Positions 1-64,000 of a DNA stretch of 64,000 bases are shown piece after piece. The notes beneath the pieces are model-generated. The model had not been told where the DNA came from, did not search any database, and worked only from the letters and a program-made list of their open reading frames with translations. The stretch spans positions 2,480,001 to 2,544,000 of the forward strand of contig NZ_CP089466.1 of assembly GCF_021233415.1 (NCBI RefSeq), written 5' to 3'. Position numbers and translations under genes: made by a program. How positions within the stretch are numbered: the first letter of the stretch is position 1; each line of letters opens with the position of its first letter. This DNA comes from Halobacterium litoreum (GTDB lineage Archaea > Halobacteriota > Halobacteria > Halobacteriales > Halobacteriaceae).

Positions 1-1
1 G

Positions 2-868
2 CAGGACGAACTCGGCGCGCGGGTGTACGTCCCGCTGTCGGACGACGAGAAGTACTGGTTCAAGGACCAGACCGCCGCGGAGACGGGCGAGTACCTCCGG
101 GAGAACCTGCGAGACTTGCTCGCCGTCGGCTTCGACCCCGAACTGACGCGGTTCGTCGTGGACACGAGAGACGCCGACGTGGTGTACCCGCTGGCGACGG
201 CGTTCGGGAAGGAGGTGACCCACTCGACGCTGGAGAACGTCTACGGGACGCCGGAGAACGTCGGGCAGGCGTTCTACCCGGCGGTCCAGACGGCCCACCT
301 CCTGCTCCCACAACTGGTACACGGCGAGCACGAGACGCTGGTGCCAATCGCGGTGGACCAGGACCCGCACGTCCGGGTGAGTCGGGACGTGGCAGCGAAG
401 GCGCGGTATCCGGTCGGGAAGCCGGGCGCGCTGTTGATGCAGTTCCTGCCGTCGCTGGGCGGGCCGGGGAAGATGAGCAGTTCCGAGGGCGTCTCGATTC
501 GGCTGACCGACGACGCCGACACCGTCCGGGAGAAGATTCGCAAGCACGCGTTCACGGGCGGACAGTCGAGCGTCGAAGAACACCGCGAGCAGGGCGGCGA
601 CCCCGAGGTGGACGTGCCGTTCCAGTACCTGTCGGCGTTCTTCGAGTCGGACGACGACGAACTCGCGCGCATCGAGGCCGAGTACCGGGCGGGCGACCTG
701 CTGTCGGGCGAACTCAAGGAAATTGCCGCCGACCGCATCGTGGAGTTCCTCGACGGGCACCAGTCCCGCCGGGACGCGCTCGGACCGGTCGAGGACGAAC
801 TCCCGAAGTTCCGGCTGACCGAGGCCGAACGGGAGCGCGCCGTCGACGCAGTCGGGTTCGGCTACTGA
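2..868 (+). CDS. trpS: Tryptophan--tRNA ligase, C-terminal part (cut by window edge)
   Basis: Charges tRNA-Trp with tryptophan in the cytoplasm. The frame is open from base 2, so the N-terminal part with the HIGH-type motif lies outside the window; the GTG at 23 is an internal valine. The KMSSS signature of class I synthetases is at 470-484, preceded by a GGPG segment. Upstream are segments typical of archaeal/eukaryotic-type TrpRS, such as FYPAVQTAH and a VDQDPHVR stretch that helps form the active site. The C-terminus ends with an acidic helical tail. Family assignment is firm; only the length is unknown. Confidence 0.95.
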   Translation, partial: QDELGARVYVPLSDDEKYWFKDQTAAETGEYLRENLRDLLAVGFDPELTRFVVDTRDADVVYPLATAFGKEVTHSTLENVYGTPENVGQAFYPAVQTAHLLLPQLVHGEHETLVPIAVDQDPHVRVSRDVAAKARYPVGKPGALLMQFLPSLGGPGKMSSSEGVSIRLTDDADTVREKIRKHAFTGGQSSVEEHREQGGDPEVDVPFQYLSAFFESDDDELARIEAEYRAGDLLSGELKEIAADRIVEFLDGHQSRRDALGPVEDELPKFRLTEAERERAVDAVGFGY

Positions 869-935
869 CGGGGCGGGCGCGCTGTCGCACCGACGCGGCG
901 GAACCCTGAAGCCCCCGGCCCCGCGTCGTTGGGGC

Positions 936-1751
936 ATGAGCGACGACGCAGAGGACGCGTTCGCCGCCGTCGCCGACGAACTCCGCGTCCGTATCCTCCG
1001 CGAACTCTGGGACGCCGACGACCCCCTCGCCTTCTCCGAGTTGCGCGACCGAGTCGACGTGGCGGACTCCGGGCGCTTCAACTACCACCTCGGGGAGCTA
1101 CGCGGTCGGTTCGTGGAGCAGCGAGACGAGGGGTACGCGCTCCGGTTCGCGGGCCGCGAACTCGTCGGCGCGCTGTACTCCGGCGTGTTCACGGAAGAGG
1201 CGTCGGTCGGCCCGCAGGCGGTGGAGGGCGACTGTCCGCTCTGCGGGAGCGACCTCGAAGCCGTCTACGAGGACGAACAGGCGCGTGTCACGTGTACGAG
1301 CGACGACTGCGGCGTCCACGTCGTCTCGGTGGGCATCCCGCCGGCGTTCGTGGACGGCCGCGAGGACGACCTCGCGACGGCCATCGACGGCTACGTGCGC
1401 ACGATGGCGCGCCAGTTCACCGCGGGGTTCTGTTCGTCGTGTCGCGGCCGGACGACCGGCCGCCTCGAACGCGACGGCGAGCACGGGCCGCGAGCCGTCT
1501 ACGAGTGCGAGCGCTGTGGCAACCGCTTCCACGGGTTCGTGACGACGGCGGTCCTCGACCACACCGAGGTGCTGTCGTTCTACCGCGACCACGGCCGCGA
1601 CGCACGCGACGCCCCGATCTGGCAGATGGGGTGGACGACCGACGCGGAGATGGACGGCGACGAGGCGGTTGTCGCGGTCGCCCTCGACGGCGACGAACTG
1701 GAACTCAAACTCGACGAGTCGCTTTCCGTGGTCGGCGCGGAGCGCACGTGA
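936..1751 (+). CDS. ArsR-like winged-helix protein with two zinc ribbons
   Basis: 271 aa. Residues about 5-75 form a winged-helix DNA-binding domain of the ArsR/DUF7347-like type common in haloarchaea. Two zinc-ribbon-like pairs follow: CPLCG with CTSDDCG around residues 90-120, and CSSC with CERCG around 165-195. A C-terminal domain of unknown role ends the protein. Probably a transcription regulator; target unknown. The ATG at 936 starts right at the HTH domain. A longer reading in another frame (929 onward) overlaps it but is arginine-rich nonsense until it reaches the next gene. Confidence 0.8.
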   Translation: MSDDAEDAFAAVADELRVRILRELWDADDPLAFSELRDRVDVADSGRFNYHLGELRGRFVEQRDEGYALRFAGRELVGALYSGVFTEEASVGPQAVEGDCPLCGSDLEAVYEDEQARVTCTSDDCGVHVVSVGIPPAFVDGREDDLATAIDGYVRTMARQFTAGFCSSCRGRTTGRLERDGEHGPRAVYECERCGNRFHGFVTTAVLDHTEVLSFYRDHGRDARDAPIWQMGWTTDAEMDGDEAVVAVALDGDELELKLDESLSVVGAERT

Positions 1752-1807
1752 ACCGTGGACACAGGCGTAAAGAAGGCTTTTACGCGCCCGCCCAGTACGA
1801 ACACAGC

Positions 1808-2359
1808 ATGAAACACGTGAAGATTCCGCAGGACCGGATCGGCGCGCTCATCGGCGACGGAGGTGAGACGCTCCGCCGAATCGAGCAGGCCGCCGAGGTG
1901 GACCTCGACGTGGACTCCCAGAACGGGTCCGTGGCCATCGACCAGGTCGGCGACCCCATCCGCGGGATGCAGGCGCCCGACATCGTGAAGGCCATCGGTC
2001 GCGGCTTCAAGCCCGACGAGGCGCTGAGCCTGCTGGACGACGAGATGCGGATGTTCGAGACCATCGACATCGAGCGCGCGGCGCGCAACGACAACGACCT
2101 CCGCCGGAAGAAGGGACGGCTCATCGGCGAGGACGGCCGCACGCGGGAACTGATGGAGGAACTGACCGGCGCCACGGTCGTCATCTACGGGTCGACGTTC
2201 GGCGTCATCGGCCAGCCCAACGAGGTCGACGTGGCTCGCTCGGCGGCCGAGATGCTGCTCGACGGCGCGCCCCACGGCGCCGTCTACTCGTTCCTCGAGC
2301 GCAAGCGCGCCGAGGAACTGAAACAGCAGGGGATGGATTACCACGAGTTCCCGGGCTGA
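1808..2359 (+). CDS. KH-domain RNA-binding protein (Dim2/Pno1-like)
   Basis: 183 aa. Two KH-type modules are visible: IGALIGDGGETLRRIE near residue 9 and KGRLIGEDGRTRELME near residue 100, each with the GxxG loop region. This is the archaeal homologue of Dim2/Krr1/Pno1, which binds 16S rRNA 3' regions in small-subunit maturation and often acts with Rio1 and Nob1. The ATG at 1808 begins MKHVKIP, the usual N-terminus. It follows the winged-helix gene after 56 bp, with an AT-rich stretch (GGCTTTTACG) about 25 bp before the start that may be its promoter. Confidence 0.92.
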   Translation: MKHVKIPQDRIGALIGDGGETLRRIEQAAEVDLDVDSQNGSVAIDQVGDPIRGMQAPDIVKAIGRGFKPDEALSLLDDEMRMFETIDIERAARNDNDLRRKKGRLIGEDGRTRELMEELTGATVVIYGSTFGVIGQPNEVDVARSAAEMLLDGAPHGAVYSFLERKRAEELKQQGMDYHEFPG

Positions 2360-2415
2360 CGCGCCGTAATTACTTCTAATTAAAATTTATCAGGCGGGCG
2401 GTCGTCGGGAGTCGT

Positions 2416-2616
2416 ATGAGCGACTACACGACGGTCTCCCTGAAAAAGGAGTTCGTCAGCGACGTCGAGGCGTACATCGAGGACGAACCGTTCGGCTCGC
2501 CCAAGGAGTTCATCAAACACCTCGTCATCCGCGAGATGGAGTCCGAGGACGGCATCTCCGACGACGAAGCCCGCGACATCGGACAGAAACTGCGCGAACT
2601 CGGCTACGTGGAGTGA
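2416..2616 (+). CDS. Small RHH-like protein
   Basis: 66 aa, highly charged. The start MSDYTTVSLKKEFV looks like the beta strand of a ribbon-helix-helix dimer, followed by two helices (VEAYIEDEPFGSPKEFIKHLVIREME), so a CopG/MetJ-like DNA-binding fold is likely. An AT-rich box (TAAAATTTAT) sits about 22 bp before the ATG. It is probably co-transcribed with the membrane-protein gene that starts 5 bp after its stop. Regulator role is inferred from fold pattern only. Confidence 0.75.
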   Translation: MSDYTTVSLKKEFVSDVEAYIEDEPFGSPKEFIKHLVIREMESEDGISDDEARDIGQKLRELGYVE

Positions 2617-2621
2617 GTACG

Positions 2622-2822
2622 ATGGCGGACGGCACCGACGAGTCGGCCACAGTCTCGCGTTACGACGCCATCCTCGCAGGCGTCCCCCTGACGACGCTGG
2701 TGGCGTACGTCGGCGCAGCCGCCCTGTTCGACGGGCCGCTGCTCGCCCAGTTCGCGGCGCTCGCCGCCGGGAGCGCGGTCGTCGCCGACGGGCTGTTCGT
2801 ACACTCGCCCCGCGATTCGTAA
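2622..2822 (+). CDS. Small two-helix membrane protein
   Basis: 66 aa. Two hydrophobic helices (about residues 17-35 and 40-58) fill most of the protein, with short polar ends. I chose ATG 2622; a GTG at 2613, overlapping the stop of the upstream gene, would add three residues. Function unknown. Tight spacing with the RHH-like gene suggests one transcript. Confidence 0.65.
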   Translation: MADGTDESATVSRYDAILAGVPLTTLVAYVGAAALFDGPLLAQFAALAAGSAVVADGLFVHSPRDS

Positions 2823-2940
2823 CCCCCGCGTTCGCCCGCCGACGCCCGATACACACATAAACCCTGTTTCGAGACGTCGCTACACTGCGCCTAGACCCCT
2901 TCAGCGGCAACCTCTCCAAGCATGCCATTGTCTCGCGCAC

Positions 2941-2979
2941 AAGTTTTAAATAGAATCGCATTCAATCATTCGAGTGACT
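2941..2979 (+). promoter_or_regulatory. Thermosome promoter (TATA box, near-leaderless)
   Basis: A strong TATA box (TTTTAAATA, 2944-2952) lies about 28-32 bp before the ATG at 2980, the spacing expected for a leaderless or very short-leader haloarchaeal mRNA. This also favours ATG 2980 over the GTG at 2974. Confidence 0.75.
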
Positions 2980-4659
<1,680 letters not shown>

Positions 4660-4773
4660 ACTCCGCTTAGGAGCACACCCCACCCCCAAACCGCCTCGCA
4701 CCGCACGCTCACCGACACGCGGCTTTCTTTCGGCGCGACAAGACACTTACCAGCCGCGGCTGTATCGCGGCGT

Positions 4774-5652
4774 ATGCCCTCCCGACGCGACTACCTCGCC
4801 GGTGGCGCGGCCGCGCTCGCGGCCGTCGCCGGGTGCGCGGAATCCGGCTCCCCCGCTTCCGAACCGACGTCCGCGGAACCGTCCACGACCGCCGACGCCT
4901 CGACGTCGGCGCCGACCCGTCTCTCGTGGGGCGAGACGACGACCGTCCAGGGGACGAGTGTCACGCCCCGGGCTGTCGCCGTGCAGGACTCGGCGTACTA
5001 CCTGGCGACCCCGGATACGCTCGACGTCCTCTCGTTCGACGACCGGCAGGCCGTCTTTGCCGCCGTCTCGGTGGACGGCGAGTCCCGTCCGGCGCCCGGC
5101 GACTTCGCGCTCGACATCGAAGACGCCGTTCCCGGGTGGGTGACGTACGGCGACGTGTCCGGGAGCGAGTTCTGGGAGCGCGCCGCGAGTTACGACCCCG
5201 GCGAGAACGGAATCGGTTGGGTCGGCTTCGACGCACCGAAATCCGTCGCCACCGACGACCCGCGACTCCGGGTCCAGTTCGGCGACGAGAGCGGCGCACC
5301 CGTCAGTTGGTCGCTCCCCGACTACGCCACTGGCCGGCTCCGGGAACCGCCGAAGTTCGCGTGTGCCGACTTCAGCGCGCCGGAGTCTGTCGCCAGCGAC
5401 GAGCCCATCGAGGTGTCCGTGCGCGTCAGCAACGAGGGCGCCGGAGTCGGGCGGTTTCGTGGGGCACTGAACGAAGCCGGTCCGGCCTACCGGTTCGAGA
5501 CGGTCAAAATCGACGTCGGTCCGGGCGAGTCCCGGGAGGTGACCGGCTTCCTCGACACCCACGTCGGGAGTCAGGACGTCGACCGGGTGTCGTTCGCGTT
5601 CCGGACGCCGTGTGGTGACTTCGAACGCACGGTCGAAGTCACGGACGCCTAA
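4774..5652 (+). CDS. Tat-exported lipoprotein, function unknown
   Basis: 292 aa. The N-terminus has a twin-arginine motif (SRRDYL, residues 3-8), a hydrophobic stretch and a lipobox ending AVAGC with Cys21, so it is probably exported by Tat and lipid-anchored outside the cell. A Ser/Thr/Pro-rich spacer (to about residue 48) is followed by a beta-rich domain and a C-terminal segment resembling a CARDB-like/Ig fold (EVSVRVSNEGAG, then RPCGDF-like ending). Function unknown. It stands alone between the thermosome and the cyclodeaminase-like gene. Confidence 0.85.
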   Translation: MPSRRDYLAGGAAALAAVAGCAESGSPASEPTSAEPSTTADASTSAPTRLSWGETTTVQGTSVTPRAVAVQDSAYYLATPDTLDVLSFDDRQAVFAAVSVDGESRPAPGDFALDIEDAVPGWVTYGDVSGSEFWERAASYDPGENGIGWVGFDAPKSVATDDPRLRVQFGDESGAPVSWSLPDYATGRLREPPKFACADFSAPESVASDEPIEVSVRVSNEGAGVGRFRGALNEAGPAYRFETVKIDVGPGESREVTGFLDTHVGSQDVDRVSFAFRTPCGDFERTVEVTDA

Positions 5653-5698
5653 CCCGGAAACGGACGTTCTAAGTGCCGGCGTTGCGAGATTCTCGCGT

Positions 5699-6685
5699 AT
5701 GGACACGCTGCTGCTGAACAAGGACGACGTACACGAGAACACGCCGATGGCGGAACTCATCTCGGCCATCGAGGACGCGTTCGCGGCGTACGAGACCGGT
5801 GACGCCCAGATGCCCGCGAAGTCCTACATCGACCTGCCGCAGTACAACGGCGACTTCCGGTCGATGCCCGCCTACCTGGACGCCGGCGATTGGGACGCCG
5901 CCGGCATCAAGTGGGTGAACGTCCACCCGGACAACCCCGACAACTTCGACCTGCCGACCGTGATGGGGACGATGGTGTACTCGGACCCCGAGAACGCCTA
6001 TCCGCTCGCCATCATGGACGGCACCGAACTGACGATGAAGCGCACGGGCGCGGCGGCCGCCGTCGCGACCGACCACCTCGCCGTCGAGGACGCGACCTCC
6101 TTCGGCGTCGTCGGCGCCGGCGTGCAGGCGTACACGCAACTGGAAGCCATCTCGCAGGTCCGCGACATCGAGGAGGTCGTCGTGAGCGACGTCGACGACG
6201 AGGCCGTCGAGGAGTACGTCGACTTCTTCTCCGGGCGCTTCGACGTGCGCGCAGGCTCCATCAGCGAGGCCGGGCACTGCGACGTGCTGTCCACGGTGAC
6301 GCCCGTCGAGGACCCCATCGTGTCCGCCGACGACCTCGGCGAGCACACGCACGTCAACGCGATGGGCGCCGACGCCGAGGGCAAACACGAAATCGCCGAC
6401 GAGGTGCTGCTCGACTGCAAACTCGTCATCGACGACCACGCCCAGACCACGCACTCCGGCGAAATCAACGTCCCGTACCACGAGGGTGTCCTCGACGACG
6501 ACGACATCTACGGCGAAATCGGCGAAATCGTCACCGACGCGAAGGAGGGCCGCACCGCCGACGACGGCGTGAGCGTCTTCGACTCCACGGGCCTCGCGAT
6601 TCAGGACGTGGCCGCCGCCCACGTCGTCTACGAGCACGCCGACGAACACGACAACGGCTACGAGTTCGACCTGCTCGGCGTCTGA
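5699..6685 (+). CDS. Ornithine cyclodeaminase / alanine dehydrogenase family protein
   Basis: 328 aa, NAD(P)-dependent OCD/mu-crystallin family. Seen: the KWVNVHPDNP loop, the catalytic-region TGAAAAVATDHLA, Rossmann motif GVVGAGVQAYTQ (near residue 130), and a late HVNAMGAD segment. Members act as ornithine cyclodeaminase, alanine dehydrogenase or imine reductase; substrate cannot be told from the sequence, though archaeal alanine dehydrogenase (Ala) is the closest described archaeal member. Start ATG 5699 gives MDTLLLNKDDV, matching the family; the frame is open further upstream but overlaps the lipoprotein gene. Confidence 0.88.
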   Translation: MDTLLLNKDDVHENTPMAELISAIEDAFAAYETGDAQMPAKSYIDLPQYNGDFRSMPAYLDAGDWDAAGIKWVNVHPDNPDNFDLPTVMGTMVYSDPENAYPLAIMDGTELTMKRTGAAAAVATDHLAVEDATSFGVVGAGVQAYTQLEAISQVRDIEEVVVSDVDDEAVEEYVDFFSGRFDVRAGSISEAGHCDVLSTVTPVEDPIVSADDLGEHTHVNAMGADAEGKHEIADEVLLDCKLVIDDHAQTTHSGEINVPYHEGVLDDDDIYGEIGEIVTDAKEGRTADDGVSVFDSTGLAIQDVAAAHVVYEHADEHDNGYEFDLLGV

Positions 6686-6796
6686 GCCGGCGGCTGTTCT
6701 CGCTCGCGTCCCGGCGTCCGCGTGGCGCAACCCCTTATGCCCCCCGCGCCGTAGCCCCGGCAATGACTGCGAGTGGGCGACGCGCCGGAGGCGACC

Positions 6797-7222
6797 ATGT
6801 CTAACTCGAACGCGAAGGGGAATCGACGCGAGCGCGAACTCGTGAACGAACTGGACGCGCGCGGATTCGCGGTGATGCGCGCGCCGGCGTCGGGCGCGGC
6901 GACGGACCGCGAACTCCCGGACGTGCTCGCGGGCGACGGCGACGTGTTCTACGCCGTCGAGGCGAAGTCCAGCGCCGGCGACCCCATCTACCTCACCGGC
7001 GAGGAGGTCGAAGCGCTCGTCTACTTCGCGCAGAACTTCGGCGCGAAACCCCGCATCGGCGTACGCTTCGACCGCGAGGACTGGTACTTCTTCCACCCCG
7101 CCGACCTCCACACGACGGACGCCGGGAGTTACCGCGTGAAAAAAGAGAAAGCGCTCGCCGACGGCACGGACATCGAGGAACTCACCGGCGAATCCGAGAA
7201 GACCGGTCTCGACGACTACTGA
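6797..7222 (+). CDS. hjc: Holliday junction resolvase Hjc
   Basis: 141 aa. Archaeal resolvase that cuts four-way DNA junctions in recombination. The nuclease-fold signature is clear: [13 protein letters not shown] with the N-terminal Glu, ELPDVLAG with the metal-binding Asp, then FYAVEAKSS (the ExK pair). The C-terminal tail (after about residue 115) is acidic and variable. ATG 6797 is preferred to the GTG at 6773 because it starts just before the conserved core. Confidence 0.95.
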
Positions 7223-7234
7223 CGCACTCGGCGA

Positions 7235-7840
7235 CTACTGTCCCTTCTGCGGTCGGCGGAGCCGACCCCGCGGGAACGAGTAGCGCTTCAATTTCTCGGG
7301 TGTCACGTCCTCGGGCGAGACGCCGCGTCCGAGCGGGAACAGGACGTCGACGACCACGTCCCGCGGGTCGTAGTCGCGGTTCGAGTGGTGCTCCGCGACG
7401 GTCCAGTCGCGACCCGCGATTTCGACCTCGTCGGCGCGCCGGTCGGTCGTCTCCACGACCACGACGAGTTTCCCGAGTTCGCGGTCCACCACGGTTTCGC
7501 CGGGCGCGAGCGTGCAGTCCCCGCAGTACACCGGGTCGGGGTCGGCCTCGGGGACGAAACACAGGTCGCCGCAGGCCGCACAGCCGGCGGCGCGCTCGCC
7601 GGGCGCCGGAACGTTCCCCGCGGTGACTTCGAGCGCGACGCGACGCAGGTGCTTGCAGCGCACACCCCGGAACTGGTGGTCGGGGCACGCACACCGCCCG
7701 GCGTCCAAGTCGACCTCGTAGACGTTTCCGGGCGCCGTGGCGACCTCGTACCGACTGTCGCCGAGCGCGGAGACGCGCATCGGCTCCTCGCGGGCGCGCC
7801 GCGACCGGCCGTCACTCGATGGCGACGCGGCAGGCGTCAT
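7235..7840 (-). CDS. SWIM zinc-finger protein
   Basis: 201 aa. A SWIM motif (CACPDHQFRGVRCKH, pattern CxC...CxH) lies near residues 50-65, followed by further Cys pairs (CAACGDLC and CGDC) that look like a zinc ribbon. SWIM domains mediate nucleic-acid or protein contacts. The C-terminal part is unassigned. ATG 7840 (MTPAASPS) is chosen; the frame stays open upstream but that part looks non-coding. Convergent with hjc, 12 bp apart. Exact role unknown. Confidence 0.8.
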   Translation of the reverse strand: MTPAASPSSDGRSRRAREEPMRVSALGDSRYEVATAPGNVYEVDLDAGRCACPDHQFRGVRCKHLRRVALEVTAGNVPAPGERAAGCAACGDLCFVPEADPDPVYCGDCTLAPGETVVDRELGKLVVVVETTDRRADEVEIAGRDWTVAEHHSNRDYDPRDVVVDVLFPLGRGVSPEDVTPEKLKRYSFPRGRLRRPQKGQ

Positions 7841-8004
7841 ACCCTCGATTACGCGCCCGAGACGCCTAAACACCGCCAATCCGAGCGGTTGAAGCACGCT
7901 CGGCGCGTAGTTCGATGCCAGCGTCCCCGCCGCCGAGTCGAGCGGTTCGACTGCTGACGGCGGCTTCGAAGCGCTTTTGCGGCGGCCGGCGAAAGCCACG
8001 CCCA

Positions 8005-8205
8005 ATGTCAAAAGTGCTCGATACCCGCGTCGAAGCGGGCATCGCGATACTCTCCGCGCTCGTCTTCGTCGGTATCCTCGTCGCCGGCGCGACGATGACT
8101 GCGGACAACTTCGGCGAGACGGGTGCGTACGTGGTCGTCACCGCCATCGTCGCGTTCATCCTCGTGATGGCGGGCGTCGGCTACTGGATTTCCACGAAAG
8201 AGTAA
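8005..8205 (+). CDS. Small two-helix membrane protein
   Basis: 66 aa, MSKVLDTRVEAG start followed by two transmembrane helices (about 12-31 and 41-60) with an SxKE tail. Small haloarchaeal membrane proteins of this shape are common next to priL but have no known function. Its TAA stop abuts the TGA stop of the convergent primase gene with no bases between. Confidence 0.75.
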   Translation: MSKVLDTRVEAGIAILSALVFVGILVAGATMTADNFGETGAYVVVTAIVAFILVMAGVGYWISTKE

Positions 8206-9288
8206 TCAGGCGTCCGCTTCGCGCTCTTCTCGCTCGCGCCAGTCTTCCAAGTCTTCGTCCTCGCCGTCGTCCAGTTTCACCTCGTAGTACGACAGCGGGT
8301 GGTTGATGGCGTCACAGAGGTCGTCGGGGTTCGTGCAGTCGCCGTAGGCCTTCATCGTCGCACACGACGGCGCGGTGTACTCGGTGGGACTGGAGTCACC
8401 GCGGATGTGGTCGGTCTGGTAGCGCGTCATCTCCTCGCCGAACCCCGGGTTCACCGCGTAGATATCAACGATTTCGTCGGTCGTCAGCCCGATGTTCGCC
8501 AAAAAGGAGGTGATGGCGAACCGGGAGTGGTGCGGGAGATGTTCGCCGCGCTGGACCTGGTCTAAGAGGTGTTTCATGCACGGCGGGAACAACTCCGGGA
8601 CGACGGTGTCGATTTCGCGCGTGAGGTCCATGTCCGCGAGCACGTCGCGGACGGCGGTCGCCGGCGCTTCCAGCGCGTCCGCGATGGCGTCCGGGACGTT
8701 CATCGGGAGGTCGTCGGCGACGCGCTCACGGACCGCCTCCCGGAGCAGCGCGTCGAGTTCGGACTCGCTGACCGGGACGCGCCCGTCGTCGAGCGCGCGG
8801 TTGACGAGCCGCCACTCGTCGCCGCGCAGCGACGACGACAGCAGGAGGTACGTCGGCACGGCCACGTCGTAGCCCTCGCTGGTGGCGTGGACGTGACTCG
8901 TCAGGTCGAACTCGCGGAGCAGGTCGGCCCGCGAGAGGCTGCCGTCGTCGCCGACGCTCTTGAGTTCCGACTCGTCGGTCTCGTCGGCGGTGAACCGCTC
9001 GTGGGCCGCCTTCGCCTCGGCCTCGGCGTACTTCCGCACGAGCACGTTCTCGTCCACGACAGAGACGAGCACCCGGGCCACCGGATAGGAGAGCAGTTCG
9101 ACGCGATTGCTGACGTTGCTCCCCTGCTCGCCAATCGCGCCGTCCGTGAGCGCGCCGACGACGCGCTCTCGGGCGCGCTCCACGACGGCGTCGTCCTCGT
9201 CGACGACGCGAGCGAGGTCGACACCCGCCTCTTGGACGGCGGCGCGAGCGTCTCCGAGGAACGGGTAGCGGGCGTGGCGCGCGTTCAT
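8206..9288 (-). CDS. priL: DNA primase large (regulatory) subunit PriL
   Basis: 360 aa. Partner of the catalytic PriS subunit in making replication primers. Start MNARHARYPFLGDARAAV is the family N-terminus; ATG 9297 would add three residues. The C-terminal half has the iron-sulfur domain: Cys in FPPCMKH, then Cys residues in APSCATMKAYGDC and DDLCDAINHPLSYY, fitting the four-Cys 4Fe-4S ligands. HHSRFAITSFL and the GLTTDEIVDIY helix are also typical. Confidence 0.95.
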   Translation of the reverse strand: MNARHARYPFLGDARAAVQEAGVDLARVVDEDDAVVERARERVVGALTDGAIGEQGSNVSNRVELLSYPVARVLVSVVDENVLVRKYAEAEAKAAHERFTADETDESELKSVGDDGSLSRADLLREFDLTSHVHATSEGYDVAVPTYLLLSSSLRGDEWRLVNRALDDGRVPVSESELDALLREAVRERVADDLPMNVPDAIADALEAPATAVRDVLADMDLTREIDTVVPELFPPCMKHLLDQVQRGEHLPHHSRFAITSFLANIGLTTDEIVDIYAVNPGFGEEMTRYQTDHIRGDSSPTEYTAPSCATMKAYGDCTNPDDLCDAINHPLSYYEVKLDDGEDEDLEDWREREEREADA

Positions 9289-9374
9289 CGATTCCACCGT
9301 AGCGAGTGGACGCCGATAAACGCCCCGGCTTCCCGACCGAAGCGCTATCCCGGCTGGCCGTCCACGGTAGGGGT

Positions 9375-10016
9375 ATGCTCGCTCGCGGTTCGTGGAAGTT
9401 CAAGTACCTCCTCCCGCCCGCCGTCGTCGGCGCCGCGCTGCTCGCCATTTCGTCGCTGTGGGGCGTCCTCGGGTTCGCGCTCGCCGGGTTCGTCGCGTGG
9501 TTCCACCGAGACCCCGAACGCTCGCCGCCCCCGGAGTGGGGCGCCGTCTCGCCGGCCGACGGCAAGGTTTCGGTGATTCGCGAGGAGGGCGACCGAGTGC
9601 GCGTGGGCGTGTTCATGAACGTCCACAACGTCCACGTCAACCGCGCACCGCTCGACGGCACCGTCGAGGACGTGACCCACGAGCCGGGCGGTCACCGCCC
9701 CGCGTTCGACAAGGAGTCCGAGCACAACGAGCGCGTCCACGTCGACTGCGGCGACTACGAGGTCGTGCTCATCGCGGGGGCGTTCGCGCGTCGCATCCAT
9801 CCCTACGTCGAGGCGGGCGAGGAACTCGCGCGCGGCGACCGCATCGGCCACATCTCCTTCGGGAGTCGCGTGGACCTCGTGCTCCCCGAGCGGTACGACC
9901 GCGAGGACGTGCTCGTCGAAGACGGCGAGACGGTGCAGGCGGGCGAGACGGTGCTCGCGCGCCGGCAGCGCACCGAGGGCGACCCGGACGTGGCCCTCGA
10001 CGGCGGCGCCGAGTGA
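9375..10016 (+). CDS. asd: Archaetidylserine/phosphatidylserine decarboxylase (PSD-A type)
   Basis: 213 aa, short PSD-A subfamily. A pyruvoyl enzyme that turns archaetidylserine into archaetidylethanolamine in membrane lipid synthesis. Two N-terminal hydrophobic helices (about 12-45), then WFHRDPER, SPADGKV, and MNVHNVHVNRAP, all family marks. The self-cleavage site is the Gly-Ser in HISFGSRVD near residue 166; the Ser becomes the pyruvoyl group. ATG 9375 fits the start of the first helix. Confidence 0.93.
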   Translation: MLARGSWKFKYLLPPAVVGAALLAISSLWGVLGFALAGFVAWFHRDPERSPPPEWGAVSPADGKVSVIREEGDRVRVGVFMNVHNVHVNRAPLDGTVEDVTHEPGGHRPAFDKESEHNERVHVDCGDYEVVLIAGAFARRIHPYVEAGEELARGDRIGHISFGSRVDLVLPERYDREDVLVEDGETVQAGETVLARRQRTEGDPDVALDGGAE

Positions 10017-10046
10017 TTTTTACGGCGACTTGCGGGACGTAGACGC

Positions 10047-10715
10047 ATGAGCGACCTCCACGACCGAGTCGCCGACGAGATGGCCGCGCACCTCGACGGC
10101 GACGCGTCCGGTCACGACATGCACCACGCGTGGCGCGTCCACCGCCTCGGCACCCGAATCGCCCGCGAGGAAGGCGCAGACGAGCGCGTCGTCGGCGCCG
10201 CGGCGCTCGTCCACGACCTCCACCGCGTGCGCGGCGACGGCTTCACGCACCCCGAGGAGACGCTGTCGGAGGTGCGGGACATCCTCGCCGAGGCAGACGC
10301 CCCGGAAGGAATCGTCGACCCGGTGTGTCACTGCGTCGCCGTCCACGAGGAGTACGGCTTCGAGGACGACCCCGCGAACGCCGAGACCGTCGAGGCCGAA
10401 GTCCTGCAGGACGCAGACAACCTCGACGCAATCGGCGCCGTCGGCGTCGCTCGCGCGTTCCAGTTCGGCGGCGCCCACGACAACCTCATGTGGGCACCGG
10501 ACCGGCCGCTCCCCGGCGACGAGGACGCCTACGAGAAGGACGCGGGCATCGACGACGACGCGCCCGGCAGCACGTACCACCACTTCCACTCGAAACTGCT
10601 CCGCCTCCACGAGAACATGAACACGGAAGCCGGGAGGGAAATCGCGGCCGAGCGCCACGCCTTCCTCGAGGAGTTCGCCGAGCGTTTCGAGAGCGAGTGG
10701 TACGGCGAAGCGTAG
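10047..10715 (+). CDS. HD-domain phosphohydrolase
   Basis: 222 aa. Metal-dependent HD superfamily, YedJ-like. His residues in HDMHHAWRV (about 24-30), the HD pair in VHDLHR (about 57-59) and a later Asp in LQDADNLDAIGA form the metal site pattern. Members hydrolyse nucleotides or phosphate esters; substrate unknown. It follows asd by 30 bp in the same direction, so may share a transcript. Confidence 0.85.
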   Translation: MSDLHDRVADEMAAHLDGDASGHDMHHAWRVHRLGTRIAREEGADERVVGAAALVHDLHRVRGDGFTHPEETLSEVRDILAEADAPEGIVDPVCHCVAVHEEYGFEDDPANAETVEAEVLQDADNLDAIGAVGVARAFQFGGAHDNLMWAPDRPLPGDEDAYEKDAGIDDDAPGSTYHHFHSKLLRLHENMNTEAGREIAAERHAFLEEFAERFESEWYGEA

Positions 10716-11057
10716 GTACCAGCGGCTGTTACGGCCGAGAGAGTCGAGCAGGCGGCGCGTTCCTCGACAGGCCGGTGTGCCGCGCTCCCGCCTCGACCGG
10801 ACCTGCCCACGGGCTACGTCACGCGACCGGTTGGTCCCGGCCTGCTACTTGAACCTACGCAGCCGATGGGAAGAGCATCCGCGAGCGAGAGGCTCGGAGA
10901 GCCCGAGCGAAGCGGTTCACTCCGCGAACGAACGCAGTGAGTGAGCGGAGGCCGACGACTGACCACCACGCCCGAAGGGCGTGACGGGAAGGAGGAGTGC
11001 TTTTAGCGTAGCTTTTGCCAGCGAGGAAGCGAAGCGACCGAGCGCAGCAAAAGGTAC
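10716..11057. other. Gene-free stretch rich in inverted repeats, downstream of pcn
   Basis: 342 bp without a credible gene. It holds several self-complementary blocks: CACGCCCGAAGGGCGTG (about 10965-10981), a CTCCGC...GCGGAG pair around 10919-10950 enclosing GAACGAACGCAGTGAGTGA, and CTTTTGC...GCAAAAG (about 11013-11052). The GAGCGAAGCG / GTGAGTGAGCG style low-complexity sequence is widespread in haloarchaeal intergenic DNA. The TACTTGAACC block at about 10847 might be the end of an IS200/IS605-type relic, but I cannot show that. Confidence 0.5.
11010..11057 (-). terminator. Hairpin just after pcn
   Basis: On the minus strand, the pcn stop codon is followed within 6 bp by TTTTGC, about 25 bases, then GCAAAAG, giving a 7-bp stem. 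Such U/A-flanked stems commonly mark 3' ends in haloarchaea. Functional termination is inferred. Confidence 0.4.
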
Positions 11058-11801
11058 CTAGTCGGACTGAATCCGCGGCGCGAGCATGTAGGTGACGTGG
11101 CCCTGGGCTTCCGCGATGTCGAAGTGAATCTTGACGGGGTACTCGTCGCCGAGTTCGAGTTCGACCTCTGCGTCCTTCGGGATGGCCTTGTTCATGTCCT
11201 TGAGGTAGTCGAGGCTGAACAGGCTGTGGGCGTTCCCGGCGTCGAGGTCGATGAGGTCGTCGCGGTCGAGTTCGAGGTGGACGTCGTCGGTGTCGCCCTC
11301 CGCGTCGACGTAGAACTGTTCGTCGGCGGTGTCGACGCCGAGTGCGATGTGGTCGGAGACCATGTCGGCGGCGGTGACGGCGCGGTCGATGTCGGCGCCC
11401 TCGATGACGACGTGCGCGGCGAGGTCGAGGTCCGGGATGTCGGGTTCCTGGCGGATGGAGTCCGGGTCGATGAGCGCGAGCGTGTACTCGAGGCCGTCGA
11501 TTTGGATGTGGAGCTTGCGGGTCTCCTCGTCGAGTTCGAGTTGGACGAGCTGGCCGGCGTCGGCCATCCCGGCGATGTCTTCGAGTCGGGAGAGGTTGAC
11601 GCCGATGACGCCGCCGTCGGCTTCGTAGGATTCGAACGCGGCGGCACCCAAGTCGAGGTCGACCATGCCGACGTTCGCGGGGTCGACGGCGCGGATGGAG
11701 AGGCCGTCTTCGTCGAGGTGGATCTTACACTCGTCCACCAGCACGCTCACGGAGTCGAGCGTGTCCCGGAGCGTGTCGGCGCTCACGATCGCCTTGAACA
11801 T
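11058..11801 (-). CDS. pcn: DNA polymerase sliding clamp PCNA
   Basis: 247 aa, normal length. Homotrimeric ring that tethers polymerases, ligase and Fen1 to DNA. Start [18 protein letters not shown], the [16 protein letters not shown] segment, the interdomain connector [18 protein letters not shown] and the C-terminal [10 protein letters not shown] are all canonical. A CTTTTTACGG box about 29 bp before ATG suggests a leaderless transcript. Acidic surface is extreme, as in other halophile clamps. Confidence 0.97.
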
Positions 11802-11873
11802 TATTGGCAGTCGCTACGCAAGCCGCCCGTAAAAAGGCCCCGACACGGGCGCGCGCGTGAGAGGGGCCGCGCC

Positions 11874-12881
11874 CTACGTCGGAATGACGTTCGTGACGCC
11901 GAGAGTTTCCAGGCCGAGCCAGACGACGAACGTGGCGTAGAGCGCGAGGAGGGTGTAGGCTTCGCGGTCGGTGAGTTCGAGGTCGGTTCGGGTGACGGTG
12001 AACAGGACGATGGTGGCGGCGACGAGGACGGCCATCATCGGTGCGGCGAACTCGAAGTCGACGACGGTGCTGCCGGCGACGAGGACGCCCGCTGGCACGG
12101 CGATGAGGAGGTCAAAGACGTTGCTCCCGAGGACGTTCGCGAGGCTGGTCTCGCTGTTGTCGTCGCGGGCAGCGCGGACGCTGACGACGGTGTCGGGGAG
12201 GCTGGTGCCGGCGGCGACGACGGTGAGCCCCCAGAGGAACGCGGGGGTGCCGAGGGCGTCACCGAGCGTGAGCGCGGCCTGCACGAGCGCTTCGACGCCG
12301 ACGAGGATGATTGCGAGGCTGCCGGCGAGGACCGCCCACTCGCGGGCGACGCTCCCGGTGGGGGCCTCTGTGCCGGCGCGGTGGTCGGCGGTGTCCTGGT
12401 ACTGGACGAAGAGGTAGAGCCCGTAGAGCGCGACGGGGATGAGCGCGAGGGGGCGCGTAATCGTCCCGGAGAGCCCCGTGGTGGGGTTGTAGATGACGGC
12501 GAACGCGAACGTGAGCAGGAGGACGGCGACCGACAGCATGTAGAACTGGGCTTCCTTGTAGACGAGGTCGCGGTTCGAGTCGAGGGGGCCGTCGGCGGCG
12601 AGCGCGGACGCCGCGGGGATGACGAGGATGTTGAAGATGGCGGACCCGACGATGGCGCCGACGCCGAGCGCGAAGTCGCCGTGGAGGTAGGTGGCGAGGA
12701 CGGCACTGGAGAGTTCGGGGAAACTGGAGCCGACGGCGGCGATGACCGCGCCCTGCACGACTGGCGGGAGGTGGTAGTGGGTGGCGAGGTCGTCCGCCGA
12801 CTGTTCGAGTTTGGAGCCGCCGACCCAGACGACGGCGGTGGCGACTGCGGCGACCGCGAGCGCGCCGGCGACGCGGAGCAT
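11874..12881 (-). CDS. Sodium/calcium exchanger family (CaCA, YrbG-like)
   Basis: 335 aa, about ten membrane helices. The two inverted alpha repeats are plain: GSSFPELSSAVLAT...GAIVGSAIFN near residues 50-85 and GTSLPDTVVSVRAA...NVLGSNVFD near 225-260; Glu and Asp in them bind the cation. Exchanges Ca2+ (or another divalent) for Na+/H+ across the membrane. It lies 72 bp upstream of pcn on the same strand, so may run into it. Confidence 0.93.
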   Translation of the reverse strand: MLRVAGALAVAAVATAVVWVGGSKLEQSADDLATHYHLPPVVQGAVIAAVGSSFPELSSAVLATYLHGDFALGVGAIVGSAIFNILVIPAASALAADGPLDSNRDLVYKEAQFYMLSVAVLLLTFAFAVIYNPTTGLSGTITRPLALIPVALYGLYLFVQYQDTADHRAGTEAPTGSVAREWAVLAGSLAIILVGVEALVQAALTLGDALGTPAFLWGLTVVAAGTSLPDTVVSVRAARDDNSETSLANVLGSNVFDLLIAVPAGVLVAGSTVVDFEFAAPMMAVLVAATIVLFTVTRTDLELTDREAYTLLALYATFVVWLGLETLGVTNVIPT

Positions 12882-13024
12882 ACCGCTGGCGACGAACGGG
12901 CCGAGGAAACGGTTTGCGGTTCCGTTAACGCGATTTAATCGGGGTTAATTCGGCGCGTGAGCCCGGAAATCCGCCTTTAGGGGTTGGCCCTTTTAGGTGG
13001 GTAGCGTGCTTGGCCCCGAGTGCA

Positions 13025-14362
13025 ATGAGCCGAACCGTTCCGACGCTGCTGGTGGCCGGTCTGGTGTTGCTCGCCGGGTGCGCCGGGAGCATCGCGGGGC
13101 CGGGCGCCGGCGGTTCGCAGTCGGCCGACAGTGGTACAGTACAGTTCTACGTGAGCGACCAGCCGAACGCCATCGACAACTTCGAACACCTGAACGTGAC
13201 CATCACGTCGGTCGGGTTCGCGCAGGCCGACGCGGACGCCGAGGCGAACGGCACCGCGTCCGGCGAGGTGAACGAGACGACGGAGATGGACGACGCGGAC
13301 GCGAACGAGACGGAGACGAACGAGACGGAGACCGAGGAGACGACCGAGGTCGAGGAGTCCGAGGGCGATTCGGGCGCTGACGACTCGGACTCCGACACGG
13401 ACTCCGAGAATGAGTCCTCGTGGGTCGAGCGCGACGTCGACGAGCGCACCGTCGACCTGACGGAACTCCGCGGCGCGAACGCCACGCAACTCGGGAACAT
13501 CAGCGTGCCCGAGGGCGAGTACGAGAAGGTGTTCGTGTACGTGGGCGAGGTCAACGGGACGCTGAAGTCCGGCGAGCAGGTGAACGTGAAACTGCCGTCC
13601 CAGAAGCTCCACCTGAACAAGGACTTCGAGGTCGACAGCGAGAGCGAGGTCGACTTCGTGTTCGACATCACGGTCTTCGAGGCCGGCAACTCCGGGAAGT
13701 ACATCCTGAAGCCGGTCGCCAGCGAGTCCGGGACGGACGTCCCCATCGTGGACGTCGACGACGAGGGTGAGGGCGACGCCGAGGCCGAACTCGACGTGTC
13801 CGTGCTCGGAAACGTCACCGCCGGCGAGAACGCGACCGTGAAGGTCACGCAGGACGGCGAAGCCGTGGCGAACGCCACCGCGAACGTCGAAGTCGGTGAC
13901 GAGGAGGTCACCGTGACGACGGACGCGAACGGCACGGCGACCGTGCAGGTGCCGGAGAACGCCGAGGAGTTCGAACTCGAGATCGAGACCGGTGAGGACA
14001 GCCAGTACGGCGAGGCCGAAGGCGAGCTCGAACTCGAACTCGGTGACGGCGACGACGGCAGCGACGACAGCGACGAGGAAGACGAGACGGAGAACCGGAA
14101 CGCCACCGCGGACCTTGCAGTGACCCTGGAGGGGTCGTTCGCGGCGAGCGAGAACGTCACCGTGTTCGCGACGGACGGTGACGGCGAGGCCGTCGCGGAC
14201 GCCGAGGTGCGCGTCGACGGCGAGGTCGTCGGCGAGACGAACGCGGACGGCGAACTGACGTTCACCGTGCCCGCGGACGTGAGCACCGACGCCGAGGTGA
14301 CCGTCGAGGGCAACGGCACGACCGTGACCGTCGACGCGTCGACGGTCGCGGCGGCGAACTAG
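13025..14362 (+). CDS. DUF4382 lipoprotein with acidic insert and Ig-like C-terminal modules
   Basis: 445 aa. Sec-type signal with lipobox LLAGC (Cys19). A DUF4382 domain begins at GTVQFYVSDQPNAIDNFEHLNVTITSVGF and resumes at RTVDLTELRGANATQLGNISVPEG. Between them is an insert of roughly 70 residues almost wholly Glu, Asp, Thr, Ser and Asn. The C-terminus has two carboxypeptidase-regulatory/invasin-like beta modules (for instance VTTDANGTATVQVPENAEEFELEIETG), separated by a second acidic linker. Surface-anchored; ligand unknown. Many NxT/NxS sites could be N-glycosylated. Confidence 0.85.
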   Translation: MSRTVPTLLVAGLVLLAGCAGSIAGPGAGGSQSADSGTVQFYVSDQPNAIDNFEHLNVTITSVGFAQADADAEANGTASGEVNETTEMDDADANETETNETETEETTEVEESEGDSGADDSDSDTDSENESSWVERDVDERTVDLTELRGANATQLGNISVPEGEYEKVFVYVGEVNGTLKSGEQVNVKLPSQKLHLNKDFEVDSESEVDFVFDITVFEAGNSGKYILKPVASESGTDVPIVDVDDEGEGDAEAELDVSVLGNVTAGENATVKVTQDGEAVANATANVEVGDEEVTVTTDANGTATVQVPENAEEFELEIETGEDSQYGEAEGELELELGDGDDGSDDSDEEDETENRNATADLAVTLEGSFAASENVTVFATDGDGEAVADAEVRVDGEVVGETNADGELTFTVPADVSTDAEVTVEGNGTTVTVDASTVAAAN

Positions 14363-14463
14363 ACGCTCCACTGACGGCCGCGCTCGCGGCCGGTACGGCG
14401 GCTCTCTTCTCTGAATCGGCGGGCGACTGAACGCTTATTCCGGTCGCCGGCCTACGCCTTCGT

Positions 14464-15126
14464 ATGCGCACTGTTACCAAACTCGCGGCCGGGGCCGTGG
14501 GGCTCGCGGTCGCCGCGGGCGTCGCGTTCGCCACGTACAACTCCCGGCACACCGACCGCGTGGCCTACGAGCCGGTGCTGTCGCTGGACGGCGTGGAACT
14601 GCGTCGGTATCCCGCGTCGGTGCTCGTCGAGACGACGGCGCCCACGTCCCGGGAGGCGTTCTCGCGGCTGTTCGCGTACATCTCCGGCGAGAACGAGGGC
14701 GAGCGCGAGGTCGAGATGACGGCGCCAGTCCGCACCGAGGGGGCCGAGGTGTCGATGACGGCGCCGGTGCGCGTGCGTCGCGGCAATCGCGTCCCGATGA
14801 CCGCGCCCGTCCGCACCGACGAGACGGACGGCGACGTGACGATGGCGTTCTACCTGCCCGCCGAGTACGGCCCGGAGACAGCCCCAGTGCCGACGAATCC
14901 GAAGGTCGAGCTCGTGACCGAGGCGCCCCGCACGCTCGCCGTGCGGACGTTCTCGTGGTGGCCGACCGACGGCCGCGTCGCCGAACAGGAGCGACGCCTG
15001 CTGGCGACGCTGGACGACCACGGCGTCGAGCCGACGGGAGAACCGTTCTTCCTCGGGTACGATGCGCCCGGCACGCTCCCGTTCCTCCGCACGAACGAGG
15101 TGGCGGTGCCCGTGCGGGAGGACTGA
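14464..15126 (+). CDS. SOUL heme-binding family protein
   Basis: 220 aa. An N-terminal hydrophobic anchor (residues about 6-24) precedes a SOUL/HBP domain (YEPVLSLDGVELRRYPASV to the C-terminus, including FLGYDAPGTLPFLRTNEVAV). SOUL proteins bind heme or tetrapyrroles in some cases. Odd feature: the family motif MTAPV is present three times in close succession (residues 85, 98 and 112). Stand-alone gene with its own upstream gap of about 100 bp. Confidence 0.88.
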   Translation: MRTVTKLAAGAVGLAVAAGVAFATYNSRHTDRVAYEPVLSLDGVELRRYPASVLVETTAPTSREAFSRLFAYISGENEGEREVEMTAPVRTEGAEVSMTAPVRVRRGNRVPMTAPVRTDETDGDVTMAFYLPAEYGPETAPVPTNPKVELVTEAPRTLAVRTFSWWPTDGRVAEQERRLLATLDDHGVEPTGEPFFLGYDAPGTLPFLRTNEVAVPVRED

Positions 15127-15214
15127 GTTCGGGGCGCTCGGCATCCAGACGCCGATTTCGGGCGGGGAGCGACGGGATTTTCAGTTCTCGCGCCCTCGCT
15201 TCGGGTAACTGACC

Positions 15215-15985
15215 ATGGGGAACCGCAAGGACCACTACTACAACAAGTCCAAGCAGGAGGGGTACCGCTCGCGGGCGGCGTACAAACTCAAGCAGATAGA
15301 CCGCGAGTTCGGCGTGCTGTTCGGCGGCGCGACGGTCGTCGACCTCGGCGCGGCGCCGGGCGGGTGGCTGCAGGTCGCCGCCGAGGAGGTCGGCGCGCGC
15401 GGGAAGGTCGTCGGCGTCGACTTCCAGAACATCAGCGACTTCGAGACGGAGGCGGGCGTGACGACGATTCGCGGCGACATGACCGAGGAGGAAACCCGAG
15501 AGCGCATCCGGGACGCCGCGAACGGCGTGGACGTGGTCGTCTCCGACATGGCGCCGAACATGACCGGCGAGTACAACCTCGACCACGCGCGCTCCGTCCA
15601 CCTCGCGCGACAGGCGCTGGACACGGCCCGCGAGGTGCTCGTGGACGGCGGGCACTTCGTCGTGAAGGTCTTCGACGGGCAGGACTTCGAGGGCTTCCTC
15701 GCGGACGTGGAAGACGAGTTCGCGTTCGCGCGGACGTACACGCCGGACGCCTCCCGCGATTCGTCTTCGGAGGTGTACGTCGTCGCGAAGAACCGCGTGG
15801 ACGCGCCGGTCGCCGAGGGCGACACCCTCGACGTGGAAATCACCGACGAGGGCGACGAGGGCGACGGCATCGCCAAAGTCGAGGGGTACACGCTGTTCGT
15901 CGGCGACGCGGACGCCGGCGAGACGGTCGAAGTTGAAGTGACTGACGTGAAGCCGAACTACGGCTTCGCGGAGCGCCGCGACTAG
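15215..15985 (+). CDS. rlmE: 23S rRNA 2'-O-uridine methyltransferase RlmE/FtsJ with TRAM domain
   Basis: 256 aa. Residues 1-195 are an FtsJ-type SAM methyltransferase: SRAAYKLKQID (catalytic Lys), VVDLGAAPGGW (SAM motif I), SDMAPNMTG (catalytic Asp), GGHFVVKVFDG (Lys), and SSEVYVVAK (Glu), giving the K-D-K-E tetrad. Residues about 205-250 are a TRAM RNA-binding domain (AKVEGYTLFVGDADAGETVEVEVTDV), typical of haloarchaeal members. Its stop interlocks with the convergent yhhQ-like stop in a CTAG. Confidence 0.95.
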   Translation: MGNRKDHYYNKSKQEGYRSRAAYKLKQIDREFGVLFGGATVVDLGAAPGGWLQVAAEEVGARGKVVGVDFQNISDFETEAGVTTIRGDMTEEETRERIRDAANGVDVVVSDMAPNMTGEYNLDHARSVHLARQALDTAREVLVDGGHFVVKVFDGQDFEGFLADVEDEFAFARTYTPDASRDSSSEVYVVAKNRVDAPVAEGDTLDVEITDEGDEGDGIAKVEGYTLFVGDADAGETVEVEVTDVKPNYGFAERRD

Positions 15986-16704
15986 TCGCTCGCGGGGTTC
16001 GGTGCGGCGAGCCCGCGGTCGCGGAACGCGCCCACGACGCCGTAGACGAACGGCGTGTCGAGGACGGCGATGAGGAGTTTGAGGACGTACTGGCCGACGA
16101 GCAGGCCGAGAATCTGGTCGAGGGAGTTCGCGGTGCCGACGCCGAAGAACGTGGGCGCCGCCCAGAACGCGACGGTGATGAAGATGACCGTGTCGATGGC
16201 CTGGCTGGTCGCCGTGGAGCCGACGTTGCGGAGCCAGAGGTAGGCGCCGTCGGTGCGCTCGCGGAGCGCGTGGAACGCGAGCACGTCCCAGTTCTGGCTG
16301 ACGACGTACGCGAGCAGGCTGCCGACCACGACGTTCGCCGACGACCACAGCACCCGCGAGAACTGCTCCTGGCCGACCGGGGAGAACGGCGCGACGGGCG
16401 CCTCGATGGTGGTGTAGACCAGCCCGAGCATCACGAGCGTCATCGCGAACCCGACGTTCACCATCACCTGCGCGGCCCGGCGGCCGTACAGTTCGGAGTA
16501 ACAGTCCGACGCGAAGAACGTCAGCGCGTACGCCAGCGCGGCGCCCGGCATCACGAGCGCGCTCCCGGTGTGCGGGAGACTCAGGCCGAAGGGCAACTGG
16601 AACATGAGAATCTTCGACGCCGTGAGTTGGGCAGTGACCAGAGAGGTGACGAACAGGCCGACGAGGACGACGCGGCCGGCCGCGAGGCGGTCCTCACTCG
16701 TCAT
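15982..16704 (-). CDS. Queuosine-precursor-type vitamin/7-deazapurine transporter (YhhQ/VUT)
   Basis: 240 aa, about six membrane helices. Family marks: LTASKILMFQLP, the FFASDCYSELYGRRAAQVMVNVGF loop, SQAIDTVIFITVAFW and GQYVLKLLIAVLDTPFVYG. In archaea such transporters probably import preQ0 or a related base for archaeosine synthesis; that is inference from the family. Its start overlaps the end of the upstream RHH gene by 11 bp, so both form one operon, now expressed across the left end of the mobile element. Confidence 0.92.
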   Translation of the reverse strand: MTSEDRLAAGRVVLVGLFVTSLVTAQLTASKILMFQLPFGLSLPHTGSALVMPGAALAYALTFFASDCYSELYGRRAAQVMVNVGFAMTLVMLGLVYTTIEAPVAPFSPVGQEQFSRVLWSSANVVVGSLLAYVVSQNWDVLAFHALRERTDGAYLWLRNVGSTATSQAIDTVIFITVAFWAAPTFFGVGTANSLDQILGLLVGQYVLKLLIAVLDTPFVYGVVGAFRDRGLAAPNPASD

Positions 16705-16870
16705 CGTCGAGGCGGCCCTGTCGGCCGTCGATGTCGTCGAGCACGTCGAGTGTTTTCCGGATGGACGCGCGGATGGCGTCGCTTCGGTTCACGAACTTCC
16801 CGTCGTCGCCGACGTGGTCGTCCAAGTCCTCGAGGAGTTCCTCGGGAACTTCGACGCTTATCTTGGGCAT
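16694..16870 (-). CDS. Ribbon-helix-helix (CopG-type) regulator, integration target of the element
   Basis: 58 aa, MPKISVEVPEELLEDLDDHV, ending GRLDDDE. The beta strand PKISVEVP, helix EELLEDLDDHV, turn and second helix SRSDAIRASIRKTL-like segment (NRSDAIRASIRKTL here) make a classic CopG/NikR-like RHH DNA-binding domain. Too short for most ORF filters. It overlaps the yhhQ-like start by 11 bp. Its first four codons lie in the 13-bp left attachment repeat, so the mobile element is integrated exactly across its start codon without changing the protein. Confidence 0.88.
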   Translation of the reverse strand: MPKISVEVPEELLEDLDDHVGDDGKFVNRSDAIRASIRKTLDVLDDIDGRQGRLDDDE

Positions 16871-16871
16871 A
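16859..16871. repeat. attL: left 13-bp attachment repeat
   Basis: TATCTTGGGCATA. On the minus strand it reads codons 1-4 of the RHH gene (ATGCCCAAGATA) plus one upstream base. Identical to the right copy at 27716-27728. Confidence 0.85.
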
Positions 16872-16910
16872 ACTCACTCACCTTCTTGAGACTCTATTAT
16901 CCTTATCCGG
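16872..16910 (-). promoter_or_regulatory. Surrogate promoter for the RHH-yhhQ operon, supplied by the element
   Basis: Reading leftwards, the element end offers GGATAATAGA (16892-16901), centred 27 nt before the RHH start codon, the same spacing as the lost native TATA box. A GGTGAG stretch at about -12 may act as a Shine-Dalgarno site. Weaker than the native TTTATATT box; activity is inferred from position. Confidence 0.5.
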
Positions 16911-16937
16911 TGGACTGTATCACACTCTCGCAGTCGA

Positions 16938-16977
16938 AGTGCTCGCATAGTATTCTCTTAAGAATATTCAGAGCACT
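16938..16977. terminator. Nested inverted repeat near the left end
   Basis: AGTGCTC (16938-16944) pairs with GAGCACT (16971-16977) and encloses TATTCT-CTTA-AGAATA (16951-16966). The 40-nt structure lies between the leftward tbp gene and the RHH operon, so it could end tbp transcription or be a recombinase arm site. The rest of 16871-17098 has no gene that I can support. Confidence 0.45.
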
Positions 16978-17098
16978 CAACTTAAAAGACACCGTTCGTC
17001 GGCTGTACATCACAACAGTAGATTCAATTCAAGACCCCATGAATTATTTCCATCCACTACCATTCAAAAAGAGAGTATCTAATCATTTTAGAAGCGTG

Positions 17099-17635
17099 TC
17101 AGAAGGTTTCGATCTCAGCCTGGAGAGACTCAAACGCCATCTCTGCATCTTTCTTACTGCGACCGCCGGTGATGACCACTTTCCCGCTCGCAAAGATGAG
17201 AAGGACACAGTTGGTGTATTCAGGTCGGTAGACCAGACCGGGGAACTGCTCGGGTTCGTACTCTGTATCCTCGAACCCAAGTCGGACAACCATCGCATTG
17301 AGGTCAATGTCTTGGTCAAGGTTCCCGACACAGACGACGTTGCGGATGGCGAAGTTGGGATCGTTGATGTCTTCGATGAGACTGAGGTCTACCAAGATAG
17401 ACAGTAGATGGTCCCGCGCCTCCTCGATATCTTCTATTGACTCGCCACCTCGAATCGCGTAGGTCCCTGTTCGGTAGACGAGAATTAACGAGTTGCCTGT
17501 CCGCATCTGTATAGTCGGCGGCGCAGGTCGGTGGCTATCATCGTATTCAGCCAGAGGAATGTCTGCAGCGAGTTCCTGTAGGTCAATTTCGATGCCCAAA
17601 TCGCCAGATCCCACGACGTTAACGATCTCGACCAT
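17099..17635 (-). CDS. TATA-box-binding protein paralog, first repeat degenerate
   Basis: 178 aa, the usual archaeal TBP length, with both direct repeats (about 3-88 and 95-178). The second repeat is canonical: EYEPEQFPGLVY (125-136) and LIFASGKVVITGG (146-158). In the first repeat the start IVNVVGSGDLG is kept, but the segment matching EQFPGLVY is replaced by DDSHRPAPPTI (32-42), and the strand matching LIFASGK is LVYRTGT. The phenylalanines that wedge into TATA DNA are therefore missing from one half. Encoded in the mobile element, divergent from the LAGLIDADG-like gene with one shared TATA box. Probably an element-specific initiation factor or an antagonist of host TBP. Confidence 0.88.
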   Translation of the reverse strand: MVEIVNVVGSGDLGIEIDLQELAADIPLAEYDDSHRPAPPTIQMRTGNSLILVYRTGTYAIRGGESIEDIEEARDHLLSILVDLSLIEDINDPNFAIRNVVCVGNLDQDIDLNAMVVRLGFEDTEYEPEQFPGLVYRPEYTNCVLLIFASGKVVITGGRSKKDAEMAFESLQAEIETF

Positions 17636-17651
17636 CCTAATGTTTCGTAGA

Positions 17652-17667
17652 GGAAGATATATCCGAC
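17652..17667. promoter_or_regulatory. Shared palindromic TATA box between tbp paralog and rightward operon
   Basis: GATATATC (17656-17663) is a perfect 8-bp palindrome, centred 24.5 nt before the tbp-paralog ATG (17635, leftward) and 28.5 nt before ATG 17688 (rightward). No other TATA-like box lies in the 52-bp gap, so one box likely serves both directions; this is why I start the rightward gene at 17688. Confidence 0.6.
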
Positions 17668-17687
17668 CACTCTTAATGCGATATGGT

Positions 17688-19088
17688 ATGGTCGGTCTTG
17701 GTCAAGTTGATCTTAAAACATTGTTGTCCGACGAGGAGATCGTCGGGCAGTTGCACGACGCCGGACGGACTCGTGATTACTCCCAAGAGTATACGGTAAC
17801 GGAGACCGCAAGTGGAAGGCTCCGAGTAAAGGGAGGGAACAAAGCAGTCGAATTCGACCGATACCACGAACTCGACCCCTCACTATTGATTTTCCTCGGG
17901 TTGTATGGAGGCGACGGTGACAAGACCGGATCCGTCGGATTCGGTCAGAAGAGCATCGACATCATGGAGCACGCCTACGACGAGATGGTCGAGTTCTTCG
18001 GTCACGAGTTCGACGTCACCTACCACATCACCGAAGATAGCCTGTTCTTCGAATCGGACGAGATGCAGGCCGAGCTGGAGGCGATGGACCACGACGGCGA
18101 ACCGCTGGAAAAGAAGAAACAGTATCTCATCGACGAGGTGTGGGAGATGCTGGAAGACCGAGGGATGCATGTTGACAGCGTCACTGCCACTGTTAGCGAC
18201 GTAAAAGGGGCTCGTAAGGCAGGACAGTCCAGCCGCGAGGATCTTATCGACCTCCGTGGCTCTAAGCCATTTCTTCCTATCATCCTCAAACTGATAGAAG
18301 GCGTCACAGCGACACTCTCAGATGACTTGCAATCGTATCCGAGCGATGATCCTTGGCTCGAATGGAACGACAATCCCTCCGATCTCTCCGCCTACGAAAT
18401 TAACATCCCTGACTACGTCGAGAATGCCGAGACATGTCAGTACTACACTGGCTCGGGCAAGCTCCGGCAGTACAAAATCGAGAAGAACTACGACGGCGTG
18501 ACGACGCTCCGGAAGCCCTATGGACAGACATTCGATGTCCACTCGGTAGCCGAGATCGGACCGCATTTCCTGTATATCGCGGGCCTCTATATGGCTGAAG
18601 GAGGGACACCGAAGGAGGTCTTAGTTTCCTTCTACGAGGAACCGTCTGATACTAGCCTCTCCATCGAATTCGTTTCGACAGAGAACGAGGAACTAGAAAT
18701 CCTGATTGATGGCTTCAATTCCGTGTGCGAAGACTTCGACGACTTTCTTAACTACTGGAAGGTGAAGATCGGGAGCCAGTATATGTACGAGACTGGGAAC
18801 GCCGCCGAGAAGATCGGTGCTCCAGTACTTCGCAGCGGGACGAAGGGACAGGGCAAGTCCCGCTCGTTCGAAGTCGCAGAGGGAATCAAGAAGTGGGGCA
18901 TCAAGACGTTCCCTGCTCTTGGGGAGATCGAGCAGTTCTTCAGTCACATCGAGCTGACTGGCGCAGGCATTCCACGGTGGCACATTGCCTTCTCCAGTTC
19001 GCCAGCAGTCCTCTTCTTCGCGCTAATGAACGATCTCGCATTCTATCCTGAGCGCGTCGAGCACTACGAGGTGAGCAAGGATGAGTAA
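17688..19088 (+). CDS. LAGLIDADG-like two-motif protein, putative nuclease
   Basis: 466 aa. Two segments match the LAGLIDADG helix: IFLGLYGGDG (residues 68-77) and LYIAGLYMAEG (295-305), each followed by beta-strand patterns as in homing endonucleases; the second is better (SIEFVSTENEELEILIDGF after it). Acidic Asp/Glu occupy the catalytic position in both (GDG, AEG). Not embedded in an intron or intein. Cleavage has to be tested; DNA binding only is possible. ATG 17676 is an alternative start. First gene of a rightward operon, overlapping the next gene by 8 bp. Confidence 0.65.
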   Translation: MVGLGQVDLKTLLSDEEIVGQLHDAGRTRDYSQEYTVTETASGRLRVKGGNKAVEFDRYHELDPSLLIFLGLYGGDGDKTGSVGFGQKSIDIMEHAYDEMVEFFGHEFDVTYHITEDSLFFESDEMQAELEAMDHDGEPLEKKKQYLIDEVWEMLEDRGMHVDSVTATVSDVKGARKAGQSSREDLIDLRGSKPFLPIILKLIEGVTATLSDDLQSYPSDDPWLEWNDNPSDLSAYEINIPDYVENAETCQYYTGSGKLRQYKIEKNYDGVTTLRKPYGQTFDVHSVAEIGPHFLYIAGLYMAEGGTPKEVLVSFYEEPSDTSLSIEFVSTENEELEILIDGFNSVCEDFDDFLNYWKVKIGSQYMYETGNAAEKIGAPVLRSGTKGQGKSRSFEVAEGIKKWGIKTFPALGEIEQFFSHIELTGAGIPRWHIAFSSSPAVLFFALMNDLAFYPERVEHYEVSKDE

Positions 19089-20046
19089 TACATTCGCTCA
19101 GCACTTTGGTTTCGACGCAGAGTTCGATCAGTCCGCCTTTGTCGACACGTTTGGCCGAGACAGCCTCGACACCGTAGTCGAGTTCTACCAGGGCGTCGTT
19201 GACAGACGGTCGACCGGATGGATCCCACTGCCGGATATGTTCTTCACCATCGGGGCATGCGAGATGCTCGGAGTTGACCACAGCCCCCTCTCAGACCGAG
19301 TGCCGTCGTATCTGTCGGAATTGCAGGTCGGTGGCGGCTACTGCCCTGTGCCCGAAGAGAAGATGGAAGGATGGCGAGCGGACCGGGAGCCAGACATCTA
19401 TTCGACGTATTATGCGGTCAAAACTCTCGGTCTCCTCGGTCGTTCATCTGGAGTGGATGTCGACACCTTCGTCGCTTCCCAGCAGGACGACGGATACATC
19501 TATAACGAGGAGTGGTCGAACACCATTCCCGAGTACCGATTCGACTCAGAGCTCCGCCAGCAGGTTCTATTGGGGCTCCTCCTGACCGACAATGTCGACA
19601 CGGATCCAATCGTGGCCGAACTCGACGAGAACGAGTTCCTCACGCCCATCTACTACTCGTGGCGGATTCGGAAGCACCTCGATATCGATCCGGCACTCAC
19701 CGATGAAGAAGCCGAGCGACTTGGTGACCTACAGAAGGACGGTGGGTTTCGGGAGTACCGCCTCAGTGACAAGACCGACGAACATGCAGGGAGCGACCAC
19801 CGAACGTGGCGCGACCAGAACCCACCGCACCTTTTCAGCAGCTTCTATGCCTACCATATCGCCAGCGAGACCGACTCTCGATTCAGCTACGACACTGGTG
19901 AGTTCATCGACTTCATCGCTGGGACGGAAGACGAGGAAGGGTTCGGTGTTGACGTCAACGCACGTGAGTTCGAAGCCCCGTTCGGTCGGACGTACACCCC
20001 GCTGGAGCATATGATGGTTCTCCTCACGCCCTCACTCGTACAATAG
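19081..20046 (+). CDS. Prenyltransferase/terpene-cyclase-like alpha-alpha toroid protein
   Basis: 321 aa. Shows repeated toroid motifs: LQVGGGY (81-87), DIYSTYYAVKTLGLLG (105-120), QQDDGYIYNEEW (134-145), and LQKDGGFREY (217-226), the QxxDGG-type turns of protein prenyltransferase beta subunits and squalene cyclases. The DxDD cyclase motif and an obvious zinc triad are not seen, so a binding or scaffold role is as likely as catalysis. Its ATG overlaps the preceding gene by 8 bp, implying a joint function with the LAGLIDADG-like protein. Confidence 0.7.
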   Translation: MSNTFAQHFGFDAEFDQSAFVDTFGRDSLDTVVEFYQGVVDRRSTGWIPLPDMFFTIGACEMLGVDHSPLSDRVPSYLSELQVGGGYCPVPEEKMEGWRADREPDIYSTYYAVKTLGLLGRSSGVDVDTFVASQQDDGYIYNEEWSNTIPEYRFDSELRQQVLLGLLLTDNVDTDPIVAELDENEFLTPIYYSWRIRKHLDIDPALTDEEAERLGDLQKDGGFREYRLSDKTDEHAGSDHRTWRDQNPPHLFSSFYAYHIASETDSRFSYDTGEFIDFIAGTEDEEGFGVDVNAREFEAPFGRTYTPLEHMMVLLTPSLVQ

Positions 20047-20078
20047 GTATAAACGAAATATGGACAAATCTGGGTGTC

Positions 20079-20288
20079 ATGAGGGAGACCAAGAGGGAGA
20101 TTCTTCAGCGAATTGGCCAGGAATCTACGTGGGGATACAACTTGGCTGACGAGTTGGACCTCACGCCTCAAACGGTCTACTCCCATCTGGACGACCTGGA
20201 GGAAGCGGAATACATCGAGCAGTCTGGTGAGGAGTCAGGTCGGACTATATTTTCTCTGACGGAGAAAGGGAAGTCGGAGATCGAGTAG
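20079..20288 (+). CDS. Small winged-helix regulator
   Basis: 69 aa. MRETKREILQRIGQESTWGY, then NLADELDLTPQTVYSHLDDLEEAEYIEQ and a beta wing (GRTIFSLTEKGKSEIE): a complete PadR/MarR-like winged helix and nothing more. Its own TATAAA (20048-20053) lies 28 bp before the ATG, so it can be made as a leaderless mRNA independent of the upstream operon. Convergent with the methyltransferase pair, one base between stops. Likely regulates element genes. Confidence 0.82.
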   Translation: MRETKREILQRIGQESTWGYNLADELDLTPQTVYSHLDDLEEAEYIEQSGEESGRTIFSLTEKGKSEIE

Positions 20289-20289
20289 G

Positions 20290-21822
20290 CTACTTTTCCA
20301 GGAACAGGATCTTCTCTTCCTGGATTGCGTTCTTACTGTGGACTTCGCCGATTGCAGTTGAGTTGAGGCTCTTCTCGACCAGATTCGCCTTCTCGTATCC
20401 AACCATCTCGCCAATGTCGTAGAGGAAGTCATCAGTCGGGATCTCGACGACTTCCTTGTCGTCACCAGCTTTGGTGGTGTTTCGACCGACCACGAGTACG
20501 AAGTTCCCTCCTTCGGGAAGCATCTGGTGCCCTTGATCCAGGACGTCACGCATGTCCCGGAAGTACTTGTAGAGGAGCGCAGCCTTGTTCTTCCGACGGA
20601 ATCCGACGTCGGCGTCAACGTTGAGGTCATAGACGCGCTTGATGAGTTCCTTCACGTTGTCGGGAAGCCAGAGCGAATCATAGTTGTCGAGGAACTCTGC
20701 TTCCAGATCTTCTTTCTCCTGCGGGCGGATCTCACGGTTTCCGATGACCTGTCGTTCGAGGTCGCGTCGGTCCTTCTTCTCCAGCAGTCCCAGCGTGAAG
20801 AGCGAAAGACGATACGTATCGACGTAGGGGAGACCCGTTGCATACGGGGGCGAGCAAACCATATGGTCTATGTCAGGGAGTGAGGTCTCCTCCGCCATTG
20901 TGGTCGCGTCCGCCTGTTCGACGACGGTCTCCTCGTTGAGATCGAACTTTGTCTTAAAGTCCTGCGTATCCTCGACGCGCTTGACGTTCTTGTTGAACCG
21001 GTCTTCGAACATCTCGTAGACGTCGACATCCTCCGGAATCTCGTCAGCACGGAGTACCCGGATCTGATCCTCGTCCTGGTGGGAGACTGTCCGAAGCAGG
21101 TCACTCAGCGTGATGAACAGGAGCTGTCGAACCTGATCGTTCTGGACGTCAGAGATTTGGCTGTGGAGGCCACGGACCTGGTTGATGACGGGGTCCTCGA
21201 ACCACTTATCGAGATAGTCGGGTTCCGGAAGGGTGTACTCCTCGCTAGTGAGTGTTTTGCACGAGAAGGAAAACTCCCGCATCTCGCTGAGGTCTACGTC
21301 GAGCGTGCTGACCTTTGTTCTCGACAGGTAGACCGAGAACGGGTTGATGTCGATGCCGACTGTGTTCAGCGACTCCAGGCGACCCTGGTAGAGCGTCGTC
21401 CCGCTGCCACAGAACGGGTCCATCACCGTATCTCCTGCTTCAAGGTCGAGCAGACTGAAGATCGTAGAGACGAGTTGCGGATAGAACTTACCTGTATACT
21501 CGTGTAGTCCGTGTCCGAGATAGCGGGCCGATTTCCGTGTCCCCTCTGGAACTTCAGTCAGCTCGTATTGGTGCCCTCGCGGAGTGAGAGTTTCGCCCGA
21601 CTCTTGGTTTTTTACCGTCTGAAAGAACGGGAGTGTCTCCAGATTGTACTCGGGAACCTCTGCCTCGGTACTCAGACTGAGACCGTTCTCGACGAGGAAT
21701 GGGTTCTCGGAGATTTCGCCGTACTGCTCCAGAATCTCCTCGCACATGTCCTCCTCGTAGCTCCACATACTGTAGTCTGGATAGACGAGGAGGTAGTCAA
21801 GCATGGTCTGGTTCTCACTCAT
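20290..21822 (-). CDS. DNA methyltransferase (amino-MTase type), second of a pair
   Basis: 510 aa. SAM motif I DPFCGSGT (135-142) precedes the catalytic motif SPPY (324-327), as in N6-adenine/N4-cytosine DNA methyltransferases. HEYTGKFYP (107-115) is the conserved element before the SAM motif. Between motifs is a long target-recognition-like region (about 200-310). Its ATG overlaps the stop of the upstream methyltransferase (ATGA), so both are co-translated. No restriction endonuclease of a known family is adjacent. The base modified cannot be told. Confidence 0.85.
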   Translation of the reverse strand: MSENQTMLDYLLVYPDYSMWSYEEDMCEEILEQYGEISENPFLVENGLSLSTEAEVPEYNLETLPFFQTVKNQESGETLTPRGHQYELTEVPEGTRKSARYLGHGLHEYTGKFYPQLVSTIFSLLDLEAGDTVMDPFCGSGTTLYQGRLESLNTVGIDINPFSVYLSRTKVSTLDVDLSEMREFSFSCKTLTSEEYTLPEPDYLDKWFEDPVINQVRGLHSQISDVQNDQVRQLLFITLSDLLRTVSHQDEDQIRVLRADEIPEDVDVYEMFEDRFNKNVKRVEDTQDFKTKFDLNEETVVEQADATTMAEETSLPDIDHMVCSPPYATGLPYVDTYRLSLFTLGLLEKKDRRDLERQVIGNREIRPQEKEDLEAEFLDNYDSLWLPDNVKELIKRVYDLNVDADVGFRRKNKAALLYKYFRDMRDVLDQGHQMLPEGGNFVLVVGRNTTKAGDDKEVVEIPTDDFLYDIGEMVGYEKANLVEKSLNSTAIGEVHSKNAIQEEKILFLEK

Positions 21823-23189
21823 CGCTCGAACACCAGAATTGCTTCCTTCTTCGCCCGTGCGTTCTCAGGGTTGAACGTCTTCTTGGTGGAGTCGATGTTC
21901 CGGAAGAACTCCTTCTCGACCTCAAATGCGGTGTCTTCCGCGAGTTCCTTCATCAACTCGTTATTCCGGACGATTTCACCTTCCAGTTTCGAGTCGCCGA
22001 TGACCATACAGAGGCGACCACCCTCCTTTGTGTTCTTCTCCAGATTCCGAAGACACGCCGTCATGTTCTCGCGGAACGTTTCCATGTTCTCCTCCTTCGA
22101 TCGGTTCTGGTAGACGAGGTGCGCCCCTATCTCGTCATGTTTCATCTGACGGGGCTTCATGTCCAGCCAGAACATCCGATACTTGTGGTATAGGTGGTAG
22201 TCGTAGGCGTTAGGATACGGCGGTGACGTGATGATGAGATCGGCCTTCTCGTCGAGCGTAAAGTCCTCTCGGAGATCCTGAGAGAAGACGGTCGGAGTGT
22301 ACTTCTCGTCGCAGTCGTTGTAGAAGTCCTCCATACCCCGAACCATCCGGTTGAGTTTATTCTCGTATTTGCGGATGGTCTCGCCGGGCTCCATTTCGTT
22401 GTCGACGCGAGTGTACCGCGTGTTACTGTCCTGGTATGAGACGTTGACGATGATACTGGAGAACCCGGTTTTGAAGAAGTCCTGGAGACTGTCGTCCTCA
22501 ACCTCGTTGATGTATCCCTTGATTATGGACAGCTCGCGGATCGCATTGTCCGAGAACCATCCGTCCAGTTTTGGGATGTCAGGAACCTCATACTCTTCTT
22601 GGAAGTTATGGGCTCGTTTGACATCGTCGAGGTGGTCACGGACATTGTTACCCAAAGTTTCCGGCTCCAACGGGGTCGCCTTCGACCGTGTCATTAGAGT
22701 GGCAAGAGGGTTCAAATCAGTCCCGACTGCGTGACGATCTTTGCGAATCGCCTCGACAACTGCAGTTCCACAGCCGCAGAATGGATCCCATACGACATCC
22801 CCTTTCTCGGAGAAGTATTTCATTAGAGTCGCCGGGATCTGCGGGATGAATTTTGCAGGGTAAGGATGGTAGTCGTGTGTAAATTTATTTGTTTTTGCAT
22901 CTTCAAACCGCCAGTCGACGAAATCTAAGTGGTCCGATTCCATTCTATACTCTCTGTGTTGGCTACTCTCTTCCTCATGCGTGATATACCCAATGTTTCC
23001 TAAGCCACTATCTCCACTACTGCCGCTGCTCAAAAATTGAAATATATTTGATGGTTTTGTACAGTAGGGAGGGGATATCATGTTCTGTGAAAATCCTGGC
23101 TGATGTTTTTGCTTGATCTGATGTTTACTAGTATTCTCCGCGCCGTTATGCTCAGACGGTATTCCTTTTTGTTGTGGGTTCAAACTCAT
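21819..23189 (-). CDS. DNA methyltransferase (amino-MTase type), first of a pair
   Basis: 456 aa from ATG 23189. HPYPAKFIP (108-116), SAM motif DPFCGCGT (135-142) and SPPY (322-325) stand at nearly the same residues as in its partner, so the two are paralogues. This colinearity and a GGAGG Shine-Dalgarno 8 nt before ATG 23189 decide the start. The catch is a Ser/Gln/Asn-rich N-terminal 80 residues of low similarity to anything; ATG 22943 would remove it. Expressed behind a structured leader (23190-23268). Confidence 0.82.
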   Translation of the reverse strand: MSLNPQQKGIPSEHNGAENTSKHQIKQKHQPGFSQNMISPPYCTKPSNIFQFLSSGSSGDSGLGNIGYITHEEESSQHREYRMESDHLDFVDWRFEDAKTNKFTHDYHPYPAKFIPQIPATLMKYFSEKGDVVWDPFCGCGTAVVEAIRKDRHAVGTDLNPLATLMTRSKATPLEPETLGNNVRDHLDDVKRAHNFQEEYEVPDIPKLDGWFSDNAIRELSIIKGYINEVEDDSLQDFFKTGFSSIIVNVSYQDSNTRYTRVDNEMEPGETIRKYENKLNRMVRGMEDFYNDCDEKYTPTVFSQDLREDFTLDEKADLIITSPPYPNAYDYHLYHKYRMFWLDMKPRQMKHDEIGAHLVYQNRSKEENMETFRENMTACLRNLEKNTKEGGRLCMVIGDSKLEGEIVRNNELMKELAEDTAFEVEKEFFRNIDSTKKTFNPENARAKKEAILVFER

Positions 23190-23193
23190 TTGT

Positions 23194-23266
23194 GCTTCCT
23201 CCACGGAAGCGTGGTCGCGTGCTCCTACCACGCGGCCTCTGACTTTCGAGGCTGTACCATGCTTCC
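23194..23266 (-). promoter_or_regulatory. Candidate switchable leader RNA (Y-shaped) before the methyltransferase pair
   Basis: As minus-strand RNA: GGAAGCATGGT (23266-23256) pairs with ACCACGCTTCC (23215-23205; ten Watson-Crick pairs and one G-U) and closes a three-way junction with arms GCCTC/GAGGC (8-nt loop) and CGCGTG/CACGCG (7-nt loop). The same GCTTCC can instead pair with GGAAGC (23199-23194), which contains half of the GGAGG ribosome site. The two folds exclude each other, as in a translational riboswitch. Confidence 0.6.
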
Positions 23267-23287
23267 CCACTACTATTAGTATATAGA

Positions 23288-23303
23288 ACGCTATAAATCT
23301 TGA
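23288..23303 (-). promoter_or_regulatory. TATA box of the methyltransferase leader
   Basis: ATTTATAG on the minus strand (23298-23291). A start 27 nt downstream would be near 23268, two bases before the closing stem of the Y-shaped leader, giving a leader of about 79 nt. Confidence 0.55.
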
Positions 23304-24145
23304 AATCAATCTGTCATGTGCCGTTATACGCCCATTGGATGTGTGACTTATTTGGGTTTAATACTAGACAGTATCTCGATCTCAGATGCCGGGTTAGGAT
23401 GACGCCGTTCACGAGGATACTCAGACGACTAAGAAACTCTTGGAACTCGGGGGCGTCCAAGCGTGTTCGTGTTACGAACAGTCTATTCTATGAGGAGTAC
23501 AATCGGACATCGACGCGACTCGATAGGGCACTCTGGCTAATCGGAAAAATTGGGTCAGCGGAGGATAGACTACTTGAGCGAGAAGGTAGATCGGTACTGA
23601 CAACGTGTGGTTGGTTTTGCTCAACTCCGTTCGACTATCCCAAAAATGGCCCTTATTTGGAGAGGCATCCGGACAGGCGTTTATGTTTTTTATTACCCAA
23701 ATCTGCAGTTTTCTTGAATTGATGAGGTCGTCTCAATCGTGGCCGAACGGTGTTTTGCAGTTCTAGAACTGGCAGAGAACCCCTACCCTATGAGGGGCCG
23801 GCTCGTTACTGTTACTCGGTAGTCCCTCCGCTGCTATCCGCTGTAGAGTGATAGTAGCTCAGTCTATGAGTGTGTTGGCTCGATTCCAATGGGTAGCCAT
23901 ATGTCATAGACCGTGTTTTCGGGCGAGACCAACGTAGTTCAGTCTACGACTGAGCTAAGATCTCTATTGAGTCCCCGCTGAGCCAGTCCGTAACCAGACC
24001 TATTAGATATTCTAAATTAGTAAGATCCTCAACCACTCGCGTATCGACAGTCGCCGTGACCAGAACAGAAGTCAATAACCACTATACCAGAGAAAAGATG
24101 CGTATGTGGCTGAAGATCCTACTAAGTTAAGCTATCTAATACATC
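23304..24145. other. Gene-poor 840-bp stretch with structured segments
   Basis: No gene I can support. An open frame at 23300-23722 (+) lacks acidic halophile composition, promoter and any recognisable motif. A 34-codon open stretch at 23717-23820 (IDEVVSIVAERCF start) looks more protein-like but has no start codon and could be a gene remnant. A structured segment is listed separately at 23856-23956. The rest is AT-rich and unassigned; it may hold control or origin sites of the element. Confidence 0.4.
23856..23956. ncRNA. Candidate structured RNA or cis element
   Basis: AGCTCA (23856-23861) pairs with TGAGCT (23951-23956) and encloses an 8-bp stem GTCTATGA/TCATAGAC (23862-23869 with 23904-23911), itself holding TGGCT/AGCCA (23876-23880 with 23895-23899). 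The right part can also form its own hairpin AGTTCAG-CTGAGCT (23936-23956). GTAGCTCAGTCTATGAG and GTAGTTCAGTCTACGAC (23854, 23934) are 17-bp near-repeats. Strand and expression unknown. D-arm-like wording is present, but no full tRNA. Confidence 0.35.
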
Positions 24146-25348
24146 CTACCCGAAAGCCGGGAAGTTGAGGAAGTCCGGCCACACAAATTCATCTTTGAGG
24201 GCGAACTGCTCCGTGTTCCTGCCGTTGTCCTTCTTCACGACTTGGCCTAAACCAAGAGTCTCCAGTAGATCCATTCGCTTGCGCAACGTCTTGCGCGTTG
24301 AATCTGTCCCGCGGTGAGTCCTAAGATCCTTGGACGTGATCGGATTCGGTGTTTCAGGATCAACCACAGCACGAACGATTCCTCGGCGTTCTTTATGCAT
24401 CGTACTCAACGCCAGACGACTAGACACTTGGACGTCGTCTAGCTGGAGTTCTTCGCGGCCACACAACAGAGCGTGCCCGCGGGCGATATTTCGCAGACTG
24501 CTCATAATTCGATGTTCTCCTTCTCGTGTTCCGGTTTCAGTAGGTGCTCGGCAGTACGCAACAAGATGGGCAAGATAGACGATCCCATCACGAACCTCAC
24601 CGTGGGCAGCCGAATCCCACGTCACACTACCGTAGCCGCCATAGTGTTCCCAGACGTTACGTAGGAACGAGATTACCTCCGTTTGGCATTCAGCAACTTG
24701 CTCTCCATATTCACGCCCCTCAAACACATCGACAGCGACCTCGTGGGGACTCGCTTTACGTGGCAGGTAATGGAAGACCAGTCGATTTCCGACGTGGCCC
24801 ATAGCACTCCAAGCCCGGCCGTCAAGCGGCGTCGTCGCTCCGATGAGGGCGAATCGATAGTCGCCGTCGTAGCCACGCGAGCCGTGTGATCCAGTATCTC
24901 GGTGATAGCCTGAACCGTCCATCACTCGGGCGATTGTCGCCATCGTCGACCGAATCTGCTCGAAACTACCGCTAAACCAGCCTGCCATATCCGGATTGAC
25001 GAGCGACTTGCGACGGATCTTCGGTAACAGATCGTACTCTGCTAGCTCCTCCTCATTCTTGGACGGTTCATGACTTACGAACGCGGCGGGGGTGAGGTCG
25101 TCGCTCCAGTAGACTAGTTCCTCGTCGTTGAACTCGGCCCCTTTGAGGAAGTCGAGAGCCGTAGTCTTCCCTGCGCCGCTAGGACCGACAACAGCGATCC
25201 CCTCACAGCTATCCGGTCCGTCTAGCAGCAACGTCGTCTTCGTTGAGAGAACAGCCTCCGTGACGAGCGCGATACGCTTATCGAACACGTCCTCGACATC
25301 CTGAAGGACGGCGTCAAGGTTAGAAGCTGTACTATCGAGGTTAGTCAT
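24146..25348 (-). CDS. P-loop ATPase with C-terminal winged helix
   Basis: 400 aa. Walker A GPSGAGKT at residues 55-62; FALIGATTP (around 165-175) resembles a sensor-1 strand. No classic DExx Walker B is obvious. The C-terminal 90 residues (ITSKDLRTHRGTDSTRKTLRKRMDLLETLGL...) look like a winged helix, the layout of AAA proteins that load or license DNA machinery in archaeal plasmids and viruses. Its start overlaps the upstream 107-aa gene by 8 bp. Likely the replication, partition or control ATPase of the element; the exact family is not recognised. Confidence 0.7.
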   Translation of the reverse strand: MTNLDSTASNLDAVLQDVEDVFDKRIALVTEAVLSTKTTLLLDGPDSCEGIAVVGPSGAGKTTALDFLKGAEFNDEELVYWSDDLTPAAFVSHEPSKNEEELAEYDLLPKIRRKSLVNPDMAGWFSGSFEQIRSTMATIARVMDGSGYHRDTGSHGSRGYDGDYRFALIGATTPLDGRAWSAMGHVGNRLVFHYLPRKASPHEVAVDVFEGREYGEQVAECQTEVISFLRNVWEHYGGYGSVTWDSAAHGEVRDGIVYLAHLVAYCRAPTETGTREGEHRIMSSLRNIARGHALLCGREELQLDDVQVSSRLALSTMHKERRGIVRAVVDPETPNPITSKDLRTHRGTDSTRKTLRKRMDLLETLGLGQVVKKDNGRNTEQFALKDEFVWPDFLNFPAFG

Positions 25349-25664
25349 CAGAGACCTCCGGCTTCGAGAAGACTCTGTTCCAATGGTTGCTCTTACGTGG
25401 CTCAGATTTGACTGAGACTAATCTACGCGGAATCGTTGCGTGAGCGGCTACTATGTATCCGTCAATAACGCGAACCCAGTCTACCTCACACAGAGGATGA
25501 GCAATAATCCATCTAATAGCGGGAGGGACTTCGGTGGAGATCGTCATTCGGTCTGTTTCCTTGGAGCCGTACAGACGGACCTCCTTCTCGCAGGGGAACA
25601 TCTCGGGGTCTTCCCGAACTTCTCTGTTCTGGAGCAGCTCGGGATCCGGGTCATTGATCCTCAT
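25341..25664 (-). CDS. Hypothetical protein, middle gene of ATPase operon
   Basis: 107 aa. Not recognised. N-terminal third is acidic; the middle (VPPAIRWIIAHPLCEVDWVRVIDGYIVAAHATIP) is hydrophobic/beta-like. Strong Shine-Dalgarno GGAGGGG (25678-25672) sits 7 nt before the ATG, and the ATG overlaps the stop of the 31-aa leader gene (ATGA). Its end overlaps the ATPase start by 8 bp. The three are surely co-translated; it may bind the ATPase. Confidence 0.7.
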   Translation of the reverse strand: MRINDPDPELLQNREVREDPEMFPCEKEVRLYGSKETDRMTISTEVPPAIRWIIAHPLCEVDWVRVIDGYIVAAHATIPRRLVSVKSEPRKSNHWNRVFSKPEVSDD

Positions 25665-25756
25665 GATCGGACCCCTCCATATTTGCTGCTATAGTCAATA
25701 CCTGATACTGTCGACTTCCATGACCGCTTAGGACGGTCAATCTGTGTTCGGCTCAT
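25661..25756 (-). CDS. Hidden 31-aa leader gene of the ATPase operon
   Basis: Encodes MSRTQIDRPKRSWKSTVSGI and 11 more residues ending GGVRS; basic, unlike most halophile proteins. The TGA overlaps the ATG of the 107-aa gene as ATGA, the same coupling used elsewhere in this element, which is the main argument that it is translated. The start context CACAAATGAG is identical over 10 bp to that of the first methyltransferase. A TGACCG/CGGTCA hairpin lies inside it (25721-25739). It may be a translated leader peptide. Confidence 0.5.
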   Translation of the reverse strand: MSRTQIDRPKRSWKSTVSGIDYSSKYGGVRS

Positions 25757-25798
25757 TTGTGGTCCTACGGGATTCAACTGAGGTTTCCCTGAGACCCC

Positions 25799-25855
25799 AC
25801 GACCGCCTACCTACGGTATCGGCATCACCGTCCTCGACACTCCGAGGGCGGTCGT
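25799..25855 (-). promoter_or_regulatory. Second Y-shaped leader RNA candidate, before the ATPase operon
   Basis: ACGACCGC (25799-25806) and GCGGTCGT (25848-25855) form an 8-bp closing stem around two hairpins, ACGGT/ACCGT (25813-25831) and CCTCG/CGAGG (25832-25847). On the minus strand a TATA-like GTAATACA (25889-25882) would start transcription near 25859, just before the stem. GACCG and CGGTC recur in the downstream 31-aa gene, so alternative pairings are possible here too. Confidence 0.45.
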
Positions 25856-25958
25856 TCTAAAATCCAAGAGTGACATTTGATGTATTACAGCGTCAGTTCG
25901 CCACCTACATTAACATTTCGACACTCTAAGCAGTGTAAAAATCTAAAAATCGATTAAT

Positions 25959-26918
25959 TTATACCGATTTCGTGTCGCCGAACTTCTGGTAAGCATCTTT
26001 GACATCATCGTCGAGGATTCTAAGATAGCGTTCAGTCGTATCCAAGTTCTTGTGGCCCAAGTGCTTCTGGAGCGTCCGAATGTCGACACCGGACTTCAGA
26101 GCGTGGATAGCGTGTCCGTGCCGTAAGCTATGTGTCGTGATTCGCCATTTCGGCTTCCCGCCGGCGTCTGTGTACATCTGCTCTTGACAACCGGCGTTCT
26201 TGGCTGCCTGAACCACTAGCTTCCCGACCGTCTGTCTCGAAATCTGCTCTGATCGTTGACTCGGAAAGAGGTACGGGGACGTGGTCGATGGCCCATACGC
26301 ATCCCGATACCCGCTATCGATCCACTGGTCGAGAAGGAAATCAAGAGATGGCTGGTAGTAGACTGTCCGCCAGTCGTCCGTCTTACTGGAATAGACCCGA
26401 ATGCTCCGCTCCTCTCGGTCGATATTCTCTAGCTCCATACCAGCGAGTTCGTGACCTCTGACTCCGGTCTGCCACAGAAGCCGGATGATCAGCCGGTTCC
26501 GAAGTTGTGGCGACGGAGCGTGTTCGACCATCGCCTCCTTCTCGTCCTCGGTGACGTAGACGACATCTGCCTCGTTGTGCTTCTTCGTCCCGTTCGTGAG
26601 CGACCGTAGGTTACTCTGGTCGATTTCGTCGGCCGGGTTCTCCTCGATGACGTCCTTCCGGTCGAGGAATTTGTAGAACAGGCGAACACCGGACAGAGAG
26701 CTGTCGATTGAATTGGGTGCGTACCCCTTGTTCGCCAAGTGAGCGAGGAAGTCCTCAATTTCGAGCGGTCCAATCTCAGTCGGTTCGTATCCCGTCTCCT
26801 CCAGCCACTCGTTGAATCGGCGGAGCGCGTTCTTCCGTGCTTCGTGCGTGCCCGCTGACTTCATCCCCTTGACCCGCTTGAGAAAGCGGTTCATATGGTC
26901 GTTCTCGAACTCGGGCAT
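25959..26918 (-). CDS. Tyrosine recombinase / integrase of the element
   Basis: 319 aa. N-terminal SAM-like core-binding domain (residues 5-100), then the catalytic domain with Arg in TGVRGHELAGM, HSLRHGHAIH (His-x-x-Arg), GHKNLDTTERYLRI with the His and the Tyr nucleophile. XerC/D-type length. It should catalyse recombination between the 13-bp repeats at the element ends. Its ATG follows the upstream RHH-wHTH gene by 3 bp, so it is the last gene of a three-gene leftward operon. Confidence 0.95.
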   Translation of the reverse strand: MPEFENDHMNRFLKRVKGMKSAGTHEARKNALRRFNEWLEETGYEPTEIGPLEIEDFLAHLANKGYAPNSIDSSLSGVRLFYKFLDRKDVIEENPADEIDQSNLRSLTNGTKKHNEADVVYVTEDEKEAMVEHAPSPQLRNRLIIRLLWQTGVRGHELAGMELENIDREERSIRVYSSKTDDWRTVYYQPSLDFLLDQWIDSGYRDAYGPSTTSPYLFPSQRSEQISRQTVGKLVVQAAKNAGCQEQMYTDAGGKPKWRITTHSLRHGHAIHALKSGVDIRTLQKHLGHKNLDTTERYLRILDDDVKDAYQKFGDTKSV

Positions 26919-26921
26919 CGA

Positions 26922-27470
26922 TCACACCTCCTTGTAGTAGCGGCCGTCGTCGGTCTCTCTGACCGCATACGTCGTCTCCTGTAGGTGGTCGAGAGCGGCC
27001 TGTATCTGGTACCGAGGCACGTCGAGTCGCTCCGACAGCCACTCAATCGATCCCTGTTCCGGAGCAGGGACGCCGTCTGCCGTTTCGGAAATAACTGGCT
27101 CCGTGTGGGCCTCCTTCTTCGAGGGAAGCATCTCGAAGATATCGTCCGCAAGGGCCTCCGTTTCGGGTCCAACCGCCTCGCCGGTGACGGCTTCCCGAAC
27201 GTCCGTGAGTTGCCCTTTGATCCCGTCGAGGTGCTGTGCGAGTTGCTCCTGTTGGGTGTTCAGTTCCGTTAGCTGTTCGTGGATCTCCTGCGAGACCTCT
27301 CCACTGGAGCCGCTGGCTCGGTCGTGGAGGTATCGATTGACGGCTACGCGCACGAGTTGCGAGAGTGAATCGGCGTCGGGGTCGTCCTGAGCAGCCGACT
27401 CCCACTCATCTTTGGTGTCTGGATACACAGCAAGGGTGACGATCTCGTTTCGACGATCCTCGCCGTTCAT
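26922..27470 (-). CDS. RHH-like/coiled-coil/winged-helix protein upstream of integrase
   Basis: 182 aa from ATG 27470 (MNGEDRRNEIVTLAVYPDTK). N-terminal part (to about residue 55) reads like an RHH-type DNA-binding unit with SLSQLVRVAVNRYL; residues about 60-95 form a coiled coil (EIHEQLTELNTQQEQLAQHL); the C-terminal 55 residues (IEWLSERLDVPRYQIQAALDHLQET) look like a winged helix. Resembles haloarchaeal DUF5805-type proteins found next to XerC/D-like integrases. Probably controls or directs excision. Its ATG overlaps the stop of the small Cys gene. Confidence 0.75.
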   Translation of the reverse strand: MNGEDRRNEIVTLAVYPDTKDEWESAAQDDPDADSLSQLVRVAVNRYLHDRASGSSGEVSQEIHEQLTELNTQQEQLAQHLDGIKGQLTDVREAVTGEAVGPETEALADDIFEMLPSKKEAHTEPVISETADGVPAPEQGSIEWLSERLDVPRYQIQAALDHLQETTYAVRETDDGRYYKEV

Positions 27471-27658
27471 TCTGACCGCCCCACGTTGTAGTCCTGTTCG
27501 GGATCGAAGCACTCGAAGCACGGGAGATCGTCGCCATCTGGACCGGCACACCATTCCTTATCATTCTGACAAGTATCGTCCTCCTCGTCAATAGTCGGTT
27601 TAGCGAACTGGTCGATAGTCGTGACAGCGCGGCCGCTGTAAGGCGTTTCTGAAGCCAT
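27467..27658 (-). CDS. Small four-Cys protein, first gene of integrase operon
   Basis: 63 aa, acidic, with four cysteines (CQND...EWCAG...LPCFEC) that could hold one zinc. No family recognised. An AATTAATATCC box about 29 bp before the ATG gives a leaderless promoter for the whole small-Cys, RHH-wHTH, integrase operon. ATGA overlap with the next gene supports that it is real. Confidence 0.65.
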   Translation of the reverse strand: MASETPYSGRAVTTIDQFAKPTIDEEDDTCQNDKEWCAGPDGDDLPCFECFDPEQDYNVGRSE

Positions 27659-27715
27659 CTCTACATAGCATACTAAGACTGATAGGATATTAATTGTATT
27701 GGATAGTTGACACTA

Positions 27716-27728
27716 TATCTTGGGCATA
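27716..27728. repeat. attR: right 13-bp attachment repeat
   Basis: TATCTTGGGCATA, identical to attL. With the native bases to its right it forms GGGCATATGCCC (27722-27733), a perfect 12-bp palindrome, flanked by TCT/AGA; the pre-integration site was therefore a near-perfect 20-bp inverted repeat, fitting a tyrosine recombinase core. Confidence 0.85.
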
Positions 27729-27760
27729 TGCCCTAGAGAATATCTGGAGAATATAAACTC
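27725..27760 (-). promoter_or_regulatory. Orphaned native promoter of the RHH-yhhQ operon
   Basis: On the minus strand, TTTATATT (27757-27750) lies 27 nt before an ATG at 27727 that continues CCC AAG ATA and then meets TAG in the element. It is the original leaderless promoter and first four codons of the RHH gene, cut off by integration. Confidence 0.75.
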
Positions 27761-27838
27761 GCGCATTCGCCGACGGCAAGGCGGCTACGCGAAGCGGAGC
27801 CGTCGAAAACCATAGCCGGCGGGACCGCGCCGGACCGA

Positions 27839-30019
27839 CTACTCCCCGACCGCCGTCCCGGACTGCCCGCGGCGCCCGCCGAGCGTCACGAGGAACAGTA
27901 TCGCCAGCCCCACGAAGTACATCGCCACCATCGGGAGCGCGATGAGGAGCATCGTGTAGAGGCTGTCCGGCGTGACGAGCGCGCCGAACGCGAACATCGA
28001 GATGACGGGGACGCGCCAGCGCCGCCGCATCGTGTCATAGGAGACGATGCCGCCGAGGTGGAACAACACCATCGTCACCGGGATGTCCGCGAGCAGGCCG
28101 ATACCGGCGGTGAGCAGGAACACCGTCCACGCGAAGTTGCTGACGGTGTAACTGATCATCATCTCCGCGCGGAGCGCGTCGTAGACGAGGTAGGAGATGA
28201 CCTCGGGCGCGACGAACGTGTAGCCGACGTAACTCCCGGCGAGCAGGCCGCCGACGATGCCGCCGCCCCAGACGGCGATGGTGCGCCGGTCGCCGGTCAC
28301 CCAGCCGCGGTCGGCGAGCGCCGGCCACACGTAGTAGACCATCAACGGGAGCACGCAGATGGCGGCCAGCACGGTCGAAATCTTCACCTGGAAGACGAGC
28401 GCCTCGACCGGGTGGAGCGTGATGGGCCAGTCGACGGTGCCCGCGGGCTGGACGTCCTGGGGGATGCGCGCGATGAAGTCGTCCCGCAGGTCGCCGAAGC
28501 CGCCGTAGTAGAGCCACCCGAAGATGCCGACGAGCAGCGCCATGAACGACCCGACGATGCGGAACGCGCGCGACCGCAGGCTGTCGAAGATAAAGCGGAT
28601 GTCGTAGTAGTAGCCGCCGATGTCGTCCTCGGTGGTCTCCTCCTCGGTGAACGCGTCCACCATCCCGGCGGCCGTGGACTGGACGGGGTTCGAGTCCTCG
28701 CCCTCGCCCTCCGCGGCGGCTTCGGCTTCCGCTTCGAGGCGTTCCTGGACCTGGTCGTAGCGGTTCAAAATCGCCTGGGCTTTCTCGTCGTCGCCGTCCT
28801 CCATGGCGTCTTGGGCTTCAGCGAGCGCCTCGCCCTCGCTCATCTGCGCGAACGTCTCGGGCGGCGCGGCGCGAACGCCGGGCGCGTCGAGGATGCCGAG
28901 GTCGATGTCCGCCGGGGAGGCGCCGGGGCCGCCGCGCGCGGCGACGGTCTGTGCGGCGCGCTCGATGGCGACGTACACGTAGTAGAGGAGCGCGGCGAGG
29001 AGCGCGAGCGCGGCGAAGATGCCGCCCAGAATCAGGTAACTGGTCGCGGGGTCGACGCCGAACGCCTCGGCGGCGGTCGGGACGTTCACGGACGACCCGA
29101 TGAAGTCGAGGGCGTCGTTGAACGCGGCGACGCCGCCAAAGTCCCCGACCGCGTAGCCCGCGGCGAACCCGAGGACGCCCGCGCCGAGCACGCGGTTCCA
29201 GCGCTCCCGGAACACGCCGCTGACGTCGACGTGTTCGCGGCCGCGTTTCATCGTCACGACGACCTTCGCGAGGTACAGCGAGAGGCCGTAGAGGAGGATG
29301 AGCGGCGCCGCCCACAGAATCTGCGTGAACGGGTCCGGCGGCGAGAAGAACGCGCCGAACGCGAAGATGCCGACGACGGCGTACTTCCACTTGTCGCGGA
29401 ACGTCTCGTAGGGGACGATGCCGGAGTACGACAGCGCCGACATCAGCAGCGGGAGCTGGGCGGCGAGCGAGAACGAGAGCGCGAGGAAGAAGATGAACTC
29501 CGTCCACTTCACGATGGAGTACTTCGGCGCGAGGCCGGCGCCCGTGGCGTTCCCCGCGAGGAAGTCGAACATCAGCGGGAAGAACAGGAAGTAGGCGTAC
29601 GCGATGCCGACGACGGCGAGCACCGCGCTCATCGCAGCCAGTCCGAGAATCTGGAGCGTGGAGACGTTGACGTCGGGGATTATGTCGCGTTCCTGCAGGG
29701 GTTCTCTGGCGTGATAGAGCAGGACTGGAATCGCGGCGGCGCCGCCGGCGAACAGCCCGATTTTCACCTGCATCAGGATGACGTCGAACGGCGTCTGCGC
29801 GATGACGGACGCGCTCTCGACGAGCAGGTCCTCCCGGAGTTGGGGCCAGACGTACAGCCGCATCAGGAAGATGCCGCCGAGCAGGCCGACGACGAACGCG
29901 ATGAAGACGTGCTGGAGGCGTCGCTGTGCGGAACCGAGCAACACCCCGATGGTCTCCCGGCCGGAGTTGATGGCGCGGGCCGTCCCAGGGTCCACGATGT
30001 CCGAGCCGGAGTCACTCAT
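27839..30019 (-). CDS. Tandem TatC protein translocase (TatCt)
   Basis: 726 aa, twice the length of ordinary TatC. Two fused TatC domains (about 25-310 and 450-715), each with six helices, are joined by extra membrane segments and a long acidic soluble linker (about 370-450). Part of the Sec-independent twin-arginine export path, which haloarchaea use for most secreted proteins. The tandem form is a haloarchaeal speciality. ATG 30019 is chosen from MSDSGSD; a CAATTATC box lies about 25 bp upstream. Divergent from the single-domain tatC, 92 bp apart. Confidence 0.93.
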   Translation of the reverse strand: MSDSGSDIVDPGTARAINSGRETIGVLLGSAQRRLQHVFIAFVVGLLGGIFLMRLYVWPQLREDLLVESASVIAQTPFDVILMQVKIGLFAGGAAAIPVLLYHAREPLQERDIIPDVNVSTLQILGLAAMSAVLAVVGIAYAYFLFFPLMFDFLAGNATGAGLAPKYSIVKWTEFIFFLALSFSLAAQLPLLMSALSYSGIVPYETFRDKWKYAVVGIFAFGAFFSPPDPFTQILWAAPLILLYGLSLYLAKVVVTMKRGREHVDVSGVFRERWNRVLGAGVLGFAAGYAVGDFGGVAAFNDALDFIGSSVNVPTAAEAFGVDPATSYLILGGIFAALALLAALLYYVYVAIERAAQTVAARGGPGASPADIDLGILDAPGVRAAPPETFAQMSEGEALAEAQDAMEDGDDEKAQAILNRYDQVQERLEAEAEAAAEGEGEDSNPVQSTAAGMVDAFTEEETTEDDIGGYYYDIRFIFDSLRSRAFRIVGSFMALLVGIFGWLYYGGFGDLRDDFIARIPQDVQPAGTVDWPITLHPVEALVFQVKISTVLAAICVLPLMVYYVWPALADRGWVTGDRRTIAVWGGGIVGGLLAGSYVGYTFVAPEVISYLVYDALRAEMMISYTVSNFAWTVFLLTAGIGLLADIPVTMVLFHLGGIVSYDTMRRRWRVPVISMFAFGALVTPDSLYTMLLIALPMVAMYFVGLAILFLVTLGGRRGQSGTAVGE

Positions 30020-30111
30020 TGGGTTCGGGTTGCCCGCTCGCAATTATCAATCTTCCCGTCGAACGCCAAAAGAAAGCCTATAACGGCCCCGTCGCCAAGT
30101 GGCGTACAGGA
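30020..30111. promoter_or_regulatory. Divergent tatC promoter region
   Basis: Two leaderless-type boxes: GATAATTG on the minus strand (30048-30041, about 25 nt before the tandem tatC ATG) and CCTATAACGG on the plus strand (30077-30086, about 30 nt before ATG 30112). Confidence 0.55.
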
Positions 30112-31233
30112 ATGGCCGAGGAACCGGACGGCGGGCGAGAGGAGGTCGGCGAGCGCGAGCCGCGCGTCGATTGGACGTCCCTCCAGCCCGCCGTCCGTCG
30201 CGTCGGAGACGGCGAGGACAGCGCCGAGAGCGCGTCCTCGGACCGTCCGTCCGGCTGGGCGCACTTGCCGCCGGCGGCCCGGCGCGTCGAGGAATCGGGC
30301 GCCGGCGACGAGTGGGACGGCCCCGACCTCCAGCCGCCGGGCCTCCGGGAGGGCGAGACGGCGGCGACGGACCCGCAACTGCTCGCCGACGACGAACACC
30401 AGGCCGACGAGCCGGAGGGCGACGTGCCGTCGCCCGACGACCACGAGGTCGTCGACCCGGCGAGCGCGCCCGAGCCGGAGGGAACCGACGGGCTGGTCGC
30501 GAACGCGCCGGAGACCGACGAGGAGGCGCCGCTCGCGGTCCACGTCGAGGAGATGATAAAGCGCCTCGCCATCGTCATCGCCGTCGCGGGGCTGGCGAGC
30601 GTCGTCGTCTTCCCGCTCACGGAGGAGCTCGTCACCACCATCTGGGACTACGTGTTGCCGGGGTCGGGCGACGAGGTCGTCGACCCGCGCGTCTACCACC
30701 CGCTGGAACTCATCATCACGCAACTGAAGGTGGCGAGTCTCGCGGGCCTCGTGGTCGCGCTGCCGGCGTTCGTCTACGAGTCGTACGCGTTCATGCGGCC
30801 GGGGCTCTACGAGAACGAGCGACGGTACTACCTCGCCGCGGTGCCGACGAGCCTGGTGTTGGCGGTGCTGGGCGTGTTCTTCGCGTACTTCATCGTCCTG
30901 CCGTACACGATGGACTACTTCCAGGGGTACACGCAGGGCACGGCGGACGTGGCGTTCGCGCTCGGCACGACGTTCAACCTCATCCTGATGGTGATGGGGT
31001 ATCTCGCCGTGGTCTTCCAGATTCCGCTGTTCATCATGCTCGCCATCATGCTCGGCGTGGTGACGCGGCGGTGGCTGGAGGACCGCCGGCTCCTCTTCTG
31101 GGCGGCGTTCGCGGGTATCTCCTTTACGTTCGGCGCCATCGACCCGACGGGCGTCGTCCCCATCATCGTCGCGCTCACGATGATTGCGCTGTTCGAGGCG
31201 ACGCTCGCGCTCCTGCGGTGGACCGGAAACTAG
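30112..31233 (+). CDS. tatC: Twin-arginine translocase subunit TatC
   Basis: 373 aa. The first 135 residues are an acidic, Pro-rich soluble extension typical of haloarchaeal TatCo. Then a standard six-helix TatC: HVEEMIKRLAIVIAV, ELIITQLKVASLAGLVVALPAFVYESYAFMRPGL split over the second helix, ALGTTFNLILM, and FAGISFTFGAIDPTGVVPII. Receptor for RR signal peptides in the membrane, together with TatA. Start ATG 30112 agrees with the TATA position. Confidence 0.93.
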   Translation: MAEEPDGGREEVGEREPRVDWTSLQPAVRRVGDGEDSAESASSDRPSGWAHLPPAARRVEESGAGDEWDGPDLQPPGLREGETAATDPQLLADDEHQADEPEGDVPSPDDHEVVDPASAPEPEGTDGLVANAPETDEEAPLAVHVEEMIKRLAIVIAVAGLASVVVFPLTEELVTTIWDYVLPGSGDEVVDPRVYHPLELIITQLKVASLAGLVVALPAFVYESYAFMRPGLYENERRYYLAAVPTSLVLAVLGVFFAYFIVLPYTMDYFQGYTQGTADVAFALGTTFNLILMVMGYLAVVFQIPLFIMLAIMLGVVTRRWLEDRRLLFWAAFAGISFTFGAIDPTGVVPIIVALTMIALFEATLALLRWTGN

Positions 31234-31280
31234 GCCCCGGCCCGACAGTTTAAACCGCGGGACGGGCCTACCCGACTCCA

Positions 31281-33641
31281 ATGAGAGTCGCGGAGGTTCC
31301 GGGCCTGCCCGACGGCGTGGCCGACTACTTCGAGGCCGAGGGCATCGAGGAGCTGTACCCGCCGCAGGGCGAGGCCGTCGAGCGGGGGGTCACGGAGGGC
31401 GAGAGCCTGGTGGCGAGCGTGCCGACCGCCAGCGGGAAGACGCTGGTCGCGCAGTTGGCGATGCTGTCCGCCATCGCCGAGGCGGACGGCGACGGCGCCG
31501 CGTTCGGCGGCGACGGGACTGCCCTCTACATCGTCCCGCTGCGGGCGCTCGCCGGCGAGAAGGCCGGCGAGTTCGAGGCGTTCGAGCAGTTCGGGCTGTC
31601 CGTCGGCGTCTCCACGGGAAACTACGAGAGCGACGGCTCCCGGCTGTCGGACAACGACATCGTGGTCGCCACCTCGGAGAAGGTCGACTCGCTGGTGCGG
31701 AACGGCGCGGACTGGATCGACGACCTCTCCTGCGTGGTCGCCGACGAGGTCCACCTCGTGGACGACGACCACCGCGGCCCGACGCTGGAAGTGACGCTCG
31801 CGAAACTCCGCCAGCGCGTCGCTGACTTACAGGTCGTCGCGCTGTCCGCGACGGTCGGGAACGCGGACGAACTCGCGGACTGGCTGGACGCCGAACTCGT
31901 GGACTCGGACTGGCGCCCCATCGACCTGCGGACGGGCGTCCACTACGGGGAGGCGGTCCACTACGACGACGGCACGCAGGCCGAACTCTCGGTGGGGTCG
32001 GGGAGCCAGACGGCGGCGGTCGTCGACGACACCTTACAGGACGACGGGTCGACGCTCGTGTTCGTGAACTCGCGGCGGAACGCGGAGGCGTCGGCCCGAC
32101 GGCTCGCGGACGTGGCGAAGACCGCACTCACCGACGAGGAGCGCGCCGACCTCCGCGAGGTCGCCGACGAGATTCGGGCCGTGAGCGACACGGAGACGAG
32201 CGACGACCTCGCGGACGCCGTGGCGAAGGGCGCGGCGTTCCACCACGCAGGCCTCGCACGCGAACACCGCGAACTCGTGGAGGAAGCGTTCAGGGACCGC
32301 CTCGTGAAGGTGGTCTCGGCGACGCCGACGCTCGCGGCGGGCGTGAACACGCCGAGCCGCAGAGTGGTCGTGCGCGACTGGCAGCGATACGACGGGACGG
32401 CGGGCGGGATGCAGCCACTCGACGTGCTGGAAGTCCACCAGATGTTCGGGCGCGCCGGGCGTCCGGGCCTCGACCCGTACGGCGAGGCCGTCCTGCTCGC
32501 GAACAACCACGACGAACTCGAGGAACTGTTCGACCGGTACGTGTACGCCGACCCGGAACCGGTGCGCTCGAAGCTCGCGGCCGAACCGGCGCTGCGCACG
32601 CACGTCCTCGCGGCCGTCGCGACGGGCTTCACGACCACCGAGGAGGCGCTCCACGAGTTCCTCGGGGAGACGCTCTATGCTACTCAGACCGACGACCCCG
32701 GGCGCCTCCGGAGTGTCACGCGGGACGTGCTCGCGTACCTCGACCGGAACGGGTTCGTGGAGCGCGAGGACGGCGCGCTCCGCGCGACAAACACCGGCCA
32801 CCTCGTGAGCCAACTGTACGTCGACCCGATGAGCGCGGCGACCATCGTCGACGGCCTGCGGGACGCCGCGCGAGCGAACTCGGATTCGAGCGCGGACGCC
32901 GACGCGTCGGCGGGCTTCCAGACCGCGAACGAACTCCGAGCAGACGAGGAACTGCCCGCGGACGCGAGCGCGGACCCGTCGCCGCTCGGCCTCTACCACC
33001 TCGTGAGCCGGACGCCGGACATGTACGAACTGTACCTGCGGTCGGGCGACCGGGAGACGTACACCGAACTCGCATACGAGCGCGAGGACGACCTGCTCGG
33101 GCCGGCGCCCCGCGAGGAGGCGCCCGACTGGGAGGACTGGCTGTCGGCGCTGAAGACCGCGAAACTGCTCGACGACTGGACGTCGGAGTTGGACGAGGAC
33201 CGCATCGCGGAGCGCTACGACGTCGGGCCGGGGGACATCCGCGGGAAGGTGGAGACGGCGGAGTGGCTGTTGCAGGCGGCCGAGCGCCTCGCGGGCGAAC
33301 TCGACGTGGACTGCGCGGCGTCGGTGCGGGCGGCCCGGAAGCGCGTGCAGTACGGCGTCCGCGAGGAACTGCTGGACCTCGCGGGGGTGAGAGACGTGGG
33401 TCGGAAGCGCGCGCGGCGCCTCCACAACGCGGGCATCGAGTCCCGCGCGGACCTCCGGGACGCGGACAAGTCCGTGGTGCTGGGGGCGGTGCGGGGCCGG
33501 GAGGCGACGGCCGAGCGGATTCTGGAGAACGTCGGCCACCGGAACCCCGAGATGGGCGAGGTGGACGCGGACACGGAGACGACGGCGGCCGTGGAGGCCG
33601 AGGAGCGCGACGGGCAGGCGAGTCTGGGTGATTTCTCGTGA
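31281..33641 (+). CDS. hel308: ATP-dependent DNA helicase Hel308
   Basis: 786 aa, Ski2-like SF2 helicase that unwinds lagging strands at stalled forks. Q-motif [10 protein letters not shown], Walker A PTASGKT (about 52-58), DEVH box (about 155), motif VALSATVGN, then [29 protein letters not shown] and [17 protein letters not shown]. The winged-helix/ratchet domain follows, and a helix-hairpin-helix near the C-terminus ([17 protein letters not shown]). Its TGA overlaps the GTG of cgi121 by 4 bp; this pair is conserved in haloarchaea. Confidence 0.96.
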
Positions 33642-34123
33642 AGGTCGTCGAGGGCGTCGCGCGCGTCGACGACGTGGACGCGTTCGTCGCCGAATTGGGC
33701 GACGTGGGCGACGAGTACGGCTGTGCGGTGCAGGCGTTCGACGCCGACTACGTCGCCGGCCGCGCGCACCTCGAAGCCGCCGTCGAGCGCGCGAACCGGG
33801 CGTTCGAGCGCGGGGAGAACGTGGCGAGCGACCGCGCCGTCGAGATTCTGCTGTACGCGGCGGGCCGCCGGCAGATTCGGCGCGCGCTGGAGATGGGCGT
33901 CGGCGAGGGCGAACACGAAGTCGTCGTGGTCGTCGACGGCGAGGACGAGTCGGGCGCGGCCGAGGCGGTCCGCGGCCTGCTCGAAGCCGAGCGCCCGACG
34001 CTCGGCGGCGACGAGGCGACGCTCCGGGCGTTCTTCGGCGTGAGCGACGCCGAGTACGCGGTCGTGGACGACCTCCCGGGAGTCGTCCGAGAGCGCGTGG
34101 CGCTGCTGGACGTGGAGAAGTAG
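33638..34123 (+). CDS. cgi121: KEOPS complex subunit Cgi121
   Basis: 161 aa. Member of the KEOPS complex (Kae1-Bud32-Cgi121-Pcc1) that makes t6A37 in tRNA; Cgi121 binds the tRNA 3' end. The core [32 protein letters not shown] (in two blocks, residues about 62-92) is diagnostic. GTG start at 33638 overlaps the hel308 stop, indicating coupled translation. Confidence 0.93.
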
Positions 34124-34352
34124 CCCGAGGACAGTTAGCACACCCCGTTCCAGTCGAAACGAAGGGGTTGTGGGTCGGCGCAGTCGGGTGGTTCTCCGCG
34201 CAGCAAGGTGGTAGACGGGCGGCGTCTTCGCCGTCACGTCAGCGATTTTTCCAGTCGAAACGGTGCCCGCGAGTGGCGGACGTTCGTCAGACAGACAGCA
34301 GACGACCGGGCGGGCGAACCGCTTTGTCGTTGGAAATCCAACCACTCTAGGC
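34124..34352. other. Intergenic region with two origin-recognition-box-like repeats
   Basis: 229 bp, no gene. TTCCAGTCGAAACG occurs twice in the same direction, at 34148-34161 and 34249-34262 (101 bp apart). The first continues AAGGGGT, close to the archaeal mini-ORB pattern TTCCAGTGGAAAC...GGGG recognised by Orc1/Cdc6. The first copy is also flanked by ACCCC, so an ACCCC/GGGGT stem can form after cgi121 and may end its transcript. Confidence 0.45.
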
Positions 34353-36902
34353 GTGTCCGACCCACTCGTCGTCTCGCTCGCCGACCCGCGCGCCGCCGAA
34401 CCGGCGCTGACCGGCGGGAAGGCCGCGACGCTGGCGCGCCTCCGCACCGCCGACTTCCCCGTCCCCGACGGGTTCGTCGTCACCACCGCGGCGTACCGCG
34501 CGCACGCCGACGCCGCCGGCGCGAGCGACCGCCTCGCCGCCCTCGAACGCGGCGAGGAGAGAGCCGCGAGCGCGCTCCGCGACCGCCTGGCGGGGACGCC
34601 GCTCCCCGAGCGCGTGCTGGGTTCCATTCGCGACCGACTGGACGACGGCGCGTACGCCGTGCGCTCGTCGGCGACCGCCGAGGACCTCGCGGAAGCGTCG
34701 TTCGCCGGCCAGCACGACACCGAACTCGGCGTCGACGCCGCCGACGTGCCCGACGCCGTGGCGCGCTGTCTCGGGAGCCTGTTCACCGACCGCGCCGTCG
34801 CGTACCGCGAACGCAACGGCGTCCCGCACCGGGGCGTGGCGATGGCGGTCGTCGTCCAGCGCATGGTCGAACCCGACACCTCGGGCATCCTGTTCACCGC
34901 CGACCCCGTCACCGGCCGCCGGGACGTGGCGGTCGTGGACGCCGGCCCGGGCCGCGGCGAGCGACAGGTCTCCGGCCGCGAGACCGCCGACACCGCGCGA
35001 ATCGACCGCGAAACGGGCGAGGTACTCGACTACCGCGTCGGCAGCGGGCGGGCGGCCCGCGTCCTCGACGACGACACGCTCCGGACGCTCGCCGACCTCG
35101 GCGACCGCATCGAGGCCGAACTCGGCGGCCCGCAGGACGTGGAGTGGGCAATTCGGGACGGCGACGTGTCGGTGCTCCAGTCCCGGCCCGTGACGTCGCT
35201 GTTCCCCGTGCCTGACCCGCGACCCGCGGACGACGCCCTGCACGTCTACTACAGTTTCGGCCACCGGCAGGGGATGACCGCCGCGATGCCGCCGCTGTCG
35301 CTGGGGTTCTGGCGGGACCTCACGAACGAACTCGGGCGACAGTACGGGCTGCCGGGGCGCCTCGGCGCTGTCGCGGGCGGCCGCCTCTACCTCGACCTCA
35401 CGCCGTACGTCGCGCGGCCGTGGCTGGCCGACCGAATCGTCTCGAACCTCCGAATCATCGACGAGCCGACGGCGGCGGCGCTCGCCGACCTGCTCGCCGA
35501 GCGCGGCGGCGACCTCCCCGACCCCGCGACGGGGCCGCGGGCGTGGCTCCGCGCGGCCGGGTCCGCGGGCCGGTTCGCGCGGACGCTCGTTGCTTTCGTC
35601 GCGGGGTTCCCCGGCGCGCTCGCCGCCCGGAACCCCGAGGACGCGCCCGACGACCTGCTCGCGCGCTACGAGGAGGAGGTGGCCGAGAGCGTGGCGGCGG
35701 TGCGCTCTCACGACTCGGCGCGCCAGCGCGTCCGCGCCGCCCGCGACGCCGTCTTCGAGTCGGTCGATTGGCTGCTCGAACCGTTCTACGGGCGGTTCCT
35801 CGCTGGCGTCGCGGCGGGGTGGGCGCTCCGCCGCCTCGTCCCCGAGCGCGCCGACGACGTGGCCGAACTCGCGGGCGGGTTCGAGGGCGACGTGACCGCG
35901 CGGATGGGACTGGCACTCGGCGACGTGGCGGACGCGGCGCGCGACCACCCGGCGGTCGCGGACGCGCTCCGAGACGGCGCGACCCTCGACGACCTCTCGG
36001 GCGTGCCGGGCGGCGACGCGTTCCGCGCGGCGTTCGCGGACTTCCTCGACGAGTACGGCTTCCGCGGCCCCGGCGAAATCGACCCGAGTCGCCCCCGGTA
36101 CCGGGACGACCCGAGTCTCCTGCTCGGCGTCGTCGCGGCGCGCCTCGACGCCGGCGAGCGCGGCGCGCACCGCGACCGGTTCGCCGCCCGGCAGGCGGAC
36201 GCGGCGGCCGCCCGTGACCGCCTCGAAGCCGCCGCCCACCCCCTGCTTCGGCCGGTCGTCCGGCGGCTCTGCCGGCTGTACCGCCACTACGTCGGCCTGC
36301 GCGAACACCCGAAGTTCGCGCTCTCGAAACTGCTCGCGGAGTTCCGGACGCAGGTGCTCGCGGCGGGCGACGAACTCGTCTCCCGTGGCGTGCTGGCGGA
36401 CCGCGAGGACGCGTGGCTGTTGACGCTCTCGGAACTCGACGCGGCGCTCGCGGACGGCGCGACGCCCGGCGACCTGCCGGCGCGCCGCCGCGACCACGAG
36501 CGGTTCGCCGCGACCGACGCGCCCCGCGTCGTGACGAGCGACGGCGAGGTGCCGACGGCGCGGGTGGAACCGACCGAGGACGCGAGCGACCTGACGGGGA
36601 CGGGTGTGTCCCCGGGCGTCGTCGAGGGGGTCGTGCGCGTCGTGACGGACCCCCGGAACGCCGACCTGCGGCCGGGCGAGGTGTTGGTCGCGCCCTACAC
36701 CGACCCCGGGTGGACGCCGCTGTTCCTGAACGCCGGCGCGCTCGTGACGGAAGTCGGCGGCCGGCTCACGCACGGGTCGCTGGTCGCCCGCGAGTACGGC
36801 ATTCCCGCGGTCGTCGCCGTGGACGGCGCGACCCGCCGCCTGCGGACGGGCGACCGGGTGCGCGTGGACGGCGCGAACGGCGTCGTGGAGCGCATCGAGT
36901 AG
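34353..36902 (+). CDS. PEP-synthase/rifampicin-phosphotransferase-like dikinase
   Basis: 849 aa. Residues about 1-300 are the PEP/pyruvate-binding ATP-grasp domain (LTGGKAATLARL, AYAVRSSATAEDLAEASFAGQ, DPVTGRRDVAVVDAG, PQDVEWA). The last 85 residues are the swivelling phospho-His domain (TGVSPGVVEG, then GGRLTHGSLVAREYGIPAVV with the catalytic His). The middle 450 residues are not the PEP-synthase TIM barrel but a helical region, as in rifampicin phosphotransferase. So it probably phosphorylates another substrate with ATP. GTG start at 34353. Confidence 0.85.
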   Translation: MSDPLVVSLADPRAAEPALTGGKAATLARLRTADFPVPDGFVVTTAAYRAHADAAGASDRLAALERGEERAASALRDRLAGTPLPERVLGSIRDRLDDGAYAVRSSATAEDLAEASFAGQHDTELGVDAADVPDAVARCLGSLFTDRAVAYRERNGVPHRGVAMAVVVQRMVEPDTSGILFTADPVTGRRDVAVVDAGPGRGERQVSGRETADTARIDRETGEVLDYRVGSGRAARVLDDDTLRTLADLGDRIEAELGGPQDVEWAIRDGDVSVLQSRPVTSLFPVPDPRPADDALHVYYSFGHRQGMTAAMPPLSLGFWRDLTNELGRQYGLPGRLGAVAGGRLYLDLTPYVARPWLADRIVSNLRIIDEPTAAALADLLAERGGDLPDPATGPRAWLRAAGSAGRFARTLVAFVAGFPGALAARNPEDAPDDLLARYEEEVAESVAAVRSHDSARQRVRAARDAVFESVDWLLEPFYGRFLAGVAAGWALRRLVPERADDVAELAGGFEGDVTARMGLALGDVADAARDHPAVADALRDGATLDDLSGVPGGDAFRAAFADFLDEYGFRGPGEIDPSRPRYRDDPSLLLGVVAARLDAGERGAHRDRFAARQADAAAARDRLEAAAHPLLRPVVRRLCRLYRHYVGLREHPKFALSKLLAEFRTQVLAAGDELVSRGVLADREDAWLLTLSELDAALADGATPGDLPARRRDHERFAATDAPRVVTSDGEVPTARVEPTEDASDLTGTGVSPGVVEGVVRVVTDPRNADLRPGEVLVAPYTDPGWTPLFLNAGALVTEVGGRLTHGSLVAREYGIPAVVAVDGATRRLRTGDRVRVDGANGVVERIE

Positions 36903-37733
36903 TCAGCGGTCGGCGGGAACGACGAGCACGGGCGCGTCCGCCCGCCGGAGCACGCGGTCGGTGACGCTCCCGAGATACCGGGCCGCGAGACTCCGCGAGC
37001 CGGCGGACCCCATCGCCACGAGGTCGACGCCCTCGTCGGCGGCGTACTCGCAGAGCGCCTCCGACGGGTGGCCGCGACGAACGGCGCGTCGGACGCGCAC
37101 GTCCTCGCGGTCGGTGACGCGCTCGCTGGCTGCGTCCACGCGTTCCGCGGCCCGCGATTCGAGGCGTTCGACGAACGAGCGGTCGACGCCGCCGGCGCCG
37201 AACACGCCACCCTCGCGTTGCACGTCCACGACGGCGACGACGTGGACGGTGGCGTCGAAGCGCGCGGCGACGGCCGCGGCGTGAGACGCGGCGGCGAGGG
37301 CGTTCTCGCTCCCGTCGGTCGGCAAGAGCACGTCGTCGTAGGTCGTCCCGAGGTCGTCGGTGACGCCCTCGCCCGCGACGGTGAACACGGGCGCGGGCGC
37401 ACTGCGGAGCACGCGCTCGGTGGTGCTACCGAGCACGCGCTCGCCGACGCCCCGGCGGCCGTGACGCCCCATCACCACGAGGTCGGCGTCGCGCTCGCGG
37501 GCGAACGCGACGATTCGCTTCCGGGGGTTCCCGGTCGCGGTGTGCGTCGCGACGGCGCGGTCGGCGGCGAGGCCTTCGACGGCCGCGAGCACGTCCGCCG
37601 GAGCGACGTCACCGGTGTCCACGTGGAGGACGTCCACAGCCGCGTCGAACGCCGCGGCGAGTTCGACGCCGTACTTCGCGGCGCGGAGCGCGCACGCGCT
37701 GCCGTCGACGGGGACGAGGATGCGGTCGAACAT
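36903..37733 (-). CDS. Universal stress protein, two UspA domains
   Basis: 276 aa. Two tandem Usp folds: MFDRILVPVDGSACALRA to about residue 135 and YDDVLLPTDGSENALAAA to the end. Each has a GxxGxxxxxGS nucleotide-binding motif (GRHGRRGVGERVLGSTTERV and GSAGSRSLAARYLGSVTDRV). ATP/AMP-binding stress proteins of unclear target. Its stop abuts the dikinase stop (convergent). Confidence 0.93.
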   Translation of the reverse strand: MFDRILVPVDGSACALRAAKYGVELAAAFDAAVDVLHVDTGDVAPADVLAAVEGLAADRAVATHTATGNPRKRIVAFARERDADLVVMGRHGRRGVGERVLGSTTERVLRSAPAPVFTVAGEGVTDDLGTTYDDVLLPTDGSENALAAASHAAAVAARFDATVHVVAVVDVQREGGVFGAGGVDRSFVERLESRAAERVDAASERVTDREDVRVRRAVRRGHPSEALCEYAADEGVDLVAMGSAGSRSLAARYLGSVTDRVLRRADAPVLVVPADR

Positions 37734-37774
37734 CGCGTTCGAGCGTACGCGAGACCGCTCAATAAGGGTGTGCG

Positions 37775-38548
37775 TCAGCGCCGCTTGCGGAGGTCTTCGC
37801 TCCGGAGTTCGCCGCGCGCGTGCCACGTCCGCGGCCGGCACGCGACGGCGACGGCAGCGAGGTACGCGACGGCGACGGCGGCCGTCACCGCGACGCCCGG
37901 GAGGGCACCGACCGCCGCGCTCGTCGGCCACGCGCCGGTCCCGAACGCGGTGACGCGGACCACCCACGCCGCGAGCAGCACCGAAAGCAGCGGGAGGTAG
38001 ATGCGACGCAGGCGGTGTGCGAGCGCCTCCTCCGCGGTAATCTTCATCGTCGGCGTGCGGTAGTCGTCGGCGAGGTCTTCCCGCCAGTCGTCGTCCGTCG
38101 GACTGCGACCGGGGTCGAGACCGACCGCGAACACGTTCCGCTGGAGGGAGCGCACGCGACTCCGCCAGATGTCGTAGCCGCGGTAGCGCCGCGCCTCCAC
38201 GACGAGGAACAGCGCGAGGACGGCGCCACCGCCGAGCAACACGTAGTGGGGGTGGCTGGCGTCCGAGAACGACCACGTGAGGACGCCCGCGAGCACGATG
38301 ACCGCCCAGTTCGTGGTGCGGTCTAAGCGCTCGCGCCAGAGTTTCATGCGGTGTATCTCGCCGCGGTAGAGGTGCGCGAGCGACGAACTCGGCCCCATGT
38401 CGGTTTCGAGGAGGCCGGCGCCCACGTCCGCCGGTGCGTCGAGTGCGTCGGCGCCGTGGTCCGCGTCGTCGGCGTGGTCGGCGTCGACGCCGTCGCTGTC
38501 GCGGTCCGCGTCAGCTTCGGCGTCGTGGTCGGGTGTCTGGTCGGTCAT
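37775..38548 (-). CDS. DUF2270 membrane protein
   Basis: 257 aa. Acidic N-terminal 45 residues (Asp/Ala/His-rich), then SSSLAHLYRGEIHRMKLWRERLDRTTNWAV, the DUF2270 signature, and about four membrane helices. Function unknown. It ends 41 bp before the usp gene on the same strand and begins 13 bp after the DsrE gene's stop, so these four leftward genes may form one transcript. Confidence 0.85.
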   Translation of the reverse strand: MTDQTPDHDAEADADRDSDGVDADHADDADHGADALDAPADVGAGLLETDMGPSSSLAHLYRGEIHRMKLWRERLDRTTNWAVIVLAGVLTWSFSDASHPHYVLLGGGAVLALFLVVEARRYRGYDIWRSRVRSLQRNVFAVGLDPGRSPTDDDWREDLADDYRTPTMKITAEEALAHRLRRIYLPLLSVLLAAWVVRVTAFGTGAWPTSAAVGALPGVAVTAAVAVAYLAAVAVACRPRTWHARGELRSEDLRKRR

Positions 38549-38561
38549 CAGGTGTGTCGGG

Positions 38562-39119
38562 TCAGACGAGGAGTTGGATGTCGGCTTCGGCCATGTCCTG
38601 GATGGCCGTCGCGGCGCCGACGCCGGTGGTGACGCCGTCGAAGAAGTCGTCCTCGTCGTACCCCATGAGGTCGATGGTCATCTGACACGCCTGGAACTCG
38701 ACGCCCATGTCGAGGCTGGTCTGGAGGAGTTCCTCGATGGTGGCGGTGTCGTTGTCGTCGATCTTCTTCTCCATCATCTTCGTCGTCACGCGGTCCATGC
38801 CGGGGAGCGCCGCGACGGCGTTCGGCACGGGCATGTTGGGGTTGCCGACGGAACTGAGTTTGAGGTCGTCTGCCTTGTCCTGGTGGAGGATGTCGAGCCC
38901 CCAGAACGTGTGGAAGACGGTCACCTCGTAGCCGAACGCGGCCGCCGTGCTCGCGAGGATGAGCGGCGGGTACGCCATGTCGAGCGTGCCCTTCGTGGCG
39001 ATGATGCTCATCTTCTGCTGCCCGTCGTCCTCGACGTCGTCGAGGCGGGCTTCGAGGTCGGCGACGCGCTCGGCGAGTTCCTCGCGCGTGAGTTCGGTGG
39101 TGTCGGCGTCGTCGCTCAT
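38562..39119 (-). CDS. DsrE/DsrF/DrsH-like sulfur-relay protein
   Basis: 185 aa. An N-terminal coiled helix (ELTREELAERVADLEARLDDVE) precedes a DsrE-like fold: MSIIATKGTLDMAYPPLILASTAAAFGYEVTVFHTF in two blocks, and a likely sulfur-carrying Cys in VEFQACQMTIDLMGY. Works with TusA in passing persulfide sulfur. Its ATG overlaps the tusA stop (ATGA), and the opposite operon also handles sulfur. Confidence 0.9.
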   Translation of the reverse strand: MSDDADTTELTREELAERVADLEARLDDVEDDGQQKMSIIATKGTLDMAYPPLILASTAAAFGYEVTVFHTFWGLDILHQDKADDLKLSSVGNPNMPVPNAVAALPGMDRVTTKMMEKKIDDNDTATIEELLQTSLDMGVEFQACQMTIDLMGYDEDDFFDGVTTGVGAATAIQDMAEADIQLLV

Positions 39120-39361
39120 CACTCTGTCTTGCGGACGTAGTGTTTGTACACGTCGTCGCCTTCCTGTTGGTCGAGGAGTTCGACGCCGTCGGTGGAGTCG
39201 GCCCAGCCGCCGAGGTCGCTCATGCTGCCGGGGTCGGTCGCGACGACTTCCAGCACGTCGCCGGAACCGAGGCCGTCGGCGGCCTGCTTGGTCTTCACGA
39301 CCGGCATCGGGCAGTTGAGTCCCTTCACGTCGAGCGTCTCGGTGATTTCGTAGTCTGACAT
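39119..39361 (-). CDS. tusA: TusA-family sulfur carrier
   Basis: 80 aa. Core LDVKGLNCPMPVVKTKQA holds the CPxP motif whose Cys carries persulfide; VVATDPGSMSDLGGWA is the second family block. Passes sulfur to DsrE-type partners, for thio-modification or cofactor routes. Overlaps the DsrE gene by ATGA; divergent from the rhodanese-MBL operon. Confidence 0.95.
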   Translation of the reverse strand: MSDYEITETLDVKGLNCPMPVVKTKQAADGLGSGDVLEVVATDPGSMSDLGGWADSTDGVELLDQQEGDDVYKHYVRKTE

Positions 39362-39582
39362 GGTGTCGTATTGCCTTCGACGCACAATACCGCACGCTAG
39401 TTGAAAAACCCGTCGATGGTCGTGCAGTAGTTTTGCACGAGAACAAAACAGCGCCACCCCATACACGCCCGCGAAAAGTAATTTTGAGTTTTCTCGGCGC
39501 GAGCCGCCGCCAACAGTATTGCGGTACTTCTGAACTTCCATGGGAAGCCTTATCTGCGAGCGTCCGGTACGAACAGGCGAGC
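39362..39582. promoter_or_regulatory. Divergent sulfur-operon control region with operator-like palindromes
   Basis: 221 bp. TCGTGCA (39420-39426) and TGCACGA (39434-39440) form a perfect 7-bp inverted repeat with a 7-bp spacer. GTATTG/CAATAC (39368-39373 with 39385-39390) is a second, near the tusA start. A CTTATCTG box about 30 bp before ATG 39583 is the likely rightward TATA. Confidence 0.5.
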
Positions 39583-40755
39583 ATGAATCCAGACGACTTC
39601 CCGTCCGTCGACGCGGACGTCGAGACTGTCACCCCAGAGACGGTCAAATCCCGCATCGACGCGAACGAAGACGTGTTCCTCCTCGACGCGCGCGCACCCG
39701 GCGACTACGAGGAGTGGCGCATCGACGGCGAGACGGTGACCTCGGTCAACGTCCCGTACTTCGAGTTCCTCGAAGACACGCCCGACCTCGGCGACGTCCC
39801 CGAGGACGAGACCGTGACCGTCGTCTGCGCGAAGGGCGGCGCCAGCGAGTTCGTCGCGGGCAAACTGAAGAACGCCGGCTACGACGTCGAACACGTCGAG
39901 CGCGGCATGCAGGGCTGGGCGGGCGTCTACGAGTACGAAGAACTCGACGTGGACGCCGACGCCACCGTCGCGCAGTACCGCCGTCCGTCGAGTGGCTGTC
40001 TCGCGTACCTCGTCGTCTCCGACGGCGAAGCAGCGGTCGTCGACCCGCTGCGCGCGTTCGCCGACGAGTACGAACAGGACGCGCGGATGCTCGGCGCCGA
40101 ACTGACGTACGCGCTCGACACCCACATCCACGCCGACCACGTCTCCGGCGTCCGCGACGTCGCCGACGCCACCGACGCCACCGCCGTCCTCCCCGAAGCC
40201 GCGGACGCGCGCGGCGTCGACTACGACACGCCCTACGAGACAGTCGAGCACGGCGACGAAATCACGGTCGGTGACGCAACCATCGACGTGATTCACACGC
40301 CCGGCCACACGACCGGGATGACGACCTACCGCGTCGGCGACGTGCTGTTCACGGGCGACGGCCTGTTCACGGAGAGCGTCGCGCGCCCCGACCTCGAAGA
40401 CCCCGAAGCCGCGAAGGACGCCGCGCGCACGCTGTACGACAGCCTCCACGAGCGCGTCCTCACTCACGACGACGCGGTCGTCGCGCCCGCGCACTTCGGC
40501 GACGGCGCGACTACCGCCGACGACGGCACGTACACCGCCGAACTCGGTGACGTCGTCGACTCGATGGACGCGCTCTCGATGGAGCGCGAGTCGTTCGTGG
40601 AGTTCATCGTCTCCGACATGCCGCCCCAGCCGGCCAACCACGAGGAGATCATCGCCACGAACCTCGGGCACGAGGCGCCGAGTGACGACGAGGCGTTCGA
40701 ACTCGAACTCGGCCCGAACAACTGCGCCGCGAGCCAGGAGGCGCTGACCGAGTAG
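39583..40755 (+). CDS. Rhodanese-metallo-beta-lactamase fusion (persulfide-dioxygenase-like)
   Basis: 390 aa. Residues about 15-120 are a rhodanese domain with the catalytic Cys in VVCAKGGAS and the end RGMQGWAGVYE. Residues about 130-345 are an ETHE1-like MBL hydrolase: THIHADHVSG (metal His/Asp), TPGHTTGMT, FTGDGLF, and a later PAHFGDG. Domain order is rhodanese first, the reverse of common PDO-rhodanese fusions. Likely oxidises or moves glutathione-like persulfides, though haloarchaea use gamma-Glu-Cys instead. First gene of a three-gene operon with the YeeE pair. Confidence 0.9.
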   Translation: MNPDDFPSVDADVETVTPETVKSRIDANEDVFLLDARAPGDYEEWRIDGETVTSVNVPYFEFLEDTPDLGDVPEDETVTVVCAKGGASEFVAGKLKNAGYDVEHVERGMQGWAGVYEYEELDVDADATVAQYRRPSSGCLAYLVVSDGEAAVVDPLRAFADEYEQDARMLGAELTYALDTHIHADHVSGVRDVADATDATAVLPEAADARGVDYDTPYETVEHGDEITVGDATIDVIHTPGHTTGMTTYRVGDVLFTGDGLFTESVARPDLEDPEAAKDAARTLYDSLHERVLTHDDAVVAPAHFGDGATTADDGTYTAELGDVVDSMDALSMERESFVEFIVSDMPPQPANHEEIIATNLGHEAPSDDEAFELELGPNNCAASQEALTE

Positions 40756-41250
40756 ATGAGCGCACTCGTACCGCTGGCCGCCGTCGGCGACCTGTTCCCG
40801 CGGGGCATCGCGCAGTACGCCCTCGGGGGCCTGTTCGTCGGTCTCGGCGCGTCCATCATCTACTTCGGCACGGGCATCATCGCGGGCGCGAGCACGTTCC
40901 TCGAGTCCACGCTGTCGTACGTCTCCGACGCCGACCGGTTCAACCGCCGGAAGTATCTCGCGTCCCGCGACTGGCGGGTCGTGTTCACCGTCGGCATCGT
41001 CGCCGGCGCGGCGGTGTACGCCGTCGCCTTCGCTGGCGGCGCGTGGACGACCGACGTGCAGTGGTGGCGGCTGCTCGGCGGCGGCTTCCTCGTCGGCGTC
41101 GGCACCCGCCTCGGCAAAGGGTGTACGTCCGGCCACGGCGTCTGTGGCATCGGCTCGGCGTCGCCGACGTCCATCACGAACGTCGCGACGTTCATGGCCG
41201 TCGCCATCGGGACGGCCCAACTCGTGAGCGCACTGGGGGTGAACCCGTGA
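40756..41250 (+). CDS. YeeE/YedE sulfur transporter, first half
   Basis: 164 aa, four helices. YeeE/YedE (DUF395) proteins import thiosulfate or related sulfur. Key motif GKGCTSGHGVCGIG (near residue 120) with the conserved Cys residues. It starts directly after the stop of the rhodanese-MBL gene, and its TGA overlaps the ATG of the second half. Acts with that second half as a split transporter. Confidence 0.9.
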   Translation: MSALVPLAAVGDLFPRGIAQYALGGLFVGLGASIIYFGTGIIAGASTFLESTLSYVSDADRFNRRKYLASRDWRVVFTVGIVAGAAVYAVAFAGGAWTTDVQWWRLLGGGFLVGVGTRLGKGCTSGHGVCGIGSASPTSITNVATFMAVAIGTAQLVSALGVNP

Positions 41251-41684
41251 TGAGCGGGAACACCGAGGAACACGGCCCGCTGTTCATGGCCGTGATACTC
41301 GCCGGTGGGCTCGTGTTCGGGTTCGGCCTCGCGCTCTCCGGCATGGCGAAACCCGAAATCGTCCTGGACTTCCTCCAGTTCGACGACCTCGGACTGGTGT
41401 TCGTGATGGGCGGCGCGGCCGTCGTCTCCGGCGTGACGTTCTTCGTCGGGACGACGTTCCTCGGCGACGCGCCGGTCACCGGCCGGCAGTACACGCGCCG
41501 CGTGAAGGAGTTCGACCGGAACGTCCTCCTCGGCGGCGCCGTGTTCGGCGTCGGCTGGGGTATCTCGGGCATCTGTCCGGGCGCGGCGTACGCGAGCGTC
41601 GGCATCGGGAACTTCCCCATCCTCTGGGCGATTGCCGGGATGTTCCTCGGCGCGTACGCACAGGGGTACTGGCGGTCGCGCTGA
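41250..41684 (+). CDS. YeeE/YedE sulfur transporter, second half
   Basis: 144 aa, four helices. GFGLALSGMAKPE near residue 27 and GWGISGICPGAAYASVGIGN near residue 105; the Cys in SGICPG matches the second-half motif of YeeE. One-base overlap with the first half shows coupled translation. Split YeeE pairs of this kind with an MBL-rhodanese gene are typical of haloarchaea. Confidence 0.9.
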   Translation: MSGNTEEHGPLFMAVILAGGLVFGFGLALSGMAKPEIVLDFLQFDDLGLVFVMGGAAVVSGVTFFVGTTFLGDAPVTGRQYTRRVKEFDRNVLLGGAVFGVGWGISGICPGAAYASVGIGNFPILWAIAGMFLGAYAQGYWRSR

Positions 41685-41894
41685 CCGGCGGTCAGACGAC
41701 TGTCGGTCCGGCGGCGGGGGACGCGTTCGTCCGCCGCCGATTAGCACTGCCGTAATCGGTTACGCGAGAACCGTATTCTAGCCGCTTCTATTCACTTTTT
41801 CCGCGCCTTTCTTGTTCCACACGAACACTTTTGAGGTAATAGACAGACGTTACCACGAGGGTTGTTCACACCCGACAACAGGTGACTGGGACAG
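41685..41894. other. cox cluster upstream region
   Basis: 210 bp. Two short inverted repeats lie before coxG: GGTAA/TTACC (about 41837-41856) and GTTGT/ACAAC (about 41863-41881). They may be regulator sites; no clear TATA box is seen and the rest is unassigned. Confidence 0.35.
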
Positions 41895-42524
41895 ATGGAA
41901 TTCAACGGCACGTTCGAGTTAGAGGACACGACCGCGGAGGAGGTGTGGCTCGCCCTCTCGGACCCGGCGCTCGTCGCGGAAGCGCTCCCGGGCTGCGAGT
42001 TCCTCGTCCGCGTGGACGACGGCGACGTCGACTTCGACGCGCTCCGCGAGGAGTACGCGGACCGCGAGCGCGAACTGACGGCGGACGCCGACGTCATCGA
42101 GGAGCGCGCCTTCGAGGAAGGCGCCACGTACGCCGCGCTCGTCCAGATTAGCGTCGGCCCCGTGAATCCGACGTTCGAGACGGTGGTGACCATCGACGAG
42201 CGCGAGTTCCCCGAGATGTCGGCGTCCGGCGAGGGCTCCTCGGGCGACAGTTCCTTCGAGATGTCGTCGTCGATGGCGCTCTCGGAGACCGACGACGGCG
42301 TCGCCGTCGACTGGAACACCGAAGCCGACGTGTTCGGGCGCGTCGCCCAGATGGGCCAACGCGTCGTGAACCCGGTCGCGAATCGGGTGGTGAAGCGATT
42401 CTTCTCGTCGGTCCAACAGCAGCTACGCGACCTCGAGATGGCCGGCGAGGGCGACGGAGAGGAGGAGTCCGGCAAACGAAGCCTCACGGACCGACTGCTC
42501 GGTCGGTCGAAGGGAGACAAGTAA
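41895..42524 (+). CDS. coxG: CoxG-type SRPBCC protein
   Basis: 209 aa. [24 protein letters not shown] and [10 protein letters not shown] are the CoxG start; the SRPBCC fold runs to about residue 170 and a basic/charged C-terminal tail follows. CoxG helps recruit or mature molybdenum hydroxylases at the membrane. An insert of acidic residues around 45-70 is present. Its TAA overlaps the ATG of the 2Fe-2S gene by one base. Confidence 0.9.
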
Positions 42525-43078
42525 TGACGACACACGACATCACGCTGACGGTGAACGGCACGGACCACGACCTCGCGGTCGAGTCCCGAACACTACTCGT
42601 ACACGCGCTCCGGGACGAACTCGGCTACACGGGCACGAACGTCGGCTGCGAGAGCAGTCTCTGTGGCGCCTGCACCGTACTGGTGGACGGCGACGCGGTG
42701 AAGTCCTGCACCGAACTCGCGGTGCGGGCCGACGGCGCCGAGGTAGAGACCGTCGAGGGACTCGCCGACGGCGGCGACTTCCACCCGATACAGGAGGGGT
42801 TCCAGGAGGAACACGGCCTGCAGTGCGGTTACTGCACGCCCGGCATGATGCTGTCCGCGGTGGACCTCCTGGACGAGAACCCCGACCCGGACGACGAGGA
42901 AATCCGGGAGGCACTGGAGGGGAATCTCTGTCGCTGCACGGGCTACCAGAACATCGTGAACGCGGTGCAGAACGCCGCCGGCCAGATGAGCGGGGCGGTC
43001 GCGGACGGCGGGAAGGAGATGGACCTGACGCGGGAGTATCCGACCGGCGACGACGCCTCGGGGGGTGATTCGGCGTGA
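42524..43078 (+). CDS. coxS: 2Fe-2S subunit of molybdenum hydroxylase (CoxS)
   Basis: 184 aa. N-terminal plant-type ferredoxin ligands in [12 protein letters not shown] and a later Cys (VKSC), C-terminal 2Fe-2S domain with CGYCTPGMM and CRCTGYQN. Electron path from the molybdenum site to FAD. A 25-residue tail beyond the family core. Overlaps coxL by 4 bp. Confidence 0.95.
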
Positions 43079-45513
43079 GCATCGACTCCATCGACCCGGA
43101 CGACGTGGACGCCGCGGACATCCTCGGGTCCGCCATCGAGCGCCGCGAAGACCCCGCGCTGATTACGGGGAACGCGGAGTACACGGACGACATCGAGTTA
43201 CCGAACACCGCCCACGCCGCGATTCTGCGGAGCCAGTACGCCCACGCCACCATCGAGGACGTGGACACGAGCGACGCCGAGACGATGGACGGCGTGGTCG
43301 GCGTCTACACGCACGACGACCTCGCGCGCGACGACACGCCCGGCGACCTGCCGTTCTTGATTCCGGTGGCGTGGCAGCTCCCGAGCCTGAACGACGTCGA
43401 CCACCCGATGCTCGCGGACGGGCGAGTGCGCTACCAGGGCGACGCCATCGCCGTCGTGGTCGCCGACGAGCGCTACCTCGCGCACGACGCGCTCGACAAC
43501 ATCGACGTGGACTACGAGCGCCGTGACGCCGTGACGAACCCGAGCGACGCCCTCGCGGGGGACGCGCCACAACTCCACAGCGAGGGCGACCGGAACGTCG
43601 CCTTCGACTGGGAAATCGGCGACGAGGACAAGACCGACGACGCGTTCGCGGACGCCGACAACGTCGTCGAGTTCGAGGCCGACAACCAACTCCTGATTCC
43701 GAACGCGATGGAGCCGCGGGCGGCGGTCGCGGACTACAACCCAGGGACCGACGAGTTGGACGTGTTCATGACGACCCAGAACCCCCACGTCCACCGCCTC
43801 CTGATGTCCGGCGTGCTCGGGCATCCCGAGCACAAACTCCGCATCAAGGCGCCGGACGTGGGCGGCGGGTTCGGGTCGAAGATTCACCACTACGCCGACG
43901 AGGCGCTCGTGGCGTGGGCGGCGAAACACCTCGAACGCCCCGTGAAGTGGGTGGCGACGCGCTCGGAGACGTACCTCACGGACGCGCAGGGCCGCGGCCA
44001 CGAGACGACCGCCGAACTCGCGGTGAGCGACGACGGCGACATCGAGGGCTTTCGCGTGGACACGAAGGCGAACATGGGCGCGTACCTGTCGACGTTCGCG
44101 CCCGCCGTGCCGACGTGGCTGTACGGGACGCTGCTCTCCGGCCAGTACGACATACCGGCCATCCACGCGTCCGTGAAAGGCGCGTACACGAACGTCCCGC
44201 CGGTGGACGCCTACCGGGGCGCGGGCCGCCCGGAGGCCTCCTTCGTCGTGGAGCGAATCATGCACCTCGCGGCGAAACAGTTGGACATAGACCCCGTGGA
44301 GTTCCGGAAGCGGAACTTCGTCGCGGACGACGACTTCCCGTTCGAGACGGAGGTCGCCGTCGTCTACGACTCCGGCGAGTACGAGAAACCGATGGACGAG
44401 GCGCTGGAGATGGTCGGCTACGAGGACTTCCGTGAGCGCCAAGAACAGGCCCGCGAGGAGGGCCGGTACCTCGGCGTCGGGTTCTCGTGTTACATCGAGG
44501 CGTGTGGGCTCGCGCCCTCCGAGTTGGCGGGCCAACTCGGCGCGCAGGCCGGCCTCTGGGAGTCCAGTCTCGTGCGCTTCCACCCCTCCGGGACGGTGAC
44601 GGCGTTCTGTGGCACGTCCGGGCACGGGCAGGGCCACGGCACGACGTACGCCCAAATCGTCGCGAACGAACTCGGCATCCCCTACGACGACGTGGAGGTC
44701 GTGGAGGGCGACACCGACGAGATTCCCCACGGGATGGGGACCTACGGCTCCCGGTCGGCGGCGGTCGGCGGGAGTTCGCTCGTGAAGAGCGCCGAGAAGG
44801 TCGTCGAGAAGGGCAAGCAGATAGCCGCCCACCAACTCGAGGCCGACCCGGAGGACGTGGAGTTCGACGACGGCACGTACCGGGTGGCGGGCGCGCCCGA
44901 CCGCTCTATCGGCATCAAGGACGTGGCGGGGCAGGCGTACCTCGCCCACGACATGCCCGACGGCGAGGAACCGGGCCTGGAGGCCACGTCGTTCTACGAC
45001 CCGGACAACTTCGTGTTCCCGTTCGGGACGCACGTCGCCGTCGTGGAGGTCGACCCCGAGTCGGGCGAAATCGAGTTCGAGACGTACGTCGCCGTCGACG
45101 ACGTGGGGAACCAGATCAACCCGAAAATCGTGGAGGGCCAGATTCACGGCGGCGTCGCGCAGGGCGTCGGGCAGGCGCTCTACGAGGGCGCGGAGTACGA
45201 CGACAACGGCAACCTCGTGACCGGGTCGATGCAGGACTACGCCGTGCCGAAGGCCGAGCACATCCCCGAGATGGAGACGGGGTCGACGGTGACGCCGAGT
45301 CCGCACAACCCCCTCGGCGTGAAGGGCGTCGGAGAGGCGGGCACCATCGCCGCGCCCCAGGCAATCGTGAACGCCGTCTCGGACGCGCTCGACCCGTTCG
45401 GCGTGGACGGCGTGGAGATGCCGATGACCGCCGAGCGCGTCTGGCAGGCCGTGAACGAGCAGGCGTCCGCGGACGGTTCTGGTGACGCCGCCGAGAACGG
45501 GGGTGAGGAGTGA
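43075..45513 (+). CDS. coxL: Molybdopterin-binding large subunit, form II CoxL-like
   Basis: 812 aa. Xanthine dehydrogenase/CO dehydrogenase large subunit family: [20 protein letters not shown] start, [27 protein letters not shown] (near residue 380), and the end motif [21 protein letters not shown] with the catalytic Glu. The active-site loop reads AYRGAGR, the form II pattern, not AYxCSFR of true aerobic CO dehydrogenases, so CO oxidation should not be assumed; the substrate may be another aldehyde, purine or small organic. GTG start at 43075. Confidence 0.92.
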
Positions 45514-46403
45514 TGTTCCCCGACGAGTTCGAGTACGTCGAGGCCGAGTCCGCCGAGCACGCCGTCGAACTGCTGGACGAGCACGCGACCGAGGAGGTGG
45601 AACTGCTCGCCGGCGGGCACAGCCTCCTGCCCGCGATGAAGACCGGCCTGTCGAGTCCGGACGTGCTAATCGACCTCGGGAGCGTCGACGAACTCCGCGG
45701 CGTCTCCGCGGACGGCGACACCCTCTCGGTCGGCGCCACGACGCGGTACACCGACTTCCTCGACAGCGACGACGCCCACGAGCACGCGCCGGCGATGGCC
45801 GAAGCGGTCGCGCAGGTCGGCGACGTGCAGGTGCGAAATCGCGGGACGGTCGGCGGCAACCTCGCGCACGCCGACCCCGCCTCGGACCTGCCGGCGGCGG
45901 CGCTCACGTCGGACGCGACGCTCGTCGCGCTCGGGCCGGACGGGGAGCGCGAGATTCCCGTCGAGGAGTTCTTCTACGGGATGTACGCCACCGACCTCGC
46001 GCCCACGGAGATGCTCATCAGCGTCGAGATTCCGTCCGCGAGCGACGCGGTCGGCGCGTACGCGAAGAAGCCGAGTCCGTCCTCCGGGTACGCGATGATA
46101 GGCGTCTCAGCCCTGCTGGACGTAGACGGGAACACCGTCCGGGAGGCGCGCGTCGGCGCGAACGGCGCGGTCGGCCAGGGCGTCCTCCTCCCGTCCGTCG
46201 CGGACGCCATCGAGGGCGAGGCGCTCGACGAGGACAGCGTCGCGGCGGCCGCCGAGCACGCCACCGAGGACGTCGACGAGGCGATGCTGATGGACGACAT
46301 CCAGGCCTCCGGAGAGTTCCGCGCCCAACTCCTGGAGGTGTACGCGGAGCGCGCGCTGCTCGCGGCGATGGAGGAGGCGTCGGCGCCCGCGGCGGCCGAC
46401 TGA
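45513..46403 (+). CDS. coxM: FAD-binding medium subunit (CoxM)
   Basis: 296 aa. PCMH-type FAD domain: LAGGHSLLPAMKTGL near residue 32, then RNRGTVGGNLAHADPASDLPAAAL near 108, and a C-terminal CO-dehydrogenase flavoprotein domain. Passes electrons to the respiratory quinone pool. One-base overlap with coxL (TGATG). Confidence 0.94.
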   Translation: MFPDEFEYVEAESAEHAVELLDEHATEEVELLAGGHSLLPAMKTGLSSPDVLIDLGSVDELRGVSADGDTLSVGATTRYTDFLDSDDAHEHAPAMAEAVAQVGDVQVRNRGTVGGNLAHADPASDLPAAALTSDATLVALGPDGEREIPVEEFFYGMYATDLAPTEMLISVEIPSASDAVGAYAKKPSPSSGYAMIGVSALLDVDGNTVREARVGANGAVGQGVLLPSVADAIEGEALDEDSVAAAAEHATEDVDEAMLMDDIQASGEFRAQLLEVYAERALLAAMEEASAPAAAD

Positions 46404-46478
46404 CACGCCACGCGCCCCCGTCCACGGGGTGTGTGAGCAACGCCCATTTATTGACTCGCGCCCAACCACGAACGAGGA

Positions 46479-47402
46479 ATGACAGACGACCGCAGGACGG
46501 CGTTCGCGGACGCCACGGAGGCGGACGTGCGGGCGGCGTTCGACGCGCAGGACTACGTCGCCGACGACGACATCGTGACCACGGTGTCGCTCGCGCTCCG
46601 CCTCGGGAAGCCCCTGCTCGTGGAGGGCGAACCGGGCGCCGGGAAGACCGAACTCGCGAAGGTGCTCGCCGCCGGCTTCGGCACCGACCTCGTGCGCCTC
46701 CAGTGCTACGAGGGGCTCACGGCCGAGAGCGCGCTCTACGAGTGGAACTACACGAAACAACTGCTCGCGGTGCAGGCGGGCGACGGCGAGGACGGCGTGT
46801 TCACCGAGGAGTACCTGCTCGAACGACCGCTCCTCCGCGCGCTCCGCGGCGGCAGCGACGACAGCCCCCCGGTCCTGCTCATCGACGAGGTGGACCGCGC
46901 GGACGAGGAGTTCGAGGCGCTGTTGCTCGAAGTCCTGAGCGACTTCCAGGTCTCCGTCCCCGAACTCGGTACCGTCGCCGCCGAGACGCCGCCGGTGGTC
47001 GTCATCACGTCGAACCGCACGCGGGCGCTCAGCGACGCGCTGAAGCGTCGGTGCCTGTTCCTGCACGTCGAACCGCCGTCCTTCGAGAAGGAGCGCGCGA
47101 TTCTCGAACGCAAAGTCCCCGAGTTGGACGGCGCCGTCGCCGCCGAACTCTGCGGCGCGGCCGGCCGCCTGCGCGAGGAACCCCTGCGGAAGCCGCCGGG
47201 CGCCGCCGAGACCATCGACTGGGCGCGCGCGGTCGCCGCGCTCAGGGAGAACGGTGACGAACCGCTGTCTGCGAGTGAGGTCGAGCAGACCCTCGGGACG
47301 CTCCTGAAGGAGGTCGAGGACGTGGAGCGCGTGGACGACGACCTGCTCCGCGAACTGCTGGACGCGGCGACCGAGGCCCGCGAGGCGGCGACGGCGGAAT
47401 GA
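46479..47402 (+). CDS. coxD: MoxR-type AAA ATPase (CoxD)
   Basis: 307 aa. Walker A GEPGAGKTELAKVLA (near residue 49), Walker B VLLIDEVDRADEE, sensor ITSNRTRALSDALKRRC with the arginine finger region. CoxD-like chaperone needed to mature the molybdenum-copper or related cofactor site. Overlaps coxE by ATGA, and both follow coxM with a 75-bp gap in the same direction. Confidence 0.92.
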   Translation: MTDDRRTAFADATEADVRAAFDAQDYVADDDIVTTVSLALRLGKPLLVEGEPGAGKTELAKVLAAGFGTDLVRLQCYEGLTAESALYEWNYTKQLLAVQAGDGEDGVFTEEYLLERPLLRALRGGSDDSPPVLLIDEVDRADEEFEALLLEVLSDFQVSVPELGTVAAETPPVVVITSNRTRALSDALKRRCLFLHVEPPSFEKERAILERKVPELDGAVAAELCGAAGRLREEPLRKPPGAAETIDWARAVAALRENGDEPLSASEVEQTLGTLLKEVEDVERVDDDLLRELLDAATEAREAATAE

Positions 47403-48664
47403 CCGACGCGCCCGACGTCGTCGCGGCCCGCGATCACGTCCGGGACGAACTCGTGCGGTTCGCGCGCTCGCTCCGCCAGGCGGGCGTGGACGTGCCGGCG
47501 AACGCGCACACGACCGCAGCGCGAGCGCTCGTGGAACTCGGGTTCGGCGACGAGGACCGCGCTCGCGCCGGCCTCCGGGCGTGTCTCGTCACGGACGCCC
47601 GCGACGCGGAGACGTTCGACCGACTGTTCGCGGAGTTCTGGCGGCGGCTCACGGCGGGCCTCGGGCCGACGGGGCCGGCGGACCGACAGGAGGACGCCCC
47701 GGAGGGCGCGCTCGCTCCGATGGGCGACCCGGCCGACAGCGAGCGCGCAGACGTGGACACCGGCGAGGACGGCGCGAGCGACGAACAGGAGGTCGGCGTG
47801 CTGTCGGCGTCGCTCGGCGGCGTCGTGGCGGACGACGCCGAGGAGTCGGGCGACGACACGAGTCTCGGCCGGCAGAGCGCGACCGGCGTCCCCGAACCGA
47901 TTTCGGTGCCGCCCGTCGAATCCGGAGAGGCGTTCGACCGCGCGTTCGACGCGCTGACGGCGGCGGTCGGCGGTTTGCGGGGGCGGCGCTGGGCGGGCGG
48001 GGGCGACGAGCGCGCGGACGCCCGGCGCGCGCTCCGGTCGAGTTTCGGCACCGGCGGGACGGTGCTGTCGGTACCCCGTCGGGAGCGCACCCGGCCCGCC
48101 GTGCGCGCCGTCTTCCTCGTGGACGTGAGCCAGTCCGTCCTCGACACGGTCGACCGGGCGTTCCTCCTGCAGTTCCTGCGGCGCGCGCGCCGGGACTGGC
48201 GGGACGCCCGCGTGTTCTTCTTCGACGAGGCGCTGCGCGAGGTCTCCGGGGAACTCGACGCGCCGACCCACGCCGCCGTCGTCGAGGCGCTGGAGCGCGC
48301 GGAAGCCGAGTGGGGCGGCGGCACGCGCATCGGCGCGTCGCTCGCAGAACTGGACGCCGACGCCGTCGACCACCGGACGGTCGTGTTCGTCGTCAGCGAC
48401 GGCCTCGAAACGGGAGACGTGGACCGACTGGAGTCGGCGATTGCGGGCGTCTCGCGGCGCGCCGCGAGCGTGCTGTGGCTGAACCCCCTCGCCGCGTCGG
48501 CGAGTTACGAGCCGACCGCTCGCGGGATGGCGGCGGCGCTCCCGTTCGTGGACGGCCTGTTCGCGTTCGCGGACGCCGCCGACGTCGCGGAACTCGCGCG
48601 CCAACTCGACCGGCACGGCGCGGGCGGCAGAGTGGGCGTCGAGTACGACCCGCGGCGGGCGTGA
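47399..48664 (+). CDS. coxE: VWA-domain protein (CoxE)
   Basis: 421 aa. The C-terminal 220 residues are a von Willebrand A domain with MIDAS motif FLVDVSQSV (DxSxS) and later VVSDGLETGD. N-terminal part is helical, with an acidic linker around residues 100-165. Partner of CoxD in metal-centre maturation. Its stop abuts the convergent metX stop. Confidence 0.9.
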   Translation: MTDAPDVVAARDHVRDELVRFARSLRQAGVDVPANAHTTAARALVELGFGDEDRARAGLRACLVTDARDAETFDRLFAEFWRRLTAGLGPTGPADRQEDAPEGALAPMGDPADSERADVDTGEDGASDEQEVGVLSASLGGVVADDAEESGDDTSLGRQSATGVPEPISVPPVESGEAFDRAFDALTAAVGGLRGRRWAGGGDERADARRALRSSFGTGGTVLSVPRRERTRPAVRAVFLVDVSQSVLDTVDRAFLLQFLRRARRDWRDARVFFFDEALREVSGELDAPTHAAVVEALERAEAEWGGGTRIGASLAELDADAVDHRTVVFVVSDGLETGDVDRLESAIAGVSRRAASVLWLNPLAASASYEPTARGMAAALPFVDGLFAFADAADVAELARQLDRHGAGGRVGVEYDPRRA

Positions 48665-49852
48665 CTACCCCGAGAACAGGCTGTTGTGGACCGGCGCGTA
48701 CGACGACGGTTCCGTGTCCGACTCGGCGGTGTCGGTGACCGACCGGCCAGCGACGCCGTCCGCGAGGAAGTCCCGGAGCGGCGGGCCGACGGACTCGGGT
48801 TCGACGAGGAAGGCGTCGTGGCCGTGGTCGGAGTCGACGACGTGGTGGGCGACCGACGCGTCGCCCGCGCGGAACGACTCGGCGAGGTCCTCGCTCTGGT
48901 CGACGGTGAAGTGCCAGTCGCCGGTAAAGGAGAGCACGAGCGCGTCGCCGGGGAACGCGGCGAGCGCGGCGGCGTCGGAGTCGTAGCCGGCGGCGAGGTC
49001 GTAGTCGTCCATCGCGCGGACGAGGTAGAGGTAACTGTTCGCGTCGAAGCGCTCGACGAACTGGTCGGCCTGGTAGTCGAGGTACGACTCCACGTCGCGG
49101 TACGGGAAGAACGCGGCCGCCGGGTCCGAGGGGAACGCGTCCCCGCCCGCCTCGCGGCCCGCCGTCCGGCGCCCGAACTTCCGGCCGGCGGAGTCCTTCG
49201 AGAGGTACATCAAGTGGCCGAGTTGGCGGGCGAGCGCGAGGCCGCGGTCGGGGTGGCTGTCGCCGTAGTAGTCGCCACCGTTCCAGTCCGGGTCGGTGCG
49301 GATGGCGCGGCGCGCGACGGCGTTCAGGCCGAGACACTGCGCGTCGAGGCGGGGGGCGGCGGCGACGGCGGCGACGCGGCGCACGTCGTCGGGGAACCGG
49401 CGCGCCCAGTCGAGGGCGTTCATCCCGCCGACGCTCCCGCCGACGACGGCGTGCAGGCGTCCAACGCCGAGTTCGTCGAGGAGGCGGCGCTGGCTCCGCG
49501 TCCAGTCGCCGACCGTCACGGGCGGGAAGTCGGTGCCGTAGGGGTCGCCGTCCGGCCCCTCGGCCGACGGGCCGTCCGTGCCGTAACACGACCCGGGGAC
49601 GTTCGCGCAGACGACGAAGTAGTCGTTCGTGTCGATGGCTTTCCCCGGGCCAACGACGCTCCGCCACCAGCCGTGGCCCTGCCCCGCGACGCCGTCTGGA
49701 CTGTCGGCGACGTGCTGGCTCCCGGTGAGCGCGTGACAGACGAGGACCGCGTTCCGCCCGTCGAACTCGCCGTACGTCTCGTAGGCGACGGTGAGGTCCT
49801 CGACGGCCTGCCCGCTTTCGAACTCGAAGCGACCCAACTCGGCTGTCGGCAT
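48665..49852 (-). CDS. metX: Homoserine O-acetyltransferase MetX
   Basis: 395 aa. Alpha/beta hydrolase fold: [11 protein letters not shown], oxyanion region, [12 protein letters not shown] with the nucleophile Ser (near residue 143), late Asp (FTGDWHF) and His ([10 protein letters not shown]). Activates homoserine in methionine synthesis. Its ATG overlaps the metY stop (TGATG-like, one base), so metY-metX is one operon. A tail of about 30 residues ([16 protein letters not shown]) extends past the core. Confidence 0.94.
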
Positions 49853-51165
49853 CAGTGGGCCTCCCGGAGCGCCCGGTCGAAGTCCGCGAGCACGTCCTCG
49901 GTCCCCTCGATGCCGACGGAGACGCGAACCATGTCGGGGCGCACGCCGGCGTCGCGCTGCTCGCTCTCGGAGAGTTGCGCGTGCGTGGTGCTCGCTGGGT
50001 GGACGACGAGCGTCTTCGCGTCCCCGACGTTCGCGAGGAACGACGCCAGTTCGACGCCCTCGCAGACCGCCTTCGCGGCGTCGAAGCCGCCCTCCGGGCC
50101 GAACGTCAGCATCCCGCCGAAGCCGCCGTCGAGGTACTCGCTGGCCGCGTCGTGGGTCGGGTGGTCGCCGAGGCCGGGGTAGGACACCCACGCCACGTCC
50201 GGGTGGTCGTCGAGGAAGTCGGCGAGCGCGGCGGCGTTCTCGCAGTGGCGGTCCACGCGGAGCGGGAGCGTCTGGATTCCCTGCAGCGTCTGCCACGCGT
50301 CGAAGGCGCTCTGCCCGGTGCCACACGAGCGCACCGCGCGCTGGCGGACGGCGGCTTCGAGCGCGCGGTCGCCGAAGCGCTCGGTGAAGTCGACGCCGAA
50401 CGCGGGGTTCTCGCCCGCGAGTTCGGGGAATTCGGCGTCCGGATGGTCCCACGGGAAGGTGCCGCCGTCCACGACGACGCCGCCGAGTGTGGTGCCGGCG
50501 CCGTGGAGCCACTTCGTCGTGGACGCCCACACCACGTCCGCGCCGTGCTCGATGGGGCGACAGAGGTGGGGCGTGGCGAACGTGTTGTCGACGACCAGCG
50601 GGACGGCGTGGTCGTGCGCGACCTCGGCGAGCGCGTCGAAGTCGGGCGTGACGAGTGAGGGGTTGGCGATGGTCTCGACGTGGACGAACGCGGTGTCGTC
50701 GTCGATGGCGTCGGCGACGGCGTCGGGGTCGAGGGCGTCGACGGTGCGCGTCTCGACGCCGCGCTTGCCCGCGGTGTGCGCGAAGTAGGAGGCGGTGCCG
50801 CCGTACATCTCCTCGCCTGCAACGATGTTTCGCCCCGCTTCGGCGAGCGTCGTGGTGATGGCGTCGATGGCGCCCATGCCGGCGTTCGTCGCGACGGCGC
50901 CGGTGCCGCCGTGGAGGCTGGCGAGCCGGTCTTCGAGCGCCGACGTGGTGGGGTTGGAGATGCGCGAGTAGACGTCGGCCTCGGAGTCGAGCGCGTACCG
51001 GGCGGCCGCCTCGTCGGCGTCCGGGAAGACGTACGACGTGGTCTGGTGAATCGGCGGGGCGCGCGCCCCGGTCTCGTCGGGGTCGTAGCCCGCGTGGACG
51101 CTCCGCGTCCGGCGGTCGTAGGCCTCGCCGTCCGGCGCGCCGTCCCCGTCGCTCGCGTCAGTCAT
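49852..51165 (-). CDS. metY: O-acetylhomoserine sulfhydrylase-type PLP enzyme (MetY)
   Basis: 437 aa. Cys/Met metabolism PLP family: [24 protein letters not shown] start, [31 protein letters not shown], and the PLP-Lys in [10 protein letters not shown] (near residue 212). Combines O-acetylhomoserine with sulfide to give homocysteine. First gene of the metY-metX operon, with an operator-like repeat between its TATA box and start. Confidence 0.94.
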
Positions 51166-51195
51166 GTGCTATAGTTATAGAACTACTATAGAATA
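51166..51195 (-). promoter_or_regulatory. metY promoter with inverted repeat
   Basis: CTATAGT (51169-51175) and ACTATAG (51185-51191) form a perfect 7-bp inverted repeat with a 9-bp spacer, within 26 bp before the metY ATG. On the minus strand TATTCTATAG (51194-51185) lies about 25 nt upstream and is the likely TATA box, so a protein at the repeat would block initiation. Confidence 0.5.
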
Positions 51196-51363
51196 TGCGT
51201 AGCAGTTACGGCAACGCTTGCGGAATCGCGCCGCTTCCACCGCGTACTTGGCAGTTCGCTCCCACGACTCGGACATGGACTGCCGGAACCGACCGACCGG
51301 CCCGCGTCCGGAACCCCCGCGGTGGACGGTCGGCGCGCGAGCGAACGCCGGACGGAGGGCGCC

Positions 51364-52514
51364 GTGAGCGACGTCCGACGCGAACGCGCGTCCCTCGCCG
51401 GCGTCGTGTTCGCCGTGCTGTTCGCGCAAGTCCTCCTCTACCCCGGCGCCACCGACCTCGTCGCCGCGTTCGACGCCAGCGACCCCGAGACCGCCAGCCG
51501 GTGGTTCCTCGCCGCCGAATTCGGCGCGTTCGTCGCGTTCGCCGGCGTCTGGGGCGCGCTCAGCGACCGCGCCGGCCGCCGCGTCCCCTTCATCGCGATG
51601 GGCGCCGTCGCCGGCGGCGTCGGCTACGGCGCGCTCGCCGCCGCGAACGTCCGCCTCGCCGGCGCGCTCGTTCTCCGCGCCGCACAGGGCGCCGTCACCA
51701 TCGGCGCGTTCTCCCTCGCGATGACGATGCTGATGGACCTCTCGGACGACCACGGCAAGAACATGGGCGCCGCCGGCATCGCCATCGGCCTCGGCACCGC
51801 GCTCGGCGCGCCCGTCGGCGGCGAACTCACCGAAATCGCGCCCCGCCTCCCGCTCGTCGTCGGCGGCGCCGTCCTCGCGCTGGCGGGCGTCTTCGCGCTC
51901 CGCGTCCCCGACCGCGCGCCCGAGGGCCACGGCGACTCGCTGCGCGCCGGCCTCCGCGTCCTCTCGAATCGCCCGTCGCTGTCCGTCCCGTACGCGTTCG
52001 GGTTCATCGACCGGTTCACCGCCGGCTTCTTCGCGCTCGTCGGCACGCTGTACTTCCGACAGGAGTTCGGCCTCGACGCCGGCGCGACGGGGCTCACGCT
52101 CGCGTTGTTCTTCGCGCCGTTCGCGCTCCTCCAGTACCCCTTCGGCCGGCTCTCGGACCGCATCGGCCGCACGATACCCATCGCCGTCGGCTCCGCCACG
52201 TACGGCCTCGCCGTCGTCGGCGTCGGCTTCGCGCCCGCGCTCGGCCTCGCGCAGGGCGGCATGGTCGTCGTCGGCGTGCTCGGCGCGCTGATGGCGCCCG
52301 CCACGATGGCGCTCGTCACCGACATCGCGGGCGACGACGAGCGCGGCGTCGGCATGGCCGGCTTCAACGCCGCCGGGTCGCTGGGCTTCCTCGCCGGCAT
52401 CGTCGGCGGCGGCTGGGTCGCAGAAAGCTGGGGGTTCGAATCCGCGTTCCTCCTCGCCGGCGGCACGGAACTGCTGTTGGCCGCGCTCGCGCTCCCGGCG
52501 CTACTGCGCCTCGA

Positions 52515-52518
<4 letters not shown>
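51364..52518 (+). CDS. Major facilitator superfamily transporter
   Basis: 384 aa, twelve helices. MFS signature between helices 2 and 3 (GALSDRAGRRVPFIAMG) and repeated in the second half (GRLSDRIGRTIPIAVG). Drug/sugar-proton-type permease; substrate unknown. GTG 51364 (then SDVRRERASLAG) is chosen over GTG 51322. Its TAG interlocks with the stop of the convergent aminotransferase. Confidence 0.9.
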
Positions 52519-55922
<3,404 letters not shown>

Positions 55923-55929
55923 CGGCGGC

Positions 55930-58074
55930 TTACACCTCGACGGTCGGCAGTTCCACCGCGAACACCGCTCCCCTCGGGTCGTTGTCCTCGACCCACACTC
56001 TGCCGCCGTACGTCTCCACGAGCGACCGCACGAGGTAGAGGCCGACACCGGTACCCGCGCTGTTCAATCCCTTCTCGCCCTTCCCGAAGACGTCCTCCTT
56101 CCGGCTGTCCGGCACGCCCGGCCCGTTGTCCGCCACGCGAACCACGACCGACTCGTCGCGCGGTTCGGCGGACACCGTCACCGCGGGGGCGTCCGTGTCG
56201 TTGTGCTGGACGGCGTTCTTCAGGAGGTTCCGGAACACCGAGTCGAGGAGTTCGTTCGCGAGAACGGTTCGGGCCGGAAGCTCGCCCGCCACCGTCACGT
56301 CGGCGTCCGCGTACGCGTCCCGGAGTTCGGCGACTTCGCGCTCCAGTACGGACGCCAGCCCGACCGCGTGGGTCGTCGTCTCCTCGGTCATCATCACGCC
56401 CGCGAGCTCCCGGGCCGTCTCCGTCAGTTCGACCGCCTGCGACGCGCCCTCCTGTATCTTCCCGACGTGAGCCCGGCCCGCGTCGTCGACGTGGTCGGCG
56501 GCCATGTCCGCGTACGCGGTCACCAACTGGAGGTTGTTCCGGATGTCGTGGCGAACCACCTGATTCAGGACTTCGAGGTCGTCGCGTTGGCTCTCCAGGC
56601 GCTGCTCGTAGCGCTCGCGCTCCGTGACGTCCTGGATGGCCCCGTCGTACACCGTCTCGCCGTCCACCTCGTGAGCTATCGCGGTCACCGACCCCCAGAT
56701 GGTGTCGCCGGACAGCGTCTCCAAGCGGAGATGTTCGTCACGAACGACGCCGCGCTCGGTGAGGCGCTCGACGAACGCCCGGCACGCCGACGGGTCGGCG
56801 AAGAAACTCGCCACCGGCCGCGCGCGCAGGTCGGCCTTCGACTCCGCGTCGAGGATGTCGACCATCTTCTCGTTTACCAACCGGAACCCGTCGTCGGTGT
56901 CCGACGCGTGCTGGTAGACGCCGACCGGCAGCGTCTCCAGCAGTCGCTCGGAGCGCTCCAGGGCCTGCTCGCGCTCCCGAACCGTCGTCACGTCCCGCGT
57001 CGCACCGACCAGTTGGACGACCTCGTCGTCCACGACGACCGGCGCGATTCGCGTGTCCCAGTGGGACCCGGGCTCGGGGACCGACAGCTCCTCGACGTAC
57101 TCTATCGGTTCCCGTCGGGTCACGCACTCGCGATAGCGGGCGGCGATGTCGCCGCCGTCGTCCGGACCGAACGCCTCCTCGACCGTCCGTCCGGTCAGCT
57201 GTTCGTTCGACAGCCCCGTCAGTCGCTCGTAGGCGCCGTTCACGCGCGTCAGCCGGAACTCGTCGGCGCCCCCGCCCACGTCGACCACGAACAGCGCGTC
57301 CTGCGTGTTCTCGAACAGCGTCTCGGCGCGCTCCTGGTCGCGCTGGCGGCCGCGGCGACCGGTGACGTCCCGGCTACTCACGAGCAGGCCGTCGATCGCG
57401 TCGTTCTCTCGCGGGTCTCGAATCGTCGACTCGATCCACGTCCACGACCCGTCGGCGTGCCGGAACCGCACTTCGACGGACACCGGTTCGCCCGGATTCG
57501 ACGTGGCCTCGGTCAGCGCGTCCGCGACCTTTCGGCGGTCCGCGGGGTGCTGGTAGTCGAAGCCGCTCTCCCCGACGAGGTCCTCGGGGTCGTAGCCGAG
57601 GACGCGACGCACCGACGAGCTGACGTACGTGATGGTGCCGTCCTCGTCGACGATGGTGAGCACGTCACTCGAAAGCGAGACCATCTCGTGGTGGAGCGAC
57701 TCGTCGAAGGGTTCGCCGGACTGGTCGGCCGCGGCCCGGAGGACGACGAGGACAGACGCGTCGCGGTCGTCGCCGAGTCGAGTGACGCGCGCGCCGACGC
57801 GTTCCGCCGACGCGCCGTCGGCCGGCGCGACGGTCGCCTGCACGTGGCGCTCGTCGGTCTCCAGGGACGCCACGACCGACACGGCGTCCCGGAGCCGAGA
57901 GAACCCCTCGGCGAACACGCGGTCGAGGTCGGTGTACGACGAACCGGTGACCGCGTCGCGGTCGAGGGCGGTCGTGTCGAGGAACTGGTCGTTCGCGTAG
58001 GCGACTGCACCGCCGTCGTCGATTGCGAGTACTGGCTCCGGGAACTGGTCGGCGACGGTCGCGGCGTCCATCAT
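55930..58074 (-). CDS. Multi-PAS sensor histidine kinase
   Basis: 714 aa, no membrane helix, so cytoplasmic. Four PAS-like domains: about 5-115, 130-240 (VDEDGTITYVSSSVRRVLGYDPEDLVG), 250-365 and 375-490. Phospho-accepting His in VVRHDIRNNLQLV near residue 510, and a HATPase domain to the C-terminus (NGPGVPDS, GTGVGLYLVRSLVETYGG). No response regulator is adjacent. Senses an internal signal, probably redox, oxygen or a small ligand. A second ATG three bases downstream is possible. Confidence 0.92.
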   Translation of the reverse strand: MMDAATVADQFPEPVLAIDDGGAVAYANDQFLDTTALDRDAVTGSSYTDLDRVFAEGFSRLRDAVSVVASLETDERHVQATVAPADGASAERVGARVTRLGDDRDASVLVVLRAAADQSGEPFDESLHHEMVSLSSDVLTIVDEDGTITYVSSSVRRVLGYDPEDLVGESGFDYQHPADRRKVADALTEATSNPGEPVSVEVRFRHADGSWTWIESTIRDPRENDAIDGLLVSSRDVTGRRGRQRDQERAETLFENTQDALFVVDVGGGADEFRLTRVNGAYERLTGLSNEQLTGRTVEEAFGPDDGGDIAARYRECVTRREPIEYVEELSVPEPGSHWDTRIAPVVVDDEVVQLVGATRDVTTVREREQALERSERLLETLPVGVYQHASDTDDGFRLVNEKMVDILDAESKADLRARPVASFFADPSACRAFVERLTERGVVRDEHLRLETLSGDTIWGSVTAIAHEVDGETVYDGAIQDVTERERYEQRLESQRDDLEVLNQVVRHDIRNNLQLVTAYADMAADHVDDAGRAHVGKIQEGASQAVELTETARELAGVMMTEETTTHAVGLASVLEREVAELRDAYADADVTVAGELPARTVLANELLDSVFRNLLKNAVQHNDTDAPAVTVSAEPRDESVVVRVADNGPGVPDSRKEDVFGKGEKGLNSAGTGVGLYLVRSLVETYGGRVWVEDNDPRGAVFAVELPTVEV

Positions 58075-58254
58075 TACTGTCGTTGGCCCTCAATACTCGT
58101 CGTCTTACTTAGCGACTAGGGTTGCGTTCACGACCGACGACGCGCTATCAAGCGGAGAAAACGCGAGCCCACCCAGTCGGTTCCCGTCGGCGAGCAGCGA
58201 CGCCGCTACGCGACTGGAAAGCGGAAAAAACCGCCCTAGATTCAGAGACCGGAG

Positions 58255-58449
58255 TTACGCGCGGACGACGTTCGTCGCGCGCGGACCCTTGGGTGCCTGT
58301 TCGATGTCGAACTCGATTTCCGTGCCCTCCGTGAGGTCCGCGCCGCCCACGTCTTCCATGTGGAAGAAAACGTCGTCGTCAGCGTCCTCGGTGGAAATGA
58401 AACCGTAACCGCCAGTCTGGTTGAAGAAGTCAACCTTACCTTCTGCCAT
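58255..58449 (-). CDS. cspA: Cold-shock domain protein CspA
   Basis: 64 aa. Single cold-shock beta barrel: KVDFFNQTGGYGFISTEDADDDVFFHMEDV contains the RNP1-like GYGFIS and RNP2-like VFFHM motifs. Binds single-stranded RNA/DNA. ATG 58449 is the usual start; 58458 would add three residues. The 180-bp gap to the histidine kinase gene carries no gene that I can see. Confidence 0.95.
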   Translation of the reverse strand: MAEGKVDFFNQTGGYGFISTEDADDDVFFHMEDVGGADLTEGTEIEFDIEQAPKGPRATNVVRA

Positions 58450-58542
58450 TGCAAACAAACACAGGGCCGTTTCGGGGATAAGGGTTCCGAGGGTCGCGTT
58501 ACCACGACCGTCCGGTGGACGAGCGTCTAAAATACCGCTGTT

Positions 58543-60132
58543 TCACACGAACTTTCGGACAGTCACGTCAAGCGTGTCCAAGTCGAGGATGGGCGCGGTG
58601 GCGACGTCGGGGTCGATGTTGACGGACTTCTGGAACTCGGTCTGGTGTTGCCAGCAGCCGGAGTTGACCAGGCGGACGTTGTGGTAGCCGCCGACGCCGA
58701 GCTTGTGGACGTGGCCGGTGTGGAAGACGTCGGGCACCTCGTCGACGACGAGGTAGTCTTTCTCCTCGGGCGCGAGGCGGGTGCGGCCGCCGAACTGCGG
58801 GGCGACGTGGCGCTTCCGGAGGAGGTGTTCCATCGCGCGATGGGGGTGGTCGTAGGACACTTCGTCGCCCGGATACTCGGCGATGACCTCGTCGATGGAG
58901 ACGCCGTGATACATCAGGACGGAGACGCCCTCGATGGTGACGGTGGATGGGTTGCCGGTGAACTGGGCGTCGTGTGCGCTCATGATGTCCCGGAGTTCCT
59001 CGTCGAACGCCGGCTGGGGTTCGGCGAGGCGGACGGCGTCGTGGTTCCCCGGAATCATCACGATTTCCATGTCGCCGGGCACGTCCTTGAGGCGCTCCGA
59101 GAACGCCTCGTACTGCTCGTAGAGGTCGACGATGTCGAGTTCCTCGTCCTGGTCGGGGTAGACGCCGACGCCCTCGACCATGTCGCCCGCGACGAGCAGG
59201 TACTCCACCGTCTCCGCCTCTGGGGTGTGGAGCCAGTCCGCGAACGCGTCCCACGCCTCGCCCGCGAACTCCTGGCTGCCGACGTGGACGTCGGAGACGA
59301 GCGCCGCCTGCACGTGGCGGTCGGCGGTGCTGGGGTCGTGCGTGCGCGGGATGTCGGGGAAGTGGAGGTCGTCCGCGAAGATGATGCCGCCGTCGTCCGA
59401 GAGCGTCCCCTCGACGGCGATGACCTCGTCCATGAGGAGTTCGTCGACGTGCGCGGCGATGTCGCGGTCTTTCATCACGAGCGCGGGGAACACGCCGTTC
59501 GTGTCCTCCAGTTCGACGAGCCAGTGGCCGCTGGCCGTCGAACGCACGTCGTTGACCATACCGACGACGGCAGCCTCGCTCCCGCCGGGCATCGAGTCGA
59601 GCGCGTCCGTCGGGCGGTGGTTCACGCGCCCGCGGAGTTTCTTCGAGAGTTTGTCGTAGCGGTCCCGGAACGTCGCGACGAAGTGCTTGTACTCGCCGGT
59701 CCCCGTGGACTCGCCGGTGATGTCGCCGGCGACGTCGACGCTCCGCAGGTCGGCGTTCGCGTCGCGGGCCGACTCCCCGCCACGCTCGACCCCCTTCGTT
59801 TCCGGTGGAGTGGTAACCTCTGCCCCACGGTCCGTCGTGGTTTCGGTTCCAGTCGAAGACGTGGTGTGTCGGTCGGCGGGAGTCGAATCGGCGTCCGAGT
59901 CGGACGGCCCCCCAGCGCCAGTCGGTTCGGCGTCCGGCGTCGCGTCCGCCAGCACCCCGCGGACGTGGTCGGCGGTGAGCGTGAGCGCGTCGGCGGGCGC
60001 CTCGTCGACCGCACGCTCGACGGCGTCGGCCGGGTCGTCCGCGCCCGCGAGCAGAGTCACGGCCTCCCGGTCAGCGTTGTAGCCCCGGCTGGTCAGTTCG
60101 CGGACCACCCGCACCGGGGGTTCCAGTGGCAC
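58543..60132 (-). CDS. polB: DNA polymerase D small subunit (DP1)
   Basis: 529 aa. N-terminal helical domain (1-90), then a long Ser/Thr/Asp-rich linker (about 90-165), an OB fold (AVVGMVNDVRSTASGHWLVELED), and the calcineurin-like 3'-5' exonuclease domain: ALVSDVHVGS, LVAGDMVEG, IPGNHD, and MYHGVSIDE. Proofreading partner of the PolC/DP2 catalytic subunit. GTG start at 60132; no closer ATG keeps the N-terminus. Confidence 0.94.
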   Translation of the reverse strand: MPLEPPVRVVRELTSRGYNADREAVTLLAGADDPADAVERAVDEAPADALTLTADHVRGVLADATPDAEPTGAGGPSDSDADSTPADRHTTSSTGTETTTDRGAEVTTPPETKGVERGGESARDANADLRSVDVAGDITGESTGTGEYKHFVATFRDRYDKLSKKLRGRVNHRPTDALDSMPGGSEAAVVGMVNDVRSTASGHWLVELEDTNGVFPALVMKDRDIAAHVDELLMDEVIAVEGTLSDDGGIIFADDLHFPDIPRTHDPSTADRHVQAALVSDVHVGSQEFAGEAWDAFADWLHTPEAETVEYLLVAGDMVEGVGVYPDQDEELDIVDLYEQYEAFSERLKDVPGDMEIVMIPGNHDAVRLAEPQPAFDEELRDIMSAHDAQFTGNPSTVTIEGVSVLMYHGVSIDEVIAEYPGDEVSYDHPHRAMEHLLRKRHVAPQFGGRTRLAPEEKDYLVVDEVPDVFHTGHVHKLGVGGYHNVRLVNSGCWQHQTEFQKSVNIDPDVATAPILDLDTLDVTVRKFV

Positions 60133-60251
60133 ACCACGGTCGAAGGCGCACAGCCAGCAAAAGGGTGGCGGTCCCAGAGAGCCGACAGTTCGACGGGATG
60201 CGGTGGCGAGAGGGGAAAGTTGAAACGCGGGAGCGACGAACCGACGAGTGA

Positions 60252-60950
60252 ATGACGACAGGCGACGACGTGCCTGACCCGCTCGGCGGCCCCCGCGACG
60301 CCATCCGGTGGTTCCTCCGCACCGAACACCCCGTCGTGTTGTTCGTCCGGGAGGCCGCGTCCAGCGCGCTCGCCGTCGCGCTCGTCGGGATGCTGTTGTT
60401 CTCCGTCAGCGGCGTGTGGCCGCCGCTCGTCGCCGTCGAGAGCGGGAGCATGCAGCCGAACATGGAGAAAGGCGACCTCGTGTTCGTGATGGAGGAACAC
60501 CGCTTCAGCCCCGAGTACGCCACCGGGGAAACCGGGGTCGTCGCCGCACAGGACGCCGGCGAACACGACTTCCGGAAGTTCGGCGGCCCCGGGGACGTCG
60601 TCGTCTACAAGCCCTACGGGAACGCCAGGCAGACACCGGTGATACACCGCGCGCGCTTCTGGGTGGACGCCGGCGAGAACTGGTACGACAGGGCAAACGA
60701 GAGTTACGTCGACGCCGCGAACTGCGACCAACTCCGGAACTGCCCCGCGCCCCACGCCGGCTTCATCACGAAAGGCGACAACGAACTCACGAACGACTAC
60801 TACGACCAGGCACGCGGCATCTCCAGTCCGGTCAAACCCGAGTGGATAGAGGGTACCGCCGAGTACCGCATCCCGTGGCTCGGCTGGGTCCGCCTCACCG
60901 TCTCCGGCACGGCCGCCGGCGGCACCGTCGCGCCGCCGGTCGTAGTCTGA
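60252..60950 (+). CDS. Signal peptidase I (S26B, archaeal type)
   Basis: 232 aa. One N-terminal membrane helix (about 30-50), catalytic Ser in VESGSMQPNMEKGDLVFV (near residue 64), and His in TPVIHRARFW replacing the bacterial Lys. KGDNELTNDYYDQ and a C-terminal hydrophobic end follow. Cuts Sec/Tat signal peptides outside the membrane. Divergent from the polymerase gene, 119 bp apart. Confidence 0.93.
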   Translation: MTTGDDVPDPLGGPRDAIRWFLRTEHPVVLFVREAASSALAVALVGMLLFSVSGVWPPLVAVESGSMQPNMEKGDLVFVMEEHRFSPEYATGETGVVAAQDAGEHDFRKFGGPGDVVVYKPYGNARQTPVIHRARFWVDAGENWYDRANESYVDAANCDQLRNCPAPHAGFITKGDNELTNDYYDQARGISSPVKPEWIEGTAEYRIPWLGWVRLTVSGTAAGGTVAPPVVV

Positions 60951-60993
60951 CTCGGTTCTCTCCGTCGGTCAGTCCGCGTACCTCTCCCGTCGA

Positions 60994-61266
60994 TCAGTCC
61001 GCGTACAGCGAGTAGACGATGACCGCGAACCCGACGGCAGTCAGCGCGCTCTCCGTCAGCGTCGCGAACGTGCGGTCCATCGCGAGCACCTGGTCCGCGA
61101 CGCCCGCCAACAGCGACCCGAGCGTGACGAACCCGAAGCCGATAGCGAGCGACCGCAGCGCCGGCGACCCGGTGCGGCGCCACGCCTTCGACGCGAAGTA
61201 CGTGACGAGACCGCCGAGCAGTAGCGTGACTGTCTTCAACGCGACGACGACCGTGTAGTATCTCAT
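60994..61266 (-). CDS. Small three-helix membrane protein (DUF7521-like)
   Basis: 90 aa. Three membrane helices (about 5-24, 36-58, 68-86) with SKAWRRTGSPALRSLAIGFG between the first two. Such proteins usually pair with a winged-helix gene, as here: its ATG overlaps the stop of the ArsR-like gene by 4 bp. Function unknown; the pair may be a membrane-linked sensor and regulator. Confidence 0.8.
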   Translation of the reverse strand: MRYYTVVVALKTVTLLLGGLVTYFASKAWRRTGSPALRSLAIGFGFVTLGSLLAGVADQVLAMDRTFATLTESALTAVGFAVIVYSLYAD

Positions 61267-61637
61267 GTTTCCTTGCTCACCTCAGCCCAGAGCGTTTCGA
61301 GGCGCTCGTCCGTGGACGACGGCGGCCGAGCGATGCCGACGTCGAGTCGGCGGTCCTCGCCAAGTTGGATGACAACCTCCTCGAACGCGACCTCGTACTT
61401 CGTCGTGTGGTGGCCGTCCGGCTGGAGGACCGCCCGCTCCTCCAACAGCGCGGCGTCCGTCAACAGGTCGAGTTTCCGGTAAGTCGTGGACAGCGGGACG
61501 CCGCTCTCGTCGGCGATGTCCTTCGCGGTCATCGGTTCGTCGAGCGCCTCGATGATGCTTCGGCACCCCTCGTCGTCCAGCGCGTCGAGGACGTCCTGCA
61601 GTTCGGGTGCGTCGTCCGAATCGAACGGGGCGCGCAT
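61263..61637 (-). CDS. ArsR-like winged-helix regulator
   Basis: 124 aa. LQDVLDALDDEGCRSIIEALDEPMTAKDIADESGVPLSTTYRKLDLLTDAALLEER split by turns is a winged helix with the recognition helix VPLSTTYRKLDLL. ATG 61637 is preferred to 61649 because the TATA-like AATTATACG lies about 31 nt before it, against 19 for the other. Coupled by ATGA to the small membrane protein. Confidence 0.85.
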   Translation of the reverse strand: MRAPFDSDDAPELQDVLDALDDEGCRSIIEALDEPMTAKDIADESGVPLSTTYRKLDLLTDAALLEERAVLQPDGHHTTKYEVAFEEVVIQLGEDRRLDVGIARPPSSTDERLETLWAEVSKET

Positions 61638-61797
61638 CAACGTCCGCACGTCGGTAGCCCCGGCGTATAATTCGTTCGACGCGCTCGTCGCACCGGAAAT
61701 CGCGATTCCCAGGGCCCGAGAACAGTGTTCACCGCGTGGGAACTGCCTGCTCGGTATATGTCAGAGAGCGTCGTAGGACTACTCGGAGGGAAACATT

Positions 61798-62346
61798 ATG
61801 AGCCAGCAAACTGCCGGCCCCAACGTATTCGAATCCCGCTTCGGCGGTGTCACGGTCCGCGGCAAAGCCCACAGCCTGAGCGCGTGGTTCGTCCTCGCGC
61901 TCCGCCTGATGATGGGGTACGCGTTCCTCAGTTCGGGCGTCGACAAACTCCTCGGCGGCGGGTTCGCCGCCGGCGGCTACCTCACGAACGTCGCCGCCGC
62001 GAACGGCAACCCGCTCGAGGGGATGTTCGCGTGGATGGCCAACACCCCGTGGTTCCTCGACTTCGTGAACGTCGCCGTTCCCGTCGGCGAGGCGCTCATC
62101 GGCGTCGCGCTCCTGCTCGGCGCAGTCACCCGACTCGCCGCGTTCTTCGGGGCGTTCATGATGCTGATGTTCTACTTCGGGAACTGGAGTGTCGGACACG
62201 GCTACGTGAACGGCGACTTCGCGTACATGCTCGTGTTCCTCGCGGTCGCGGCGTTCGGCGCCGGGCGCATCCTCGGCGTGGACGCCTACCTCGAGCGACT
62301 CGACGTCGTGAAGCACAACGCGTGGCTGCGCTACCTCCTCGGGTAG
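61798..62346 (+). CDS. DoxX-family membrane protein
   Basis: 182 aa, four helices. LALRLMMGYAFLSSGVDKLLGG is the DoxX start; FGNWSVGHGYVNGDFAYMLVFLAVAAFGAG completes the fold. DoxX proteins are linked to quinol/thiosulfate oxidation or redox balance, without a fixed role here. A GGAGGG Shine-Dalgarno is 7 nt before the ATG and a GGTATATG TATA-like box is about 42 bp upstream, so it has a short leader. Confidence 0.9.
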   Translation: MSQQTAGPNVFESRFGGVTVRGKAHSLSAWFVLALRLMMGYAFLSSGVDKLLGGGFAAGGYLTNVAAANGNPLEGMFAWMANTPWFLDFVNVAVPVGEALIGVALLLGAVTRLAAFFGAFMMLMFYFGNWSVGHGYVNGDFAYMLVFLAVAAFGAGRILGVDAYLERLDVVKHNAWLRYLLG

Positions 62347-62584
62347 CACGCCCGAGACCCGACAGCCGGCTGCGCGCTGGCCACCACCCGACATTTCGGG
62401 TGGACCGATCATTTCTTCGATACTGCCGTTACGCGCCACTAGAGGACGTATTGGCAACAGTTCCAGTGGAACTGGAAGGGTGTGTCACGGCCACCCGTTT
62501 CGGGTGGAACGCGCCGCAGTTCGAGGAGGGTTGCCATCGACGCACTGTGAGCGTGAACGGAAACGACAACGAGAGCGCGAGCGG
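62347..62584. other. Intergenic region with short inverted repeats beside orc1/cdc6
   Basis: 238 bp, no gene. TTCCAGTGGAACTGGAA (62461-62477) followed by GGG resembles part of an origin recognition box, but it is also a symmetric palindrome. TTTCGGGTGGA appears at about 62393 and 62498, each with an upstream ACCCG that can pair with it. These stems lie at the 3' side of the orc gene, so they may instead end transcripts of doxX or orc. Confidence 0.4.
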
Positions 62585-64000
62585 TCAGTTGTCGAATCTG
62601 GCCTGCACGAACGGCGTGACGTTCTCGATGTCACTCAGCCGGGAGTCGGCTTCGAGGACGGCCTCCGTCTCCTCGACCGGCACCGAGAGCGAGATTTCTT
62701 TGGTGCGCCCGTACCGGCCCTTCGACACCACCACGGCGTTGACGATGCCGAGCATGTCGAGTTCTGAGATGAGGTCGGTGACGCGGCGCTGCGTGAGCAC
62801 GTCGGCGTCCAACTCGTCGCAGAGCGTCTTGTAGATGTTGTACACCTCGCCCGTGTTCACGTTGTGGACGCCGTTGTCCTCCAAGAGGAGGATGGCGTAC
62901 AGGACGAGTTTGCTCTGGGTCGGGAGCGTGCGCACGACCTCCACCACGCGGTCGAGTTCTATCTTGTCCTGCGCGCGACGCACGTGGGCTTCGGTGACGT
63001 CGTCGGACTGGTCGCGCTCCGCGAGTTCCCCCGCCGTCCGGAGCAGGTCGAGGGCTCTGCGGGCGTCCCCGTGTTCCTGCGCGGCGAACGCCGCACACAG
63101 CGGGATGACGTCCTCGGAGAGCGCGTTCGCCTTGAACGCCACCTCCGAGCGGTGCTGGAGGATGTCCCGGAGTTGGTTCGCGTCGTACGGCGGGAAGACG
63201 ATCTCCTCCTCGCCCAGACTCGATTTGACTCGGGGGTCGAGGAAGTCGGTGAACTTCAGGTCGTTCGAGATACCGATAATCGAAACCCGGGAGTTGTCCA
63301 ACTCGGAGTTCATCCGGGAGAGGTTGTACAGCGTGTCGTCCCCGGACTTCTCGACGAGTTTGTCGATCTCGTCGAGCATGATGACGGCGACGCGTTCCAC
63401 GTAGTCGACGGCGTCGAAGAACGTCGCGTACACGCGGTCGGTCGGCCACCCCGTCATCGGGACTTCCTCCATCTCCGATTTCTCCTGGAGGAGCGTCTCT
63501 ATCTGTTCGTCTATCTCGTCGATGGAGTCGAACTGCTCACGGAGGTCACCGAAGTCGTCGGCGTCGTCTCCGGCGCCGGCCCCGTCCTCGGGCGTCGCGT
63601 CGAACGCGTCGCCCTCCGTTTCGAGTGCGGACGGGTCGGCCTCGGCCTCGTTCCGGAGGTCTTGGAGTTTCGCGACGCGGTCGTCGACGAACGCCCGGTT
63701 CTGCTCGATGAACGTGTTCGCGAGCTGCGCGAGCACGCGGTACTGGGTGTCCGTCACCTCGCAGTTGATGTACTCGACCTCGCAGGGCACGTCGTACTTC
63801 TGGGAGGTCTTCTCCAGTTCCTGGCTCACGAACTTCGCGCTCGCGGTCTTCCCGGTCCCCGTCTTCCCGTAGATGAGGATGTTCGACGGCGTCTCGCCCC
63901 GCAGCGCGGCGACCAGGATGGTCGCCATGTTGTTGATCTGGTCTTTGCGGTGCGGGAGTTCGTGTGGCGTGTAGGACGGGCGCAGGACCTCCTTGTTCTC
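62585..64000 (-). CDS. Orc1/Cdc6 replication initiator (5' end outside window)
   Basis: 471 codons visible; the frame is open to base 64000 (ENKEVLRPSYTPHELPHR...), so the true start is beyond the edge. AAA domain: Walker A YGKTGTGKTASAKF, Walker B VIMLDEIDKLVE, sensor IIGISNDLKF, arginine finger in RVKSSLG. An acidic insert of about 90 residues lies between the Walker motifs. C-terminal winged helix (RRVTDLISELDMLGIVNAVVVSKGRYGR) binds origin boxes. Haloarchaea carry many paralogues; which one this is, and if an origin is attached beyond the edge, cannot be seen. Confidence 0.95.
   Translation of the reverse strand, partial: ENKEVLRPSYTPHELPHRKDQINNMATILVAALRGETPSNILIYGKTGTGKTASAKFVSQELEKTSQKYDVPCEVEYINCEVTDTQYRVLAQLANTFIEQNRAFVDDRVAKLQDLRNEAEADPSALETEGDAFDATPEDGAGAGDDADDFGDLREQFDSIDEIDEQIETLLQEKSEMEEVPMTGWPTDRVYATFFDAVDYVERVAVIMLDEIDKLVEKSGDDTLYNLSRMNSELDNSRVSIIGISNDLKFTDFLDPRVKSSLGEEEIVFPPYDANQLRDILQHRSEVAFKANALSEDVIPLCAAFAAQEHGDARRALDLLRTAGELAERDQSDDVTEAHVRRAQDKIELDRVVEVVRTLPTQSKLVLYAILLLEDNGVHNVNTGEVYNIYKTLCDELDADVLTQRRVTDLISELDMLGIVNAVVVSKGRYGRTKEISLSVPVEETEAVLEADSRLSDIENVTPFVQARFDN

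Follow-up and report, generated by a model that had tools for sequence, protein, structure and literature searches.

A haloarchaeal integrative element family at the start codon of a conserved RHH gene, with an operator-like repeat of its target at one end

The archaeal integrative elements known so far mostly target tRNA genes. The pTN3-like archaeal integrases use the 5' halves of tRNA genes, with expression of the target driven by the element (review PMC8371274), and in a thaumarchaeal survey 14 of 14 protein-gene insertions lay at the 3' end of the gene (PMC6563490). In bacteria, the SXT/R391 ICEs sit at the 5' end of prfC (PMC2791158, PMC4344509), and state-dependent switching of the int promoter has been measured for ICEKp1 (PMC13023037).

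The locus described here lies in a 64,000-nucleotide stretch of the Halobacterium litoreum genome (the window). It resembles SXT/R391 in that a tyrosine recombinase inserts its element at the 5' end of a conserved protein-coding gene, for which the element end then becomes the upstream region; however, SXT is bacterial, ~100 kb in size and conjugative, whereas the elements considered here are archaeal, ~8-16 kb in size and without recognised conjugation genes, and their end has an operator-like site of the target gene. Membership of the SXT/R391 ICEs is ruled out, as the target is an RHH gene rather than prfC and no conjugation family was found among the tested proteins. In ICEKp1 and ICEclc (PMC13023037), as here, int lies beside an att site and reads away from it, with a host promoter upstream in the integrated state and the promoter of the other end in the circle; there, however, the targets are tRNA 3' ends and keep their promoter, whereas here the target loses its promoter and would take that of the element, and the agreement with ICEKp1-like switching is confined to geometry, namely gene order and strand. 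Expression of the target from an element promoter after integration, which is predicted here, is a feature shared with the pTN3-like integrases, but their target is a tRNA and ours is a protein gene, accompanied by an intact integrase. The thaumarchaeal elements (PMC6563490) likewise target protein-coding genes, have att sites that are short (13 bp in one), and carry replication modules along with cryptic cargo in which methyltransferase or R-M genes occur, although they sit at the 3' rather than the 5' end of the target. A literature search gave no earlier description of the present element, which an earlier note on this DNA had called undescribed.

That note had delimited the element by perfect 13-bp direct repeats at which the base composition changes, with a tyrosine recombinase inside the right end. 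Both copies of TATCTTGGGCATA are present (16859-16871 and 27716-27728) and form a genome-unique pair: a whole-genome search returned just these two exact copies in 2.7 Mb. Over 300 bp, the G+C content drops sharply from 65% to 44% across the left copy and rises from 50% to 67% across the right one, 0.8 kb from which lies the recombinase gene, with two small genes in between. Core to core, the element measures 10,857 bp. The target is indeed the start codon of a gene encoding a 58-residue RHH protein and not a tRNA gene, as the RHH reading frame begins within the left copy and tRNA genes are absent from the window; none was found in the related loci L064, L065 and L066 either. The two ends and their surroundings comprise the following features:

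15982-16704, minus strand: Vut_1 transporter gene, which follows the RHH gene downstream with an overlap
16694-16870, minus strand: target gene, 58-aa RHH (CopG-family) protein (Pfam RHH_1), with its start inside the left repeat
16859-16871, plus strand: attL, left direct repeat, with core CTTGGGCAT at 16862-16870
16877-16882, minus strand: GGTGAG, Shine-Dalgarno-like and element-borne, at -12 to -7 of the RHH start codon
16950-16967, minus strand: operator-like inverted repeat ATATTC-N6-GAATAC in the element left end, the only inverted copy in the genome
16982-16987, minus strand: TTTTAA, TATA-like, putative outward promoter of the element, proposed from the sequence and from the left ends of three elements
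27716-27728, plus strand: attR, right direct repeat, with core CTTGGGCAT at 27719-27727
27738-27753, minus strand: direct repeat TATTC-N6-TATTC, operator-like, within the native RHH promoter that integration has displaced; the genome has no other direct copy
27752-27757, minus strand: TATA-like element of that same displaced promoter, which now faces the int operon
27839-30043, minus strand: TatC gene, right chromosomal flank

Taken alone, the 13-bp repeat would be weak evidence, because 213 exact 13-mer pairs with a spacing of 8-16 kb occur in the same G+C-rich window. The insertion call is secured by an ungapped empty site in genome G009 and by four other insertions at the identical point. 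A search with the joined flanks gave a match in every one of the 26 family genomes covered; in G009 the alignment is ungapped, with 40 identical bases across the junction, and this is the clean empty site that the earlier note had envisaged in relatives. Other members of the genus also have uninterrupted sites, with divergent promoters. Among 392 Halobacteriales genomes, the nearest integrases are those of G208 (99% identity), G186 (98%; record PXQV01000013.1, as judged by contig position), G015 (68%) and G197 (60%), and in each case the element is at the same RHH start, with int towards the TatC end. The five insertions are spread over two families, all at the same base, with element sizes of 8.2 to 15.6 kb, and their integrases form one clade in the tree (support 95/91). 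With an integrase gene between direct repeats that match the target, and an uninterrupted site in relatives, the region is, by genome comparison, a tyrosine-recombinase integrative element with exact boundaries at the RHH start codon. An SNJ2-type tRNA-targeting haloarchaeal integrase is ruled out by the insertion point, and an SSV-type (suicidal) integrase by the intact int gene, which does not contain the att site. The larger RHH-TatC gaps of G009, G011 and G013 were rejected as further elements, since they hold mostly G+C-rich ORFs and nothing that would indicate an int module.

In each of the five insertions, both ends contain the 9-bp CTTGGGCAT, which corresponds to the first three codons of the RHH gene and is all that the five have in common; the extra matching bases vary from case to case. 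Because the remaining insertions have just 9-12 bp in common, the core is cut from 13 to 9 bp; the 13-bp repeat, although exact in both copies, is on this comparison the core CTTGGGCAT plus chance matches. A further proposal had been that a near-perfect 20-bp palindrome around GGGCATATGCCC, formed by joining the outer flanks, might serve as the recombinase core. Joining the flanks does restore the palindrome, but among the sites seen it is present only in that of the host genome and in G009, being missing from all four of the remaining occupied sites and from the majority of empty ones, and it is rejected as the core. The attP sites of the insertions have no consistent inverted repeat flanking the core. 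For integrases that are 41-52% identical, a repeat search resolved no att sites except at L077, where there is a 44-bp repeat in a pilin-like sequence.

The right part of the element carries the integrase with its companion genes and a probable maintenance gene:

24146-25348, minus strand: P-loop ATPase, probable replication or maintenance gene
25341-25664, minus strand: small ORF preceding the ATPase gene, conserved in L033
25959-26918, minus strand: tyrosine recombinase, XerD-like, 319 aa (Phage_integrase, E 1e-31)
26922-27470, minus strand: gene for a DNA-binding (HTH) protein paired with int, with an RHH-like N-terminus and a weak winged-helix match at the C-terminus
27467-27658, minus strand: small ORF (63 aa, cysteine-containing) that opens the int module

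The small ORF, HTH and int genes overlap or nearly abut, all on the minus strand, and the pairing of HTH protein and integrase holds across the family; the small ORF ahead of them may have its own promoter. Three close elements have the int module and ~130 bp of the left end in common; their cargo differs, and so does the maintenance gene, which is the P-loop ATPase in two and a D5_N/DUF5906-type helicase in L064; a Prim-Pol protein is present in the L066 element. The P-loop ATPase was found in 11 of 384 genomes, and because several of these cases are near other, distant integrases and tRNA genes, the modules appear to recombine. By its gene content, the family combines an int module (small ORF, HTH gene and integrase) with maintenance genes and cargo that vary. 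Between the window and L033 elements, identity is 89% over 4.3 kb and 98% for the integrase protein, whereas the flanking chromosomal proteins are about 62-63% identical (63% for an FtsJ-like protein), which speaks for a functional integrase that was recently transferred horizontally; the two integrase genes differ by 54 synonymous and 5 nonsynonymous codons. Viral contigs yielded no relatives of the integrase, the ATPase or the LAGLIDADG-like cargo protein, and the relatives of the integrase in phage records are all <60% identical.

Between the left end and the ATPase gene, where the cargo lies, the element holds:

17099-17635, minus strand: TATA-binding protein
17688-19088, plus strand: LAGLIDADG-like protein with two motifs
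19081-20046, plus strand: toroid-like protein (weak prenyltransferase-toroid match)
20079-20288, plus strand: PadR-like winged-helix protein
20290-21822, minus strand: DNA methyltransferase 2
21819-23309, minus strand: DNA methyltransferase 1, N6/N4 type
23398-23597, plus strand: remnant of a cargo gene that is intact in L033 and L064

The methyltransferase pair resembles alphaproteobacterial plasmid pairs that are followed by, or face, a PLD-type nuclease gene. As in BfiI-like R-M systems, two methyltransferases are present, but the PLD nuclease is absent (no PLD family was found among the element proteins) and LAGLIDADG-like and toroid-like proteins are nearby instead. Both LAGLIDADG-like motifs of the 17688-19088 protein are conserved in a distant homologue (31% identity) on a Priestia plasmid, where a toroid-like gene likewise follows and McrBC genes are nearby; the cargo includes a rare LAGLIDADG-like/toroid pair that also occurs on a bacterial plasmid. 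This protein has no match in Pfam or the PDB, in phage records, or in further archaeal genomes (overlapping sets of 392 and 384, one per search), and its structure prediction without an alignment is unusable (pLDDT 35). That this cargo serves restriction or defence would be a guess.

The RHH gene is near-universal in Halobacteriales, being present in 173 of 195 genomes. It does not occupy the position of cdrS, which lies with ftsZ2 (PMC7439475); its neighbour here is the Vut_1 transporter gene. Native RHH promoters mostly have a TATA-like element ~30 nt upstream of the start codon. After integration the coding sequence is intact, and the native promoter is at 27729-27760, 10.9 kb away (>8 kb across the family), pointing into the small-ORF, HTH and int genes. 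That the insertion parts a conserved gene from its promoter, and that the element end has a copy of a likely operator, had both been missed by the earlier note. Upstream of the RHH gene, a GGTG motif is found at a similar place in all five elements. A profile derived from the native promoters scored the element ends no higher than shuffles, which speaks against a replacement TATA element at the native distance; because of this mismatch, we infer a replacement promoter from the TTTTAA farther upstream.

TATTC/GAATA half-sites were scored in 76 native promoters, of which 16 belong to the family and 60 to the order at large. Matches to TATTC-N6-(TATTC/GAATA) at 9 or 10 of 10 positions were obtained for 25 of the 76, 20 of them starting at -23. 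Perfect half-site pairs number 13 at a gap of 6 and zero at every other gap from 2 to 12, and shuffles had a mean of 0.14 and a maximum of 3; as the half-site was picked after inspection of the promoters, and related promoters are not independent, it is this gap control that carries most weight. In the host genus the two half-sites are in direct orientation; several other families have them inverted. A perfect TATTC-N6-GAATA occurs within the first 150 bp of the left end in four of the five elements (0 of 500 shuffles for each), where it sits 64-81 bp inside the left end and is the sole perfect copy within the element; three of the four are recently related, such that they represent two independent lineages. 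The left end of L065 lacks the full operator and has one clear half-site only. In the G186 element, TATTCCTACGAGAATA shares 14 of its 16 positions with the native TATTCCTCGGAGAATA found in G056 and G122. The repeat in the native promoters is probably the RHH operator, and TATTC-N6 sites are few in other genomes; since the host genome has one direct and one inverted copy only, a dedicated autoregulator with hardly any other sites would fit best. Alternatively, the repeat could be a binding site for the HTH protein of the element rather than for the host RHH protein.

The best explanation, to which we assign a probability of about 0.7, is that of an integrative element at RHH codons 1-3 that swaps the promoter of its target with RHH control kept. 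The XerD-like recombinase would exchange strands within CTTGGGCAT, a site given by the comparison of insertions, with the role of the recombinase suggested by its family and position. Integration spares the RHH coding sequence, leaves the native promoter pointing into the int operon and provides the RHH gene with a new upstream region that contains GGTGAG and an inverted repeat matching the native operator-like site. The RHH protein presumably represses its own gene via this operator-like site; because such autorepression would act through the repeat at the left end, the element would exchange promoters and yet restore regulated RHH expression. The left-end promoter (TTTTAA upstream of the operator) would drive int in the circle, and the captured host promoter could do so when integrated, in which case both transcription units would answer to the host RHH protein. 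More tentatively, it is possible that the host transcription factor is the integration sensor of the element: inserted between the autoregulated RHH gene and its promoter, with the RHH operator on its own left-end promoter, the element would have int under RHH control in the circle; after integration, RHH would control its own gene via the element promoter and int via the captured native one, in a feedback loop between host and element that is rewired at each integration and excision.

We regard it as unlikely that this is an ordinary element at the 5' end of a protein gene, inserted there for no other reason than the conservation of codons 1-3, with the RHH gene expressed from whichever element promoter is upstream and the repeat bound by an element protein, such as the HTH protein beside int, or serving some other role. 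The HTH protein that is paired with int, with its RHH-like N-terminus, would suit such an account, as would L065 without the full repeat; nonetheless, the same motif is found at a fixed place in the native RHH promoters of element-free genomes and is otherwise nearly absent from genomes. That the insertion silences the RHH gene, together with Vut_1 behind it, and that the element is a dead island kept by drift, is very improbable. The native promoter is displaced, one cargo gene is a remnant, and the left ends score no native-type TATA, all of which speak for this reading, but the integrase differences between elements are mostly synonymous, near-identical copies exist in other families, and the RHH reading frame is intact, with the Shine-Dalgarno-like motif kept in the elements. 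Hardly credible, finally, is the idea that homologous recombination put in a horizontally acquired island whose edges bear a repeat by chance: many 13-mer pairs do occur at such a spacing in the window, but the four other insertions at the same base, the shared integrase clade and the ungapped empty sites refute it.

In sum, the element family is real and looks active, its target is unusual, and a regulatory take-over of that target is likely. The site used is the 5' end of a regulator gene that is almost universal, and the family appears to carry the operator of that gene; what is new here is the operator-like repeat shared between native RHH promoters and element left ends. The idea is directly testable, because the core is defined to 9 bp, both empty and occupied sites are available, and two binding sites are predicted for a DNA-binding protein that has next to no others in the genome. 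Overall, the family would illustrate how a regulatory gene can serve as the insertion site of an element and still remain under control.

Upstream of the operator-like site at the left end (in the window's element the inverted repeat ATATTC-N6-GAATAC, 16950..16967, minus strand), the hexamer GTGCTC is present in three element lineages (window 16940-16990, and the left ends of L065 and L066, which carry other elements at the same RHH start), and in two of these GAGCAC follows the site. GTGCTC and GAGCAC constitute a second, nested inverted repeat.

The element encodes its own divergent TATA-binding protein (17099-17635), a relative of which (42% identical) lies close to another member of the integrase family at L071. 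Next, a LAGLIDADG-like protein gene is followed by a toroid-like protein gene (17688-20046); this pair, unmatched in the other haloarchaeal genomes searched (392 and 384 per search, overlapping sets, for the LAGLIDADG-like protein), is shared by the archaeal element and a bacterial plasmid of Priestia aryabhattai (NZ_CP129634.1; L085:12001-14536), where McrBC genes are close by. The two proteins are possibly an undescribed defence pair. In alphaproteobacterial plasmids, the two-methyltransferase unit (element copy 20290-23309) adjoins a PLD-type nuclease gene; this nuclease is absent beside the element's unit, there being no PLD family among the element proteins.

The P-loop ATPase (24146..25348, minus strand) is a haloarchaeal mobile-element gene lacking a good family name: its relatives are carried by low-G+C islands (L100-L105), several of which also contain a distant integrase, and some of which have tRNA-Phe or tRNA-Val genes close by. 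At L077 (genome G030), a related integrase (41% identical to that of the element) resides in a region between copies of a 44-bp direct repeat; as this repeat falls inside a pilin-like coding sequence, other members of the integrase family may target protein genes other than RHH.

Follow-up and report, generated by a model that had tools for sequence, protein, structure and literature searches.

The closest described relatives of the protein considered here are the TbpC-type TBPs of haloarchaea, for which the accessible text of Becker et al. 2014 (PMC4230888) counts 21 TbpC-like homologs in 18 species, mostly without the N-terminal Phe pair and with the C-terminal pair kept. The same text terms these TBPs "nonfunctional" or "very specialized" and leaves their role open. 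In the accessible parts of the work on Halobacterium salinarum, deletion of tbpC gave no apparent phenotype and the tbpC transcript was undetected in strain PHH1 (PMC2121645, PMC4230888), while a 1.7-fold increase at low salt is given for NRC-1 (PMC1971269, accessible part). A further H. salinarum plasmid TBP, TbpD, regulates hundreds of chromosomal genes with TfbA, according to the accessible part of PMC2121645. TBPs also occur in bacterial TOTE/TALON conflict systems, as described in the accessible text of PMC12458937. The TbpC type is thus already known. Its linkage to defence is not in print within the literature searched, which took in a minority of the subscription journals: no link of TbpC or haloarchaeal TBPs to defence systems was found there, including in the accessible text of PMC3710099 and PMC4390858, and the accessible text of PMC12988326 does not mention TBP.

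The window (the whole stretch of DNA that was analysed, 64 kb) carries a TBP gene with the following features:

17099-17635, minus strand: TbpC-type TBP paralog of 178 aa (Pfam TBP; second TBP of the genome; AF2 model and fold match)
17390-17632, minus strand: TBP repeat 1, 51.5 bits against the TBP profile, no Phe at either wedge position
17510-17542, minus strand: DDSHRPAPPTI replacing the first-stirrup EQFPGL segment (from alignment)
17108-17353, minus strand: TBP repeat 2, with EYEPEQFPGLVY and LIFASGK, 89.6 bits against the TBP profile

The frame encodes an intact, full-length TBP that matches Pfam TBP (PF00352) with E 6.8e-41 and 138 bits against a cut-off of 22.9, which each of the two repeats also exceeds on its own. 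The AF2 model (pLDDT 93.6, pTM 0.83) matches TBPs in Foldseek with TMq 0.80-0.88 over 171-184 columns (44 rows, E <= 0.001). The confident model and the TBP match over both repeats suggest that the saddle is whole, though one half has a changed DNA-facing side. For the comparison of the two halves, the wedge Phe positions are presumed to be those of eukaryotic TBPs. Repeat 2 is canonical in form, with both wedge residues present (F131 and F148, invariant across 29 aligned TBPs) as well as EYEPEQFPGLVY and LIFASGK. Repeat 1 carries DDSHRPAPPTI where canonical TBPs carry D-P-E-Q-F-P-G-L, and T-Y-A-I-R-G where they carry K-I-V-C-T-G; its first wedge Phe is lost and its second is Tyr54, giving the pattern R/P-Y-F-F, whereas 24 of 24 canonical or four-Phe TBPs read FFFF. 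With two of the four intercalating Phe kept, one replaced by Tyr and one lost, the window protein falls outside the four-Phe TBPs. In the alignment it retains both repeat Asn, Arg55 and the entire repeat-2 stirrup EYEPEQFPGL, which we take to be the TFB-docking part of TBP. These comparisons bear out the initial annotation, which had described a second repeat keeping EQFPGLVY and LIFASGK and a first repeat without the FPGL segment and the wedge phenylalanines. Its view of the gene as a paralog, not the organism's sole TBP, likewise stands: the genome (2.71 Mb, two contigs, 99% complete) holds two TBPs, the window gene and a canonical four-Phe one (G000:C1:2464841-2465365) about 15 kb ahead of the window. 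Neither refuting check proposed with that annotation has gone against it: the genome has this other TBP, and the model, compared at the level of overall fold, shows a full TBP fold.

By the definition in the accessible text of PMC4230888, loss of the N-terminal Phe pair with retention of the C-terminal pair makes the window protein a TbpC-type TBP. The repeat-1 change is the hallmark of a known haloarchaeal type and not fresh decay, a point that the initial annotation had overlooked. Among 77 paralogs including the window protein, the wedge patterns are YYFF (58), -YFF (9), HYFF (3), RYFF (2), YFFF (2) and AFFY, VFFY and FYFF (one each); RYFF is confined to the window TBP and its sister L040, and compared with the usual YYFF form, more of repeat 1 is missing from the window subtype. 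In a tree built by a quick method, with long branches among the second TBPs, a divergent TBP clade (SH-aLRT 98) holds both the window protein and the H. salinarum NRC-1 pNRC100 TBP (L144), which its YYFF pattern, the plasmid that carries it and the tbpC number 5142 mark as probably tbpC. Within the tree, the window TBP pairs with a Halorientalis litorea plasmid TBP (support 99, 58-62% identity). Its likeness to H. salinarum tbpC and the other TbpC-type TBPs lies in the Phe-pair pattern and in the setting of dispensable paralogs beside an essential TbpE-type TBP. A search of viral contigs for relatives of the window TBP returned 13 pattern stretches and no relatives. Two or more TBP frames are present in 13 of the 76 best-scoring paralog loci described below, and two loci hold mirror-image pairs (L070, 2791-3369 and 6301-6858; L091, 12791-13375 and 9280-9909), in which an FFSP protein, with the first-repeat Phe pair kept and Ser and Pro in the second, accompanies a YYFF protein.

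Around the TBP gene, the window shows the following further features:

16880-27800, no strand: low-GC inserted island between what we take to be a VUT-type transporter gene and a TatC-type gene (GC about 0.50-0.58 against 0.66-0.70; flank spacing)
17656-17663, no strand: GATATATC, putative shared TATA box of divergent promoters, single copy in the window
17688-19088, plus strand: predicted LAGLIDADG-fold protein of 466 aa (ATG 17688) or 470 aa (ATG 17676) (motifs GLYGGDG with D76 and GLYMAEG with E304; model)
19081-20046, plus strand: partner protein of 321 aa, conserved beside the LAGLIDADG gene (weak alpha-alpha toroid match; Pfam Prenyltrans 0.0021, below cut-off)
20290-21822, minus strand: DNA methyltransferase 1, 510 aa (N6_N4_Mtase 6.9e-10; PADLOC MTase_II 4e-57)
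21819-22943, minus strand: DNA methyltransferase 2, 374 aa (ATG 22943; open frame on to 23309) (N6_N4_Mtase 3e-18; PADLOC MTase_II 1.8e-64)
24146-25348, minus strand: P-loop ATPase of the island (weak AAA/ABC matches)
25959-26918, minus strand: tyrosine recombinase of the island, XerA-like integrase (Phage_integrase 9.7e-32)

The two flanking genes lie 11.1 kb apart in the window genome, whereas in the 11 same-genus genomes that have both on one contig the spacing is 213-354 bp in six, about 1.8 kb in two and 7.7-10.6 kb in three. This variation points to an insertion hotspot (window 16704-27839), and the TBP may rightly be called mobile, as it had been, in that it sits on an inserted island. 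A search for direct repeats at the island ends gave nothing convincing. At 16694-16870 the island is bordered by a small gene of ribbon-helix-helix type that resembles CdrS (28.9 bits, below the cut-off of 100).

The gene divergent from the TBP encodes a 466 aa protein for which Pfam gives no match up to E 10; together with its 321 aa partner, it has neither a Pfam match above cut-off nor a PADLOC family. The motifs GLYxGDG and GLYxAEG are invariant, with D76 and E304 in four of four aligned sequences. In a structure comparison (VIA), residues 60-454 of the model (pLDDT 73, pTM 0.81) match I-DmoI, PI-PfuI, TliVMA and WhiA at Z of about 7-10, and rows 1-25 are all of LAGLIDADG fold (Z 9.9-6.7), with the first unrelated row at 5.2; a Foldseek search with the same model is weak (best E 0.02). 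On the strength of the model, the protein is predicted to have a pseudo-symmetric LAGLIDADG endonuclease fold with two acidic motifs. It shares the fold (residues 60-454) and the two acidic positions with I-DmoI, PI-PfuI, other LAGLIDADG homing endonucleases and WhiA; however, unlike the homing endonucleases, the predicted protein is encoded in a conserved methyltransferase cassette and not within an intron or intein.

The four-gene cassette (17688-22943) is also present in Alicyclobacillus sendaiensis (L154 4849-10191), in a Lachnospiraceae genome (L155 8001-13241) and, with the two methyltransferases fused, in a Latescibacteria MAG (L156 8001-13306). Identities to the window proteins are 31-35% for the LAGLIDADG-fold protein, 17-19% for the partner, 29-34% for methyltransferase 1 and 33% for methyltransferase 2. 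Priestia aryabhattai (L007) has the first two cassette genes beside McrBC. Relatives of the 466 aa protein amount to its own copy among 391 haloarchaeal genomes, one on plasmids (Priestia) and three in bacterial genome contigs. In the Latescibacteria MAG, the gene upstream of the cassette (5298-7202) is partly repeated downstream (15680-16804), beside a transposase-like ORF, as if the cassette had arrived with a duplication. The Halorientalis gene that follows its TBP (L006 12535-13449) was considered as a relative of the 321 aa protein and showed no clear relationship. The profiles predict two N6/N4 methyltransferases, the methyltransferase component of restriction-modification. The cassette resembles Type II restriction-modification with paired methyltransferases in having two DNA methyltransferases and a candidate nuclease and in being mobile, and differs from it in the LAGLIDADG fold of the candidate nuclease and in the conserved partner. 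We read it as a candidate, possibly undescribed, restriction-modification system whose putative nuclease has a LAGLIDADG fold. Inspected by eye, the ORFs listed for the three bacterial cassette loci (L154-L156) revealed no TBP, so that the TBP looks like an archaeal addition.

Defence neighbours, which the initial annotation had also overlooked, were counted at 76 paralog loci (L040-L115) from 69 genomes, i.e., the best-scoring places of the TBP search in rank order, with the window's own gene, a second copy (G367:C3:334379) and G347:C49 set aside and L115 as the next in rank; four FFFF TBPs of lower rank (L116-L119) were hand-picked as extra controls, and genes at these relative loci were called with a simple caller of our own. 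The labels covered methyltransferases, restriction helicases, BREX, McrBC and comparable genes. A labelled defence gene lies within 6 kb in 73 of the 76 loci, within 3 kb in 67 and within 500 bp in 53, counts made with a label set that is tuned to TBP neighbourhoods, since it was drawn from product names at plasmid loci themselves chosen by TBP similarity, several of them identical to loci among the 76. With near-copies (80% identity) removed, 47 of 52 paralog loci have such a gene at 3 kb. The exceptions at 6 kb are L056, L066 and L109. For four-Phe TBPs, the count is 0/24 at every distance. The plasmid background, taken from four 50 kb stretches in which the labels overlook at least one annotated N-6 methylase, is 72/720 positions at 6 kb (10%), 5.8% at 3 kb and 17/720 at 500 bp (2.4%). 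Tallies by Pfam and PADLOC, which are free of the label-set bias and cover 137 of 151 immediate neighbours, agree with the label-based counts. In two batches of 66 and 71 immediate neighbours, Pfam gives N6_Mtase in 12/66 and 16/71, Eco57I in 10 and 14 and ResIII in 12 and 11, against 0/40 control neighbours for all three; the PADLOC matches among control neighbours are mad2 (2/40) and Cas12f/TnpB-type and other Cas-type models (1/40).

In the 67 loci with a labelled gene within 3 kb, the nearest such gene precedes the TBP on the same strand in 45 and follows it on that strand in three; it is divergent in 16 and convergent in three. At the same-strand junctions, the TBP starts between -10 and +30 bp from the end of the defence gene in 35 of 38 cases, mostly with a 1- or 4-base overlap, and divergent starts (n = 12) are spaced 99-335 bp apart. 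The annotated plasmid loci show which systems are involved. BREX-5 pglX/pglZ adjoin the TBP at L009, L147 and L148, and at L008 the TBP lies in a BREX-type locus, between an Eco57I methylase gene and a PglZ gene. Methyltransferase and helicase operons include the TBP at L140, L141, L144 (pNRC100) and L146, and at L142 it stands beside a DNA methyltransferase and a helicase. Elsewhere, the neighbours are a type I-like pair (L143), an N-6 methylase (L149), a methyltransferase, a helicase and McrBC (L153), and DUF1156/DUF499 plus McrBC (L006). A further region, L145, carried no annotation. The three four-Phe plasmid TBPs (L150-L152) neighbour acetate-CoA ligase, isocitrate dehydrogenase/aconitase, and uncharacterised or PadR-type genes. 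On MPF_T-type haloarchaeal plasmids, an xseA/xseB pair accompanied by several uncharacterised genes is found repeatedly in the vicinity of TBPs (L006 17982-23821; L143 11030-16534; L152 9294-16489). That close relatives of the window TBP stand beside DNA-methylating defence genes in many related species suggests a role for a protein type once deemed possibly useless. Compared with the account of the TbpC type in PMC4230888, whose accessible text has no neighbourhood or defence link, the linkage, the lineage-by-system pattern and the constraint described below are added here.

We put at roughly 50% the probability that the TbpC-type alternative TBP serves the defence locus that it accompanies, either as a dedicated initiation factor for transcription or as its autoregulator. 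Being optional, tied to system type and a member of a DNA-binding initiation-factor family, it is most simply read as a regulator. In the mechanism that we envisage, repeat 2, with both wedge Phe and an unchanged EYEPEQFPGL stirrup, would dock host TFB and grip one end of the promoter, while a re-tuned repeat 1 would alter the choice of TATA-like boxes, and the protein would thus favour, or occupy, the promoters of its own locus. The TBP might thereby govern when, or how strongly, a system is expressed that harms the cell if mis-expressed. For the window TBP, the target would be the divergent LAGLIDADG-protein/partner/two-methyltransferase cassette; throughout, we infer DNA and TFB binding, promoter choice and the direction of regulation. 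C proteins and BrxR are helix-turn-helix or WYL-type bacterial regulators. The proposed role would resemble theirs, i.e., that of a small locus-encoded DNA-binding protein timing or limiting expression of its locus. However, the window protein has a TBP fold and not a helix-turn-helix, and would act as a basal factor with TFB, so that the comparison is one of "works like" only, with no common ancestry claimed.

The initial annotation had placed the TBP gene divergent from the next operon with a palindromic TATA box between them. The arrangement and the sequence are as described: the frames at 17688-19088(+) and 19081-20046(+) run away from the TBP gene, and GATATATC lies at 17656-17663, some 24 bp ahead of the TBP start codon and some 29 bp ahead of the ATG at 17688. 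It is the sole copy in the 64 kb, and at least one copy occurs in 7 of 100 shuffled windows; it was not found within 120 bp upstream of the sister TBP L040. The box is thus well placed as a candidate shared TATA box, but as a single, unreplicated box it is unproven. Upstream regions of the TBP family compared by eye yielded no common promoter motif; GGAAG..TTATAA-like boxes were seen upstream of the TBP in some lineages. The absence of a family-wide motif, the null phenotype of the tbpC deletion and the undetected PHH1 transcript all count against the regulator reading, as do the position of the TBP, mostly downstream in an operon and not that of a stand-alone regulator, the three paralog loci that have no labelled defence gene within 6 kb and the two with shortened frames; the low-salt rise of tbpC in NRC-1 speaks the other way. 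A more specific version of this reading seems to us somewhat short of an even chance: each TbpC-type TBP would be matched to one restriction-modification, BREX or related system, switching it via its own promoter code, and the window member would serve an inter-domain LAGLIDADG-nuclease restriction system to which the archaeal host added the TBP.

A general alternative TBP for element or stress genes, which redirects host transcription broadly and hitch-hikes on defence islands, is unlikely. TbpD with TfbA offers a precedent for such breadth (PMC2121645, accessible part), and defence genes are on mobile DNA anyway; however, the four-Phe plasmid TBPs lack labelled defence neighbours (3/3), the operon junctions of the paralogs are tight, and the TBP lineage tracks system type. 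Mapped on the TBP tree, system type changes 14 times over 42 labelled rows, against a mean of 25 and a minimum of 21 in 200 shuffles. Grouping of TBP lineages by host family, the other pattern considered, gave no signal, with 23 changes against a shuffle mean of 22.6 and 150 of 200 shuffles as low. The lineage thus follows system type and not host family, suggesting that TBP and system move jointly between hosts.

It is quite unlikely that the protein is a host-shut-off effector, i.e., a one-sided TBP that, as an abortive-infection arm, would tie up TFB or obstruct promoters during infection. The retained stirrup, to which we have assigned TFB docking, and the alteration of one DNA grip would suit such a role. 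However, the gene is tied to genes for methyltransferases and helicases, and the methyltransferases among them would be expected to be on in healthy cells; the same system types also exist without a TBP. For the "host TBP antagonist" of the initial annotation, we found no evidence; in 35 loci, the gene immediately preceding the TBP codes for a methyltransferase, a helicase or the like.

We hold it very unlikely that the TBP is a DNA-binding or DNA-bending subunit of the restriction/modification machine itself, as might be thought from the operon that it shares with methyltransferase and helicase and from the TBPs of TOTE/TALON systems. Its presence is optional. The BREX-5 protein PglZ is present in 61 of 391 genomes, and a TBP is nearby in 3 of 40 sampled BREX-5 loci and absent in 37, the sample being 40 of 64 places with already-known TBP carriers left out (with the six known, 9/46). 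At helicase places of at least 77% identity, a TBP lies directly downstream in 19 of 32, counted by hand among the TBPs listed by the TBP search. The bacterial relatives of the window cassette also lack a recognised TBP (by eye). That 37 of 40 BREX-5 loci do without it fits a regulator better than a machine part. The window locus has in common with TOTE/TALON a TBP gene within a defence-type operon. However, the TPR-CSD fusion, NERD-type nuclease and ARMADA-like YprA homolog that the accessible text of PMC12458937 gives for TALON are absent from the window island: Pfam found TPR-CSD, NERD nuclease or YprA-type helicase in none of the 10 island or flank proteins scanned.

That the gene is a decaying passenger, as the accessible text of Becker et al. 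2014 leaves open, is highly improbable: the repeat-1 wedge pair is lost and tbpC is dispensable in H. salinarum (PMC2121645, accessible part), but dN/dS in the family is about 0.12 in both repeats, frames are full-length in 74 of 76 paralog loci (shortened in L099 and L110), and the same kinds of neighbour recur. Over 78 close family pairs, the median dN/dS is 0.117 (0.13 for repeat 1 and 0.11 for repeat 2), a value for the family that does not extend to the window protein itself, whose dS to L040 is saturated. This purifying selection on both repeats disfavours decay, and the first half, which had been called "degenerated", is under about the same constraint as the second in those pairs. Of the earlier description, the paralog, the inserted island and the change to one half have held; a role in transcribing the linked genes, or autoregulation, is plausible; the degeneration and the antagonist are not supported.

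What is new here is the genomic context of TbpC-type TBPs, i.e., their linkage to defence genes. The window cassette is in its own right a candidate restriction system with an unusual predicted nuclease fold, common to archaea and bacteria. TbpC-type TBPs, left in 2014 as either "nonfunctional" or "very specialized", gain a testable job from the defence linkage. If the regulator reading is true, basal-factor switching would join the known control modes of defence operons, and the spread of TBP copies over haloarchaeal plasmids would be explained in part.

Follow-up and report, generated by a model that had tools for sequence, protein, structure and literature searches.

What a two-motif LAGLIDADG protein does beside a pair of DNA methyltransferases is the question raised by the stretch of Halobacterium litoreum DNA analysed here (64,000 nucleotides, positions 2,480,001 to 2,544,000 of contig NZ_CP089466.1; hereafter the window), which belongs to a genome of 2.7 Mb whose gene content reads as haloarchaeal. 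LAGLIDADG proteins, best known from selfish homing, form one of the major classes of DNA cutters with sequence specificity. In the window, the gene of such a protein (R1) overlaps that of a partner (R2) and faces two methyltransferase genes (M1 and M2). The comparisons presented below suggest that these four genes probably constitute a restriction-modification cassette, conserved across domains of life, the putative cutter of which very probably has the LAGLIDADG fold.

Gene arrangement and carrier element

R1 (17688–19088, + strand) encodes a single-chain protein of 466 residues, here regarded as a putative restriction nuclease, and R2 (19081–20046, + strand) encodes a protein of 321 residues; the two open reading frames overlap by 8 bp, in agreement with the preliminary description of this DNA. 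They are followed by a gene for a PadR-like winged-helix protein of 69 residues (20079–20288, + strand; Pfam score 31.4 bits against a cut-off of 27), a possible regulator. M1 (20290–21822, − strand) and M2 (21819–23309, − strand) lie on the opposite strand, tail to tail with R1 and R2, and this convergent arrangement is not a single operon. The longest frame of M2 starts with TTG at 23309, while homology favours the ATG at 22943 (374 residues).

Both proteins opposite R1 and R2 are indeed DNA methyltransferases, as had been proposed: they belong to the N6_N4_Mtase family, carry DPFCG and SPPY motifs (DPFCGSGTT and SPPY in M1) and match the PADLOC MTase_II model with E-values of 4.2e-57 and 1.8e-64. 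Their best PADLOC matches are Type II methyltransferase models, PDLC03377 for M1 and PDLC03364 for M2. An SPPY motif is usual in N4-cytosine methyltransferases, and its presence in M1 and M2 suggests that their mark may be m4C.

The four genes lie within a 10.86 kb integrative element (16859–27728) that is visible as a drop in GC content from about 0.69 to 0.47–0.59 between approximately 16.9 and 27.7 kb. The element is bounded by 13-bp direct repeats (16859–16871 and 27716–27728, both + strand) and its insertion point is the start codon of a small ribbon-helix-helix-like gene (family assigned by eye). Inside it are a tyrosine integrase gene (25959–26918, − strand), a TATA-binding protein gene (17099–17635; Pfam TBP, E-value 6.8e-41) that diverges from R1 at a distance of about 50 bp, and a gene for a 400-residue AAA-like protein (24146–25348) with the P-loop GPSGAGKTT and only weak family matches, which may serve the element as an ATPase for replication or maintenance. 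Since the repeats bound the element and the integrase lies inside it, the cassette is mobile cargo, as it also is in Priestia (see below). Element transfer, which had been offered as one possible function of the genes, is not supported: the cassette is the cargo of an element that has its own integrase. Among 12 congeners, six have the QueT-like and TatC genes adjacent, as at an empty site; in the remaining six TatC was not found within the approximately 1.5 kb examined. Because the empty site is seen in half of these genomes, the gap between QueT and TatC may be an insertion hotspot.

Motifs and predicted folds of R1 and R2

The two LAGLIDADG-like motifs reported for R1 are present as GLYGGDG (residues 71–77, with the acidic residue Asp76; 17898–17918, + strand) and GLYMAEG (residues 299–305, with Glu304; 18582–18602, + strand). 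From the composition of R1, the pattern GLYx[GA][DE]G would be expected once with a frequency of 4e-4 and twice with about 8e-8, figures that refer to a pattern chosen after the motifs of R1 were known. Both motifs, in the forms GLYxGDG and GLYxAEG, and both acidic residues are retained in all eight members of the R1 family, the window protein included. Searches of R1 against Pfam, NCBIfam and PADLOC produced no match with a LAGLIDADG, restriction or defence model, and the description of R1 as LAGLIDADG-like therefore rests on motifs, structure and conservation within the family. When compared with PDB sequences, R1 and its family profile gave nothing or chance-level matches, and an internal duplication was looked for by sequence and not found.

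An AlphaFold2 model of R1 calculated from seven sequences has a pTM of 0.80 and a mean pLDDT of 74.5, and is weak at the first motif (pLDDT below 50 for residues 76–81). Foldseek alone gave no match to this model at E ≤ 0.001, every E-value being above 0.1. When the Foldseek candidates were aligned to the model with VIA-align, the top 28 rows were all LAGLIDADG-fold proteins, among them the TliVMA intein (Z = 9.2), I-DmoI (Z = 9.1 over 163 residues at 3.5 Å), PI-SceI (Z = 8.3) and WhiA (Z = 8.0), and the first unrelated row dropped to 5.7; models that lack a clear counterpart often reach a best Z of 7 to 8, and the absence of a family from the match list is not counted as evidence. The fold anticipated from the motifs is thereby recovered by structural alignment, and R1 is very probably, as judged from this model and the motifs, a LAGLIDADG-fold protein with its acid pair intact. 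It is also free-standing, as first described: its neighbours on either side are complete genes, and nothing suggestive of an intein or intron was noticed.

The R2 protein of the window matches PF00432 with an E-value of 0.0021, its 17.9 bits falling short of the 26.5 required; this match was found in one of six family members scanned. The protein also has glycine motifs at residues 82, 134 and 218 that we take to be QW-like and that occur in the window copy alone. This sub-threshold match and these motifs weakly support the reading of R2 as a possible α–α toroid. Its structure model is poor (pLDDT 36), PDB sequence searches with R2 or its profile gave nothing or chance-level matches, and neither R2 nor R1 matches PLD or BfiI_DBD. 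The window and bacterial copies share about 20% identity together with invariant residues that include Ser142, Thr144, Arg149, Ser152, Glu153, Lys235, Asp237, Arg245, Asp249, Arg300 and Glu314 (the numbering is for Alicyclobacillus). A natural guess is that R2 is a subunit or control factor for R1.

Conservation of the cassette

A tblastn search of 72,556 plasmid records identified one relative of R1, in Priestia aryabhattai, with 31% identity over 96% of R1. The gene that follows it also overlaps by 8 bp and encodes a relative of R2 (22% identity; E-value 9e-8 from a two-sequence comparison). Downstream, across the start of the circular record, are an M1-like frame and an M2-like frame, the latter broken exactly at the record join. 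The plasmid that carries this cassette is typed as mobilizable. Upstream of the Priestia cassette are an AAA ATPase gene and a McrC-family gene (McrB/McrC-type; L002 6781–10365), and downstream (L004 3860–5275) a 471-residue protein shows an HTH and, by eye, a PD-(D/E)XK-like stretch. Besides R1, Priestia thus has another possible nuclease near the cassette, P0013, with a PD-(D/E)XK-like stretch recognized by eye and no family match.

A collection of genomes from 84,980 species was scanned once with a DNA pattern for WK[VIM]K[VIM]GxQ[YF], which gave 20 loci. Six of these are relatives of R1 by tblastn, from Lachnospiraceae, Thermoplasmatota, Anaerolineales, Alicyclobacillus sendaiensis, Clostridia and Latescibacteria; for the other 14 the window protein gave no R1 counterpart at E ≤ 1, and these loci were discarded. 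With the Priestia plasmid these make seven relatives, and the family is rare, with eight members found in all. R1 and R2 were each found in one of 391 genomes sampled from the class of the window, which in both cases is the window's own genome. Surveys with family profiles, in which the target genome is counted, found the family in 1/392 genomes of the window's phylum, 1/246 of the order of the Lachnospiraceae genome, 1/201 of the phylum of the Anaerolineales genome and 1/200 of the class of the Alicyclobacillus genome. In the phylum of the Thermoplasmatota genome the result was 4/145, comprising the known genome, G1364 and two weak matches (G1420 and G1460); the G1364 locus (L077 7597–8052) is a decayed R1-like fragment with no R2 or methyltransferase matches nearby. 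At the known Thermoplasmatota locus (L030 1212–2384) a different methyltransferase-like gene lies upstream of R1 on the opposite strand.

R2 directly follows R1 at all seven loci where the DNA continues downstream (the window, Priestia and five others), which bears out the expectation that the two families co-occur. A relative of M1 is next at 7/7 loci and a relative of M2 is present at 6/6 testable loci; the Clostridia contig ends in M1 and is outside the M2 count, and the Thermoplasmatota contig ends in R1. M1 and M2 are fused into one protein in Anaerolineales (931 residues) and Latescibacteria (923 residues) and are two proteins in Lachnospiraceae and Alicyclobacillus. The Lachnospiraceae, Alicyclobacillus and Latescibacteria loci, which were read more widely, have unrelated flanks on each side (neighbours judged by eye), indicating that the conserved unit is R1-R2-M1-M2. 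No winged-helix gene was seen in the bacterial cassettes, so that this protein, originally listed with the module, is not retained as a part of it. The association of the four genes spans archaea and several bacterial phyla, with identities of around 30%. In trees of M1 and M2 the window copies fall on long branches and are not firmly placed.

Scans of viral contigs with R1 queries or patterns found no cassette, no R2 family member was found in viral contigs and no relatives were found in phage records. A family search of the viral contigs gave five loci, all of which represent one phage portal-protein intein that resembles the second repeat of R1 (31–32% identity over about 100 residues). The intein carriers are contigs L055–L059 of the viral collection (e.g. 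L056 6411–9809), and the host protein reads as a portal protein.

The restriction slot, alternative readings and known systems

The place occupied by R1 and R2 was compared with that in seven plasmid records containing relatives of the Priestia methyltransferase at E ≤ 1e-20, Priestia itself included. A nuclease adjoins the related methyltransferases in five of the six other records (PLD in three, HNH in one and a Type II model in one). In Roseibium, M2 and M1 are followed by a PLD protein with BfiI_DBD (E-value 7e-72); this order is repeated in Methylobacterium, where the PLD protein is annotated as such, and in Rhizobium a PLD protein (PLDc_2 with 23.1 bits, the cut-off being 27) converges on M2-M1. 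In Helicobacter the protein that comes after two methyltransferases matches a PADLOC model for Type II restriction enzymes (E-value 5e-67), and in a Pseudanabaena plasmid (L069 4993–8918) two methyltransferases precede an annotated HNH endonuclease. Geobacillus has one methyltransferase and no annotated nuclease adjoining it. The best PADLOC models of the window M1 and M2 are those of the pair beside the Roseibium BfiI enzyme, at 30–35% identity. M1 of the Rhizobium PLD system shares 42% identity with M1 of the Alicyclobacillus R1-R2 system, compared with 32% with M1 of the Roseibium BfiI system. The site of BfiI is ACTGGG. As a nuclease is present in this position in five of six comparison records, R1 and R2 appear to stand where the restriction enzyme would be in a BfiI-like system with two methyltransferases. 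The earlier idea of a restriction-like module gains support from this comparison, the pair recurring with two methyltransferase families at a place where relatives carry a BfiI-type or other nuclease.

The most likely reading is accordingly a Type II-like system acting on an asymmetric site, the cutter being a LAGLIDADG protein that has a partner as second subunit. A shared site, probably asymmetric, would be methylated on one strand by M1 and on the other by M2, and R1, with two non-identical active-site halves (Asp76 and Glu304), would cut at or near this site if it is unmethylated. R2, translated from the overlapping frame, would be an obligate subunit of the nuclease or a factor controlling its specificity or activity; the R1-R2 complex that this supposes is the weakest step of the scheme. 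Points that weigh against the scheme are the lack of a match to any curated LAGLIDADG profile, the Foldseek result and the low model confidence at the first motif, the weakly supported fold of R2, P0013 near the Priestia cassette, the convergent orientation of M1 and M2 in the window and the rarity of the family. It is considered likely that the locus is such a mobile restriction-modification cassette, in which M1 and M2 protect the shared site, R1 cuts unmethylated DNA and R2 serves as subunit or control factor. The broader proposal, that a LAGLIDADG cutter in a two-methyltransferase system, with a second and possibly toroid-like subunit, represents a structurally new class of restriction enzyme that mobile DNA has carried between archaea and bacteria, is favoured somewhat less strongly, although still on balance.

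R1 might instead be a selfish homing endonuclease, with R2 as its helper and a long homing site, that rides with a methyltransferase pair serving something else. The structures nearest to R1 are those of homing endonucleases and inteins, a phage intein endonuclease is its distant sequence relative and the carrier is a mobile element. This explanation is nevertheless unlikely, given that R1 lies in no intron or intein, that the four genes have stayed together across archaea and several bacterial phyla despite their divergence, and that restriction nucleases occupy the corresponding place beside most of the related methyltransferase pairs. The presence of WhiA, which has a LAGLIDADG domain, among the best structural matches would also be consistent with R1 being a non-cutting DNA-binding regulator of the methyltransferases. 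Retention of both acids throughout the family argues against such a role, as does the fact that removal of R1 and R2 would leave the cassette without a nuclease at the loci with wide flanks, and a regulator is very improbable.

Equally slight is the probability of a more complex or modification-dependent defence (e.g. McrBC-assisted or abortive) in which R1 and R2 respond to a trigger other than an unmethylated site. McrB/McrC-type genes do adjoin the Priestia cassette, and a second subunit is unusual among Type II enzymes, but inspection by eye of the extended flanks at the Lachnospiraceae, Alicyclobacillus and Latescibacteria loci revealed no McrBC-like gene, and the best matches of M1 and M2 are Type II models. 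On gene content, with methyltransferase genes beside a putative nuclease gene, the cassette is thus classed as a Type II-like restriction-modification system. It is not classed as a BfiI system, since its nuclease is not a PLD protein with a BfiI DNA-binding domain, nor as a homing element, R1 being a separate complete gene that R2 follows at all seven loci where the DNA continues.

If this restriction-modification reading is true, the LAGLIDADG fold too has been recruited for immunity, and R1 would be a natural single-chain cutter for asymmetric sites that is coupled to two methyltransferases, in a setting where the role of the partner becomes testable. For studies of the re-assembly of restriction systems, methyltransferases of one family that are combined with exchangeable nucleases (PLD, HNH and LAGLIDADG) would be ready material. 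In searches of open PMC full text, no LAGLIDADG restriction enzyme was recognized from titles and abstract openings. The folds of the Type II restriction enzymes described in one review are PD-(D/E)XK, HNH, GIY-YIG, PLD and half-pipe, and the word LAGLIDADG is absent from that review (PMC4081073).

Among known systems, the HNH, GIY-YIG and half-pipe Type II enzymes resemble R1 in placing a fold other than PD-(D/E)XK in the restriction slot (PMC4081073), and differ in the folds used. The homing endonucleases I-DmoI and PI-SceI and the intein endonucleases share with R1 the two-motif single-chain fold and both catalytic acids, whereas R1 is free-standing, has extra segments and is set together with R2 and two methyltransferases in a cassette that resembles an operon. 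WhiA (DUF199) likewise has the LAGLIDADG fold in a non-homing setting; it is a transcription factor (PMC3781837), while R1 keeps both acids and adjoins methyltransferases. BfiI/BmrI-type Type IIS systems also have two methyltransferases of the PDLC03364 and PDLC03377 families beside a nuclease gene, and the nuclease of the Rhizobium PLD system converges on M2-M1 just as in the window; the nuclease of the BfiI/BmrI type is a PLD protein with the BfiI DNA-binding domain, in contrast to the LAGLIDADG-fold protein and R2 found here.
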